Positions 1 through 64,000 of a stretch of DNA of 64,000 nt are shown here, one piece after another. Made by a program: the position numbers and the translations under genes. Every line of letters begins with the position of its first letter. The first letter of the stretch is position 1. Source of the DNA: Clytia hemisphaerica (lineage: Eukaryota > Cnidaria > Hydrozoa > Leptothecata > Clytiidae); the NCBI GenBank assembly GCA_902728285.1, contig CACVBU010000821.1, forward strand, positions 421,450 through 485,449, in the 5' to 3' direction. The notes under the pieces are model-generated. The model saw only the letters and a list, made by a program, of their open reading frames with translations. It had not been told where the DNA came from and searched no databases.

Positions 1-140
1 ATTTGGTTGGGGAAAAGTGACAAATCTGAAATTTTGGTCGGGGGAAAGTGACGAAAATGCCTCTAAGTGACGAAATTTTCCCCCGACGAATTAAAAACCC
101 CACTAAATAAACCCCCGACATTTTTTTCCCCGATAAGGTA
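1..140. mobile_element. Right part of a TA-flanked MITE, cut by the window edge
   Basis: The stretch carries the repeated words GGGGAAAA and GTGACGAAA and ends in CCCCGATAAGGTA. The same terminus and internal words form the complete element at 6918-7089, so this is a second copy whose left end lies outside the window. No coding sequence is visible. Confidence 0.6.
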
Positions 141-300
141 TATGATAGTATTATCATGTAACATGTATATAACCATGTAAACAGTATGTAACAATGTAAC
201 CTGTATGTAACCATGTAAGCTGTATGTAGCCATGTAACATGTAACCTATAACCATGTAATCTCTGTAACCATGTAACCTGCAAGCATAACCTACGAGACA
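141..300. repeat. ATGTAACC-type minisatellite
   Basis: Degenerate copies of a unit like CCATGTAACCTGTATGTAA recur about every 20 bases between the flanking MITE and unique sequence. The repeats have diverged from one another, which suggests an old array. Confidence 0.6.
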
Positions 301-622
301 ATGCGCTACTTTCAAAATCAACTTTCATTTTTAGGAAAAACTGAATTTTGGATTTATATTCTAGCCACAAAGGCAACCAAGAAAGTTTCCACCACCTAGG
401 TAGGATTTTTTCTATGATATGGATATTTCAATTTCCACCCATTTCCAAAGAAAAACCCTGTTGTGGCAATAGCCCCTCTTAAATGCTGGCCCTCTCTTCG
501 GAATTAAATAACGAAAAGACTTTGCAAAAGCCCCTTACAACAAGTTTTTCAATATATGGTTGGCTGGAACATCATATTAGCTGCAACATAAAATCAGATA
601 ATTCATTATTTGAAGTTTATAC
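301..622. other. No gene recognised
   Basis: AT-rich sequence with no convincing coding frame or repeat. It would be the intron downstream of the minus-strand FAR1-like exon, if that exon is real. Confidence 0.4.
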
Positions 623-873
623 CTTGTATTTCGTTGACCTTTACTTTTGGAGTCACGCTTCCCTCCTTCAATACACTTAAAAGTTATTTCAGTGTATTTC
701 AGTGCTTCATTGAAGTTCTTCTTTTTGGATATCTTTTGCGAATTCAAAGCACTTTGATACGTTCTGGAAGAAGCGGTATACATCTCTGTCATATGTTCCT
801 CTTTGAACAGATTCAACTTCGTATGAAGTTCTTCATACGAAGAAAAGGTTTCCCCAATTACAAATTCGTGCAT
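623..873 (-). pseudogene. FAR1/MULE-like DNA-binding domain exon (fragment)
   Basis: The minus-strand frame starts with ATG and reads like the N-terminal module of FAR1-type and SWIM zinc-finger (ZSWIM3-like, Mutator-related) proteins. It has an F-x-SYEEL-type opening, a central S-R-T segment, and a conserved C-IEGGK-x-KSKGQR segment near residues 67-80. A plausible splice donor (ACAAG/GTATAA) ends it at 623, after which the frame becomes AT-rich and unconvincing. No further exon was found toward lower coordinates. Such domains belong both to host transcription factors and to MULE transposases; with no partner exons here, a transposon remnant is the more likely reading. The match is by family memory and the call is moderate. 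Confidence 0.45.
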
Positions 874-1024
874 TTTTTTATCTATTCATGCTGAAATTGA
901 AAATCAAAAAGAAATTATCACAATAAAAAAATACTCAAGCATTATATTTGGACAAGCTAGGATATTTTTTACTGATCGGGTTTTCATGTGCTGAACTGTC
1001 TTATTTGTTGTTCATTTCACGCAT

Positions 1025-1335
1025 ACAAGGAAATGGCGGATCATTTTCCTTTAAAAATACAAAGAATCGACCCATAATTTTCCTTTAAAATACAAGGAAT
1101 TGAATGGTTATTTTCCTTCAAAAATACAAAGAAATGGCAGATCATTTTTCTTCAACAATACAAGGAAATGATAGTACATTTTCCTTCCAAACTACAAAGA
1201 ATTGATCGATCATTTTCCTTCAAAAATACCAAGAAATGATGGATCATTTTCCTCAAAAAATACAAAGAATAAATTGGTCATTTTCCTTCAAAAATACGAA
1301 GAATTGACCGATAATTTTCATTCAAAAATACAAAT
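1025..1335. repeat. Minisatellite, about 38-bp unit, roughly eight copies
   Basis: The unit is TCATTTTCCTTCAAAAATAC followed by AAAGAA and a variable GATGGA- or GACCGA-like spacer. Copies run head to tail with point changes and small length differences (about 36-40 bp). No flanking transposon ends are visible. Confidence 0.75.
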
Positions 1336-1955
1336 TGACAGCCCTTTCATTGTGTAGAGAGCATAGATTGAAATATTTCTTTATAATTTCCGGGGGTAAT
1401 AATGGGCATGCAAATTTTCCAGGGACACTTAATAATCTGAAAATTTCCAGGGGTGGAAGCCTGACTTTGATTCGTCCACCCAACCTTCTTTTAATATTGG
1501 ATATAAATATTTCCTAGGGGTCTACCGTCTGGTTAAACCTTCCAGGGTGCAGTAGACAAAGTTTACTTTGTTCACCCCAGTTTTTAAGGTACAAAGCGGT
1601 TTTTTTCAAGGGAGTTTAGTTAATTTTACATATTTTTCCAGGGGGTTATTATATATGTTATTTTTGAAGAAAAAGATTTATCCCTAAAAAGTTCCTCCAC
1701 CCGCTGTATGGATAAAAAAGGAATTAAGAGAATTTCCTCGAGAAATACAAGATGTTGTTTGGATAAGAATATCAATCATTATTTATGATGAAATTTTCGT
1801 TGAGAATCACCGAATCACAAGAAATTGGGTTACTTAGTCAATGACCACCCTTCGATTTTATCGGTGATCGAATACTCACTCGACTTCAATTTATGGCATT
1901 TTCTTCGACTAATTTCGATTCGTTCAATCACTTTGATTACCTTTCAATGACTGTC
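1336..1955. other. No gene recognised
   Basis: Unique-looking AT-rich sequence with several GGGG/CCCC patches and no sustained coding frame. Confidence 0.4.
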
Positions 1956-2050
1956 GACTACTTTCGATCATATCGAATACCTTCGATCATATCGAATACC
2001 TTCGATCATATTGAATACCTTCGATTGTATCGAGTACCTTTGATCATCGC
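1956..2050. repeat. 19-bp tandem repeat, about five copies
   Basis: CTTCGATCATATCGAATAC is repeated head to tail, with the last copies diverged. The unit is itself near-palindromic around ATCATATCGAAT and belongs to the same TCGA-rich sequence family as 4066-5744. Confidence 0.75.
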
Positions 2051-2660
2051 ACCGGGGTCATTACGTGTGTTCGTGAGTTCTGTATATCGGAAATTTAACT
2101 TAGATTATCGGGGTTGGCGTCTTCTTTTATTGGGCGGGAGATTGGGATGATATCAATTTTCCGTTCGTACACACGGGGCAGGACTGGGGGTGGTACAGTT
2201 GGGTTTTTCTTTCTAACCAATTCAGATGGAGAAATGGCGGCACCACCACACCAACAAAGGACTAACTACTGGGTGGGGTCATATAATTGATGGACACAAC
2301 CTGACAACAGACAACACGACACGAACTTGTTGTTATTTCCCCAGTTTCCCTTCAATGTCGAACCGATTTCCTAAAAGAAAGAGACAAGAGACTCAAACTT
2401 TCAAACCAATACAAATCGTTGGCGGTGAGGGCGGTGGAGAGACGGGTGGGAAATGAGAGATAGCCATCAAACGTCAAAAAACTTACCACTCTGCGTTTAC
2501 GCCTTTACGAAGTTGACGAACGTTTACACTGATATACAGTTTGTGTTATTATAAACAAAACACACTCTCACGAATGTAATCCTGCCCAACCTCGTTCCCC
2601 CAGCGTATTGGCTTTTTCTATGAAGGGGACAAGGTTCTGAGTGGCTACTTGGGTTGGCGG
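2051..2660. other. No gene recognised
   Basis: Mixed-composition unique sequence. A short open frame at 2226-2456 is compositionally unremarkable and has no recognisable domain. Confidence 0.4.
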
Positions 2661-2970
2661 ATGAGGGGTATGAGGGGCGGACCCTTAGAGAGACCAAATT
2701 TAAGTGAAAAAGTGACCTTTAGAGAGACTTTTTTTGAAAATTTTCTTCGATTTTCAAAAAATTTCCTACCCTTAGAGAGACTTTTTGCAATTTATCTTGT
2801 CAAGGTTAAAAAATTTTCCTAAAACTCGTGCTAATTTTCCGACCCTTAGAGAGACTACTTTGAAATTTTCTGATTTTTGTAACCCTTAGAGAGACTTTGG
2901 AAGGTTAAAAAACCGACCCTTATCGTCCGCACATACCCAGCACCCATTTTTGCCTAAGTACCCCCCCCCC
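2660..2970. mobile_element. MITE-like repeat with CCCTTAGAGAGAC units
   Basis: CCCTTAGAGAGAC occurs about six times at irregular spacing. The block starts with a G-rich stretch (GGGGCGGACCC) and ends with TTTTTGCCTAAGTACCCCCC. That terminal word is shared with the G-rich MITEs near 46891 and 56316, which suggests the same broad family. No clear target-site duplication was found for this copy. Confidence 0.45.
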
Positions 2971-4065
2971 CAGGGACTAAGTTGAATTCCGCCCAAATTC
3001 TCTTGTCAAATATAACAACCTTACCTTGCCTTGTAACCAATCGGACACGTTCTCCTATAATAATCTTCATTCATTAATTGAATTCTGAAAAAGAAAAAAT
3101 CCTTAACAAGAAGACGATTGATCATGTTCTCTATATCCTGCCCTAACAAACATAAGAATTTAACACCCATTGTTTAGGGTCCCGTCGTGTATATACCATT
3201 AAATGCCTTTGGTTCTTCTTAACTTTATTCGCCCCAAGTGTTACTCGCTTTTTTGAAAACGTGTGGTCAGATTTTAAATATAATGGATAAAGAGAAGATT
3301 ACCTGTTTATTTGATTTGTATCCGCACTTTGTTGGCGTTCTTTATAAAGAAAAAGAAAGGTCTATATATTCAAATCCACCAATGTTCAACCCTTTCAAAC
3401 AAATGAATAGTTAAGTAAGTCTGTGGTTGGTGGTTAAACTACTTTTATTTTCGACCCACTTAAATACAGACTCAGACCTGTCGGATATTTGAAAACCAGA
3501 ATGCTTGGTTATCGAAGTAGTCAAAGTAATCAATAACAGTCGAATCACTCGAACGGTTGAGTCTTCGAAGGGTTGTTAAGAAAGTGTGATCGAAGACTCA
3601 CAAATATTTTGAAATTTTGGTCCTCAAAATTCGATTAGTAATCGATAAGTGGTCGTTCGATTATCGAATTTATTGATTAGTACCGTCTGGTAAACTGCAC
3701 TGCCAACGTTTCATATTCAAGCCTTTTTCAGAACATGTCATGTCATGGGGGCCCAAGGAATTTATGGAAACTTGAAAACCTGCCCCTGAAATCACTTGAA
3801 ATACACTAAATAAACCAGAATATATGGCTAAAATTGGGAAGTTATGAGCTTTTCTGCCCCTGGGATTGAAATTTCAGCAAAATCTGCCCCTGCCCTCCAA
3901 AATTTACTACTTTCTGCCCTCGAGATCTCGATGATTTCTGCCATACTCTGCAAACTGGCATTCAAGGGGCACATTCAAATCACCACTGAGAAAGACCACA
4001 ACTTCAGTTTGTATCCACCGCCATATCGGCCATTAACACAGTGACTTATATACAATTTCATAAGA
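2971..4065. other. No gene recognised; short TCGA-rich patch at 3490-3690
   Basis: Unique-looking sequence with a poor 66-codon frame at 3844-4044 that I do not believe. The TCGA-rich patch resembles the degenerate repeats of the next element. Confidence 0.4.
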
Positions 4066-5744
4066 CCAGGCCCTCCCAATCAATACATACAAATCGATAT
4101 CTTTTTTCCAATCGATAACCAATCAATGAATTGGCGATTGGATATCGATTGATCGATTAGTTATTGATTGGCTTGTAAATGATCCTTGCTATCGATTGAC
4201 TCTTGATTGATCGTTTGGTTATCATTGGTTTACTGTGTAAGAGCTGATTAAAAATCGACAATGGCCAATCGATGTTGATTATCAATCAATGATCAATCGA
4301 CTGACAATCGCTGAATCCTGCTGAATCGATCAGAAAATTACCAATCATTGATCATCAATTGATCAAGATTTAAATAGGCTTGACCAGGCGATGTCAATCG
4401 AACTGTTCGATGATCGAACTAATATCGAACTAATCGAACTTAATCGAACGATTACTGTTCGATTACCGAACCAAATCGAACAGTAATCAAGCCAAGAAAT
4501 TTCGGTAAAGTTCGATTAAGTTCGATTGATGTACGATCATGCTCGGGTAAGTTATGGCATGTCTCAAAAACTGAAAATTACCATAATTTTTAGATCGCAT
4601 TAGTCGACAGAAAATGACCAAACAAATGACTGAACGTGAAGGGTACTATGATGTAGTTTCTAACCTGATGTGTAACCTAATTGTTTTTTCGCTGATTTTC
4701 GCGAAAAACCGCAAAAACTGATTATTACGTAATAATCGATGACGTCATCAAAACTAAAAATTGAATTTCTCAAGAATGGTTTATCTATTTGTCTTCAAAC
4801 TTTCACCAAAGATGTATCTTAACAAAGTCGATCATTTGAAAAAAAAATCTTTTCGAAATTTTGATGATGTCAGCAGAAATTAGTAAAAAACGAAAAATCC
4901 TATTTTCTACTGACGTCATCAAAATTTCGAAAAATTTTTTTTTTCAAATGATCGACTTTATTAAGATACATCTTTGGTGAAAGTTTTAAGACAATTAGAT
5001 AAACCATTCTTGAGAAATTCAATTTTTAGTTTTGATGACGTCATCGATTATTACGTAATAATCAGTTTTTGCGATTTTTCGCGAAAATCAGCGAAAAAAC
5101 AATTAGGTTACACATCAGGTTAGAAACTACATGATAGTACCCTTTAAGTTCAGTCATTTGTTTGGTCATTTTCTGTCGACTAATGCGATCTAAAAATTAT
5201 GGTAATTTTAAGACATGCCATAACTTACCCGAGTGATTCGATGTTAGTTCGATGAGTTCTATCGTAGTTCGATAGAGTTTGATTTTCTTTTCGACTGCCT
5301 TTAGCTTTCCGCTCTCCGTCTACACCCCTACAACGTTGACCATTACTTGGCCGTTGCTTGATTTAGAATGAATAGGTTCGATTGCAGTTCGACAAGGTTC
5401 AATCATCGATCGAACATTTATCGAACTACTCGAGTCATCGAACAACATCGAACAGTATTTTTAATCGAACTAATTGAACTAATCAAGATATTTTTGCGGT
5501 AAAGTTCGATTACTGTTCGATTATTTATCGTAATCGAACAGCTATCGTTCGATTAAGTTCGATTGAGTTTGATGATTCGATTACGAAAATCGGTTCGATA
5601 AAGTTCGGTTGACATTGCCTGGGCTTGATTACCTATCAATTATCGGAATCAATCGATATTTAATCCATGATGCATGGATTGGTTATCAATTGGTCATCGA
5701 TTGAAAATTATCGATTGTATCGAGTATCGAGTGGGAGGGCCTGG
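4066..5744. mobile_element. Inverted-repeat element made of degenerate AATCGAT repeats
   Basis: The left end CCAGGCCCTCCCA (4066-4078) is matched inverted by TGGGAGGGCCTGG (5732-5744). Inside are dense AATCGAT, TTCGATTA and ATCGAACT repeats on both sides of a large hairpin. There is no coding frame, so it is non-autonomous. A 140-bp relative with similar ends lies at 38424-38563. The target duplication is unclear. Confidence 0.6.
4542..5233. repeat. 692-bp near-perfect foldback (hairpin) element
   Basis: The sequence from CTCGGGTAAGTTATGGCATG at 4542 recurs inverted, ending at 5233. Arms of about 330 bp match almost throughout and meet near 4885. Each arm holds TGATGACGTCATC-like CRE palindromes and TTACGTAATAA. 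The high arm identity suggests a recent or gene-converted palindrome nested in the older AATCGAT element. Confidence 0.8.
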
Positions 5745-6057
5745 AGAAGAACATGATGATGATTGAATTGCAATCAATCATTATCTAACCTTACCTAACA
5801 AATGCCTTGTTGAGTTTGACAAACCCATGAAAAGTTGTGGCATCAGTGTGTTATCCAAATATCAATCTTTATCAAGTTACAACAAGCCAAATCATACTCA
5901 TCCCTGAATCATACTGTACAAGCCAAATCATACTCATACCTGAATCATACTGTGCTGTGTGTTTTTAGCTCCTCTTTGACCTATCCAGTCCTATCCATCT
6001 CGCCATGTGAGTACAAGCTAGCTAGGTCTTTCTTCATCTTTTTTTAAAACTTTTGAC
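5745..6057. repeat. Short tandem duplication in otherwise blank sequence
   Basis: A unit of about 36 bp beginning CAAGCCAAATCATACTCAT is duplicated head to tail near 5885-5955. Nothing else is recognised here. Confidence 0.5.
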
Positions 6058-6130
6058 TTTTCGGGGGTTCGAACCCACTCCTGAAAAAATGACATCACCA
6101 CTAGACCAACGCTCTCTCCATCGCGCCACG
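6058..6130 (-). other. tRNA-like / SINE-like sequence
   Basis: On the minus strand an A-box-like TGGTCTAGTGG (6098-6108) is followed by a B-box-like GGGTTCGAACCC (about 6065-6076). The distance between boxes is about 10 bases shorter than in a tRNA-Glu-like gene, so the anticodon arm is degenerate. It is therefore read as a tRNA-derived SINE head or pseudo-tRNA, not a functional tRNA. Confidence 0.45.
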
Positions 6131-6289
6131 AGCACTGGTCACATTTCAGATTTTTGATATATTTATGATTCGACCTGACGTGCGTCTAACAACAGCTATA
6201 TAGAACGGATCTACGTACGTCAGGCTAAAAATAATCTGACGTGCGTGTAACCACTTCGTTACATATATGCTCCTTTTTGGGCGATTCTG

Positions 6290-6830
6290 TTTTTGTACCA
6301 TTTTGAGTATGTCAAAGGTCTCATTTCTGCTAGTTCGCTTAGTGACTATAACTTAAACTCTGTAGGTAGATTTATTGATGATTTGTGTGCCTTAAATGAC
6401 AGAGATGAGTTTCATAATTGCTACAAACAGATTTACCCTAAAGAATTAGATCTCAAAGTTGAGCACCATGCATCGTTTTTAGATTTAGATAGCACCGTTG
6501 AAAACAATATTTTTAGATATAAACTTTTTGATAAGAGAGATGTCTTTCCCTTCTTCATTGTAAGGATGCCACATGCCGAACAGTAACATCCCATCGTGCA
6601 TTTTTTATACACCATTTCAGAAATTTTTCGGATAGCACGTAGCACACTCATGTTTGAAGATCTGACTCCTAGAGTCACTGAGCTTTTCATTCGAATGCGA
6701 AACCAGCTTGGGAGGGAGCTTCAAATGCTTTCTTGAAGAAGCAAGTTGTCAAATATTTTTCGAGGTTTCTTGACTGTTTTATGAAATATGGGAATACCAT
6801 TGAAGAATTTTTACATATTTTCAAATTGTG
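6290..6830 (+). pseudogene. Penelope-like reverse transcriptase fragment
   Basis: The plus-strand frame contains a palm-type segment with RFIDDL, the catalytic Asp pair in FIDD form. It is followed by the I-Y-P-K-ELDLK and F-L-D-LD segments typical of Penelope-like RTs. The frame breaks after about 97 codons. Coding resemblance continues in shifted frames to about 6830 (an R-IARSTLMFEDLTPRVTEL-like region and later the TIEEFLH-like tail). Only the C-terminal RT region remains, with no endonuclease domain nearby. It is a dead, 5'-truncated retroelement copy unrelated to the second Penelope copy at 49.7 kb beyond family level. Confidence 0.65.
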
Positions 6831-6917
6831 AAATTGTTTTTTTGTGTTTTGTGTTTTTTGTTTATTCTTTTGTTTATTTTTTTATCATATCTAAGGAATT
6901 AGCATTAGCATAGGAGT

Positions 6918-7089
6918 TACCTTATCGGGGAAAACTTCGTTCGGGGAAAATTTTCGTTGGTGAAAGTTTTCGTCGGGGAAAAATTCGTCACTTGCTGGTA
7001 GTCGATAAACGCATTAAGGGCGGGGAAAATATTCGTCACTTGTCCAAAATTTCGTCACTTTTCCCCGACGAAGTTTTCCCGATAAGGTA
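6918..7089. mobile_element. TA-flanked MITE (Tc1/mariner-like ends)
   Basis: The left end TACCTTATCGGGGAAAACTT is matched inverted at the right by AAGTTTTCCCGATAAGGTA. The terminal TA on each side fits a TA target duplication. Internal GGGGAAAA and CGTCACTT words also occur in the truncated copy at 1-140. About 170 bp, non-coding. Confidence 0.8.
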
Positions 7090-7801
7090 TTCATTTCCTA
7101 CTTTCCTTTTCCCCGTGCGGTCGTCCCGAACGTCCCGACGCCGAACAGGGTTCTTGTCCAACTTTTGATTCTGTATTTTTAAATTTTTGTGTGAGAGGTT
7201 GTTTGCGAAAAATGGTTTTTCACCTGTAGAGTATGTGGGATTGTTATTACAGTGTTCTTATTGTATTTTGTTGTAGTGTCTGTTTATTGTTTATTATTAA
7301 TTTGGAAGCTGCTGGTTGGTTTCTTTTTCTGTTATGTTTCCCGAAGGTGACTGAGTGTGGGACCTTAAACACGTGGAAAGTCACTATGCCAGTCACAAGT
7401 CTGGGACTTCGGGTTTGTCTTGTGTGTATGCATGTTCTTTGATATATTTGTGTATTGGTTTTGTGTTTGTCCCCATTTTGTATGTATTCTGATGAGCTTG
7501 TATTAATGATTGTACGGCAGTGTGTTTGTCAGAAATCTTTGCAATTCATCGTTTCTCTAATATTACTTTTCCTCTATCATCTTCATTTGGATTAGGTTTT
7601 TCTTTCACATACCACTATTTATATTACCTTTGACTTTTTGCTAAATTTCCCTCTGTTTCGGAATGATTTATAAATTAGAAAATTAAAAAATCCCAAAAAA
7701 ATCGTAAATATACATAATTAACGAAAATATTCATTACTTTTTTCGTTTTTATCACTTTGAGTTATTGATATAACAATACTTTTCTTTTTCTACAATGACA
7801 G
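7090..7801. other. No gene recognised
   Basis: AT-rich sequence. If the exon starting at 7802 is real, the pyrimidine-rich tract just before it would be the end of an intron. Confidence 0.4.
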
Positions 7802-8093
7802 ATATATTCCAAAGATACATTGGTTTCGTTCTTTTATCGAGGAAATCGTTATAGGGATCGAAAACCGTGTTTTTGAGCTACATGAGGAAAGTAAACTTTT
7901 TCCTGATGAAGCAGTGATGAAAATTTTGGATAGCTTGTGTGTGTCTGTATATGATATCTCGGCTAATCTGAAAAGATCAAACCCCAATGAAAAATTGATA
8001 GAATTTGAGTACGAAACGATTCTATTCTCACTGCTCAACATTCGAAAGTACTATCGAAATTTCAACTTCCCTGTACCCCTTTTGGAAAATTAA
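7802..8093 (+). CDS. Orphan exon-like coding segment, function unknown
   Basis: A frame without stops runs about 97 codons from a good acceptor (TTTCTTTTTCTACAATGACAG at 7781-7801) to TAA at 8091-8093. The predicted peptide has a natural composition, with mixed hydrophobic and acidic residues and few simple repeats. Its opening (IPKIHWFRSFIEEIVIGIE) faintly recalls the C-terminal region of hAT-type transposases, but I would not assign it. The first internal Met is about 40 codons in. No upstream exon was identified. It could be the last exon of a host gene or a transposase remnant. Confidence 0.4.
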
Positions 8094-8990
8094 ATTGTAT
8101 ATAGTGTAAAAATATTCTTTTGTTTGGTTTGACTTCTGCGTTTTAGTAGAGGTCTCTATTACCTTGTGTTTGCCCAGGTTTAAGCGGTAAACAAAACTTA
8201 GCACTTATTTTTAACAAGGGTTAGTGAAAAAACTGGCCTACCTTTGTGGGCTCGTCATATGGCCTACTATGTTCACTACATGGGAACCCACTTACGATTT
8301 TTACTGAACTCGAAAGTCACCACCCTCACCTACGGATAGGCCCCGTAACGGAGTGTTGTCTCTCCACAAAGCTCGCCAGTCGGCCATAATTTATAATTTT
8401 GAAAAACGAAAATATTTTAGACTTTTTTTACTAGGGTCAAGTAAATTTATGGAATTTTTAAAATTTTTAAAAGCACCACCACACAATTCTTCATGTATGT
8501 AATGCGAAGATTCTTTCTGAGTTTAGCAAAATATTTCAATATGGAAGTGTTAGTTGACTTCCAGGCTATAGCCTTTCTAATTGAATACAAAAAATCAAAA
8601 AATTAACGAAAGAAAATATTTTTGCGAACGACAACTGGCGTCTTTCCCTTCCCTTCTCTTCTTTTCTATTTCCGTTGAGAATGTTATTTGGACGTTGAAA
8701 CAACGCTGTGTGCCAGCTGGGATACACATGAAATAACTATTGATCTTTTTGAGGGGCCAAGATTTACTAAAATAGATTTTCAGGTGTTAAACTGATAAGT
8801 TTGTTCGTTTAATCTCACGTCACTTCCCTTTTGTATACTTTTTTTTTGGCTTACTTTGGGCATCGATAATGAATGTTTAATTTAAAATTATATTTTTCTT
8901 GACAGGTTTTGTTTAATATACCAATTTAGAAACAATATGTTTACTATTCATATTTTTTGTTCATTCCACCTGTTTATACACGTGACTAGA
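8094..8990. other. No gene recognised
   Basis: AT-rich, apart from a slightly more GC-balanced patch at 8150-8390 that contains no coding frame or RNA fold I can name. Confidence 0.4.
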
Positions 8991-8994
8991 ATTG

Positions 8995-9002
8995 TATAAA
9001 AG
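8995..9002 (+). promoter_or_regulatory. TATA box candidate
   Basis: TATAAAAG lies 49-56 bases upstream of the ATG at 9051, leaving room for a start site near 9025 and a short leader. Confidence 0.4.
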
Positions 9003-9050
9003 CTCGTTTTTTAAAACTAATGCTTCATTATTCCGTGTTCATAAGCAAAG

Positions 9051-9272
9051 ATGGCCGAATTAATGAATCAATTCGTTTGGGATATTGGAAACGAACACGG
9101 AATACAATACTTCACAAGAATTATAGTGGAGATGACTCGCGTTGAAACCACCGTCACAGTCACAGCGTACGTCTACTTAATGCGAAGAATGCTAGATGGC
9201 AAAGTTCTATATTTCAGCTGCATCGATCAATTTGATATCGAATTTGAGCAAGAAGTCGACGTTGTGAGCTGA
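9051..9272 (+). CDS. Small hypothetical protein, 73 aa
   Basis: The ATG is in a favourable context (AAAGATGG) shortly downstream of a TATA box. The frame closes with TGA at 9270-9272. The peptide is acidic near its end (EFEQEVDVVS) and has a T-rich hydrophobic middle (residues about 30-45), with no signal peptide, Cys motif or known domain. An AATAAT-like sequence about 65 bases past the stop could be a weak polyadenylation signal. It may be a real short gene or a chance ORF; the promoter arrangement is the main argument for it. Confidence 0.35.
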   Translation: MAELMNQFVWDIGNEHGIQYFTRIIVEMTRVETTVTVTAYVYLMRRMLDGKVLYFSCIDQFDIEFEQEVDVVS

Positions 9273-10475
9273 TTGTGAACTGGATATATAAACGGCTATT
9301 TTTATAGCCACAAATCTATTAAAAAACAATCTGTAAAATAATTATCTTTCAAAATAGAATTGTTCTCCCTCGCTCTCCCCCTTTCACAAAACGTTTTATT
9401 GAAAGCATTTTCGTACATTGGATCGAGAGTCCGTAATTCAACCCTTCAGTATGATTTTTATTGACGTAGTTCCTCGTGCATTTGTGCGGTTTGTGTACTC
9501 TAAAGTACCTGTTATCACAAGGTAATGCTAAAAATCTCTGAAAATTTATTTGTCTCGTTTTTCTCATAGTTCATTCAAAGAGAAAATGAACACAATTTTT
9601 TATAAGCAATCTCTGGCATTGCTGAGAAGTTAAAAATCTAGTTTCTTGCTTAAAGCTTTTGAAGGAAAAAATCAAATTTTTAAAAAGTTTTGATTGTAGC
9701 TAAAAATACCTCAATTTAGCCGTTAAAACACACTTTGATACCAGCTAATCAAAAAATATCAACTTTTTGTAAAAATTTTGAATTTATTTCTTATGAATGA
9801 TTACTTAACCTCGTTGCCTTTTTGAGCCATTTCGAGGCCTGGGATCGAATTATAAAATTCCCAAAATACCTCAAAAGTCCCAAAATTTCAAGAAATCCCA
9901 ATAAAACCCCAAAAAATTCAAAAAATTCAAATAAATCCCAACGAATCCTAAAAGTCCTACCAATCCCTGAAAATCCCAAAAAAAACTCAAAAATCTTTCG
10001 CTCTTGTTTGTATACATGTTTTTTGAAGTGATTTACCTCTCAGGTGTAATTTGCTTTAATGAATGATAAATATTACAAAAATTCCAACTTCTTTCAACTT
10101 GTGGGTTTTATCTTATTCACAACAACTGAGATCCACCCCTGGGTTTTGTTCTTCTATATGACTGCTCAGTAATAGAAAAATCATTAAATGATCGTTCTAA
10201 AAGTAATCACTCATACGACTTTTAAATTCAGATTTTTTAGAAAATTATCTTAAAAGGTTGCTGGGAGCACGAGTTTTGATGCTTTGATAAATTTAGAATC
10301 TGTTTCCGTTTTTGGAAAAAATGGTATCCGTTAAGAATATCTATAATAGGTTTGGCAACCGAAAAGTCACTAAAAAGCTGTAGAGTATAAGAAAGATTTT
10401 CGTATTTATGCATATTCACCGGTGGGCTGAGGATAAAGCGCGCCCCCCCCCCCCCACTATAAAAAAGTTGGAATA
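9273..10475. other. No gene recognised; C homopolymer near 10442
   Basis: AT-rich sequence. The patch at 9855-9990 is a run of CCCAAAA/TTCAAAA words whose apparent short frames on both strands are low-complexity artefacts. Confidence 0.4.
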
Positions 10476-10758
10476 TTAAAGGGACTCCTGGGTCTCAGAA
10501 GATCCTTGTGCTATCGAAACGTATCTGCCTACTAAAAACAGTAGAATTATAACCCAGTATCGTTGCTGGATACTATCGTATCTTTGTAGTTGCGGTGGAA
10601 ATATGGGAGGTATAAATCGTGGTGATGGGAAATGTTGAGGTTGTGGGGGTTGGCGTAGTTCAATTTGGTAGAGTGGGGAGAAAATGTGGGGAAAAAGTTG
10701 ATCTCTTATGTGATGGAGAGAACGTGAATTATAGGGGTACAATTGTGGTCGCTGGCCT
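10476..10758 (-). CDS. Pro/Gln-rich exon-like segment, unknown
   Basis: A good acceptor on the minus strand (TTTTTATTTAG) precedes this open frame. It encodes about 60 residues rich in Pro, Gln, Leu, Arg and Phe, then a hydrophobic stretch (VIILLFLV) that may be intronic. No domain is recognised. Similar Pro/Gln/Leu composition appears in the 53-codon frame at 11549-11710 on the same strand, so the two may belong to one low-complexity gene or repeat family. Composition bias lowers confidence. Confidence 0.3.
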
Positions 10759-10759
10759 A

Positions 10760-11548
10760 AATAAAAAGAAGAAGACAACAAAATAACGTTGATAAAACGT
10801 TAATTACCCATGAATTCCAAAAAATGCTAAGTTTCAATGGGGAACAAATATTTTTTCTTCGGATTTTTTAAAAATTGTGCCCAAATAGGTGAGCTATTTA
10901 AAATTTTTGGAAAATCTTTCTGATTCAGTATACCTGAAATTATAGCTGTTTTTGTTTGAAAATTTCTGTTGAAAAAGGTCCTGATATACACTTTTTCTTT
11001 TATAAGGAACACCTTTATAAGGAACTTGAGGCTGGAAAAAGCTCTAAAAATAAGGAATTCTTAAGGAACTAACCAGGCTGAAATAAAATTTCAAACCTAA
11101 GAAACAGGAAACAGTAAGAAACTTTCTATTTTAAATTGATAGAATTAGCGAAACACTAAAAAAACACAAGAAATCTTTTAAAATTGTTGCACGTAAAACA
11201 AAAATTAGAAATAAAGTCTGTTGCAAAATGAGGAAGATAAGGAACAAATTAAGGAATATTCTTAAAGAGTAAGTTCTTATAAAAAAACGTGCATGGAAAA
11301 CAGAAGTTGTCTCGATAGGGTACATCTATAGCTGAGCTTTCTTAACCTACATTGATATTGGCATTTAGGGTTATGAGGTTTATGTACATACTATTCACAG
11401 GGTATTTACAATATAAAAACAAAAGAAATCTTAAAAAAAAACAGCACTTGATATTTACTGATATTTATTAAGTTCATCTTCAAAGTATAGGTTTATGTCG
11501 TTTATGCTATATTCGTGCGGATTGTGATCATTTTCATTTGTCTTGCTT
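10760..11548. repeat. Dispersed TTCTTATAAAAAA-type repeat, no gene
   Basis: AAGGAAC/TTAAGGAA words and the terminus-like GTTCTTATAAAAAAACGTG near 11272-11291 recur near 19090, 21128, 23150 and 47340. This points to an unclassified interspersed repeat. Confidence 0.35.
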
Positions 11549-11710
11549 TTATTTATAAAGTCTATTATCTTTAGGAGCGTGTGTCTTTGTTGTTGTGTAT
11601 GTGGTGTATGTTGGTCGATTTTGTATTGGATAGAGTTGGGGAAGTGGTGTCAATTGGTACAATGGAAGTTGTAATTGGTCTACAATGCGTTGAACTTGAT
11701 CTTGGTTCAT
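11549..11710 (-). CDS. Short Gln/Pro/Leu-rich ORF, 53 aa
   Basis: The ATG at 11710 (minus strand) opens a frame of 53 codons ending in TAA at 11549-11551. The first part is Gln/Leu/Pro-rich (QLQLPLYQLTPLPQLYPIQ) and the second is Thr/Tyr-rich. There is no recognised domain. It is listed because of its compositional likeness to 10476-10758; it could be chance. Confidence 0.2.
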   Translation of the reverse strand: MNQDQVQRIVDQLQLPLYQLTPLPQLYPIQNRPTYTTYTTTKTHAPKDNRLYK

Positions 11711-12125
11711 TTTTGTATTATTTACCTAAAGAGAGAAAATTTTTGCGAAATTCAATTTCATGGTTTTGTGTGCGTAGGGTGTGCCTATCGTGAAATTGAA
11801 TTCAGCGAATCACACTAAGCTCTAATTATTTTGAAGAACAAACCCCTTATTTTGAAGTTTTAATGATTGATTCAATTTTAGACCGAACATGCTCTCAACC
11901 GAGAATTTAAATTCTGTCTCATTTTTAAGTGCATGATGTCCAAGATATGCAAATAAATATAGAAAATAACTTTTTTACAGCAAACCATCAACTTCTCCAG
12001 TCTGAACAATATCTTTAAATGACGAGTTATTGAGAAATTTTACTATTCCCTATTCCTAGGTCGAATAGGGTGTGAGTCTGTTTTGGTGGACCGAAACATC
12101 CTCACACCGAACTCTCGTCAAATAA
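11711..12125. other. No gene recognised
   Basis: AT-rich spacer. The part near 12060-12125 may be the 3' untranslated end of the LINE fragment on the minus strand. Confidence 0.35.
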
Positions 12126-12571
12126 ATAGAATAAAAACCTGGGTAACCCAGTCCCTCGTAAATAATATTAAATAATATCAATCTATCACATTTCCATTAA
12201 CGTTTTCTTTGCAACGCGAGATTGCAAAATCTATCAAGAGTGACATTTTCATTTTCAATAATCAAATCAACCAACGACTTAACGGAGCGCCCTCTCCTTG
12301 TATATATGTCATCATTGAACGTGAGCTTTTTCACATTTCTGTGAACATTCATGCGAATAACATGTGCCAAGTAACTACGTTGCTGATTTCTAATAAAAAC
12401 ACTAACATCTTTCGTACCACATATTTCATGTAAACGAACATTGTTCAATACCATACGAAAATCATTCTCCTTTTCGTTAACATGCTTCATACCATTACGA
12501 ACCATACGCCTCAAAAACATGCGATAGGTATATGTGAAGAAAAGAATTATGCTGAAGGATGGGGTTCTCAC
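12126..12571 (-). pseudogene. LINE 3' fragment (C-terminal end of the retrotransposon polyprotein)
   Basis: The minus-strand frame resembles the extreme C-terminus of RTE-like LINE proteins. It has a Q-Q-R-SYLAHVIRM motif, parallel to RQLRWAGHVVRM in the intact LINE at 31-34 kb. A basic GRSVKSL-type segment and a D-R-F-CNLAL ending follow, parallel to W-NLAMDR in the intact copy. Endonuclease and RT domains are absent, so the copy is 5'-truncated, as is usual for target-primed insertion. Downstream on the minus strand lie an AT-rich tail and a TTATTCTATTTATTT-like end. It is diverged from the intact copy and so represents another family. Confidence 0.6.
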
Positions 12572-13957
12572 TCTCTTTTCAAAATAACAACCAGTAAAAT
12601 TTTGTTGAGGCTCGGCTGCTAGCCAGTGGAACGATCTTCGACGTCAAGGGGGGCGAACGAAAAAAAAAGGGGGAAGGAAAAAAAAGGGGGACGAGAAAGT
12701 TTGCACATCTATGCAAAAATGAGATAAAAATCAGCCCGTTGTCAGCTGATTTCGTGCTGATTTTTATTGTAAAATAGACTTTTGATACCCCTGTCTCAAT
12801 TTTCACTGATTTTAAGATCTTTTATGAAGAAATAGCTGTTTAGCCCATATTCAAACCTTTTAATTGAAAAAATACCTTTAAAAACGTTTGTTTGGTCAGT
12901 ATCTTCGCCAAGTTTTTTTTTGTTTGATAAATGAGTGCATTTAGCATTACCCCAGACTGAGAATTGAACTCAGTTGAAACTACCAAGCTAGGGTTGTTGT
13001 TGTTGTTAAAAAATGAGTGAACAAGAACAAAAAGCGTGTAGTTCAGTGAATTTCGAGAGCTAGCCCTTTTAGACATTTCTAACTTGACAAAATGGTAATC
13101 TAGCTCTGGAAAAATAGTAACCATACACGCTTTTTTAATGAGAATGATAGAGTACTTTGTACTTCCAGGGCCGAGCTTCGTTTGTTGTCATCACTAGAAA
13201 AAAGTTTAAAATTCTTCAGTTCTCGAGCCTGTGTTTATTGCTGAACCCATTGTTGACTGGTTTTCTTACATTTGGTTAGGGTCATAGAGGTGATGCAGGT
13301 GGTACACCTAATAAACTACCTAAAATTTTGGGTCTTAAAGCTGGCGGTATAATTTGAAGCTCGTTCATAGGTTCATAGCATAGTTTTTTGGATAGCTCAG
13401 AGTCTCCTCTTTGTTCACCAAATTTAATGACTATTAGTTCACTCGTTAATAAGATAAAAAAACCCGTCAATATCTCTATAATTTTGGTAGTTTTTTATCT
13501 TTAAACTCCGAATTTCGGTGAAAAGACTAATTTTTGAAATCTTTTCTATTGGATCACAAAGATAAATACTGTTCTGGCAATTTAGACCAAAAATGAGGAT
13601 TTCAAGTTCAAGCCTTACAATAGGGCTTTACCCTCTTATATAGACCTTGTCGGTATATGCCGACATCGGTAGGTAAAGGGTTTAAGGGGGGAATTGTAAT
13701 CTTTTAAAATTCAGATTTTGAAATTTTTGGGACCCTTTCAGAACGTAGATCGGTTTTTTGTGACCCTTATTTGCCTAAATACCCTAGCCTTTCTTGGCAT
13801 TTTTAGCTACGAGTGAACTAAAAACCACCAAATTTGGTCCTGATTTACTAAATTTTGTCATCTAGCGAGTCGATGTGAAGTTTACTACCCTCAATCCCTC
13901 CATCAATCCAGTCAGGTCAGCGCAGTCTCAATATGTTCTTATTTTATCCTTATTTTC
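12572..13957. other. No gene recognised
   Basis: Mostly unique AT-rich sequence. GAGCTTCGTTTGTTGTCATC near 13175 recurs near 21032 (GAGCTTCGTTTGTCGTCATC), a hint of a dispersed repeat. The stretch at 13620-13790 has CCCTTTA/GACCCTT words reminiscent of the G-rich MITEs. No coding frame is convincing. Confidence 0.4.
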
Positions 13958-14144
13958 GTGTCTGATATATGTAGGTATATCAGAGTTTAGATACATCAGT
14001 TTGTTTTGATTTGTGTCTGCCCTGTTGGGCTCAGATTTCCCATTTAGCCTCTCTTTCAGACTCCCATACATATAGCAGAACAGGGTACCTGGCCAGTCCT
14101 TTTCAGTTCTTCATTTTGCTGTACTGCTGTTTTTATAATTTGCT
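13958..14144 (+). repeat. Split direct repeat A1
   Basis: Starts GTGTCTGATATATGTAGG and matches A2 at a constant offset of 4428 bp over 187 bp. Confidence 0.9.
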
Positions 14145-14216
14145 AACTTTATCAACTACTATCATCACAATCTTACTGATTTTAATTGCTGCTAATTCTT
14201 AACTGTATCCATCAAT

Positions 14217-15575
14217 ATGTCTTCCACTGAACTGTCACCAAAGTCTACTGAATCCAGATCTGCCAGAGCTTCAAAATGCCCTGGATGTCACATTGAAAGA
14301 GTAAGACATGATTTTGGCATACCTGGACCAAATTGCTCAGGGATGTCAGCCTCACCACCGAACGTTACGCCTGAATCCAGTCCAAAAACAAGGGATTCAC
14401 GGCAGCTACAACGAAGATCTGCCATTTTGGATGAGCGAAGTGGACTTCCTGCCGCCCATAGCCAAATTGATATGCTAAGGGAAGAACTATCCTTATTGGA
14501 AAACGAGGAACAAACCCTCAGACATGATATCGAGGAGGAAGAAAAAAGGTTGGCCGAAGAAATTGAAAGCAAACGACTGGCAATTCTTCGTTTGAGAGCC
14601 AGTAGACAAGCTGCACCCTCTCGAGTTTCAACCGCCCAATCTTCAAACGCCCTCCCTTCTTCATCAGCTCCACCATTAGCGCCCATATCAACCGCCCGCC
14701 AAGGAATCCCCGAACGTCTATTGGATTGGATCAAGCATTCCTTCGGATTCCCCAAACTACAACAACATCCGTCCTTCCGCACATCGTTTCGTCTGCTGTA
14801 AACCCTTCACCTTTAGTGGGAACCCAACAGAATCTCGATTTACAATCCACTCTCCATCCTCGACGTCCAGCAATCAACCAAAGCGAGATCCTGCTACGTC
14901 CAACAAGAACGAATGATCCAAGCAACTCGTGGTAAGCCTCTTCGTATAGTTGATTTTGTTTCGAGGCTACGTCCTTCAGAAGAAGAAAAAGTGTTTGCAA
15001 GTGATAATAATTGTGTTCTAAAACTTTCTCTGCAAGATACAAAACCGAAACTGTCGTCTGTTACAGTAGAACAATTTAACATAGCTAACCTTAGAATTTT
15101 TTATGAACTTTTGTTTTCAAGTAAGCTTCCCTCCATGCAGGAGATTAGGGAATACCTTGCCTACTCTGTGAAGGTTCTTGAACTGGCGACTAAATACTCG
15201 TGGCAGTCGGTGCTGCATTATGATGATGAATTTCGAGTTTTGCAGCACACATATGGCTACCCATGGAGTACTGATCATAGTCACCTACACGAAGTTCTTC
15301 TTATTCCGCGCTGGGCTGCGAAATCTACTGCGTCAGGGGCTGGGTATAACTCATCGTATAACCCCGGCGAGTCGGGCAACTTGAAATCCTTCATTGTTGC
15401 ACGCCTTCCAAACGGGGAAGAAATATGCAGGTTGTACAACAGCAAAAAAGGTTGTCAAAGGTCCCCTTGTAAGTACTCCCATGTTTGCAACCGGAAAGTT
15501 GGTTCGCAGGCCTGTGGGAAGAATCACCAAGGGTGCCTTCACTCGTCTTTAGAGGTAGGTCCTCCGGGCCAATGA
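14217..15575 (+). pseudogene. Gag-like ORF1 region of the Ngaro/PAT element (disrupted)
   Basis: The ATG at 14217 opens 194 codons: a CPGC motif near residue 22, a Ser/Pro-rich linker, and a Glu-rich coiled coil (about residues 85-130) that may mediate multimerisation. The frame stops at 14801. Coding potential then moves to another frame (14726-14935) and back to the first (14913-15575). The last part ends with a Cys/His cluster (C-x8-C-x4-C-x3-H-x-C then C-x4-H) of the kind used for RNA binding in gag proteins. An unrecognised intron could explain the break, but indels are simpler. A single TGA (15573-15575) separates this frame from the RT frame, with no phase change. Confidence 0.7.
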
Positions 15576-17225
15576 CCTCTTTCTCCGTTGTCTTTGTCTT
15601 CATCTCCGCTTGTCCTTTCTGTTTGGGAGAGGGAACTTAGGGATGATCCAGATCGGGCCTTCATTCTCGAAGGGGTCGAGAATGGATTTCAGCTCTTGCC
15701 CTCAGATTCTTCTATCACTCCAGCGGAGATGGAGAACTATTCTTCTGCCACCGGTCCAATCTTTAAAGAGAAAGTTGACAAAGCTATCCTCAAGGAGATT
15801 GTGGCCGGTAATTATGTTGCTGTTAATTCTAAGCCATCAATTGTCAGTGCACTTGGAGCTGTTCCAAAGCCAGATTCTGATGACATTCGCATTATTCATG
15901 ACTGTTCAATGCCTCCGGGCAAAGGAGTTAACTCCTACATTTCTGTTGAAAAGCAGTCCTTTCAATCCCTAAATGATGCCACCAAACTGATAGGGAAGGA
16001 CTATTTTATTGCCAAAGTTGACCTTCGTCGTGCTTACAGGTCTGTTCCTGTACACCCGGCCAACCATGATGCTCTAGGGTTAAAGTGGAAGTTCACAGGA
16101 GATGATCACTTTACCTACTTTGTTGATACTCGCTTACCCTTTGGGGGCAGTAGTGCCCCCGGTATATTCCATCGCCTTACTCAATCGGTTCGCCGCATGA
16201 TGTCCTGCCGTGGTTTCAAGGATGTGGTTGTCTATCTTGATGATTTTCTTGTAATCGGGAAAACCAAAGAGGAGTGTGAGGCAGCTTATATGACCTTACG
16301 TAGCCTCTTATTGGAGCTGGGATTTACAATCAGCCCCTCCAAACTAGTACCCCCTTGTCAGAAATTAGTATTCTTGGGAGTAGAGATTGATACGGTTAAG
16401 TTAACCCTTTCTCTCTCCGAAAAGAAACTTGCAGACCTCAAGGTTTTCTTGCAGTCCTTTCGATCAAAAACGAGGACTACCAAAAGACAACTCCAGCAGT
16501 TAGCCGGACGCTTAAATTGGGCCTGTAAGGTTGTCTTTGGTGGTAGGACATTTCTTCGTAGGATCCTGGACTTGATGAACACTCTGCCGAAGCAATCTGC
16601 AAAGTGTCGTCTTAGTGGGGAGTTTCTCAAGGATATTGATTGGTGGCTTCAGTTCTTGGAGGTCTTCAATGGGTTCTGTCGTTTTCATGACCCCCGCCCG
16701 GTTGTTGACCTACATACTGATGCATGCTCTACGGGTATCGGAGCTGAGTTTCAAGGAGATTGGTTCTACTCCAACCTCCTGGTTGACTACCCACCCTTTT
16801 CTGGTTCTCACATCAATTACAAGGAGGCCTTATGTGTTGTCCTTGCCCTGAAACGATGGGCTCCCCTTCTTCAGAATAAGGTGGTCCACGTTCACTGCGA
16901 CAACACAGCAGCGGTAGCAATGTTGAACAAAGGTACCACTAAGGATCCAGACATGATGTCCCACCTGAGAGATGCCTTTTGGCTCTCAGCTACTTTCAAC
17001 TTTAGTATCAAGGTGTTTCATGTTCCTGGTAAACTTAATGTCCTTGCGGACCACATTTCACGTCTCCACTTTCCCTGTCACCTTCAGGCCTTTGCTCAAC
17101 ATTTGCTCTACTGGTACGGTCCTAACTCTGTGAACCTTGCAGCATTGGGGCACATGTCCCCTTGCTCGTTTTTCTTTTTGGTGGGGCTGCTTCACTCTAG
17201 CCTCTGCTTCTCATCTGTTTTTTAG
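15576..17225 (+). CDS. Reverse transcriptase-RNase H of the Ngaro/PAT element
   Basis: One open frame of about 545 codons. RT motifs appear in order: IIHDCS near residue 103, VDLRRAYRSV near 143, LPFGGSSAPGIFH near 183, and the catalytic YLDDFLVIG near 215, then FLGVEID near 263. An RNase H domain follows with DLHTDACSTGIGAEF (near 373), an E in NYKEAL, HCDNTAAV (near 437) and a closing ADHISRL. No ATG precedes the first RT motifs in a good position, and the frame is continuous with the gag-like frame except for one TGA. Expression as a readthrough fusion or from an unseen start is possible. It copies element RNA into DNA; the recombinase downstream would integrate the circular product. Confidence 0.9.
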   Translation, partial: PLSPLSLSSSPLVLSVWERELRDDPDRAFILEGVENGFQLLPSDSSITPAEMENYSSATGPIFKEKVDKAILKEIVAGNYVAVNSKPSIVSALGAVPKPDSDDIRIIHDCSMPPGKGVNSYISVEKQSFQSLNDATKLIGKDYFIAKVDLRRAYRSVPVHPANHDALGLKWKFTGDDHFTYFVDTRLPFGGSSAPGIFHRLTQSVRRMMSCRGFKDVVVYLDDFLVIGKTKEECEAAYMTLRSLLLELGFTISPSKLVPPCQKLVFLGVEIDTVKLTLSLSEKKLADLKVFLQSFRSKTRTTKRQLQQLAGRLNWACKVVFGGRTFLRRILDLMNTLPKQSAKCRLSGEFLKDIDWWLQFLEVFNGFCRFHDPRPVVDLHTDACSTGIGAEFQGDWFYSNLLVDYPPFSGSHINYKEALCVVLALKRWAPLLQNKVVHVHCDNTAAVAMLNKGTTKDPDMMSHLRDAFWLSATFNFSIKVFHVPGKLNVLADHISRLHFPCHLQAFAQHLLYWYGPNSVNLAALGHMSPCSFFFLVGLLHSSLCFSSVF

Positions 17226-17260
17226 GGCGAGACATCGCGTCTTCGCTCCTGAACGATGTT

Positions 17261-18204
17261 TTGTTTTATCGACAGGCTACATTAGCCCCCAATACACACA
17301 AGGCCTATCGTACTCACCGTAAGACCTACCTCCGTTTTTGCTCCATGCTGGACATCTCACCCGCTCCTGTTTCTACAGTGCATCTTTGTTTGTATGCTGC
17401 CTACTTGGCTCGTTTTTTGTTGCCCCAGTCAGTTTGCGTCTACATTAGTTATGTTGGCCTACTCCACAAGGACTATGGTTTGGTTAATCCCTTGGCAGAT
17501 AATTGGTTTTTGAGCTCGGTTCTCAAAGGTATCAAACGCACCAAGGGATCCCCTCCAGTGCCTAGACTTTCTATTACGACTGATATTCTTTACCGTATCC
17601 GGCAGCATTTGGAACTTTCTGACAGCAAGCACGCTTCTTTTTGGGCTATTTGCCTTGTTTCGTTTTTTGGTTTGTTTAGGAAGAGTCACCTCCTCTCTCC
17701 CATCAGGATTTTTCCCCAGCTACCTTTCTTGTCAGGTCTGACTTCACCCTGGGTCCTTCTACAGTTTACATCAGGGTCAGGTGGAGCAAGACTATGCAGC
17801 TGGGTCAACGTACTGTTACTATACCCTTGGTTGCCATGTCTTCTCCCCTTTGTCCTGTTTCGGCTGTGAACCACGCTTTTCAGTTGACCCCTGGGGCGGG
17901 ACCCCAAGCTCAGGCCTTTTGTTGGAGGGACTCGTTTTATGGCTCAAATAGGATTTTCACCTACAGAGACTTCATGCTTTCTCTCCGCAACCATCTCTCC
18001 AACATTGGCTTTTCCTCGTCTCAGTACGGCTCACATTCCTTTCGGCGTGGAGGAGCCTCTTTTGCATTAGAGGCTGGGATCCCACTTGACACGATTGCAG
18101 TGATGGGTGACTGGAAATCAGATGCTATCTATCTGTACCTCCACATGCCTCTGTCGCAGCGCTTGCATGCCCAGCGCACGCTCTCAGATTTTCTCTCTTC
18201 TTAG
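17261..18204 (+). pseudogene. Tyrosine recombinase of the Ngaro/PAT element (one frameshift)
   Basis: The first frame carries the N-terminal core-binding-like part and the first catalytic Arg in FGLFRKSHL (about 17665). Near 17695 the reading frame shifts; the rest lies in the frame ending at 18204. It contains HSFRRGGASF (the HxxR motif) at about 18030 and GDWKSDAIYLYL with the Trp/His-position residue and the catalytic Tyr near 18130. All catalytic residues are present, so a single indel separates this copy from an intact gene. It lies about 35 bp past the RT-RNase H stop, overlapping the expected region for this order. Confidence 0.85.
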
Positions 18205-18257
18205 TCTTTCATCCTGTATATATCTATTTTCTTTTACACTACACACTTGGATTTGGA

Positions 18258-18384
18258 CCTTTTATTTTCGTAGTCTATTCCTATTTTACGTGTGCACTAT
18301 TTTTCGAAGAACTGATATGATCACTGATATGCCATGTCTCTGTTCAACCCCTTTGGTTCCCCTCGGGAGGACTGTTTGTGTTTA
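18258..18384 (+). repeat. Split direct repeat B1
   Basis: Starts CCTTTTATTTTCGTAG and ends GTTTGTGTTTA; matches B2 at a constant 565-bp offset. B1 directly abuts A2. Confidence 0.9.
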
Positions 18385-18385
18385 A

Positions 18386-18572
18386 GTGTCTGATATATGT
18401 AGGTATATCAGAGTTTAGATACATCAGTTTGTTTTGATTTGTGTCTGCCCTGTTGGGCTCAGATTTCCCATTTAGCCTCTCTTTCAGACTCCCATACATA
18501 TAGCAGAACAGGGTACCTGGCCAGTCCTTTTCAGTTCTTCATTTTGCTGTACTGCTGTTTTTATAATTTGCT
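18386..18572 (+). repeat. Split direct repeat A2
   Basis: A 187-bp copy of A1. The sequence beyond it (from 18573) is unrelated to the sequence beyond A1, which fixes the repeat end. Confidence 0.9.
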
Positions 18573-18822
18573 CCACCAGCCCTCCCCATCAACTACATGG
18601 GGGAAAGCTTTATACGATTTACTTATAACACATATTTATCCAATATTCATATTAGGCATATTATATTCTAGTTTGGCTTTATGCTACTTCCTGTATTTAG
18701 TTCATTACATATGTTTTGCTTTTATACGTTCATTGTCATGAAATTTATTTGATTAGGTATATTCAATGTTATATGTTTGTGTTTTTTATTGTCATTTATG
18801 ATTATTCTTGTCACAGTGTTTT

Positions 18823-18949
18823 CCTTTTATTTTCGTAGTCTATTCCTATTTTACGTGTGCACTATTTTTCGAAGAACTGATATGATCACTGATATGCCAT
18901 GTCTCTGTTCAACCCCTTTGGTTCCCCTCGGGAGGACTGTTTGTGTTTA
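18823..18949 (+). repeat. Split direct repeat B2, right end of the element
   Basis: A copy of B1. After GTTTGTGTTTA the sequence becomes unrelated, marking the element terminus. Confidence 0.9.
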
Positions 18950-19378
18950 AAAGCTATTTTAGGACAATTTTTGCTTTGTATCTAATCCTAGTTTTCACAA
19001 AAAAGCAAAAAAGGCCTTCCAAATCTTGGGACTGTTCTTAACTTGTTCTTAACTTTTGGCCATTTTAAGGCCTCATTGTTCTTATAAAATCGTTCTTATA
19101 TAAAAAGGAATGTTTTCCAACCTACAGCGTTATAAACTCGTGCAGCAAGATAAATGAATTTTATCCCGAAATTGTGTATTTGAACTAGTGAACATGTGTG
19201 AAAAATGCGACTGTTGACTTAACGTACAACTGACACGGGTTTGGAAAAGTATTTTTGGTTGGTAAACAGAGCAGGCACATTTTCCTGCTTTCTTACTCCC
19301 ACTATGAAGGAGTGTCAATTATAAAACACTCGTTCGTAGAGATAAAATGCTATTATAAAATGGCGCGATGTGAAATCA
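18950..19378. other. Spacer and putative promoter region of the F-box gene
   Basis: No coding sequence. TATAAAA-like words occur near 19320 and 19354. TTCTTATATAAAAAGG near 19095 is a copy of the dispersed TTCTTATAAAA repeat. Confidence 0.35.
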
Positions 19379-20278
19379 ATGGCTACAGTCAAAATGAACA
19401 CTCTTCCGGAAAGCATTATCTTACAAATCTTTTCTTTTTGCGAACCGAAGGAGATTTTTGAGAGTATTTCTAAAGTTTGCACCAGATGGTATCATTTATC
19501 AAATGACCGTTCTTTGTTGTTAAGACTGAAAAGTCTATCTGCACTCGATGGAGACAAAGCTGTGTTCGACTTTGTTAGAAGACACGAAGGAGCGTGGATC
19601 GTTTCAATAGAAGTTGATAGTCGTAGATTCCTTGGTAAGCCTTGCACAAATCATGGTATTTCTTTTCTCTGCTCAAACTGTCCCAATCTCCGAAGGCTTA
19701 TTTTGTGCGATACACAAGTGGATGATGTTGGACTCCAAATGATTGGAAAGTTTTGTCATTCCTTAAAACATTTGAGAATTAGAGTAAAGGAACCATGTGA
19801 GACTGGTATCAAGCTATTATTAGAAAAATGCACTAAATTACGTGAAATAATGCTCAACAAAATGGAGCTGAGAGGGATATGTTATAATACTAGGGTAACA
19901 GCTTTGTGTGTGGCACCATGTGCACGGTTTCTTCAAATTTTGTCAATCAAACGATGGAACATTGTGGACCAAGATTTAGAAAGAATCTCCGATAGTATGG
20001 ATTCCTTGAGAGAACTTTGGGTGGATGGCTGTATGTACTTGACAAGCTATGGAATTTTTAAGTCAATTCCCCGTTTTAAACACTTGCATTGTTTGAACGT
20101 GGTAAACACAAGGTGCATCCAAACGGACTCAGAGCTTGCACGTCTTGCTTTAGTTTTACCTAAAGAGTTCACGCGTCTCATGTTGAGCCCAAGACCTCGA
20201 CAAATCACAGATGCTGGCAAACGCAGATTTAGAGAACTCTTACCTGAATGTGATCTTCTCTCATCTTTCATCAGTTGA
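19379..20278 (+). CDS. F-box/leucine-rich-repeat protein, single exon
   Basis: An uninterrupted frame of 299 codons from ATG 19379. The N-terminal F-box (about residues 6-52) has LPESIILQIFSF, then V-C-RWYHLSNDRSL, the surface that binds SKP1. Degenerate leucine-rich repeats follow, with CPNLRRLILCDTQVDD, FCHSLKHLRI, CTKLREIML and MDSLRELWVDGC. This is the FBXL arrangement: an SCF ubiquitin-ligase receptor whose LRRs bind substrate. At about 300 aa it is shorter than many FBXL proteins. It has no introns, which suggests a retrogene or a member of a lineage-expanded family. It is the one intact non-transposon gene recognised here, lying 430 bp past the Ngaro/PAT element. An in-frame GTG just upstream (19370) is not needed. 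The substrate is unknown. Confidence 0.8.
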   Translation: MATVKMNTLPESIILQIFSFCEPKEIFESISKVCTRWYHLSNDRSLLLRLKSLSALDGDKAVFDFVRRHEGAWIVSIEVDSRRFLGKPCTNHGISFLCSNCPNLRRLILCDTQVDDVGLQMIGKFCHSLKHLRIRVKEPCETGIKLLLEKCTKLREIMLNKMELRGICYNTRVTALCVAPCARFLQILSIKRWNIVDQDLERISDSMDSLRELWVDGCMYLTSYGIFKSIPRFKHLHCLNVVNTRCIQTDSELARLALVLPKEFTRLMLSPRPRQITDAGKRRFRELLPECDLLSSFIS

Positions 20279-22109
20279 AGCAGATAGTTGGATTAAAAAC
20301 AGTTATTTATATAACAACAAATCTACAAAAAACAACAATAATTGTGTAGTATTTTCATTTCCCTTTGTGTTTTGTGTTCTTTTGATCAGCTTAAAACGTG
20401 AGTATTAATTACTAAAATCAACGAAATATAATATACTCTTCGGTATCTAATAGACGGGGGATCTGGAATAAGCAGACACCCCCCGGCTGTGAAAAGTTAT
20501 TTCAGAAACTAATTGCCAGGGGGAGGGGGGTTGGAATAAGAATGTCCCGGGTGGAAAATCACTAAATAAGGGGCCGATATACCACAATTTTAGCTAGGGC
20601 CGTAAATAGACCCGTGAACGAAAAAAAAAAAAAAAAAAACGAAAAAAATCACATTTTGTGATTATTAATATTTGTCATGATTTTTTGCCTTTTTCAAGAA
20701 TTGAGACTAATTTCTTTCAATCATATAATACAGGTGGATTTGAACGGTTTTGAAAAAAAACGCGAAAATTAGTACCTATAAGACCTTCTTAAGCCATTTA
20801 AGGGTTCATGCAATGACACCATAGAAATTTAAAAAGTTTTCTAAGTTTAGGCATGTTTTTTAGCCATACTATAGCCCAAATGTTCTCATAAGCTGAGAAA
20901 AAAACACACAATCATTTATGAACGATTAGTATTAGGAAAATCAATAAACGATCGTTCTAATAGTGATTAATTCATTAATGGTAGATGGTAGGTTTATCAA
21001 TGTGTCTAAAAAGATCCACTTCGAGCTTCGTTTGTCGTCATCGCTAGTTTCTCCTTAAAACGACAATTTCGATCTCTGTCTTCTGTCTTTTTTGCTGTAA
21101 AAAATGTATAATGTTTGTGCAAAGTTTCTTATAAAAAAGCTTGGACACACAGACAAACAAACGGCCAAGAAAGCGTGTATTGCTTCACAATTAAGAGTAT
21201 AATCGGTTAATAGGTGTTCAGGCTATAGAACGTCACTTAATTAATGACAAGTTGGGTTGCAAGCTTCTCATTGGTTCTGCATTTATTTAATTTTTTTTAC
21301 TTTTCTTGTGTTCTAAATTTTATACTTATTTTTATACGACGACCAATGAGGGGCTGGCTACCCTCAACCCTAACTAACAACTGAATGCCTTCTTCGAAAA
21401 AGCTCAATCAAAACAGATGTGACATTGCCAGCAAGATCCTGTTAAGGGAATCATTGTAAAAGTCTTTGAAAAATATTTTTAAGAGCAAAATCTAATTTAA
21501 CTAGACGAATTTTGCAAAGAAGTACAGTATTTATTCGAGGAACCTTAAGACTTACGTTTATTACGATTTACCAACTTGACTTTTCAGTCGAAAATTTTAA
21601 AATATTATACTTTCGGTCAAAATTTTTTCTCCACGCCCAATCATACAGAAAGGAAGCCTCATTCCTCCGAATAGCAATAAACAATAAACAAGATGTTTTC
21701 TAAAGAACATCAAAGTTTTTTAAAGCCTTGGAAAGAATGCTAATAAACTACCTTGAGCCTCGAGGTATGCTTAGAATATCCTTGATTTTTAAAGAAATTT
21801 GAGCTTCAGTATGCTTATAAAAAAGAGGTTTGCTTTGGCAAATGCAAACAATAGAGCATAAAATTAGCTGGGGCGGTGTTGAAATAGTTAAAGCCTAAAA
21901 AGAAATTATATCATTAGTGTCTCTCTTGATATAGGTTTTCAGTTTTTTGTTTTCAGCCCTTTTAAAACCCTCGCAAGGTGTTCGATTTCAAATTTTTGAA
22001 ATTCGAAGCTGAGTTCGATTCTCAGCCTAGGGCTTTCTTTGCCTATGCATATTGCACACTCAAGAAGTCTCCAATTCCGTAATACCATCAATTTCGTGGT
22101 ACATTCATT
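20279..22109. other. No gene recognised
   Basis: AT-rich with an A homopolymer near 20620. G-rich patches at 20455-20560 (GGGGGATCTGGAATAAG and GGGGGGTTGGAATAAGAATG) look like an imperfect duplication. No coding frame above background. Confidence 0.4.
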
Positions 22110-22450
22110 CTCTGGAGTTAGGTATTCGGTATTCGGGATTCGCATTCGGGATTCGATAAACGTAAATAGCTCTTAATAGAAAAAAGGTATAGACTTCAAA
22201 TAAAAAAACGGATGCAAGTAGACGTGCCAGAGAATACATTCCAGTAAAAAAAAATTCAGAATGTGAGCTTAGTTGTCACGTGACTATGGGAAATTCCCTT
22301 ATTCGGGATTCAATCTATTTAGGAACGTTACTTAAAATGCTTAGAAGAACTGAGGGAAAAGAGAGACTTCAAATAAAAAACGGATGCAAGTTTACATGCC
22401 AAAGAATAACTTCCAGTAAAAAAAATCCAGAATATGAGCTTAGTTGTCTT
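22110..22450. repeat. ATTCGGGATTCG element with an internal duplication
   Basis: GGTATTCGGGATTCG-type words, then a segment of about 95 bp starting GACTTCAAATAAAAAA that occurs twice, about 178 bp apart (near 22190 and 22368). The same words form the ends and body of the inverted-repeat element at 51358-52086, so this is a diverged relative. Confidence 0.55.
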
Positions 22451-22499
22451 AGTTTGTTTTTAAAGAATAAAGTGTTTATGAAAGTTAGCACGTGAACAA

Positions 22500-23605
22500 A
22501 AATAGATTTCAACTCTTGATTTGGGTACCTGCTCATGCGTGTTTATATTACAATTTGATGTCATGACTTATTTCGCTTATGTTTTCTCCTACATGCAATG
22601 GGAGAAAGGCAATGGGAATTCTTGTGAAATAATCAAGCCGGCAATTTATCATTTATTTACTCTTATCTCGATGATCTAGTTTAGATTAAAATCTCCATTT
22701 AACTATTTACATTGAGGCCATACGACAAAAGTGAAAGAGTTGCACACTTTACACATGATTAAACAAAGGGTTTAAAGAGCGTGCTCTTCTCGAAATTATG
22801 AGAATGCTATAGAGGAACAGTTTTTTATTTCATTCATTCATTCACGCAATCATGTCACGGTTCAATTCTTGTGGTTTTACGGAAGGTAAATGGATCAGTA
22901 TTTACAGTTTATTTAATTACTTATTTTGTAAGAATATGTGACTGTGACTAGGTAAAAATATTACCAGAGGCTCCAGCGTGATTGAATTAGTTCCTTTCAA
23001 ATACTGTATGTTGAAAAATGTGAGTGTATGACAAGTAGAGGACAAGGAGATATTTAGGGTTTGGTTCGGTTTGGTTACAATTGTTTAGGATAGCCATATT
23101 CTTAGCCTCATTCTTAATTTTTTGGCCAATTTCATCATGGACATTCTTATAGAGTGTATTCTTATAAAATAAACGTGTATTCTTAGAATTCTTAAGATTT
23201 TGAGCCTCATGATTAAAAAGAATTCCTACAAAAAATAACTATGTAATTTAGTCTTTCGTGCCGTTACCCAAAATGCTATTAAAGTGATGAGAAATATTTT
23301 TTCAAATCTAGAGCATTGCAACCTTATGAAAAGACTGCCACCACTGAAGTTACACCGTAGGATTAAGGTATTTTAAAACATTTTCAAAAGTTTTTTACAT
23401 GATAATATTCCACTCGCGATTATCTTTATAACAACAGTACAAAATTGCAAACTTATTCGAACTTTATCAACGCAGGGTTGGTACGGCACGTCCAAAACGT
23501 AACTTAACTTTTTCCCACCAATAGCACCCATCCCAGTATAGTCACTTATATACCAAAAGAAGCGTATTTGGACGTAGAACATGTTCCCACCTGTGCCTAG
23601 TTAAA
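22500..23605. other. No gene recognised
   Basis: AT-rich. Another copy of the ATTCTTATAAAATAAACGTG repeat lies near 23155-23190. Confidence 0.4.
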
Positions 23606-23960
23606 AAATTATCAATAAAAAAACCTTTTGTGACGTCACAATGATGACGTACGTACTTAAAAGCTAGAGATCAAAATAATTTTTGCCAAAATTTTGATGA
23701 CGTCAGCAATAAATGCAAAAACGTAAGTTTTGCAATAAAATGCTGACAAAAGCACTTTTCAAAAAATTTTCGATAGATATTTAAATAATGTCATGATGAC
23801 GTCATTAGAAATGACAAAATTTTGTCAGAAAGTGTCAATCCACATTCCCCACACACTGGCAAAATTTCATGACAAAATTCAAAGTCCTTGAAAAGTCATT
23901 GAAGATTTTCGTTCAGGAACCTTACTCTGTGGGAGCTGACTACCCCCCCCCCCAAAAAAA
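23606..23960. repeat. TGACGTCA-rich repeat
   Basis: TGACGTCA or close variants occur at about 23631, 23643, 23697 and 23795 with the phrase AAAATTTTGATGACGTCAGC. That phrase is also found in the hairpin at 4542-5233. A C9/A12 homopolymer pair ends the block. Likely a diverged copy of the same repeat family. Confidence 0.45.
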
Positions 23961-25900
23961 AAAAAATACAATTTTTTGTGAATGACAAATTTCAGAAGAA
24001 TCTTGAAGATCATTCTAAAATAAATCCAAAACATAAGAGTGTCTTTTCTTTAACAGGCCCCCAGTTAACCAATGTTCACTCATTCACGCTTTTTTTGCAA
24101 TTCATGCATACACGAAATCGGGGAAAAATCGTCATTTCACGCAATCACGCCAACAATATTCGCATTTCACGCATCACGCAGAGGACCAATTTTCAGACAT
24201 TCACCCTAGTTTTTAATTCAAAAAAGGGGCATTCGAAGAGCTACTTTATCTGTTGGTAAAATACTTTATCTGTTGGTAAAATACTTTACCTGTTGGTATC
24301 GAAGTTGTCATGTGTAATTCTCATCACCCCCGTTTATGTTGTCGGAGTTGACCACCACACCCTCTTTGTATCAGTTATCTATAAAAACAACTTATCAAAA
24401 TGTTATAACTCTTTAAAAGCAATGTATTTCTTATTAACAGAGAATGCTTATTTATTAAGCCGTTCTTTTAAATCAAAATACAATGGGGTTGTCAGAGCGA
24501 CATAATTACCATTTAGTACAGAGAGTATTCTATTAAGTCGTCTCTTTAAAAAATAAAAGATCCTTCTCCTATTAAAGAGACAATTATCTTTTTTGTTAAC
24601 GTGATGATAAGAGAGGAGAAGAAAAAACTAATTGGGTTAATTGTTCGTTTCCATGGCGATATAAGAGACGAATGAAGGAAAGAAATGTCTGAGCGGCACT
24701 CCTTTGTAACCAATTATAAAAACAATAGATCAAAGAGTGCGATATGTTGAGAAGTTGAAACTATCAATTCTAGAATAGATAGCTATATTTGAAAAGATAG
24801 CTATTTCTCTATAAGATAATGTTCTATATAATCTTTAGATATCTATGAACGCATCCAAAAAAAGAAAATCCATGCACAAACTATGTATTAAAATCTTTTG
24901 AAATAGATTTCTACATGGCAACCTCAATAAAAAAGTTCCAAATTGAGCAGAAAGCGTAGAATATGCTGTATGTCAATTTTATCAAATTTTGGTATTCTGG
25001 CTAACCCTGTGCGTACAAGTACCAGGCCCCAAATTTCATCTGAGACTAATGACATCATCAATGACCTTTATGGATGCCATTTGACCAAAAAAACTCCAAA
25101 GACAGACTCAGAACAGCAGATGCAAGTACTACACAAAAATGCCAATTTTTAAGCCTTCTGGCCAACTTGGTGCATAGGGGTAGCAGGCTGAATATTGATT
25201 TTCAGCCAAAATGAGTATGATTTTCAGAATCAGCACCCAAAAAATGTTCCAAATCAACTTGTCCTGGTAGTAAATCGAAAAAAAGGTCTATTATGTCCCC
25301 CTAAGATTAGACCGGTAAAATCGTTCATATAAGTAAGATTCTAAATAAGTTATCATGTAAAAGCTTCAATGTTCCGTCACAAGATCATTTGTAAGAAAAG
25401 AAGAACCACAATATATAGACAGATAGTTAGGTAAACATTAAATTTTCAAGAATGAAAAAGAAATATTTACAAAATTGAAGAATTGTAGCTGACGCCAATT
25501 TTTTTGCGCAAACGTTTGATGGCTTAGGCGCACGACGGATACGTCGTTAATAATCCAGACAAATCGAAATCTGGACGTACATTGTTGATTACGATTAACG
25601 ACGCGTCGATCTTTGGGTCGGCTGTTCATAGAGGCTTTAAACTTATCGTACGTTTGGAACAATGAGAAGGCAGTTGTATTGAATAAATGCATGCACCAGT
25701 TGCCAATATTCGGGATCATTGATACGATCAAGCTTGATTATTTAATGTCAGCCTTGACAGGGCTTTCGGTGGCTGACATGGGGAAAAAACTTTATGTCAA
25801 TTTTCCAGACTGCAAGTGACTTTGTTTTGCCTCAAACAGGGTTAATCAGAGCTCACTATCAGTCCTCACAAAATTAATAAATAAACAAGTATTCACTTAC
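23961..25900. other. No gene recognised; ambiguous coding-like patch at 25490-25820
   Basis: At 25490-25820 open frames exist on both strands (for example 69 codons on plus, 97 on minus) with similar plausibility. None has a recognised domain, so I assign none. A 17-bp unit containing TACTTTATCTGTTGGTAAAA is repeated three times near 24240-24300. Confidence 0.35.
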
Positions 25901-28811
25901 CATTTTGTGTAGACATTCCACTAGTAGCTGTTATTGACATTGTTGATACATCGACGTCATTTGAGGAAACTGAAATAAAAGAATATCCTTATTTGAGAAT
26001 TGAAGCACCATTACGAGAGGACAAAATCTCAGTTACGGTTTTCCTCCAAAGCCACATATCTAAATTACAAGGACCATCAAAATACTGTTCTCACTGTTTT
26101 GTACGAGGCGTTCAAGTAGAATTTGTACGATCTCTGCGTCGGACTCGGGTTGTGGACTGTTGAGCCATAGTTTTTCGAGCACGCTTTTTAGGGGGCTCTA
26201 TGTCAGAGTCGACACCTGTTGTCGACATAAAATCAATTACAGTATATGGCCCCCAAAACGGAGACGGCCCCCAAAACGGAGGTCGTCATTAAAATGAAGA
26301 TTCTGACTTGTAGATTTATCAGAATTAAACGATTTTTGTCTATTTTGAAAGAATGATGGTTATACTTGAAAATAAGCATGTTTTTGCTGGTTCGAGACAG
26401 ATTCAAAATAACATATTTGCGTCTAAAGGAAATATTTTAACACCAAAATTAGATAAAAATTGCATATAACTCACTCTAGCTCCTTGGATATTGAAAATAA
26501 GTTATGAAAACGGGGTATAGGAAACTTTCTACACCTAATGCCGTTCAGAAAATGCAAATACATCTGTGACTTTAGAGGCTGGGTAAAAGATATAGCATCT
26601 TGAAGGCCAACCAGTATTTTGGAGCCCTAGAATCAGCATTGACAAAACCGAAAATTCTAAATATGAGAAAAAGCAAAATATCTTGGAATCCTATTCCTAT
26701 CACATTGAGCTAATAGTTTATAACACAAAATTAACATTGTATATCAAAAATTTCGCTGAATCAGCAAAAACGGCAAATTCTGTCATTTTATTTGCAAAAT
26801 ATAGGAGAAAAATATCTTTAAAGCTTAATATTTTCAGTTTCAATTAAGCTTTTTTTCTAAAATTTTCACAGCTTATTCCATACATGAATGGAACTCTTTT
26901 CAAAAGAGATTTGTTTTCAAAAACTTGATTAAGACGTTGTTAAATCAAAATTGTCATTTTGAAAATTTCTAAATTTTCAGTTTGGACTTTGCAATATCGA
27001 AAATCTTGAAATATTTCATAAAAATCATAAATTTTACACCCATCGGGTCGCAAATTTAAGGGAAAACACAAATACGTTCAAAGTTTCCCCCCCTATTACC
27101 ACTGGGCTTAATAATTTGATTTTAACTACACCTCCGTTTTGGGGGCCCCAAACCTGCATTTTGACAACCAGGGGTATACTGTAAAAATTTTATCAAATAA
27201 ATTTATGTCCAAAACCCTCTAAATCATATTTCAAAACTATGGTCAAAATTTTGTATTCATATCTTAAAGCTATCTTGAGAAATCGCTAAAATTTCAAACC
27301 TCCGTTTTTGGGGCCATTAGAAAAAAGCTACCTATCTTTAAGCGATTGAAAAATATTGTTGAAATTGGAAATTTTGAAAAAGAACTTCCAGGAAATAAAG
27401 ATGAGATGTTAAAGGTTTTCATGCAGCAACAATTTTTGTAAAATATCTTTTCCTCTAGATTTGAGAGAAATTTCAAATTTGATCGCCGTTTTGGGGGCCA
27501 CATACTGTAGCTATTCGGCGTCAATTTTATCTGAGAAAAAAACAAAGAAGATACCAAAAAGCTGTTCACATATGCTCTCAATAAATCTCATGCCTGCTAG
27601 CCAAATTTTGAACTTTCAAACCCTTTCTAATTGGATCGTAAGTAAACCAATGAGTTAAATTCAATCTGCCATGCGCCATTTGAAAATCATAGCATAACTC
27701 TAAGAATATTTCGATAAAAAAACACCAGCCGTACCATTCGTCATTGGACGTTCAGCAAATTCATTCATGTTGATACAGGGTTCATATAATACAGACTCAT
27801 CGTACTGTTCGGCACAATCGCTCTCGTGTAGTTCCAATTCTAAATAAAAACAAATCTTTTATTAAACTTCATCTTTGGGTGTATGGTATTTAGAGCAAGA
27901 TGAAAATAAGAGCTTACCACTTTCTACTTGCATGTCTTCTTCGATGACACGAAATACTTCTAGTTCTTTTGGTGGGGTCTAGCCAAGGGGACTGAATCGC
28001 CCGCCTCCAGAACGCACTTTTGTTAAGGTCGTCTTCGATTTAACATCGACTGGCAGCGTGTATGTTAATTCTGATTCGTCAATGACATTTAAGTTTGAGT
28101 TTATGAGGTGGATAAGTTAGGTCAAACAGTGCATGGTATTTTCACGGATCCATTTTGGTGCTTCGGCCGATTGAACTTCCAATTTCGGGCATTTGATCTC
28201 GTCAATTCTTTCCACGGAATCCTTGTCTTTCTTTTTATAATTCGGTACATAGTTGCAGGTGGCAAAGATGTCAGCGTTCATTTCTTGCATGTTTGGGTCT
28301 GCGGGAAAGCACCACCTTGGAATACCATCTTGACCATTTCGGCGGGAACCGTCTCTTTGGTCCATTCATCAATAAAGACAAGATCGCATGTCTTGACGGA
28401 TCATGGAAAATCCAAGCGCACCCTCTTTGGCGATGATTACTATTTTGGACCGTGGTATCAGCTCTGAAAACATGTTGAATACCGATGTTTTACCACAATC
28501 AATATCCCCACTAAGTACCAGTCGCTTGCATTTGTAGGGAATTTGATACGTCAAAAGGCACAAGTAAATCTTGTGTGCTAGCTGAGGCTGAGCTTGTTCT
28601 TTAAGTGTGGGACACCCCCACTTAATTGCTGTCGCAAGGATCCCACCTGGCAATTAGTTTGTAATGAGTCAAAATCTTTGAATGTTTGCGGTGTTATTTT
28701 CCCAAAATCATCACAAGAAAACGAACATCCGACAAACTCTCTACTTGAAAGCTTCAGATAGACATTGTTTCGTACCTCAAAATAATCATAGTTGATTCTG
28801 ATCCTTGGTTA
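25901..28811 (-). pseudogene. Multi-exon remnant with superfamily-3 helicase (Rep-like) motifs
   Basis: Between 28811 and 28117, shifting minus-strand frames contain, in order: a Walker A motif GDIDCGKT (about 28486-28509), an acidic Walker B strand LVFIDEW, a QGGAFPQ segment, and a motif C-like strand ending ATCN. This A-B-C order is that of SF3 helicases found in Rep/NS proteins of small DNA viruses and in related mobile elements. At least two frameshifts and stops kill it. Coding-like sequence continues through plausible splice sites: a donor at 27917, an exon 27726-27839 and an exon 25901-25969 with a consensus GTAAGT donor. Those downstream exons have no known domain. It could be an old viral-derived insertion taken into a spliced transcript, or a gene from a mobile element; the origin is undecided. 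Confidence 0.5.
26238..27509. mobile_element. TA-flanked inverted-repeat element in an intron of the Rep-like gene
   Basis: The left end TACAGTATATGGCCCCCAAA is matched inverted at the right by GGGGGCCACATACTGTA (ending 27509). Both begin with TA, fitting Tc1/mariner-type target choice. Additional related internal ends (CTCCGTTTTGGGGGCCCC near 27130 and TATACTGTA near 27180) suggest a compound or nested structure. No transposase frame remains. Confidence 0.7.
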
Positions 28812-29330
28812 CATCTGAAATAAAGAATGGTCTACCTTGAAAATAGCAGAATACAAAGAAATTATGATGGAAAAATAAAAACAAGTCATAGAGTCCTGTA
28901 AAAACAGTTGCTGTTGTGCTATTTGCCTTCAAACTGCAAAAATTTACACTATCAAGCAATGAGTAAAACTTTTTTGCTAGTTTTCATTTGATCTAAGAAA
29001 TGTAAGACAAGTACCTCTGTATGCTAGTGTGACGGTGTTATTATTTTTTCAATTTTCGGGATTCCGGGATTCAGCAAAAATTTTGACGGGAAAACGGTAT
29101 TTCGAACCCCTACAAACCCCCCCCCCCCTAATAGGCAATCCATTTTTATAAAATTTTACACTCTTCTACCTTTGGGTTTTATCAAATTTTCGAAAAACAT
29201 GTCTCGCTTCCTAAGCTCCCTTGTATTGCATCGGTCGGTCATAGCTGCAAACTTTTCCTCCGTACTCTTTTGTGCTTACTTGAAGGGGTTGGTGGAATAA
29301 GCAAAGAAGCAGCCACCGACCTAAAATTTG
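28812..29330. other. No gene recognised; C homopolymer near 29108
   Basis: AT-rich, with a TTCGGGATTCCGGGATTCAG patch near 29055 of the ATTCGGGATTCG repeat type. Confidence 0.35.
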
Positions 29331-29895
29331 CAAATATCTGTTCTGATTTGCCAGCTGGAAGGATTTTCCCGAAATTAAGAACAGTTCCTCGTTTTATTGG
29401 GGAGAAATTTTTACTTCAGAACAGTTATATCTTTCCAGCTAGGAGGTAAAAAACTTTTGGAACAGGTACGAAATTACCAGGCGATTGATTTTATGCGAGT
29501 TAACTGTTCTTATCTACCAGGGCTGACAAAATCTTATAAGAACAGATCGCTAAATTCCAGCTCGACATTGAAGGACTTTTAAGAACAGAAACTTAATTTC
29601 CAGATGCTCTACATAGATGGAGAATTTTCAGCTCCCACTCCGGGCAACCGCATTCAGAAGAATTTTTGACTTTTTTGAAATTCCCTCAGAACAGATAGGA
29701 AATTCTTAGACACTCTTAGATTATTTTTTGGATATCAAACTATTTTTTAATAAGAACAGATCATATTTTTCCAGCTGATCCCAATCTTCAGTAGAACAGG
29801 CCACTTTTTTTCCAGCTGACTTTTATCTTTAGTTCGCTAAGAACAGACCGTCATATCCAGCTGGAACGTGCCTACAGAACAGATATTTTGAAGTC
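29331..29895. repeat. Irregular AGAACAG...CCAGCT array
   Basis: About nine pairs of AGAACAG followed 12-25 bases later by TTTCCAGCT-like sequence, spaced 40-90 bp, with unrelated sequence between pairs. The spacing is too irregular for a simple minisatellite. It resembles subterminal motif arrays of DNA transposons or a cluster of protein-binding sites. No coding frame. Confidence 0.6.
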
Positions 29896-30652
29896 TTCCT
29901 TCGGTGGATGCTTTCGTAAGCAGGTGTTTGGCCCCGTGTTAGGTTTACTCCTCGAGAAAATCTTTAGAATGGGGGCTAGATAAATAAAGGGATATCCCAA
30001 TAAAGTTTTGGCACTCTTTCAGGAAAATGTCATAAAAAATTGGTCATTCATTATAATGCTATTGGGTTGATCTTTTCCCTTCAAGCAAAAAAAGAGTGTT
30101 CACTTCATTTGATTTGGCATTCGTCCCTATTTTTTTGGGATTTTGGCATTCCCTAGTCGTCCCTATTGTATTTCATAATAAGTAAATATAACGTTCTGAA
30201 AGTGGCAAAAAACGTGAACAACTCGAGGAAATCAATGAGCGGGAAAAAAGTGTCTTTGGCATTACCACTGGTTTTAACAAATAATATTTTCGCCCCGGGT
30301 TTCGATTATATGCGATATGAAAGCAATTTTTGTTTGATAAGGCGTTTGGAGATCGAGAATTTTAAACTGGTCAGTAAAATAATTGATGTACGAAACGTTG
30401 GACCGCTCATTTCAGTAAATTGAGAAGTTTTGTCAGGAAAGAAGATGTCTACAAGGAATGTTTATAAAATCTCTCAATATGAATAATCTGAATATGATGA
30501 TCTTTACTAGAGGGATATCATAAAAACAATGTGAGGTTTATTATTGGGTTGATCATCAATTGGGTCTAACTTTTTAGCCTTCAAATACCTGTTTCTAACT
30601 GGGTGGAATCAAAATGATATAAAATAATTAAGTTTGACCCTTTTTCATCATA
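29896..30652. other. No gene recognised
   Basis: AT-rich. The 85-codon frame at 30166-30423 has no recognisable domain and no start or promoter context that supports it. Confidence 0.35.
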
Positions 30653-30836
30653 TAATCAGGTAGAATTAGGTCAAAACCCACCAAAACCTGGAAAAAAATG
30701 GTGTAAAGATAAAATTTTGCACAGAGGTCCAGAAACATGTCATGAATCACCAAAAAAAAATCGCCACCTCCAGGAGGTTGGGAACACCCCTAAATCCATA
30801 ATGGCAGCCACAGTAGTGAAAAATGCAAAAAAGTGA
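30653..30836 (+). repeat. Outer inverted repeat, left arm
   Basis: Runs from ATCAGGTAGAATT through the segment with CCACCTCCAGGAGGTTGGGA to GCAAAAAAGTG, and pairs with 38181-38362 with few mismatches. The left arm has a short extra stretch near 30680. Confidence 0.8.
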
Positions 30837-30837
30837 T

Positions 30838-33800
30838 AAAAAAATTCACTCCATTAAGAATTAGTGAATAAGTCTACGGGGACGAAATCTTCACATCGGT
30901 CTGGGGCGCCTGTGCTGAAAAGCCGGGTGTCCCAGCAAGAGGGAGCAAGTCCTTTGTCTTTCAGGAATAACATAACAGAAAGACAAGGACCATGATGAAT
31001 TGAACCTCTGTCAAGCTGTCCACCCCTACACGACGATGCGTTCGCCAGGAATGATTGTCACGCTGCTCTCGTTTCTGCCACGTTTCATCTGGGTTTGGTC
31101 ATATCAGCTACAAATTTGAAGGTGTCGCGAACCATCAAATTTTAATGAAGAAAGCGAGAAAAAATAACATCCATATTGCATCACAGAACGTGAGAGGACT
31201 TAAGTCAAACGATAAAATCAACGAACTTTCCACTTCAATCGCTCAAAGAGGATACTTCGCAGTGTGTTTACAGGAGACCTGGAGAAGTAGTATAGAAAAC
31301 ATCGATCACAAAGGTATTCGTTTTCTCTTTAACGGACTTGAAAAACACCAACATCGAAGTCGCCGTGGTGAGCAAGGTGTTGGGATCGCTTTAAATCCGG
31401 ACGCGTTAACAGCCTGGAAAGCCGCAGGCTCTGTAATCTACAACGAATTTGGTGCCCGAATCATTGCTATTCGTTTAAAAACTAAAGTTAACAGCATTTT
31501 CCTGATATCAGCTTATGCTCCTGTCGGGGTAGCTGATGATAATGTATGGGAAGACTTTTTGATAAAGTTAGACTCTTGTATAAGCAAAAAACATCGAGAC
31601 GACGTTTTAGTCATCGGTTGTGACTCAAATTCAAGTATGGGCATCTCCCAACGTAACGAAATACATCAGTCTGAATTGAACTCTATCGGAAAATTTGGAC
31701 TTAAACACAGAAACAACGCTGGTATTCGATTTTCAACCTACCTCGAAACCAACAGTCTAGTGGCTCTCACGACGTATTTCCAGAAAAACGATTACGTAAC
31801 GTGGACACACCCCCGTTCCAAACTGCCACATCAAATTGATCACTTCATCACCAGTAAAAGTTTTTTCAACCGATGTACCGATGCTGGAGTTACGACACCC
31901 CTCATTGATAGTGACCACCGTGCTGTTTTTGTCAAATTACGTATACACTTGAATTTCTCTAAACGTTTCACTCGACGCCAAAGAGTGGCACGTCTCGATC
32001 AAAAACTTCTGCTTAAACCTCGAATTAAGAACATGTACTGTGAACGAGTCAACAACTTGTATCTGGAGTCAGACGATACCGATAGCTATTCTAAACTTGA
32101 ACGATCTATGGAGCTTGCTGCTCTTACCACACTTCCTAAAACCATTCGACCACAACCTGGATGGTTCGCTTCCAATCAAACTCGACTAAATCAGTTAATT
32201 AAAGAGAGAAACACTGCTGTATCTCTTAAAATCCGAAAACCCACGAGGCATTCTAATGACCGCTTGAAAAAGGCCAGAAAACAATTGAAAGGAGAAATTG
32301 CTCGATCTAAAAACAAATGGATACTTGACATATGTAAAGATATAAACAATCCTGGGTCAGGGTCGAAAGTTTACTGGGATAAAGTAAAGTTACTTAGAAA
32401 AGGACTAAATAAACCAAAAGTTTCATCCGAAAAAATGATGAAAAAGTCAGATGGATCGAAATGTGTCAACGCCGAAGAAAACGCTGAGGTGTTTCGAGAC
32501 CACTTTCAAAAATTGTATGAACGTGAACCAATCTACGATACAACTGTCATTGAACTGCTCGAACGACAACCAGTGTTTGAAGGTGTCGATCATGATCCTA
32601 CAGATGATGAGATTACTAAAGCAACACAATCACTTAAGAATAACGCCCCAGGAGAATCCGGTTTAACTCCTCTAATGTTCAAATCTTTAATTGCACTCCC
32701 AGAGACCTTTACTATTCTGAAACAAGTTGTATTAGAATTTTGGAACACTGAGAAACCACCAGACCAATGGAATGTCGGATTACTAAAAGTTTTACCCAAA
32801 AAAGGTGATCTGAGTTTACCTGGTAACTACCGTGGTATCATGTTACTGGAAATAGCCTATAAAATCGTAGCCAAAATTGTTCATCAGAGACTTACGCCGA
32901 TATCCGAAAGCCTGGACCATGAAACACAGTGCGGATTTCGCCCAGGAAGAGGATGCACAGACGCTATTTTTACTGTTAAACTTGCATTGAAAAAGAGACG
33001 CGAACACAACCAGCAAACGTGGGTTTTATTTCTAGACCTAGTAAAAGCCTTTGATCGTGTTCCGCGTGATCTTCTCTGGCTAGTTCTCGAACGATTCGGC
33101 GTACCGCCAAAATTACTAAGTGTTATCAAAGCACTTCATCACACCATTCAAGTGAAATTTACTGTCGATTCCATATCACACATCCTTGATTGTAAAATCG
33201 GAGTGAAACAAGGTGATGTACTCGGCCCAATACTCTTTTCGATGTACATTGCTGCTATTATGATTACATGGAGGCAAACTCGCAACCACCCACAATGCAT
33301 CTTTCGTACCAAAAAGGATTTCGTACTAACTGGCAGGAGACCATACACAAAAGGTGATGACTTCGAACTAGGAGATTCAGAATACGCTGATGATACAGCC
33401 GCCCTATTCGACTCAAGAGAAAGTTTAACAACTGATGCCCCTGTTATAAATACTCATTTCGACAGATTCGGCATGGAGATACATGCTGGAATTCGTGCCC
33501 TTCATGACAAAGCTTCAAAAACCGAAGTATTATTTGTTTCACGCCGCAATGCACAACCGATTGAATGTGACCGTGATGACGTAAATCTCAATGATGAAAA
33601 ATTCTTCCCTGTCGTAGATAGATTTACCTATCTTGGATCTGTTATCACTGGCGATTGTTCCGATCGAGAAGATGTGCTACTTCGAGTTAAAAAAGCGGGA
33701 AATATGTTTGGTTCGTTGAAGAAATGTATCTTCGGAAATGTAAAATTAAATTTGAAAGTGAAAGGGAAGGTTTATGAATCCCTTATATTGTCGATCCTAC

Positions 33801-34328
33801 TTTATGGATCAGAATCTTGGTGTCTGACAGAGGAGTTATATCGATGGTTGCGCTCCTTTCACAATAGATGTGTAAGAGCTATGTGTGGAGTAAATATGAT
33901 TGATGTTTTTGAAAAGCATATTTCGAATGAGAATTTGTTTAATCGTCTTGATGTCAAATGTATCGATTCTTATATTGTTAAAAGGCAGTTAAGATGGGCT
34001 GGCCATGTTGTACGCATGGATATGAATCGTCTACCAAGGAAAATGATTTCGTCGTGGGTCAGTGAAAAACGACCGCGGGGTTCTCCCGAAATGACTTACG
34101 GTCGCTCTTTGTTTAAAGCTCTTAAAAAGGCTAATATTGATAAAGACAACTGGTATAATCTCGCTATGGACAGGAACAACTGGAGAGATGCTTGCAATAT
34201 AATTTCTTGATTTTTTTCTTTACCTAGCAGCGCAATGAATATCCTAAATTTGTTAGTTTTTTTTTCCTAACAATTTTTAGGCCAATTCCCCTTAGGGGAT
34301 GGTACAATTTATTTATTATTTATTTTTG
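30838..34328 (+). mobile_element. RTE-like LINE, intact coding region, nested insertion
   Basis: It has a single long ORF, a 3' untranslated region of about 115 bp and an ATTT-type tail (TTTATTTATTATTTATTT near 34308-34327), as in RTE-type LINEs. The left boundary is set where the host element's arm stops matching its partner. The GGGGACGAAATCTTCACATC region near 30880 looks like the start of the LINE 5' part. The length and absence of stops suggest a young insertion. Confidence 0.8.
31145..34210 (+). CDS. LINE polyprotein: apurinic-type endonuclease plus reverse transcriptase
   Basis: The first in-frame ATG is 31145 (1,021 codons); the open frame extends 30 codons upstream without ATG. An N-terminal exonuclease-endonuclease-phosphatase domain shows QNVRG, LQETW, IGCDSNSS (GDFN position) and SDHRAVF, the catalytic set that nicks target DNA. 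The RT follows with GNYRGIMLLEIAYKI, GFRPGRGCTDAIF, FLDLVKAFDRVP, GVKQGDVLGPILF, YADDTAALF and FTYLGSVI. The C-terminus has RQLRWAGHVVRM and a WRDA ending. Single-ORF size and C-terminus favour the RTE clade over CR1 or L2, but I could not align it. No stops or frameshifts were seen, so the copy may encode active protein. Confidence 0.9.
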   Translation: MKKARKNNIHIASQNVRGLKSNDKINELSTSIAQRGYFAVCLQETWRSSIENIDHKGIRFLFNGLEKHQHRSRRGEQGVGIALNPDALTAWKAAGSVIYNEFGARIIAIRLKTKVNSIFLISAYAPVGVADDNVWEDFLIKLDSCISKKHRDDVLVIGCDSNSSMGISQRNEIHQSELNSIGKFGLKHRNNAGIRFSTYLETNSLVALTTYFQKNDYVTWTHPRSKLPHQIDHFITSKSFFNRCTDAGVTTPLIDSDHRAVFVKLRIHLNFSKRFTRRQRVARLDQKLLLKPRIKNMYCERVNNLYLESDDTDSYSKLERSMELAALTTLPKTIRPQPGWFASNQTRLNQLIKERNTAVSLKIRKPTRHSNDRLKKARKQLKGEIARSKNKWILDICKDINNPGSGSKVYWDKVKLLRKGLNKPKVSSEKMMKKSDGSKCVNAEENAEVFRDHFQKLYEREPIYDTTVIELLERQPVFEGVDHDPTDDEITKATQSLKNNAPGESGLTPLMFKSLIALPETFTILKQVVLEFWNTEKPPDQWNVGLLKVLPKKGDLSLPGNYRGIMLLEIAYKIVAKIVHQRLTPISESLDHETQCGFRPGRGCTDAIFTVKLALKKRREHNQQTWVLFLDLVKAFDRVPRDLLWLVLERFGVPPKLLSVIKALHHTIQVKFTVDSISHILDCKIGVKQGDVLGPILFSMYIAAIMITWRQTRNHPQCIFRTKKDFVLTGRRPYTKGDDFELGDSEYADDTAALFDSRESLTTDAPVINTHFDRFGMEIHAGIRALHDKASKTEVLFVSRRNAQPIECDRDDVNLNDEKFFPVVDRFTYLGSVITGDCSDREDVLLRVKKAGNMFGSLKKCIFGNVKLNLKVKGKVYESLILSILLYGSESWCLTEELYRWLRSFHNRCVRAMCGVNMIDVFEKHISNENLFNRLDVKCIDSYIVKRQLRWAGHVVRMDMNRLPRKMISSWVSEKRPRGSPEMTYGRSLFKALKKANIDKDNWYNLAMDRNNWRDACNIIS

Positions 34329-34346
34329 AATTTTTCAAAACATTTT

Positions 34347-34703
34347 GATTTTTGGGGCCTGGGGACGAGTTTTTCGCCATAACGAGGCTAAAACTTTGGG
34401 ACAGCCTGGAGACTTCAAAAATTGTCGGATTTGGCTGAAATTTGACAGACTTATTCCTTGGGTGAGTATCTAGGAGCAATTTTTTCATTTTTTCAAAATT
34501 TTGATTTTTGGGGCCTGGGGACGAGTTTTTCGCCAGAACGAGGCTTAGACTTTGAGACAGCCTGGAGACTTCAAAAATGGTTGGATTTGGCTGAAATTTG
34601 GCACACTTGCTTCTTGGGTGAATATTTATGGGTATTTTTTTCATTTTTCAAAAATTTAGATTTTTGGGGCCTGGGGACGAGTTTTTCGCCAGAACGAGGC
34701 GAG
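34347..34703 (+). repeat. 156-bp subterminal unit, tandemly repeated
   Basis: GATTTTTGGGGCCTGGGGAC starts at 34347, 34503 and 34659 (period 156), with a fourth diverged start near 34821 inside the inner arm. The right half of the element carries only one unit, so the left half has expanded. One or two diverged units also lie at 50881-51085. Confidence 0.8.
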
Positions 34704-34920
34704 GACTTTGGGGCAGCCTGGAGACTTCAAAAATTGTCCGAATAGGCTGAAATTTGGAACACTTCTTCCTTGGAGGAATATCTTTGGGATATTCTTTTCA
34801 TTCATCCCTAATTCATCCCTGACATTTGGGGCATGGGACAAGTTTTTCATAACTGCAACAGTTGGTCCTCCCAATAGTTGGAAAAATACTGAAGTATTAA
34901 TTTGGCACATATGACCACCT
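34704..34920 (+). repeat. Inner inverted repeat, left arm
   Basis: Pairs with 37937-38149. Begins ACTTTGGGGCAGCCTGGAG and ends GGCACATATGACC. The minus-strand gene's reading frame runs into it and is cut off here. Confidence 0.85.
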
Positions 34921-37859
34921 TTGCCTTTTAAGGAGCACATCAGGGTTTGTTCAATGACTAAATCTGACCAGAGACCCGCCCAGAACCTGTCAGATCGACG
35001 AATTGCAGGATGACCGTCCATGAATTTTTGATGTAGCCAGGGGTGACTGTTGGGAAGATCTGGCATGTCTTGTACGTACATACGCGTGCATCGAGCGTAG
35101 TTGACATGCCCTGTAGCTGCAAAGAGATTGGCCATTTTCGTCACCGCCTGCAGATGCAGCATCCAATTAGAGGTTCGCTCAGCACAAATAAATTCTTTGA
35201 TAATATCCACGTACTCAATATATTGGATCCACAAGGCTGGTGTGCGTGATGATTCTTTCTTTTTCTTGCAATACGACTCAATACCTTTTCTCAACTTGTC
35301 GAGTGTGTCATCTGTCTGAAGACGCCTGATCTCTTCATCTGTCAGACCAGCATCGTTTGCATTGTTGTGCATTACTTCCAGGGGTTTCAGGTCGATCTTT
35401 TCATCTTCTACAACAAACTCAATAATATGGCTGACAAGGGCACTTTGCGCAAGAAGATGTGACCGTAGCGCTCTTGAATAGGCCTTACCAGAAAGCATGT
35501 GCGGTACTGAATTTTCAGCGTAGACCTCCTCTAACAACTCTTTAAGGCCCGAACCACCCATCATGTTACCAATACTTCCCATAAAGCTCATGAGAGTGTG
35601 AAAGCCACCAAGTCTACAAACCATATTGAATTCCTCAGTTCTGATGATTCCAGACGCCTTTTGGTAAAGTGGTTGGTCGAAGGTGATACAGGGTGTTGGT
35701 ATGTTTTGACGCTTTGCTTCGTTGATGACGAAAACTAATGTCGAATGAATGCAGGTTTCATCATTTGGGTCCATGTCGATGATTGGTAAGAATTCTATTG
35801 CATCTCGTTTGAATGACTCATCCTGTTTCTTTGTCGCTGTTTGCATGAACCCCGACCAGTTTGAGTTTGATTTTCGGAACAGCCACGATGCTTTCCACAG
35901 CAGGTCTAAGCTCATAACAGGAGCTGGTGCTTTAGCAGTAGAAGTGAGTTCCCTGAATGCTCTTAGCTTAACTGTTGATAACCCAGAAACACTGCTATCA
36001 AAGTAAGGGACAATAGGTACATTTGTTTCTGCAAATCCACTAAACTCTTTATGTTTGATTCTTTTGATGATGTTGGAAGTCGAAGGTTTGTTGGACGCTG
36101 CGATTATACCCATACCGTGAAGTGTCCCCTTACCAGTAAGTGTTTTTATGTTGAAATCAGCGTTGTAACTTATCCACTGTTCAAAATCTTTCTTTTCTTC
36201 CTGGCGTTGTTCGCGAGCACTTGTAATTGCTGATTCTTTGAAGAGGCGTACCTTGGAAGAAATCGTTAGACCTTTTTAATAAATGACGTCGCGAAAATTG
36301 CTGCTGGCTTCGTTTTCAAATTGATGAAATGTAGAAGAAAATTGAGGAAGAGAATAAGAAATTTTAATTAGAGCTGTCCATCGAAATAACTTCCCGCTCA
36401 ACATTATTCTAAGGGGTACCTCATCTGATGAAACTGATAGACCGAATTGACTTAGATGATCGACCAGCCATCTTGTCGAGAACGATTTGTCGATATCAAC
36501 ACCAATACCAAATGGAATGGGAGCAATCATTGATCTTGGCCTTGAATTTTGTGAAATCAATTGGCCGATGGTTGCCCGCTTCAAGGGTGGAGAAACCAAG
36601 TGACTCAAAAAGGTAACCAAGCTATCTGGAACCCAAGATTCTGCATACTCGATATCTGCCATTTTGTTAATATCAGGGTATGTGGTTTTGTCAAAGGGCA
36701 TGACTCTGAGATCGTTATTGATCATCTTTGCAGCTGCAATGATAAGATCGATGGGGTTTTGTGACTTTGCTTTCTTGAACTCGTTCATGACAAACCAAAC
36801 GTAGTCTTTAAAACAAATTATACTTGATCTACCTGGTTGTTGGGCAAAGAATAAATGATCTCCATAGTGCTCTTCCAATTTTTGTTTCAAATACTTTCAA
36901 CAATAGCACTCTGATCCGTCACTCAGTTCTTTCATAACCTCGTGGAGCTCTGTCAATGTATAAATTTCAAAGTCAGATTGATTTTCCAACCAAACACAGA
37001 CTTTTTCAAAATTTTTAATCCTCTCAGAATCATTTGGGCGTCCTTTTTTGCTCGAGGTCGTGTTTATACGTTGGATGGTGAATTTTTTCATGCATTTGTC
37101 ATGGTATATTACTTCTTCAGTGCATAGATCGTTGCATGTTTGCAGCCGTTGACGGACTTCATTTCCCCAATCGTCATCTCTTTCATCACATCGTTTCAAA
37201 AGAGTCCCATGAAGTGGAATCGTGCGTACTGGAATGACGGTTGAATAACGTCGATCCACTTGATCGCCACAGATGAAACAACACTTTTTCCAATCAATTA
37301 TTATTTTCTCATCAAGTGACAAACGTGGACTTTTTCGAACAGGAGCACTTTGTTCTTCCTGTGTTGCTTCACTTTTCTTACCACGATCATCGATAAAATC
37401 TCTTCTACAATCGCGGTGAACATAGATTTTTCCAATGGGATCCGAAACCAATGCTTGCTCAAAAGTTCTTAAAAAGAAACATTACAAGCACTATGAATAA
37501 CAAAAAAACGTTGAAAAATGACTTTGAAAGTACAAACCAATCTGAAATTTTTAAGTTACTTTTACTTGCTTTATTTCTAAGTTTACAAGTGGCTTTTAAT
37601 TCTCTTATTTTCCTGCTGTTCTTTTGGCTGCCTAACTTTGATAAAGATATAAAATCACCCACCTTCTTACATGATCTCAAATTCTAGAAGATAAATATAA
37701 GAGAATAACAAATGAAATACTGAAATACCTGTGTAACTCATCTAAACCTCGTTCACTACTTATGCGGACTAAAGAAATTAATCCTTTTCTCTTTACATTC
37801 ACAGCTGGGTCTTCTTCACTGAAGCTTTCTTTGCACAAACTACAACTTTGGTTCTCCAT
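34918..37859 (-). pseudogene. Zinc-binding, transposon-associated gene fragment (uncharacterised family)
   Basis: Exon 1 (37859-37729) begins MENQSCSLCKESF and splices in phase (donor CACAG/GTATTT, acceptor TTTTTAAG at 37468) to exon 2 (37467-34918). Exon 2 has HRDC, CCFICGDQ and HDKC motifs, then a long region with PRSMIAPIPFGIGVD, GTLHGMGIIA, and near the end HPWLHQKF, RRSDRFWAGLWSDL and VIEQTLMCSLKGKGG. I recognise this set as a large uncharacterised protein family expanded in cnidarian genomes and often found with repeats; its function is unknown to me. The frame is continuous over about 850 codons except for a TGA at 36897 and a TAA at 36276. The C-terminus is replaced by inverted-repeat sequence at about 34918, so a conserved end appears to be missing. 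Confidence 0.65.
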
Positions 37860-37936
37860 CTTTTCTTCTAGTGTATATATTTCAATTAGATTTTCCTTTT
37901 TATTATTTTTTCTGAAAAATACAAAAGGTAAATATA

Positions 37937-38149
37937 TGGTCATATGTGCCAAATTAATACTTCAGTATTTTTCCAACTATTGGGAGGACCAACTGTTGCA
38001 GTTATGAAAAACTTGTCCCATGCCCCAAATGTCAGGGATGAATTAGGGATGAATGAAAAAAATATCCCAAGGATATTCATCCAAGGAAGAAGTGTTCCAG
38101 ATTTCAGCCAATTCGGACAATTTTTGAAGTCTCCAGGCTGCCCCAAAGT
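37937..38149 (-). repeat. Inner inverted repeat, right arm
   Basis: Reverse complement of 34704-34920, high identity. Confidence 0.85.
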
Positions 38150-38180
38150 TTTGAAGTTGAAAAAATTGTATTCTATTTTC

Positions 38181-38362
38181 CACTTTTTTGCATTTTTCAC
38201 TACTGTGGCTGCCATTATGGATTTAGGGGTGTTCCCAACCTCCTGGAGGTGGCGATTTTTTTTTGGTGATTCTTGACATGTTTCTGGACCTCTGTGCAAA
38301 ATTTTATCTTTACACCATTTTTTTCCAGGTATTTATGCAATTCTACCTGATTAATATTGATA
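38181..38362 (-). repeat. Outer inverted repeat, right arm
   Basis: Reverse complement of 30653-30836, including the CCAACCTCCTGGAGGTGGCG segment that can itself fold. Confidence 0.8.
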
Positions 38363-38423
38363 TCTTTGGTGGTGGAAAAACTGTGTGATTTTGAGGGTAG
38401 CCTTGAGACCTGGAGATCTTATT

Positions 38424-38563
38424 CTAGACTCTCCTACTCGATACAATCAATAACTTTTTCCAATCGATGACTAATCGATTTTGATCGATAATCAGAATAT
38501 AATCAACTGATATTCAATCCATCGATTGGACTGATAGACCATGTATCTAGTGGGAAAGTCTGG
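38424..38563. mobile_element. 140-bp MITE of the AATCGAT family
   Basis: The left end CTAGACTCTCCTACTCGATAC is close to the reverse complement of the right end (GTATCTAGTGGGAAAGTCTGG). The ends resemble those of 4066-5744, and the interior is ATCGAT-rich. Confidence 0.6.
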
Positions 38564-38599
38564 AAATAGAAGATCAGAATTAGAATACACCTTATCTGA

Positions 38600-38985
38600 A
38601 ACTCAGCCAACCAGACGGCCGTGATCAATTTAAATCGATATTAATCGATTAATGCTGATCAGCTATCAATTTTTAAAATCTATTACGATAGCTAATCAAG
38701 CAAAAAAAAATTGTACTGTAAATATCAATTTGCCAACATTTCATATGGATGAGTGATTGATCATTTCGATTAGATACCGATTAATATTGCTTACCTTATC
38801 TACTATTGATTATTCAGCGATTATGTATCTTTAGATGAGCTGTCGATTGTTATCAATGAAATAGCGATTGATAATGAAAAGCTATAGCTAATCGAGGTAG
38901 AGAAATTGTGAATATCAATAAGCTATTGATTACATATTTTAATCGATAACTGATCGAATAATATTGATGATCAAATTACGACCGT
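38600..38985. repeat. Degenerate ATCGATTA repeat tract
   Basis: Many ATCGATTA/TAATCGAT words on both strands with no fixed period; no ends were identified. Confidence 0.5.
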
Positions 38986-39130
38986 ATTGTGATAAGCAGT
39001 AACATTGCAAGGAGGCAAACTTTGCAATAAGATGACGTATTAAAAATATAAATCAGAATTACAATATATAGCTGTGTCCAGCACAATGTTGATTTGACAA
39101 TTCAAAGGGGTAGGGGTTTGGGTGATTTTA

Positions 39131-39657
39131 GCCTGGATATCCAGTCTGTAAATTATTTCAGAGTCTAGTTTTATATATTTTATGTTCTGATTTACAGCCT
39201 GGTCTCCCTAGAGTGTTTTGCATTCTCATATGAGAATGCAGTCCGCTTGCTTGCGCTCACTTCGCTAAAACGGTAAGGGCCAATCTACACGGTGTTGAGC
39301 AATTCTAAAGCAAAAATAGGATAGTCCTCCAGTTGCTAGTGAAGATAGGGCTTTCTGTTACATGAAAACATGAAAAAGAAGAAAACAGAGGCAAGTTCAT
39401 TTTCCAAGAAAACATGGTTGGTCATGATAATGCATGCAAACTTTTTAATGGACTTTGGTGTAATCTTTGGATGTTTGAAATAGTTTTAGATCTTGTAAGA
39501 CTACTTTTTATTAATTTCTGTTTTGCTGCCCTGGGTTGGCTAGGAAACATGGGTTTTCACTTTCATTCTCTAGGGAGACCAAGCTCTATAATTTAAGAAC
39601 TTTGTATGTTGAGGTAAATTTTGTTTTTTCTTAAATTTTGAGCTTGGATATCCAGGC
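39131..39657. mobile_element. Outer TA-flanked MITE
   Basis: GCCTGGATATCCA at 39131 is matched inverted by TGGATATCCAGGC ending 39657, each flanked by TA. A second MITE is nested inside. Confidence 0.7.
39195..39586. mobile_element. Inner TA-flanked MITE nested in the one above
   Basis: CAGCCTGGTCTCCCTAGAG at 39195 is matched inverted by CTCTAGGGAGACCAAGCTC ending 39586, each flanked by TA. The short frame at 39414-39596 inside it is not credible. Confidence 0.7.
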
Positions 39658-40452
39658 TAGGGTGATTTCTGTTCAATCAATAAAATACCTTTTTTAACTC
39701 AAGACAACAAAATAAACAAGCCTGTAGCTTAGCTTATGCGGTTCAGGTATATTCATATTTATTTAAAATACACATAGTCTTTTGGACCTTTAATAGACCT
39801 GTTGTAGGACACAAATATTACCTTAAGGGAACTTATTTTGACGGGAACTTATTTTGGCAACTTTAAAACTTTACATTTTTTAGTAAATTCAGTTATGGAA
39901 ATATTTTCTCTCTGATTTAAAAAAGTTGACAGAAAATAACTGATGTATATGGAACAATTAAATAATGAAGATATTATATCACAAGAACAATAAATTAATC
40001 CCTTTCATGGACTGAACCAATTAGATTGAGCACATACTGAAAGCTACCTTTATGGTAAAATATAAGTATTATATGAAACCTAAGAATACACTATTTACCT
40101 TATTACACAAACATTACTAGTATTTTTATTAACAGGAATTGAAATTTTGTGTTAATAAAAACCTTTTTAAGTAATAACCAGTCACTGTTTCGTTGAAAAA
40201 GCAGAAAAATTTGTGTTTTAGATCGTGGAAATTTTAAGGCCATTGAATACTTCCTAGTAGTATTCTTGTAATAACGTTAATAAAATCTTGTATTTGGAAG
40301 GTTAAGTAAGATAACTTAATTTTTTAATCGTTATATATAAAATAGAGTTCTAGCTACTAGTAGTAATATATACGAAATTAATAAGAATATTATATGCACA
40401 TTAAAATATCATAAAACAAAAGTAATTAACAATTTCTCCAACTGTACTACAT
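39658..40452. other. No gene recognised
   Basis: Very AT-rich sequence without repeats or coding frames. Confidence 0.4.
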
Positions 40453-40830
40453 CCACATAGTACGTCCACACTAAAATGTCGAAAATGGAATACCCCCTAC
40501 CCCTTTACGCAAATGGCTATACCCCCTCCTGGTAAGTACGTACTTTTTCATTCACCCCTCCTCCCTCAGTTGAAGAAAATTTTGAATTCAAATAGTTTGT
40601 TTCGGATCTTTATTTCATACATGAAACTCAATGTTTATTAAGAAACTTTCTTTTATCTTATGCGTATAAGTAGCGTAAAAATCGACAGAAAAACAAGCAA
40701 AAAAGGTTATGAAAAAATTTTCCCTGTGTACGTACATTTTCCTTTGACCCCCCCTCCCCCTGTACGCAAGAATACGCTTTTGAGAAGAACCCCCCACTCC
40801 CTCCCCCATTAGAGCGTACGTACTATGTGG
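40453..40830. mobile_element. Small inverted-repeat element with CCACATAGTACGT ends
   Basis: CCACATAGTACGT at 40453-40465 is matched inverted by ACGTACTATGTGG at 40818-40830. Internally, CCCCCTACCCC/CCCCTCCTGG blocks and repeated GTACGTAC words occur on both sides. Non-coding. Confidence 0.6.
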
Positions 40831-41027
40831 ACCCTAATTACAACAAGAATTGTTCCTAATTTTTCGTTTTAATAAGCAGTAGTCTGCAATCCAAGCTAGT
40901 ATTTTTCTAATGTGGAATCGTAATTTTTGGTATTTTGATTATTTCATTGAAGGCATACCTTCATTGATAACCAGGCCATCTTGCACACTATGAATCGACA
41001 TTATTAAAATTATTATATTTAAAAAAA

Positions 41028-41890
41028 TTAAAACTTGAATTGTGCACGTAATTTTTCAAATAAAGATAACTTTGAAAGTACTTCTTGATAAGATATGTCA
41101 TCTTTTGGTCTCGTGCATATTATCGACCAGGCTTCTTTAAACGCCACATTTTGAAGTTCATTAAACTTTGAAATAACTTTTTCATATTCGCCTGTTAGCT
41201 TGATTTCCAACTGAGCCGAGAGTTTGAACCATGTTTTGTCATCCATTTTCCCATTTGATGCTTTACAATATTGGTCAATTAACAAATTTTCACCAAGTAT
41301 CTTTTTCAAAATGATTGAAGTTTTTGTTTCCACCTTTCTAAAGCTAGTTTTTACATCCTTTCGTGATAAAAGAAAAAATGAAAAGCATGGTTTGATAGAT
41401 TGATTAATCACAAACCCAATCCTGTTCAATCTTATAAGCTGTTAGTTTTTTATGCTGTCATTCTTATGTGGCTCTTCTCAAACAATGACATGAGGATATA
41501 TTAATTTACAGAAAAGATAGTGTGTATATGCCTACCTTTTTTAGGTTTTCCATTGTCATTTTTTATTATGGGTGTTGACATTGCAACAGGTGGTGGAATA
41601 TCTAAAAGCAAACTTAAGTTTTTAGCCTCATCATTTACAATAAATATTCTTCTTTTCTGTAGCGTTTCTTGAAAAAGAGTATTTTAATTTTGAATATACC
41701 TTCGCCTTGAATGGGTTTTTATGGTTGAGTGAATCGAGTATGGTTCTTTTCCCTTCCACATCTTTTATAGCAAATGCGGGAATCACTTTAGGGTCTAGGT
41801 GTTTCCAACAATTTGCAACATAGCTCATTTCTCTATCATAAGTCCATGTTCTGAAGTGGTGTAGAGCCTTAGTGTATAGAGAGGAAGGAT
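41028..41890 (-). pseudogene. C-terminal part of an uncharacterised spliced gene, cut by the pogo element
   Basis: A continuous minus-strand frame from the pogo element boundary down to 41700 reads as natural protein (ALHHFRTWTYDRE, then NCWKHLDPKVIPAFAIKD). Beyond a possible donor at 41699, coding continues in another frame at 41656-41536, ending at a good donor (GTAGGC). A 133-codon segment follows at 41429-41028. The first apparent intron would be only about 43 bp, so an indel is an equally good explanation. The domain is unknown. I place it with 45165-46394 because both lie on the minus strand, directly abut the same insertion, and the joined site restores a splice acceptor (ATTCTAG). Confidence 0.4.
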
Positions 41891-42073
41891 AAAATATACC
41901 TTAAGTGGATCAATTTTCGCGTGGATTAATTTTCGCGATTTTCGCGAAATTTTGTCCACGCGAAATTTTTGGAAATTTTTTTGGGAAATTTTAATCGCGA
42001 AAATTACAAAATCTCGCGAAAATTAAAAAAAATATACGATTTGACTCGTAAATATATAATTGTTTTACAAGAC

Positions 42074-42634
42074 CTAACTATTCTTATTGTTTTGAAAAAA
42101 GGACCTGATATCCTTAGATTTTGGTACAGGGTTTCTATCAATTTTCTTCTTCTTTCGTACTGTAGGCTGATTTCGATTTTGCTCAATAATACCACAGTCG
42201 ACACGTTCAATGAACTTTCCCATTATGATCTCATCCTTCGGCTCACAATAAACTCGGAGAGCCATTTTCTCGTACTCCTCTAAAAGAAGATGTCCAATTA
42301 TGCTACCTGGCATTGTAATTTTGACCAGGCATGGGATTTCCAAACCACCTTGGAATAAAGGTGATTGTCTATAATGGGTAGCTGATAACTCCGCTTCCAC
42401 TTTGGCTTCTCTGTCCAGCAGAAACTTTGTTGGACGGGAAATTTCTCTGGGCAAGTGACCAACAGTTGTTCTACTGTCAGCATGAAAAGTTTTAATGGCG
42501 AACATGTCAAAAACATTATTCTCTTCATAAAGGCAGTAAAGTTTTTCTTGTTCCGTCGGAATCCAAGTATCACGATAAACATGAAATCCACGAACAGCAG
42601 CTGAAAATACAAAAACTTTATTGACACTAGCCAT
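42074..42634 (-). CDS. HIRAN-domain protein encoded within the pogo element, 186 aa
   Basis: Intact ATG-to-stop frame. Residues about 5-110 match the HIRAN fold: a first strand VFVFSAAVRGFHVYRD, an E-N-N-FDMFAIKTF segment (the E-N-xxDxxAI hallmark), then VGHLPREISRPTKFLL. HIRAN domains, as in HLTF and some bacterial proteins, bind single-stranded 3' DNA ends at stalled forks or damage. The C-terminal third is basic (RKKKKIDRNPVPK) and ends DIRSFFQ, like a weakened PCNA-interacting (PIP-box) motif lacking the first Gln. The gene is divergent from the transposase with a 237-bp spacer and lies inside both inverted ends. It stays open while the transposase has decayed. An accessory role in transposition is inference. 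Confidence 0.75.
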   Translation of the reverse strand: MASVNKVFVFSAAVRGFHVYRDTWIPTEQEKLYCLYEENNVFDMFAIKTFHADSRTTVGHLPREISRPTKFLLDREAKVEAELSATHYRQSPLFQGGLEIPCLVKITMPGSIIGHLLLEEYEKMALRVYCEPKDEIIMGKFIERVDCGIIEQNRNQPTVRKKKKIDRNPVPKSKDIRSFFQNNKNS

Positions 42635-42871
42635 CTTTGCTTGTAAAGCAGTTGTAAAAGATGTTGCTCAGTCTCGCTCATCAACCATAACATTCGAATT
42701 TTCACGACAAAGTAAATAGAGCCTTATTTACAAAACATTCGAATCAAACAATCGAAAAATGTAAACAGAGCCGTATGCATCATAACATTCGAAAATTTTA
42801 ATTGAACAAAAATAAAGGATCATAAGAACTGTTTTGTGTGCGGTAGCATTCTGTGTCTACAAGTAGCAGTC
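42635..42871. promoter_or_regulatory. Putative bidirectional promoter between HIRAN and transposase genes
   Basis: The spacer between two divergent starts contains three copies of ACATTCGAA (about 42690, 42735, 42785). No TATA box is obvious. The role is inferred from position and repetition. Confidence 0.35.
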
Positions 42872-44788
42872 ATGTCCATCCTTAGAAGTCTTGGTAAGAT
42901 CAAAGAAATGAGAAACAGTTCTCTTTCTCAAGAAAAACAACCTCAACAAGTCGATGTTGATTTGACAGTAGAGAAACCTGAAAGCTCATCCTCTAAAGTG
43001 CAACTTCCTTCTCACTCAGATACAAATCTTGGTGTATTGGATTTTGAAGCAGCATCATCAGCAATGAAAGAAAGTGATAAAAATAAGAGAGAGCGTTATT
43101 ATAAGTACACAGACGAAGAAAGATTCAACATTGGAAAACACATGTGGCAGAACTCGGTGCTGCTAGCAGCTTGAGGAAATTTAAAGGAAAATTTTCTAAC
43201 CTTGATGAAAGCACCCTCCGTTCAATACGTGACAAGTATGAAAAGGAATTGAAATTGGCTGTTTTGCAGAAACGTGAACCACATTCAAAGCTGAAAGCCG
43301 AGCGTCGTGGAAGAGCACTCATGCTTGGTCCAATTGATGGCCTTGTTCAAAATTATTTACGAGTGAGTAGATTTATTTCTGTCGATTACAACTTTCCGAG
43401 CCTTGGATGGATTTAGCCAACTTCTTGCGATGAATTTTTAGTGTTCCCCCAAACACAATCCGTAATAATCTATCTAAAAGTCAGGCTTCTAAAGAAATCT
43501 GTAGTTCCTTTGATTCCCCTCTTTTCAGCTCAAGTTTAATTGTATACTACGTTTTTCATAGGCCGTTCGTGCGCGTGGAGGTGTCGTGACCCAGACCATC
43601 GCAGAGTCTGTAGCAGTCGCGTTGATATCACATTCACCCGCTGGGTTCATCTTGGGCACAAAGTTTGCTACGGGGAATGAAGTTTGTCAGACGACTTGGA
43701 ACAAGTGGGAAAGTACCTATCTCAGAAGATTTACGAAAGGAGCTAGAGCTAAGTTACCTATATGGTATTGTTAGTAAAATCGAAAAGAACAACATTCCAC
43801 ATTCCTTAGTGCTTAATCTTGACCAAACACCGACAAAATATGTGCCCACTTCGAACAAAACGATGGTGCCAATTAAAGGTTCAACTGACAAAAGATCAAT
43901 CACCGCCACGCTCACTATCACGCTCGAAGGACATTTCCTTCCGATTCAACTTATTTACGCTGGGAAAACTAAAAAAAGTTTACCCAGAGTCAAACTTCAT
44001 GCAAGCTTTAGTCTAAGTGCAAACCCTAAGCACTATAGCAATGAAACCGAATCTGTCAAAATCCTGAATGATATTATTATCCCCTACGTCAAGAACCAAC
44101 GAGAGAAATTGGGACTACAAAAGGATCACTATGCACTTCTTATCATGGATGATTTGAAAGGGCAAATGACATCAAAAGTACTTAAAGTTCTGAAAGATAA
44201 TCATATTCTCCTCCAAAGTGTACCGGCAAACTTCACTTATCTTTTTCAGCCTCTTGATGTCCAAGGAGGTCCAAATGGCTTTGTTAAGCGCTTGATGAAG
44301 AAGAAGTTTTCCGAATGGTAGACGGGAAAAATAATGCAAGGTCTGGATGAAGGAAAGCAACTTGCCGAAATCGAAGTGCCATTAAAACTATAGATTGTAA
44401 AGCCACTTCATGCGAAGTGGATCATGGAGATGTACAACGTTATGACATCTGATGAAGGACGGAACGTATGTCTCAAAGCATGGGAGCAGTCGATCAGGGA
44501 TTATCAAAACTACCGTCTCTCGACCCGTTTGGACACATAGACGCGATGGTCAACGCTCCAGTCGAATTCGAAAATCCAATAGAGCCTCACCTCATCCAGG
44601 AAAGCTCCAAGTACATCAACGAGGAGTTTACCGATGATGATGAGAGTGATGGTGAATACATAGAGGAAAGTGAAGAAGCAACGGATGATAACGAATCTGT
44701 CGATGACGAATCTTCGAGTGAAAGCGAAGCAAGCAGCGATGAAATCGAATCAGATCTTTTTCTCGATTATTTTAGACATTTTTTGTAG
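42872..44788 (+). pseudogene. pogo-like DDE transposase, decayed
   Basis: ATG 42872 leads through an acidic/Ser-rich start into a helix-turn-helix-like region (RFNIGKHM, then SSLRKFKGKF). An indel near 43143 separates them. An intron at 43363-43561 (GTGAGT...CATAG) rejoins in phase before AVRARGGVV. A second frameshift lies near 43660. The catalytic core follows: LVLNLDQTP (first Asp), LLIMDDLKGQ (second Asp) and LFQPLDV (third Asp). TAG at 44319 and a later stop interrupt the C-terminal part, whose acidic DDESDGEYIEESEEA tail continues to 44788. The D-D-D motif and TA target site fit pogo/Tigger-like elements. At least four lesions make it inactive. Confidence 0.8.
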
Positions 44789-45164
44789 ATTTTTTTCTCA
44801 AATTGTTTAAAAGAACATGCAAAAATGTACTTTATTTACTTTACTTGCAATGTGTCATCAATATTTTATTGCAGTACCCTGATTTTCCACATGAAAATAC
44901 AGATTTAAGAAATTTGCAATCCCACACTATAGGATTTTCGAAATCGCGAAATTAAAAAAAAAACCGTTTCGCAAAATTTTGTCCACGCGAAAGTTCTAAA
45001 ATCTCAATTCGCGAAAAAAAGTCCACGCGAAAATTAATCCACTTAAGGTAACTAGAATCGAGAGTCAAAATTGAGGTCTGGAAAAGCCTTAGAGGACTCA
45101 AAAATCTTTAACAGAATAATCCAGGGGAGATGAGAATGTCCTTAGAAATCCTTTGAACGAAAAG
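44789..45164. other. 3' region of the pogo element and short spacer
   Basis: Contains the right subterminal CGCGAAA/GTCCACGCG repeats and terminus (to 45050), then about 110 bp of host sequence. Confidence 0.5.
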
Positions 45165-46394
45165 CTAATTTATAACAACAAAAGATGATTCTTGAAAGTT
45201 GTATGATACTTTTTGAAATGTGCCTGTAACGTCGTGGAATAAGATTCCCTGGGGGACTTCTTCCCAAACGCCGGGAACGCTCAAAAAGTCAGCAGTAGTC
45301 TCCAGATGGGCTTGCCATTCGAAGGGCTTCGTTTCCAAGATTTGGAAAGGGACTAGTGTGTCCACAACGGCTGGGAGCTTGTTGAGGTTCTTTTGAACGA
45401 TTTTCATACTTTCACATTCTTTATTGTAGCTTGTTTCCTCAACATACTCTCTGTGGACTTGCAACCTGGCGAAATACGTTTGGATCACGTTGTCCGGATG
45501 ATGGTTCGTCGCATGTTTTGCAACAACTTTTAGAAAGTTGAAAGCCCTCTCTTCATCCTCCGTGTTTGCTGAAGCGAATGACATGGTGCGCTGTTGGTTC
45601 GCCGCGTGGTCCATCATAGCGTGGAAATACTGACCCTCCATCCTCCTGCTGGTCATCTTTTTCTTCTTGGATGGATCGAGATGTTGTTTTGACTTGATCC
45701 TCGTCATAAATGTCACATTGAACAAGCTTAGAATGCTAATCGGTGATCTTTGATGATGACCGGTGATCTTTTGGCTTCTTTGGCGTACAATGTCCCTTGG
45801 ATTTCGAAAAACACTGAAAAGACGTCGTTGTTGATCTTATTTCTTAAGGCGACTGTACAATCGATCAAGGATTTTCTGTAATCACACCACGCTTGGCGTC
45901 TTTAAATGAAAACGATGCGTCTTTCGTAATTTCAAAGACAGCTCTCGATCGCGTTTCGCTAAATTGAATGGAAGCAACTCGTTCACGTTCTTCAAATGTC
46001 CTAGTGTTGTATGGAGTGGCTCGACGGCTAAGATCTCATAGTTTTAGAGATGGCATTTCTCTGAAACAGATTTTTTTAAATTTATTTTCTAATGAATAAC
46101 TATTTCATCAAAAGGAAGACTTGGCAATTTCATATTTTAAATTATTAAAATTTTATCATTGCTGTGTAGGGATTAAGATATTGTATTTCTAAACTCAAAA
46201 TGAATATCAGAACTTAATTTGTTTTACCTGGAGTCAATAGCGGATCGTGAAAAAGCAAAGCCGGTAGCCGAACTGACCCAGCGATTTTTTTTCTTAGGTT
46301 CTCCAAAAGGTCTTTTCTATCCTCAGATCTACCATAATCTTTTTCTCCTCGGTGATCTAGCAAACTAGTCGATAATTGGTTTCTAATGATAAAC
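45165..46394 (-). pseudogene. Upstream part of the uncharacterised spliced gene interrupted by pogo
   Basis: An exon at 46394-46228 (acceptor TTTCTAG, donor CCAG/GTAAAA) contains VRLPALLFHDPLLTPG. A second coding block begins at 46060 after CTGTTTCAG and contains YEILAVEPLHTTLGHLKN, then after indels RKSLIDCTVALRNKINND, and then the 186-codon frame 45725-45165 with GQYFHAMMDHAANQQR, ANTEDEERAFNFLK and HHPDNVIQTYFARLQ. I recall this series of motifs from uncharacterised transposon-associated proteins in cnidarians but cannot name a function. At least two frameshifts make it a pseudogene. The frame closes near 45165 next to a possible donor. Confidence 0.5.
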
Positions 46395-46399
46395 ACTAG

Positions 46400-46882
46400 A
46401 AATCTTTTCCCACAAAATCATAGATAGTAGACATAAAAAAGAGTACATACGTTGTTAACTTTAATCTTTCAATTGTGGAGGCAAGAGTTTTCTGAGGACA
46501 GTATTTCACGTAAACTGTATCGCTCATTCTCTAAGCATCGACATCACAGGCCCAGCAAAAAAAATCGCCATCTTTCTGATTTCCTGCCTCAAGCTGACAG
46601 GCTGGAGCGTCACCTAGTAGTAAAAATGTATGTTAAATTTTTTATCGCAAGAAAAAAAAATGGTTTTCTACGCCAAAAATGTAGTGCTGAGATATAAAAT
46701 ATTTCAGTGGGAATTGATTATCCCCTGGAATTTAGCCAGATAAGTTACCTACCTTTAAAAAATCTCATTATGTCCCGGATCTCCTTGCCATCATGTTTTA
46801 AGCGTTTTGTTGAAAGTTCGATAATGTCTTTAAGGCGTAAACTGCTATAATTAAGCTGTGTTCAGGTGTCGATTGCGTCCGT
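46400..46882. other. No gene recognised
   Basis: The Arg/His-rich short frame at 46452-46697 has no recognised domain. Confidence 0.35.
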
Positions 46883-46890
46883 GCTAACAA

Positions 46891-47221
46891 CCCGGGGGGG
46901 GGTACTTAGGCAAATGGAGGGTACGGTATGTGCCGCCCTTAAGGGTACCTTTTTTGGACTTCCAAGGTCCCGCTAAGGGTCGGAAAAATCAGAAAATCAA
47001 ATTTCAGTCCCACTAAGGGTCGAAAAATTGGAAAATTTCAACTTTTTACCCCCTGAAAGATCGAAATTTGGTCAAAATTGGTCAAATTTGTCCCGCTAAG
47101 GGTCGCAAAATTCCCAAAATTTTCCTTTGTTTTCTCCTTTTTAGTCCCGGTAAGGGTCCAAAGTTCGAAAGTCGGGCGGCACCCCCCCGTCAGCTCGCAA
47201 CCCTAGTACCCCCCCCCCGGG
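46891..47221. mobile_element. G-rich MITE with 8-bp target duplication (hAT-type)
   Basis: GCTAACAA flanks the element directly on both sides (46883-46890 and 47222-47229). The ends are CCCGGGGGGGGGTACT and its inverted counterpart AGTACCCCCCCCCCGGGG. Internally, CTAAGGGTCG units recur about five times. An 8-bp duplication is typical of hAT transposases. No coding sequence. Confidence 0.85.
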
Positions 47222-47229
47222 GCTAACAA

Positions 47230-47932
47230 ATACAATTCAGGTCTTTCGACATAGCTTTGAACAGATACTTTAAGTCCTTAAAGAAATATGTAATAGAAAT
47301 ACCACGTTACATTTTCTTATAAGAAGATTGCAACATATTCTTATAAAAAAAGCGTGTATTTCATTCAAAAGGCCGATATTTTAGTGTGCTTTTTTCACTT
47401 TATAAAAAAGTTTTGTGGCTTTCTCGCTTTTTCCTGAAGAATTGTCTTTTCTACATTTCACTCCTCCACAAAATTTTTTACAAATTATCGAGAGATGGAT
47501 GGCATATTTAACGCGAGTGAAGCGAGACAAAAATCTACTTGCAGAGTCTTTTCGGACGACTCTGGTACAGTATAATTTTAATAACGATGCTCTTTGTGAT
47601 AATATTTGACAAAATATTACGTCACGGGGACAGTACACAATTCAAATATGGTTAAAGATAAGCCACCCGGAGGAGGGCTAGAGTCAAACTTTGAAGAGAT
47701 TTATTTTTTTATTTGATTGTGCTTTTGATCCACCCTTCGACTTTCAGTTCGTTCAGCTACAGCTTAAGTGGTGTGAGACGCTGGGTACCGGCTAGTTTTC
47801 TATATCATTATGAGTCAGCTTATGTCAAGAGAGAAATAGATTTTTTTCAGCATTATCTAGTCTAAAAGTAGAAAAATCAACGGATTAGTCAAATAAATCA
47901 AGAAAATCAAAAAATAACAAACTAGAAATTCA
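47230..47932. other. No gene recognised
   Basis: Includes another ATTCTTATAAAAAAAGCGTG repeat copy near 47338. The short frames at 47381-47638 are on overlapping opposite strands and are not credible. Confidence 0.35.
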
Positions 47933-48292
47933 CTATGCCCTCTTCCACAAAACGAACGATAAAGTGACGTTTAGTCTCACCAATGTAAATGCTGTTGCAA
48001 GCATTGCACGAAAATTTATACAAGAGCAGGGAATCGAAATTTCTAGACAATCGTTCTTTATACGAAAAGGCGATGAAAATTTGATTTGAAGTTTAGTTTC
48101 GGGTGCAAATTGACGGAAAATACTTACAAGCTTTTTCTTAATTTCTAGAGATTTCTTTCCAAGAAAAGTTAGTGTGATTGATAGTTCTTTCTTTTCAGAG
48201 GTTTCTTTGATACATTTCCGTTTAGTCATCGTCTTATCCAGGAAACTTTTGATACAGCGATCAATGAAAAAAAGCAACACATTATCACACAT
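47933..48292 (-). pseudogene. Penelope-like element: linker and GIY-YIG endonuclease remnant
   Basis: The minus-strand frame reads FIDRCIKSFLDK, then a basic linker with L-GKKSLEIKKKL, matching the RT-to-endonuclease linker of Penelope-like elements. Near 48050 the frame shifts. The new frame has FKDRLSRNF-like sequence, then YKFSCNACNS and IYIGETKRHFIVRF, the GIY-YIG-type core preceded by a CxxC pair. The domain ends at 47933 before its later catalytic Arg/Glu motifs. It lies 1.4 kb downstream, in transcription direction, of the RT at 49.7-50.8 kb. It may be the rest of the same element or a second copy. Confidence 0.6.
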
Positions 48293-49024
48293 AATTCTAC
48301 AGAATACGTAGATGGTGTAAATTTAAAATTTCTACAGATGTCTGTAGATTTACGGGTAGAATTATAATTCTACAAAATATGTAGATTCATATTTCTACAG
48401 ACGTCTGTAGAATTACGGCAAATAAGTAGATTGCTACACAACAGAGTCTATATTGTATAGAAGGGTATATAGGGTAGAATTATTATTCTACAAAATATGT
48501 AGATTTCATATTTCTACAGACATCTGTAGAATTACGGCAAATAAGTAGATTGCTACACAACAGAGTCTATATTGTATAGAAGGGTATATAGGGTAGAATT
48601 ATTATTCTACAAAATATGTAGATTTCATATTTCTACAGACATCTGTAGAATTACGGCAAATAAGTAGATTGCTACACAACAGAGTCTATATTGTATACAC
48701 CACAATGAGTAATTTAGCGCTGACAAGTAAGGGCGAAGAATACAATGGGGTGGACTCTCTTTACGGTCGGGGCTGTGCACGGCGTAATACCGGATAAATA
48801 TCGATCTAGACAGTTAGCCTAACTCGTCAGTTAGACTGGTTACTCGTCACTACAAATGTTCTTGGGTCAGGGGTTTGGAGCTCGAGTCTCGAGCGCGCAC
48901 AAAGTGAAATCGTACCAGAATATCTACAAGATCAGTTGAATTCTATATTCTACATTATATGTCGATATTAAAGAGTGCCGTAATTCTACAGACGTCCGTA
49001 GAATTAAGAAAATTTATACATCTA
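48293..49024. repeat. Palindrome-rich tandem array, 119-bp unit
   Basis: Three units of 119 bp (AATAAGTAGATTGCTACACA starts near 48421, 48540 and 48659). Each holds TCTACAGACATCTGTAGA or the perfect palindrome TCTACAGACGTCTGTAGA and a GTAGAATTATAATTCTAC-type palindrome. Similar words lie at 48290 and 48980-49010, so the array appears to be the inside of a small inverted-repeat element. A region near 48800-48900 with CTCGAGTCTCGAG is only weakly tRNA-like. Confidence 0.75.
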
Positions 49025-49026
49025 CC

Positions 49027-49666
49027 GGGTGCGTCAGAAAAAACTTTGGACGTTTGGTGAGCCACTGGGACCGAGCAAAGTCTTTTTGAAACTCAAAACC
49101 ACTTTTATTAGAAAGAGGATAGTCTAACTTAAATTTTGAGGTATAGCTTTTTAAGTTGGGTAAAGTATTTCTCAAGTTATAAGCTTTTGAAGTTAAAATT
49201 CACTTTTCGAAAAGTGTAAAAAAAACGTCAAAAATGGGTAATTAAAATGTTGTGACAATAGACAGTGTTGTCGAGGCATTTTGAGAAAGAGAGATTTTTT
49301 TCCATACATCACACTCTTCACAGATAGATTCTCTCAAAAATTCACCAAAATAAAACTTTTAATTGTTGTTTTACAAATTCCCGCTCTGGTATGTTTTATT
49401 ACCCAGTGGAAACATTAATGACATCGTTAAAAACGTGCACATCAGAACAAAAGAGAAAGAGAGAGATAGAAAAAAAGAGAACAAATTTAATCACCTGTCA
49501 TCAAATAGCAATATCTCAAAAAGTTTTGTTTCAAATTTAATGAATGATACCTCAAAATTTAAGTTAGACTGTCCTCTTTCTAATAAAAGTGGTTTTGAGT
49601 TTCAAAAAGACTTTGCTCGGTCCCAGTGGCTCACCAAACGTCCAAAGTTTTTTCTGACGCACCCGG
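49027..49666. mobile_element. TA-flanked inverted-repeat element inserted in the Penelope RT
   Basis: CCGGGTGCGTCAGAAAAAAC at 49027 is matched inverted by the right end ...CTGACGCACCCGG at 49666. TA flanks both ends, and arms of about 120 bp match well. The Penelope reading frame runs into it, and the last 21 or so codons of that frame are element sequence. Confidence 0.8.
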
Positions 49667-50760
49667 TACTTATTTTGTAGATTTTCTTGTGAGACTGGCC
49701 TGAAAAAAGCGGAAATTTATTCTTCATCCAAATGATTTTACGTTTTTGGATTTCATCATGAAAAGTTTTATAATTTGAACAAATCGTAAGCGTTTGATGC
49801 AGGAGAGTAGCAATTAAACCTTTCTTATAGGTTATCGGTAAAAAACTTTCATAATTCAGATAAACTCTACTGAATGTCTTTTTACAAAAAACTGAAGTAG
49901 AAAACTTTCCATCTGTTCTTGTAATTTTGATATCAAGAAAGGAAAGGTTACTTTCTTCTTCTTCTTCGTACGTAAACTTAATGTTTTTGTGTTTACTGTT
50001 AAGATAACGCCAAAACTTCTTGACTTTTTCACGATTGTCAAAAAGAAGGAAAATATCATCGACATATCTTCGAAAGAAGACAGGTTTGAATTGAACTGGG
50101 CAATGTTCTAGCCACTTTAATTCATGATAGCATAAAAACAAATTAGCTAACGTGGGTCCTAAGGGCGAACCCATTGCGACGCCATCAATTTGACTGTAGA
50201 ATTTACCATTGAAAACGAAACACGACGATTTGGTTACGAAAGCAAGGAGACTTTTAAAATGCCGTTTCAGTAAACCTTTGACTTTCTTAAGCTTGTTATA
50301 GACTCTTTCAACGCATATATCAATCGTTTCGTCTAAAGGGATGTTTGTGAACAAGGACTGAATATCGAAGGACACCATGTAGAGATCAGCATTCTGTTCT
50401 ACGATTTCATTAGCAAAACTGAACGAATCTTTGACTGTGTATTCGTTCATAGTATGTTCTTTTAACAACGGTACAAAAATTTTTGCCATATTATAAGCGC
50501 AAGTTCTAATGGTTGACAAAATGGGCCTGAAGGGCGGAAGTATAAAACCATTTGATTTGTCTTTATGAACTTTACAGAGTCCATACATAATTCCTGGACG
50601 AGTTCCAACAGGGTTGAGAAGTTTGTAATCATCCTCCGATAGATAATTGGATTCCAGCAATTCATCAAGACATTTTTGAATTTCGGCTTCCATATCAATA
50701 AGATGTCGAACTTCTTTGTTAACTTTGTGTTTTTTATTAATTCGACTTTGATGAACTTGG
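49667..50760 (-). pseudogene. Penelope-like reverse transcriptase (truncated at both ends)
   Basis: An open minus-strand frame of about 350 codons contains the RT motifs GIMYGLCKVHKD, RPILSTIRT, FDIQSLFTNIPL (catalytic Asp), GVAMGSPLGPTLAN and RRYVDDIFLLF (catalytic Asp pair), then LSFLDIKITR. This is the Penelope-like order and wording. In-frame sequence extends upstream of the first ATG (50693) to about 50760, where similarity ends at a (TG)n/repeat junction, so the 5' part is missing. The 3' end is cut by the MITE at 49666. The RT core has no stops, so the damage is insertional rather than by point mutation. Confidence 0.85.
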
Positions 50761-50836
50761 AAGTGTCACTCAGTAGCTATTTTTTTTATTATTTTATTCT
50801 CAACTTCAGTTGAGCTAGAATCTGAGAATGTCTGTC

Positions 50837-50840
<4 letters not shown>

Positions 50841-50880
<40 letters not shown>
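50841..50880. repeat. (TG)20 microsatellite
   Basis: An uninterrupted TG run, preceded by TCTG repeats. Confidence 0.95.
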
Positions 50881-50882
<2 letters not shown>

Positions 50883-51085
50883 TGTCACAAAAACTTTGGG
50901 GCAGGCTGGAGACTTCAAAAATGGTCGGATTTGGCTGAAATTTTGCACACTTGTTCCTTGAGTAAATACGTGGGGGTGTTTTTTTCATTTTTTGAAATTT
51001 TCCAATTTTAAGGGCGTGGTCACAATATTTCGCCAAAACAAGGCTAAAACTTTGGGGCGCTGGAGACTTCAAAAATGGTCGGATT
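50881..51085. repeat. Dispersed copy of the 156-bp subterminal unit
   Basis: ACTTTGGGGCAGGCTGGAGA and the following 150 bp match the units at 34347-34920, then start a second copy. A fragment of the long-inverted-repeat family. Confidence 0.75.
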
Positions 51086-51349
51086 TTAAAACCCAAAATG
51101 CTATAATTTTTCTTAAGCCATTAAGTTTACAATTGGGCCTACGAATGATTTCAAAGATATTGAAGTTGAGCCAGTGCGGTTAGCACGTTCGACAGTGTTA
51201 CGATTACACAACATCAACACGACGGGAAAAAAGCGCGGGAAAATAGAAAATGTAAACAAACATTTTGTAAACTTTAATTTTTTCTATCCAACATAAACAA
51301 GATGCCAACTTTTAGACAGAACAGAATCTATTTATTAGATACTCAAATG
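51086..51349. other. No gene recognised
   Basis: Unique AT-rich sequence up to the target duplication of the next element. Confidence 0.35.
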
Positions 51350-51357
51350 ACAAATAT

Positions 51358-52086
51358 GAGTAGATTCGCTGGATTTCGGTATTCGGGATTCGGGATTCGA
51401 AAAACGTCAATAAAATTTACTGACTAATGCTATTTACTTCAAAAAAACAGATGAGAGGCTTTATTATAAGGATTAAGAATTAGGGAAAAAATCCACAAAA
51501 AGGCATGGTTATTTCGTTATTTAGGGAAATTCCCTATTTCGATATTCAGCAATTTTTCAACAGTGAAACTTTGAAATGCTCTCCAGGCTTGGGAAATTGC
51601 TCAATTGACTCCAAACCAAAAAAAGGATGCAAGCTGACTGGTGTAGAAACAATGCCCACCAGTTAAGAAACTTCAAAAGGGTGTGGTTTTTTCGTGTTTC
51701 AGGGAAATTCCCCATTTCGGGATTGAAAATCGCTCATTTTTCAAATTTGGAGTGTTCTAGAAACTTGGGAAATGACTTTAAAGACCCCAAACCAAAAACA
51801 GATGCAAGCTTACATGAATATAAACAATGCTGAATAAGTGGTATGCCTAGAGAGGGCGTAGTCCCTAAAATCTTGATTTTCACCGTTTAAACCATTTAAA
51901 ATTGCTGAATATCGAAATAGGGAATTTCCCTAAATAGCCACGCCCTTTTTTGGAATTGTTTTCCCTAATTCTTAATCCTTATAATAAAGCCTTTCATCGG
52001 TTTTTTATTTGAAGTCAAAAGCATTAGTCAGTAAATCTTTATTGACGTTTTTCGAATCCCGAATACCGAAACCCAGCGAATCTACC
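51358..52086. mobile_element. Inverted-repeat element with 8-bp target duplication
   Basis: ACAAATAT occurs directly at both sides (51350-51357 and 52087-52094). The ends contain TAGATTCGCTGG followed by GGTATTCGGGATTCG, inverted at the right; arms of about 190 bp match well. The middle has two diverged copies of a CGGATGCAAG-type unit. The 8-bp duplication suggests hAT-type mobilisation. Non-coding. Confidence 0.8.
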
Positions 52087-52102
52087 ACAAATATCATTGA
52101 CG

Positions 52103-53028
52103 ATGAAGAATTTATTATACGACCTGAATAGGTCACATAACCCAGATTTGCCATACTGGAATTACGAAAATTTTGATTTGGACAACTTGTCAGATGAGGA
52201 ATGCAAGGCTGAATTTAGATTCTTCAAAAATGATGTTTACAATCTCCAAGAAATTTTGAACATTCCTGAAGAAATTGTGTGCTACAATGGCCTAAAAGTT
52301 GATGGAATTGAAGCCCTTTCAATGTTTCTAAAACGTTTTGCATATCCATGTCGGTATATGGATATGATCCCAAGATTTGGCCGACCTGCCCCACAACTTT
52401 CCATTATTTGTCATAAAACCATGGATATAATTTACAACAGCTGGTCACATCTTTTAACAAGATTTAATCAAAATTGGCTTTCTCCGGCTAATCTTCAAAG
52501 ATACCAACCAGGAGTCAAAGAACAGTATATAATGGTCACAAAAAGATCCATTCTCTAAAATTTCTAAGTGTGGCTACACCCAATGGACTCTGTGCCGATC
52601 TGTTTGGGCCCATAGAGGGTCGAAGACATGACAGTTATATGTTGGCTCAATCTAAATTATACCCTCTTCTCGTGCAGCATTCCAGAAATCTGAATGAAGA
52701 TCCTTTGTGTATTTATTGTGACCCAGCCTATCCCCTAAGACCACAACTACAGTGTCCTTTCAAAGGGGTAAGAATAACACCTCTTCAAAGACAATGGAAT
52801 TCAGCAATGAGTTCTGTTAGAGTATCTGTGGAATGTATCTTTAATGACATCATCAACTACTTTAAGTTCATAAATTTTCGAAAAAACCTTAAAATAACAC
52901 TCAGTGCTGTGGGGAAAACGTACATTGTTTGTGTGCTGATGCAAAATGCAAGATCTTGTTTATATGGATCCATTACATCAAAGTTTTTCAAAATTGACCC
53001 ACCCAGGATAACAGAATATTTTACATAA
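52103..53028 (+). pseudogene. Harbinger (HARBI1-like) transposase, internal deletion
   Basis: The N-terminal frame (ATG 52103) has FDLDNLSDEEC, the HTH-like region ALSMFLKRFAYPCRY and MIPRFGRPAPQLS. At about 52505-52515 a deletion removes the segment that should hold the first catalytic Asp. The frame then changes to YNGHKKIHSLKF, VATPNGLCADLFGPIEG, RRHDSYML, YCDPAYPLRPQL (second Asp) and SSVRVSVECIF (catalytic Glu), ending at 53028. This is the Harbinger DDE order. With the first Asp missing and a frameshift present, it is inactive. The 729-bp inverted-repeat element sits just upstream. A 3-bp target site and TIRs of the Harbinger element itself were not found. Confidence 0.8.
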
Positions 53029-53067
53029 TATCTTTCATTTTTGATCAAAAGTATGTTGTGTTTCTTC

Positions 53068-53278
53068 TTTATAAATAACGTTAAAATTTCTATATTACAA
53101 AAAACAAACTGTTCAAAAAAAACGTATAACATAATATATTTTTCTCTTATTTATAAATAATATTAAGATTTCTATTCTACAAAAACAAACTGTTCATAAA
53201 AAAATGTATACCAGATATCATTCTCTTATTTATAAATAATGTTAAAATTTCTATTCTACAAACACAAACTGTTCCAAT
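53068..53278 (+). repeat. Tandem repeat, about 80-bp unit, three copies
   Basis: TTTATAAATAA ... TTTCTATTCTACAAA ... CAAACTGTTC recurs starting near 53068, 53149 and 53228. Confidence 0.75.
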
Positions 53279-54247
53279 ATTTTGTCCCATTGTCCAAGTT
53301 AGTCAAACATTTTCTAGTTTTCAATTTTTTACAAGGTACCATAAAATTTGGAAAAAACAAGAAGATTGCCAGAGAACACTGTAATCATTTGTAATATTTA
53401 TATAATTCCTTTTGGCTTAAAAAAAACAAAACTAAATGTATACCTTTCAATCCAGTAGATAACAGTGAATTAGGGGTAGGGGATAGAGTAACTTTTTTGG
53501 GGGGTATCTTCAGATCTTCTTCGCCTGGTGTTTTTTCTGTTCCATATAATGATAGAAGACATTTAAAAAAACATTTTTAATTTTATGCATTTTTGACGAA
53601 TTCCAGCCCAAAAAAACTGCCCGGGGGGGGGCTTTTTTACCGAAAAATCAGCTTTTTTGATGTTTATTCTTCATATCTCTTCCAAAACTTGCTCAAATTC
53701 AAGATGTAGTGTTTTTTTATGAAAATTTAACCTATTGTGAGGCATTCTGCGCAATTTTTAAGGTCAGAAGTCCAAAATTGGCCGAACCCCCCTGGGGGTA
53801 CTGATTCGCACTACAGTCAAAAGTTGGAAAAAATGACATTTTCTGGCCTTTTCAGGCCTGTAAATATGTCAAAACTATTGCAAATCTTATTTTTTTCACT
53901 TGCTGTACTAAATTTTATGAAGAAACAACAAAATAATCATATTGGATTGAAAATTGTGCCCGTTGGAGCCCTAAACGAGCTGTTTTAAGCCAACTTTGGG
54001 TAGCAAATGCTTTTTAAGGCCAATTTTGTAAGTTCATAAACTTTAGACTGATTGATTCACACCTCTGAAATTTTTAGAGATGGAAGTCTTCAATAAAGTC
54101 TTTAAACAAAATGAATTTCAATATTTTCACTTTTTTCAAAAAATCATAATGGCGTCTTCAAAAATCGCTTTTTAGCAAAAAAAATCATATTTATAAAAAA
54201 AAGCATTTTTTAAGGCAAGCTTCTACAAATTGAGTTTAAATGCTAAT
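53279..54247. other. No gene recognised
   Basis: AT-rich with short G-runs near 53620. The 83-codon frame at 53737-53988 has no recognised domain. Confidence 0.4.
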
Positions 54248-54540
54248 TGAAATTTTTTTTGCAGTGATAGTACTCTGGAGAAACTCCAGGGAAATCAAAA
54301 TCATTTGGGTCTGGGATGCGTCTATGTCCCCCATTATGGAAATAAAATCCCTGCTAAGAGCCATTTTTCAGGCAGAAATCCATATTTGGACTGAAAAAAT
54401 CTCTAAAGTGACAATAGGCATAGGCCTGAATTTTCTTGCAGTGATAGTATTCTGGTAATACTGCAGGAAAATCAAAGTCATCTGGGCTTGGGATTTGGGT
54501 ATATCCACCATTTTGGAATTGAAATTCTTGCTAAAATGCA
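54248..54540. repeat. Duplicated unit of about 110 bp, two copies 178 bp apart
   Basis: TTGCAGTGATAGTACTCTGG and the following 90 bases (near 54262) recur from 54438 with moderate divergence. Confidence 0.7.
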
Positions 54541-54956
54541 ATATTTCAATCAAATCAACTTTTCGGACTTCGTCAGCAGCTAAAGCTTCATCTTGAATCT
54601 CTAAACTGTTCTGACGCATCCCGCATTGCTTGATCAAATTCGTTTTCTTCATCAACTTCTAGTCCTGAACCTTTATTACGTACTGATTCTTGTTTATTGA
54701 AAAAAATTTATTCCAAAACATTGTAATTGTCACGAACATATCGGTCTGTGACTTTGAAATATGGATGATCAATGCCGTTCAGATTCTCTGCAATATTTTT
54801 CCAAATTTGACCTCGTTCGGGTGTGCCTTTTTGATGATTCCATGGTTCATACATTAAGACTTCTCTCATAAAAATTATGTTGTGGTCGTCAGTCCATGGC
54901 CATTTTTGCATCCTGATTTTTTGAGAGAAAAAAAACAGTTTTAATAACCAGCTCAA
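54530..54956 (-). pseudogene. Myb/SANT-like DNA-binding protein remnant
   Basis: The minus-strand frame from 54956 has a trihelix/MADF-type Myb pattern with three aromatic anchors: WTDDHNIIFMREVLMYEPW, RGQIWKNIAENLN and FKVTDRYVRDNY. After a stop at 54708 the reading resumes with an acidic helix (EVDEENEFDQAM) and a DASEQF segment before further decay. Such proteins accompany Harbinger transposases as DNA-binding partners, but the domain is also widely expanded independently in cnidarians. It lies 1.7 kb from, and converges on, the Harbinger transposase. Confidence 0.6.
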
Positions 54957-55139
54957 ATTTCAGACAACTAATTCTAAACAGTTTTCTGAGAAATAAAGCC
55001 ACACAAATCATTTAAATCAATCCTAGAAATTCTAGTAGGTAAACAACCACCAGAAGAAGTTTTTACTTTTTAGAAGTTCTGAGAAATAATGGGGAAGAAT
55101 TCTGAGAAAATCCCCCAAAAACAAACTCAGTTTCAAGAA

Positions 55140-55800
55140 TTTTTTGCACAATGATGCATAATGGCAATGCTCAAATTGTGACGGAGCTTGATTTTCGGAA
55201 AAAAAATTTTCCGGCCGAAAATGCCGCAAATATCCCGGAAAAACTGTTTTTTTGGCACTTTCTCGAGATATTATCATTAGTTTTTTCAGATTTTTTGCTC
55301 AAAGATGCGTATTAACAATACCCAAAACATGGCCGAGTCCGATTTTTGAGAAAAAAAATTTTCCGGCCGAAAATGCCGGAAATATGCCGGATATTGCCGT
55401 TTTTCTGGATTTTCATTGGACTTTTTCCTTATTAGTTGTTTTTTCATTCAAAAACCGGAAAGACAGTATTTCTTGAATTTCTCGAGCTTTACTTTATATT
55501 TTTTAATGAAATTTTGCACACTGATGCAAAATTACAATACCTAAAATGTGACGGGAACCGATTTTCGAAAAACATTTTTTTCCGGCCAAGAATGCCGGAA
55601 ATATGCCGGAAAACCGTTTTTTTTGACATTTTCTCGAATTTTCATCCTTATTTTTCTCTGATTTTTTTCAGAATGATGCGTATTCGCAATGCTCAAAACA
55701 TGACCGAGTTCGATTTTTGAGAAAATGTTTTTTTCGGGCCAAAAAAGCCGGAAATTTCCGTTTTTGCAGATTTTAATTGGATTTTTTCGTTTCAAACATC
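55140..55800. repeat. Dimeric tandem repeat with CCGGCCGAAAATGCCGG units
   Basis: Four related blocks begin near 55160, 55315, 55530 and 55688 (spacings about 155, 215 and 158). Each has a CAATRCYCAAAAYRTGRCCGA-like lead, then TTTTCCGGCCGAAAATGCCGG and a CCGTTTTT. The alternation suggests a dimer of about 370 bp duplicated once. Confidence 0.7.
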
Positions 55801-56307
55801 ATTTATAAGAATGTCCACGATTAAGCATGGTTCAATTTTCAATGAAACTGATTTTGGTACAGGAACTGTCTAAAAATCGCCAGAACAGCCGAGAATCGCT
55901 GGATCTATGAATTTCTCGAGTTGCTCTCGTATTATTCTGCATAGTCATACTATTGTTCTCATTTTTCAATTATCTTATGACATCAATCTTCAGGTAGGTC
56001 CATTCAGCATGTAGCTTGTTCATACTGGGCCCACCAAGTTTAGGGGTACTTTATACTCTTTTTAAGGATTTGTTGAGGAAAATATATTTCCATGTATGAT
56101 ATAATTTGCTATATCTCGTGAATAAATTGACCAATTGCTTTGAAACTTTGCAAAAAGTTTCATGATAAATTGGTGATTATCATTTTGTAGCAATTATTCA
56201 ATAATTTGGATGGTTCGTACGAAAAAAAGGGTCGACAGTTTATCCAATGCAAACAAAACACCTGTGTAAAGAAGGGAAATTTTGATTGTAGTCGTCTGCT
56301 TGGGAGT
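55801..56307. other. No gene recognised
   Basis: Unique AT-rich sequence. Confidence 0.4.
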
Positions 56308-56315
56308 ATTACGAA

Positions 56316-56534
56316 CCTGGGGGGTGGGGGCGGTACTATGGTTGCAAGCTGACGGGTATGTATCGCCCGACTTTCGACCCTCGGACCCTTAGTGGGTTTA
56401 AAATAGAGTAAACATTTTAATGAAAGTTTTGCGATTTTTACGACCCTTTTTGGGACTTTTTGAGGTCCCAAAAAAGCACCCTTAATGGCAGCACATACCC
56501 GTACCCTTCACTTGCCTAAGTACCCCTCCCCGGA
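56316..56534. mobile_element. G-rich MITE, second copy of the 46891 family
   Basis: The left end CCTGGGGGGTGGGGGCGGTACT and right end GCCTAAGTACCCCTCCCCGG are inverted counterparts. ATTACGAA and ACTACGAA flank it, an 8-bp duplication with one difference. Internal GACCCTTAGTGGG and GACCCTTTTTGGG words match the related copies. Confidence 0.7.
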
Positions 56535-56721
56535 ACTACGAAAGGCTACGCTATCCATCATTAGTCCCATGAAGATATCGTGCAAGGTGAAATTTGCAGA
56601 CCTGTTGCTAGTGCTGGCTTTCACTGTAACGGTCTTGTGGAAATGCAGTACCTTCAATCACGACTTTAAGTTTGAGTAAAACGTCAGAATAATTAAACAC
56701 TACCTTCACAATAGTTTCTCC

Positions 56722-56830
56722 TGACTGAGTGGGGGGCGTACGAGGGTTGCCAACACCGAAATACCGACAGATTTTTCTTAAATCACCGTAATACCGACAA
56801 AATTTTCCTAAAACACCGACACCGACGTCT
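56722..56830. repeat. ACCGAAATACCGACA repeat, left-end type
   Basis: GACTGAGTGGGGGGCGTACG is followed by several AACACCGAAATACCGACA words. The matching inverted terminus is at 61672-61693. Confidence 0.6.
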
Positions 56831-57419
56831 TTTAGAGCAAACCTAAGATTTTTATTCTTAGTACGAATGCAAAATCTCATGAGCGTAGTAGTGCACTAGT
56901 TCAGTTTTTCTTGGAGAAAACTATCGCCGATTCAAGGGTTTTAAATCTTTAAAGCTCAGTTTTTCAACGACTAGTGGATAAACAAATCCAGAATTTTTAG
57001 GGAACACTTTGAAGGGTTTAAAGTGCTATTTTTACTTTAGTGCTTACTTTAGTTGACTTTGAAGAAAAACATTTAAAAAGTTTTTAAAAGCCCTTAAGAA
57101 AATTTTTGAAGTGTGTTGCACAGTGTGCAGCACAGTTGAAATTGCAAGTGTGCAATCGTTTGAATGCACACTACTTTTCACACTATAGCGCACACCTCTT
57201 TGCACACTTCCTTGCACAGTTCTGCACATTAAATTTGCACACTAGGGCACATTGGGCAGCACACTTAATTGCACATTAATAAATGTGCAGTTCAGTGAGT
57301 AAAGAAGTGTGCAGTACACCTAATTGCACACTGGTTCGCACACTACTTTGCACACTGGTTTGCACAGTAATCTACACATTTTTGAATGTGCAGATTGATG
57401 ATGGAGAACAGAATCTTTT

Positions 57420-58020
57420 ACAGAAATCCAAATAAAAAAAAGTTATTTTCATCATTCCCAACTTTTTGTACTAATCACTGTCTCATCATTAAATCCACAA
57501 ATATCAGGCCAAGCACATACCTTTTGATAATTATTTGTGATAAAGTTTAAAGAAGAAAAGATTTCCCTACTTTAAAAAAAAATTGTATATATTTGATAAA
57601 GAAACCTTTAAATTCAGGATATTCAGGATCTTTGTTTAAGTTCTATGAAAATTAGACTTACAGAATAAGCTTGTGAGAAAATTCAGCATCTTTTTGCTGG
57701 AAAACATCTAAGCTTATTCTAACCAATCTACTTTTCACGAACTCTCATGATCCAGGCACAAAAGACAAGCATAGACATAGAGACAAAAACGACTCTAAAT
57801 GATATCACTCCATAACTCTGTCATTGATCTGGCTGTCTTCATCTTTAATTATTTGCATATAATGAAATAAGTGAAGTTTTTCTCTTCCATAAGTTCCATG
57901 ATGTATCAGTAAGTCTGTCCTAGGTCCTCTCCCTCAAAAAATATTTTTGTTTTGATTTTGTTTGTTTCTCCCTGGCAACATTCGAATGCTCAAAACATTC
58001 TAATAACACTGCAATGACCT
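57420..58020. other. No gene recognised (inside the outer element)
   Basis: AT-rich filler of the outer element without TGCACA words. Confidence 0.4.
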
Positions 58021-58024
58021 CAGT

Positions 58025-58110
58025 AAACTCAAGTGTGCACGCATTTGAATTAAGTGTGCGCACATTTGAATTAAGTGTGCACACGTTTGAATTAAGTGTG
58101 CACACGTTTA
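58025..58110. repeat. 21-bp tandem repeat, about four copies
   Basis: AAGTGTGCACACGTTTGAATT is repeated with single changes, and the last copy is truncated by the nested element. Confidence 0.85.
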
Positions 58111-58114
58111 ATAA

Positions 58115-59254
58115 CCCTTACCAAAACTCAGTATACTTTAAGTATATTCTATATTGTACTGCAAGTATACTTTCAGAGGTACTAAAAGTATACTTTCAGT
58201 ATATATTTTGATGTTATAGAAAGTATACTTAAAGTACTAAATTTTTGGAACAATATTCCATATACTTTAAGTATACTGCATGGAAATATACTTCAAATAT
58301 ACTGCAAAAAAGTATAAATAAAGTATACTTTTATACAAATTGCTAGTATTAACCACATGGCCACTTACATTCTTCAATGATGAAATTTAAAAAGTTCATG
58401 CCTATAAAGCTTATGAATTTGAAGACATTTTATAACCAAACTCCTATTAATCTGGTAACATTGAAAGTAAAGTAACTGTCAGTAACATTGAAAGTAAATA
58501 ATCTTAAAAGCTCTTAAGCAGATAAAGAAAATCCGTATCCACTCACATCAGGTTTAACTTAAACTACCTTAACTCATCATGCTGTCACAGACTAGTATAA
58601 TCACAAACAAGAGTCATTACATTCACATAGTGCACCATTAGTGGTCCATTAGTTTTGAATAATATAATATACAGGTAATCTATATACTTACATAGCAAGG
58701 TCGCGTACATCATCCATTAAACCTTTGCTGATTGTTAGCAAACACTCATCTTCAAATTTATAAATGGTTAAAATTTCAACTGTTCAAAAAATGGTAAAAC
58801 AAAGTTCTCTCACAACACCACACACATTAATGTTCTGATGTTATGAGAGAATTTTTTCATGTGTTTCAAAGTTTTTATGAAATTCACTTCTTTTTAAAAA
58901 AATCTTTCATGCATGAAAGTTAACAAAGGAAAAATGATTTCAAAACAAATAAGAACTTTCCCTCTCCAAGGGCAGTATACTTAAAGTATACTTTTTGATT
59001 TATGCACCCAATTATTTTTCTTTTTATCTTTTTTTTCAAAAACAAGTACAGTAAAGTATAAAGAAAGTATACTTTTCTTATACTTTCTGCTTGCAGTATA
59101 AATGCAGTACAAATTTTGTTAATTTGAGTGATTCTTTGATTTTGATAAGTATACTTAAAGTATACTTTAATCCTTAAATTTGAGCAAAAGTATGAATGCA
59201 GTATACTTTCTATATACTGAAAGTATACTTTTCTAGTCAATATTTTGGTAAGGG
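58115..59254. mobile_element. Inner CCCTTACC-ended element, AAGTATACTT-rich
   Basis: CCCTTACCAAAA at 58115-58126 is matched inverted by TTTTGGTAAGGG at 59243-59254. Clusters of the palindrome AAGTATACTT lie next to both ends (58130-58320 and 58970-59235), with blank AT-rich sequence between. The ends resemble those of the enclosing element, so both may belong to one family. Confidence 0.7.
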
Positions 59255-59572
59255 AAGTGTGCAAAACTGAAGTTTCCCAACCTTTTCACTTGCACACTTA
59301 AATGTGCACATTTGTGTTTTTTGCACATTAGAATAACACAGTTGTCCATCAATGTGCAAGTGTGCACATTTTCAAAACAAACTTTGAATCATGTTTGCAT
59401 ATGTGCACTCTATCGCTGCACACTTAATCATTCATTTGCACATTTGATTACACATTTGCTCATTTCTGCACACTAACTGCACACTTGCTACACAGTCAAT
59501 TTTTTCTTAAGGGAGATCTTTGCAAAAAACGAGGGAACAAAAGAGATATCTGAATGTATAAAGTAATGGAGG

Positions 59573-61130
59573 AGAAGGCGCAACCATGGTTTGCGCAAAC
59601 GGAGAAAATTTTCCCATTTTTGTCCTCTTGTTTAGCTAAATGAGATCTTTTTTAACGTTATTAGAAGTAAATCTACCTTAGCCGAAAGCACCGTTAGAAA
59701 AGGGCGCCGCAAAAGAGCTCTTTTTCAGTAGCGACCTGGCTTAATTTTCTCGATGGTGCAAACTATGAAAATAGGCGCCCCTGGTATTTTTTGTCCTTAT
59801 TTGCGCCCTCCATCATTAAGTGACATAAACTGTAAGAGCAGTGAATGGGTTGAAAGTAGCGCCCGGATCTTTGAGTTAAGAAACTTGGAATTTTTATTTA
59901 TACGAAGATGGTGGTAATGATAACTTGATATTTATTTCCTTGTAATTTGAAATGTAAAAATCTTCTGGACAAGGAGGCGCAAACCATGGTTTGCGCCGAC
60001 AAAATTTTTCAACTTTCAATCTGTCTAAAAACGCCCCATATTAAACCGATTTAGCACCAAAAATAAAAGGCGATTTGTTCTACACAACATTTTTTGTTTT
60101 CTAAAATTTTCTCAGAAAAATTACCTGATAATCTTTGAGCTTTACGCGCGCTGGTCTTAGTTTTTTCTCCATCAATGGCTAAAAAGAGGCAGATAGGGGG
60201 CACGGAAACAAGAAACGGGTTCTTGAAATTTTGGCGCCGCAGGCAAAAACTTTGGTGTGAGAAGGTCAAACCAGCTTAAAGCACATTGACGCTTTTTTAG
60301 CGAGGTCTGAATTGCTGTTTTAAAAAAATGCTGACATTTTATACATATAGCACTTTTTTAAACCAATCATCAAAAGAAAAGAACGCGCGCAACGTCATTT
60401 CATTGTTCAATTAAACAATAGAATGTTCTCTTTCTAAAATTACATTTTAACGAAAGTTTGCAATGTTTTGACTTTTAAGAGATGAATAAGAATTGAAATA
60501 AAGTGTCTGTGTTTTAATGCAGTAGCGTGAATAATGTTATGCTTTTGCAGAATAAGCAAAGAGCCTCATGTGTGTATAGAGTGGCTCTAAAAGAGCTCCT
60601 AAAAAGGAGAAAGTTAGTCAGCATAAGACCACAAAAACCACAGCGAGCATCAACAAGTTTCGATCTTTTTGGTAATCTCTCATTTGGTGATTTATTCACG
60701 GCATGACATTATAACGGAGAACCCCTCCCGATCCCAAGAAATGGGTTTTCTAATATTCACGGGTGAAACCCCTGAAGCCTTAGCATGTTTCTCATTACAT
60801 TGTCTTTGAAACGCTTTAACCATAGACAGGGTCGCAAACCGATTGAAACAAAGCCACGCGGGTAAAAGAAGGTACAAGCATGGTTTGCGCCGACAGAAAA
60901 ATATTTCAGGAAATCTCTTTGGCTAAAAACGCTCTCTTAGTCTTTTTCACCAAAACTAGTCATTTTTACTGCGCCATCCAGAAAAATAGTTCGTTGATTT
61001 AGGCTGAAACTAAATTGGTATTGAAAGCCTACAAAGAGAGCTCGCAAGGGGAGGGACCACAGGAAGTATTTATATTGAAAGGCAAATGAGATATTATCCG
61101 AGGGCCGACATGGTTTGGCCCGAGGAGGCA
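59573..61130. repeat. Dispersed repeats around a CCATGG-centred palindrome
   Basis: The perfect 20-bp palindrome GCGCAAACCATGGTTTGCGC lies at 59970-59989. Diverged copies are near 59576, 60867 and 61104. They are followed by similar downstream words (CAAAATTTTTC and CTAAAAACGC), so they mark copies of a longer diverged repeat. Short frames here are not credible. Confidence 0.65.
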
Positions 61131-61490
61131 AAATTTGAAATTTAAGGTGCCAGAAATGCTGAAAAACGCATTAAATCAAGTTAATGGATTTTCCGTAAAT
61201 GAAGAATTTAACGATTGTTGATTTTGATGAGTGCTGCATTCGAGAGAGAAATTCTGCAAATTGGCTTTCTTTACTGTTGCCCACTACTATGATTTTTTTT
61301 TTAAAGTGCACATTTCCCGTAAAGAAGTGGTTAAGAAACAGCATTATGCACACAATTTTAAAAAGAGGATGAGACAGGGTAGCTACCAAAAATAGCTATA
61401 TTATAGCTACAATTCTACTCATCGTCATAGCTACAATTCTTGTATAGATAAGATATTCAATAGCTGAAATGCAGATTCAAAAACTTTATG
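61131..61490. other. No gene recognised
   Basis: AT-rich; ATAGCTACAATTCT is duplicated near 61400-61440. Confidence 0.35.
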
Positions 61491-61499
61491 AGATCCTTT

Positions 61500-61693
61500 G
61501 AAATATGCAGATTCACCGCCAGTATTTCTCGAATCACCGAAATACCGACCCAAAAAATCAATTTTACCGTCACCGCAAGGCATGTCCAACACCGAAATAC
61601 CGACACTTTTTACTTAAAACACCGAAACACCGACGCAAAAAAGGGTCAATACCGACACACCGACAAACCCGTACGCCCCCCCCCCGACTGACA
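61500..61693. repeat. ACCGAAATACCGACA repeat, right-end type
   Basis: Five or more ACCGAAATACCGAC-like words end in CCCGTACGCCCCCCCCCCGAC, the inverted counterpart of the 56722 terminus. The internal words have the same orientation in both copies, so these are better read as two partial copies than as one 5-kb element. Confidence 0.6.
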
Positions 61694-62168
61694 CATGATA
61701 GAACAAAGTTTAAAACAAATAGGTCAAGATCATGTTCGCAAAACATTGCAAATTTGAACCATGTGTCTTGAGCCAAGACCAAAAATCTCCTACAGTTGCT
61801 GTCGTCTTGGCACACATGTAAAGGCTCAGGATCTCGTCTAATCCAAAAAAAACAAGTAATATATTTAAGGACCTACCTGGTTATGCATTTAACACATATA
61901 TAACTTATATCTACGTGAGCATGACCGTTAAATAATCATTCAGAACACAAATAGTGACAATCTATTAAAATTAGCCGTTTGTTTCTTATAAAAAACATTT
62001 AGAAACCAAAATTTCATACTCTTGAAATTTTCTTTCATATTCAAGACTTTGTGAGCAAAAATAGCATCTATCTAATCAAAAAATTTAGTAATTTGGCTAA
62101 CAACATTTTGACAACGTTTTTTTGAGCCAACAAAATTATTTTTTGCTTAAATCTGCTCGAGCCATCTT
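61694..62168. other. No gene recognised
   Basis: AT-rich unique sequence. Confidence 0.4.
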
Positions 62169-63980
62169 TTACCTATGATGCCTGTTCACAAAGGCTGTTC
62201 TCATAGGTTTTGTTCTCATAGGGATTTTTATGAATGGATGAATTTTTATTTGTAGCAGATTTAAATGTCGGCACAGGTTCCGGACCGTAAAATCGTCAAG
62301 GCCGTAAAAGCTTCCATTACATGAGGAACATGAAATAACATTCTTGATCAGATCGATCATGATTTGATATATGGTACCATGAACCTCACAAACAACCATT
62401 CTTTTTCACCGGTCCCGTAGAAAACAATGCCTATGACAAAAAAAGACCTCGGGTAACGGAATCCATGGCAAGTGTCTAGTATTGTTTTGTGTCTCGTCGG
62501 GTTAAAATATCTATTTAAAAAATCCACACTCTTTTATGAAAAAAGACGAAACTATGACAATGTGAATCTTAATGGTTACTTTTACAGATGACTCTCACAA
62601 TTATACTACCTACCCTATGACCGAGATTGCAAAGCGAGCCTGTAATAGATGCGTATGAGTTTGGGTTGTGCATGTCCGGTTCTCTAATAAACATTTCCTA
62701 TTTTTTTAAATCCCCTTGCAGAACAGCCCTGAAACACGTCCCGAGTTTAGTTTTGCGTCTTTCCGTTTAGCGAGAACACCATCTCGACATTTGTGGCAAC
62801 GCGTGTAGTTTGCAGCACTTTTATATCCACATTTCGCATTTAAACAGTCCTGACAGTTCGTTTTCTCTGTGACAAGTTAGTCAATATCTTCCACGCATTC
62901 CCGAACAACCTTCATGCGGTCAGAAGTTATACCATCCCGAATCAACCGGAATTGGTTTTCTAACTCTGCATTCACAGGTATATCAGTTTCACTATTTAGA
63001 TCTAGCCATTTACCAAGTTTCTTTGATACATCCAATTTCATCCTCTTGCTCTCCACCTTGAAATGCATGCAAATGCACTGTGATCACACTCGCTGGCACT
63101 TTGCTATTGTGTTTGAGGCTGTATGTTTTCCCCACAACTTGAGAATTGTCTAGAGACGGCTTTCCGTCCCACCCAGGAAAAAGGAGCTTTTCATTTGTGC
63201 TTTCGAACATCCAGTTTCTAATAAACGGTGGGCTCCCTCTGGCGTCAAAAGGGCAGACATCCTAGCTGACATGACGCATCTGGACATTTGATGTGACGAT
63301 CTGTATCAGACGGTTCTGAAGTGGTAAGTATGTTGCGACCGCAGTCGAGGCGACCCGAATTCGATAGCTATCTACCCGAAGGTAGGGGAGGGCGCTACTC
63401 TTTCTCCCTGGATTTCTCCACTTACCCTTGATCCTTCTCTTAGTTGCTGAGCATCAAGCAGAGTGGCATCAAGTACCATTTTGGGAATCTTTGGTATGAC
63501 CCGGCTGGGGGTTGAACCAAACCTTGCGAACCGTAGCCGGATGCTCTACCACTGTACTACGGTCGCTGAAGTGGTAAATACACTCGATTATATAAGCAAC
63601 CTGATGATTTTCCTTTTGCTATTGGTTGATGCGGAATACCCACCAAGTCCCACAAGCTCTACCAGCCCTGGTGGTCGATTCCTCAGCCAGCATTCTGGTT
63701 GGTAATAAATCAAATCGTTGAAGGATAACTTCTCCTTCTTTAAACCGCTTATATCAAATTGAATGGCCTTGCCCATCATCTTCAAATTGTTCGTCCAGTT
63801 CCCTTTCAAATCTATCTTTATACCATTCTGCAACCGAATTTTTTCAACACATTTGTGACAGAAGTAATTTGAAACGTTTTTATCATGGAGACCATGGATT
63901 TTGATAGCGTCTTTAATAGTCAGGGAGCAGAGCGCCAAAAAAATCAAATAACACTCGGGACTTTTTAAAACTTTCAGCAA
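62169..63980 (-). pseudogene. Decayed Cys-rich coding region, family unknown
   Basis: Several minus-strand blocks read as natural protein with frequent stops and shifts. The block 63980-63588 has YFCHKCVEKI. Next to the SINE is KCPDASCQLGC (about 63290). The block 63210-62877 has WDGKPSLDNSQVVGKTYSL and GKWLDLNSETDIP, and just past a stop there is NCQDCLNAKCGY then CHKCRDG (about 62800-62870). The block 62399-62169 has ISCSSCNGSFYGLDDF. The Cys pairs suggest zinc binding. No catalytic domain is recognised. The blocks may be one gene or two, and the SINE interrupts it. The region from 62400 to 62780 is not clearly coding. Confidence 0.4.
63328..63565 (-). mobile_element. tRNA-derived SINE with 12-bp target duplication
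   Basis: CTGAAGTGGTAA flanks both sides (63316-63327 and 63566-63577). On the minus strand the element starts GCGACCGTAGTACAGTGGTA, containing an A box (TAGTACAGTGG), with a B-box-like GGTTCAACCCC about 45 bp later, so the head is tRNA-derived. About 170 bp of body follows. The 3' end GCGGTCGCAACATAC includes CGGTCGC, complementary to the first seven bases. No poly-A tail. Confidence 0.8.
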
Positions 63981-64000
63981 TGCTTAAGTAGACCTAAAAG

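Follow-up and report, generated by a model that had tools for sequence, protein, structure and literature searches.

A pogo-like transposon in Clytia hemisphaerica with a second, divergent gene for a HIRAN-like protein

Elements of the pogo superfamily have one or two open reading frames, encoding transposases, according to the available part of a survey of the group (PMC7386202). Does the pogo-like element described here, from Clytia hemisphaerica, hold a gene of another kind, and could its product assist transposition? We have analysed a single copy of the element within one stretch of DNA of 64,000 nucleotides, termed the window, and all element positions are given in window coordinates (Table 1). 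The two-gene anatomy of this copy is real. The nature of the second protein and its possible role are considered below.

With the ends and both flanks located, the element has a length of 3150 bp (41899-45048). A preliminary description of this DNA had claimed matching inverted ends bordered by TA, and both features are confirmed. The segments 41897-41941 and 45006-45050 pair over 45 nt with 89% identity and, counting inwards from the outermost base of the element, they match at 12/12, 26/27 and 38/43 positions. The TA flanks by themselves are weak evidence, because TA is common in such AT-rich DNA. The sequence CCTTAAGTGGAT, allowing up to one mismatch, occurs twice in the window, once at each element end; at least two occurrences were obtained in 5 of 100 shuffles, with a mean of 0.29. 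Both ends also bear TTTTCGCG / CGCGAAA repeats. On comparing the element DNA with the window at E 1e-3 it matched itself and its own ends only, and the 500 bases flanking the element on each side had no other match there. A 22-base pattern taken from the element end had no match in a collection of viral contigs, which says little about animal genomes.

Table 1. Features of the pogo-like element, in window coordinates.
Feature	Position	Strand	Remarks
Target-site copy TA, left	41897-41898		
Left terminal inverted repeat	41899-41941	+	Against right end: 26/27 outer bp, 38/43 bp
Subterminal TTTTCGCG / CGCGAAA repeats	41912-42034		Several as inverted pairs
HIRAN-like ORF, intact	42074-42634	-	186 aa; residues 28-81 match Pfam; C-terminal part has a lysine-rich stretch and SKDIRSFF
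Stretch separating the two divergent genes	42635-42868		
Transposase piece 1, N-terminal side	42869-43171	+	Frame closes at a stop; reading resumes in other frame
Transposase piece 2, other frame	43144-43359	+	Runs to a GT
Putative intron-like stretch GT..AG	43360-43561	+	202 bp
Transposase piece 3	43562-43771	+	Frame change after
Transposase piece 4, catalytic domain	43626-44318	+	DDE_1 match, triad; in-frame TAG next
Same-frame continuation of piece 4	44322-44537	+	Broken by TAG at 44391
Acidic piece, other frame, probably transposase C-terminus	44456-44788	+	Ends SDLFLDYFRHFL
Right terminal inverted repeat	45006-45048	-	
Target-site copy TA, right	45049-45050		

Several other features are found elsewhere in the window. 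In the element-like region 13953-18950, matches to reverse transcriptase and to RNase H-like sequences are accompanied by a weak match to a tyrosine recombinase (Phage_integrase, E 0.007) and by direct repeats of 192 nt at 99% and 128 nt at 100%; we take this region to resemble a DIRS-type retroelement. A 1051-codon open frame at 31055-34210 has endonuclease and reverse transcriptase matches, and is a LINE-like element. On the minus strand (34656-37481), open frames of 539, 206 and 194 codons follow one another and have no clear Pfam match; with an inverted pair of 98% identity (34705-34917 and 37937-38149), they are taken as a repeat. A 387-codon frame on the minus strand at 49602-50765 matches reverse transcriptase with E 6.2e-12, presumably resembling a Penelope-like element, and the second of two overlapping frames at 52046-53028 matches DDE_Tnp_4 with E 8.3e-21; the latter is, we assume, Harbinger-like. 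There is an inverted repeat at 4571-5212 with arms of 313 nt at 96% and a spacer of 16 nt. A 310-codon frame at 19346-20278 with F-box and leucine-rich-repeat matches is perhaps a host gene, and a histone 3' UTR stem-loop is present at 9289-9334 on the plus strand (34.4 bits, cut-off 34). This stem-loop match, together with the mixture of reverse transcriptases and a DDE transposase, would by itself point to an animal host.

The gene on the plus strand of the element encodes a transposase. It had been described as a D-D-D transposase from the motifs LDQTP, MDDLKGQ and LFQPLDV, and these do share one frame and include the catalytic triad, with D codons at 43821, 44148 and 44256. The spacing to the last D is 35 residues from the first D of MDD and 34 from the second. 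Where the earlier claim needs amending is in the state of the gene, which is broken in this copy by either real decay or assembly error: its parts lie in different frames, with three frame changes as the pieces were placed, and there are in-frame TAG codons at 44319 and 44391 in addition to the intron-like gap. The match to Pfam DDE_1 has E 5.8e-4 and 19.9 bits, under the cut-off of 22, and the read-through protein scores 19.1 bits against the same cut-off. Pfam at E≤1 found no DNA-binding motif (helix-turn-helix or CENP-B-like) in the N-terminal pieces of this broken protein or in the read-through protein, and neither HTH_psq nor HTH_Tnp_Tc5 was found in the transposase by Pfam. There was no match to the PDB at E 10. 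The search of the window with transposase pieces omitted the C-terminal pieces, and the whole element DNA was compared instead. The search with the pieces gave a weak second match to piece 4 at 3687-3770 (28 aa), which with E 0.69 was taken as chance. An identity of 45% to a coral-type transposase was rejected as evidence. The DD35D spacing, the TA and the short ends fit the pogo superfamily as described in the available part of its survey (PMC7386202), and count in favor of a pogo-like element.

The second ORF diverges from the transposase and lies inside the element ends. The preliminary description had called it an intact HIRAN ORF. It is indeed intact and divergent and encodes 186 aa, and the weaker part of that description is the domain. 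HIRAN (PF08797) is its sole Pfam match at E≤1, with E 0.023 and 14.9 bits where the gathering cut-off is 24.7, and we therefore call the protein HIRAN-like, not HIRAN. The ORF occupies an open stretch of 197 codons that none of 1000 dinucleotide shuffles of 41899-42868 could reach (the largest was 160), and its GC content at codon positions 1, 2 and 3 is 0.48, 0.34 and 0.33 respectively. This length and codon-position bias, and the enclosure of both genes within matching TA-flanked ends, count for the reading that we favor. We consider it about an even chance that this is a decayed cut-and-paste transposon of the pogo-like, DD35D kind (either Passer or Fot-like) from a lineage having a divergent small HIRAN-like accessory protein.

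The intactness of the ORF beside a broken transposase does not add to this. Given 5 disruptions in ~1700 nt of transposase, equal decay would place ~1.6 in the 558-nt ORF by simple arithmetic, and the chance of it being undamaged is then ~0.2. Intactness was therefore rejected as a sign of selection. That only one copy was seen counts against an accessory-protein lineage, as does the description of Passer with a single ORF in the available part of PMC9976928. Both observations would be expected if a host or foreign HIRAN-like gene had been captured once and were a passenger in this copy or in a small subfamily, and the one or two transposase ORFs given for pogo elements in the accessible text of PMC7386202 would agree with such an event. 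Yet no intron is visible in the ORF, which stands in a compact divergent layout, and the protein matches only itself in the window at E 1, with no second HIRAN-like match there. On balance we think a one-off capture unlikely, if by no great measure.

How good is the case for the domain itself? HIRAN has the fold of a six-stranded beta-barrel. Against the PDB at E≤10, five of the six distinct sequences matched, and the top five, are the HIRAN domain of HLTF, with E 0.24-0.38. In the two alignments printed, NN, F and D of the query face NN, Y and D of HLTF, and VGHL faces VGHL. We take the aligned asparagine pair to be HLTF residues 90 and 91, and by the same numbering Y72 presumably falls outside the alignment, a point that counts against the favored reading. 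The HLTF mutant NN90,91AA has lost DNA binding, and stacking contacts with the bound bases are made by Y72 and Y93, as stated in the available portion of PMC4666394; by alignment, the asparagine pair required by HLTF is present in the HIRAN-like protein. That HIRAN is the only Pfam match at E≤1, with HLTF the best in the PDB, counts for a HIRAN-like accessory protein. Counting against it, the score lies below the cut-off and comparable ones arise in unrelated ORFs of the window (YscO E 0.016, Presenilin E 0.024), and two further profile collections lack HIRAN among the matches to this ORF: the best in NCBIfam is unrelated (E 0.055) and the best in PHROGs is of unknown function (E 0.053). The same observations would follow if the ORF were a genuine element gene with no HIRAN domain that acquired these matches by chance. 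However, Pfam and the PDB agree on the domain over overlapping residues, although both rest on one motif and so are not independent. We regard a chance resemblance as improbable, and the HIRAN label as likely but weak. It is very improbable that the ORF is part of another element nested within the transposon, for while mobile elements are plentiful in the window, none of the 24 inverted pairs listed between 41400 and 45600 is a second long, close pair around the ORF alone, short or decayed ends being those that could escape such a listing.

Relatives of both proteins were sought in collections of contigs, where a miss for either says little about animal genomes. For the transposase, the viral collection gave 7 stretches matching the pattern from a single-protein query and 211 from an alignment query, and the prokaryote collection 38 from an alignment query, with none confirmed. 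The corresponding numbers for the HIRAN-like ORF were 12 and 10 in the viral collection and 40 in the prokaryote collection, again with none confirmed, and tblastn against phages and plasmids gave no match at E 1.

If a HIRAN-like accessory protein is accepted, what might it do? It could enter the nucleus by virtue of its lysine-rich stretch, and may bind single-stranded 3' ends at replication forks through the aligned asparagine pair. Its tail might possibly touch PCNA. The sequence SKDIRSFF is a PIP pattern save for the missing first Q, and was spotted after the fact; these two properties count against the reading. In 20000 shuffles of the residues a relaxed PIP pattern occurred within the last 25 residues in 2.3% and anywhere in 22%, and the tail as anything more than a hint was rejected. 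The acidic last piece of the transposase ends in SDLFLDYF followed by four more residues, and fits PIP less closely than the HIRAN-like tail does. The Drosophila POGO transposase is a PCNA interactor whose PIP box is common to Tigger and Lemi1, while the relevance of the PIP motifs is described as unclear, both in the available part of PMC5371812. This link to PCNA, along with the loss of binding by HLTF NN90,91AA (PMC4666394, in part), counts for the HIRAN-like accessory reading, and guidance to forks by the HIRAN-like protein would be compatible with it and with the aligned DNA-binding residues. The outcome would be insertion, or handling of ends, biased toward replicating DNA. The element might use two proteins to reach replication forks, where we infer every functional step. 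The fuller proposal, that a pogo lineage kept a HIRAN-like and perhaps PCNA-touching partner that steers transposition to forks or handles 3' ends, in effect a two-protein fork-targeting system of a eukaryotic cut-and-paste element, is one we put forward tentatively and think rather doubtful.

Were it true, an element-encoded protein binding forks and 3' ends would provide a direct test of whether such elements target replicating DNA. Cnidarian annotations commonly include short proteins of HIRAN-like type. Among the papers listed in a literature that lacks most subscription journals, and judged by title and abstract opening, none describes a pogo element with a HIRAN gene, and no paper combines HIRAN with cnidarian. 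The word HIRAN has no occurrence in the pogo survey PMC7386202, and the element, if correctly read, would place an accessory gene in a superfamily for which the available part of that survey gives one or two transposase ORFs.

Among known systems the HIRAN-like protein compares most directly with HLTF. The two are alike in the aligned NN pair, the aromatic residue two positions further, the D and VGHL. They differ in that the SNF2 and RING parts of HLTF are absent from a protein of 186 aa, and in the score here below the cut-off. The element as a whole resembles the pogo superfamily in its DD35D triad, TA and end length, as given in the available part of PMC7386202. It is like Passer in being DD35D (with the first D of MDD taken as the catalytic one), in TA, in a length within 1.6-4.0 kb and in an outer end match of ~27 bp. 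It differs in that the accessible portion of PMC9976928 gives Passer a single ORF and ends mostly <30 bp, whereas here there is a second intact ORF and the end match extends to 43-45 nt at 88-89%; Pfam also gave no DNA-binding motif in the transposase here. Fot-like elements are also DD35D and mostly flanked by TA (50 of 70 counted), and most have ends of 40-60 bp, which the 45-nt match would fit; they differ in that no second gene of such a kind is mentioned in the available part of the survey (PMC7386202), and that HTH_psq and HTH_Tnp_Tc5 were not found here by Pfam. A lean toward Passer is weakened by these Fot-like properties, and because the ends match at 26/27 but also at 38/43 positions we assign the element to neither. 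The ciliate Tec and TBE elements, of the Tc1/mariner group, have a transposase and further ORFs in the manner of the element here, and differ in being DD34E, in other accessory ORFs and in other hosts. DNA transposons in general at times contain additional ORFs, as stated with the Tec and TBE examples in the available part of PMC7325037, and an accessory ORF in a DNA transposon is therefore not unheard of.
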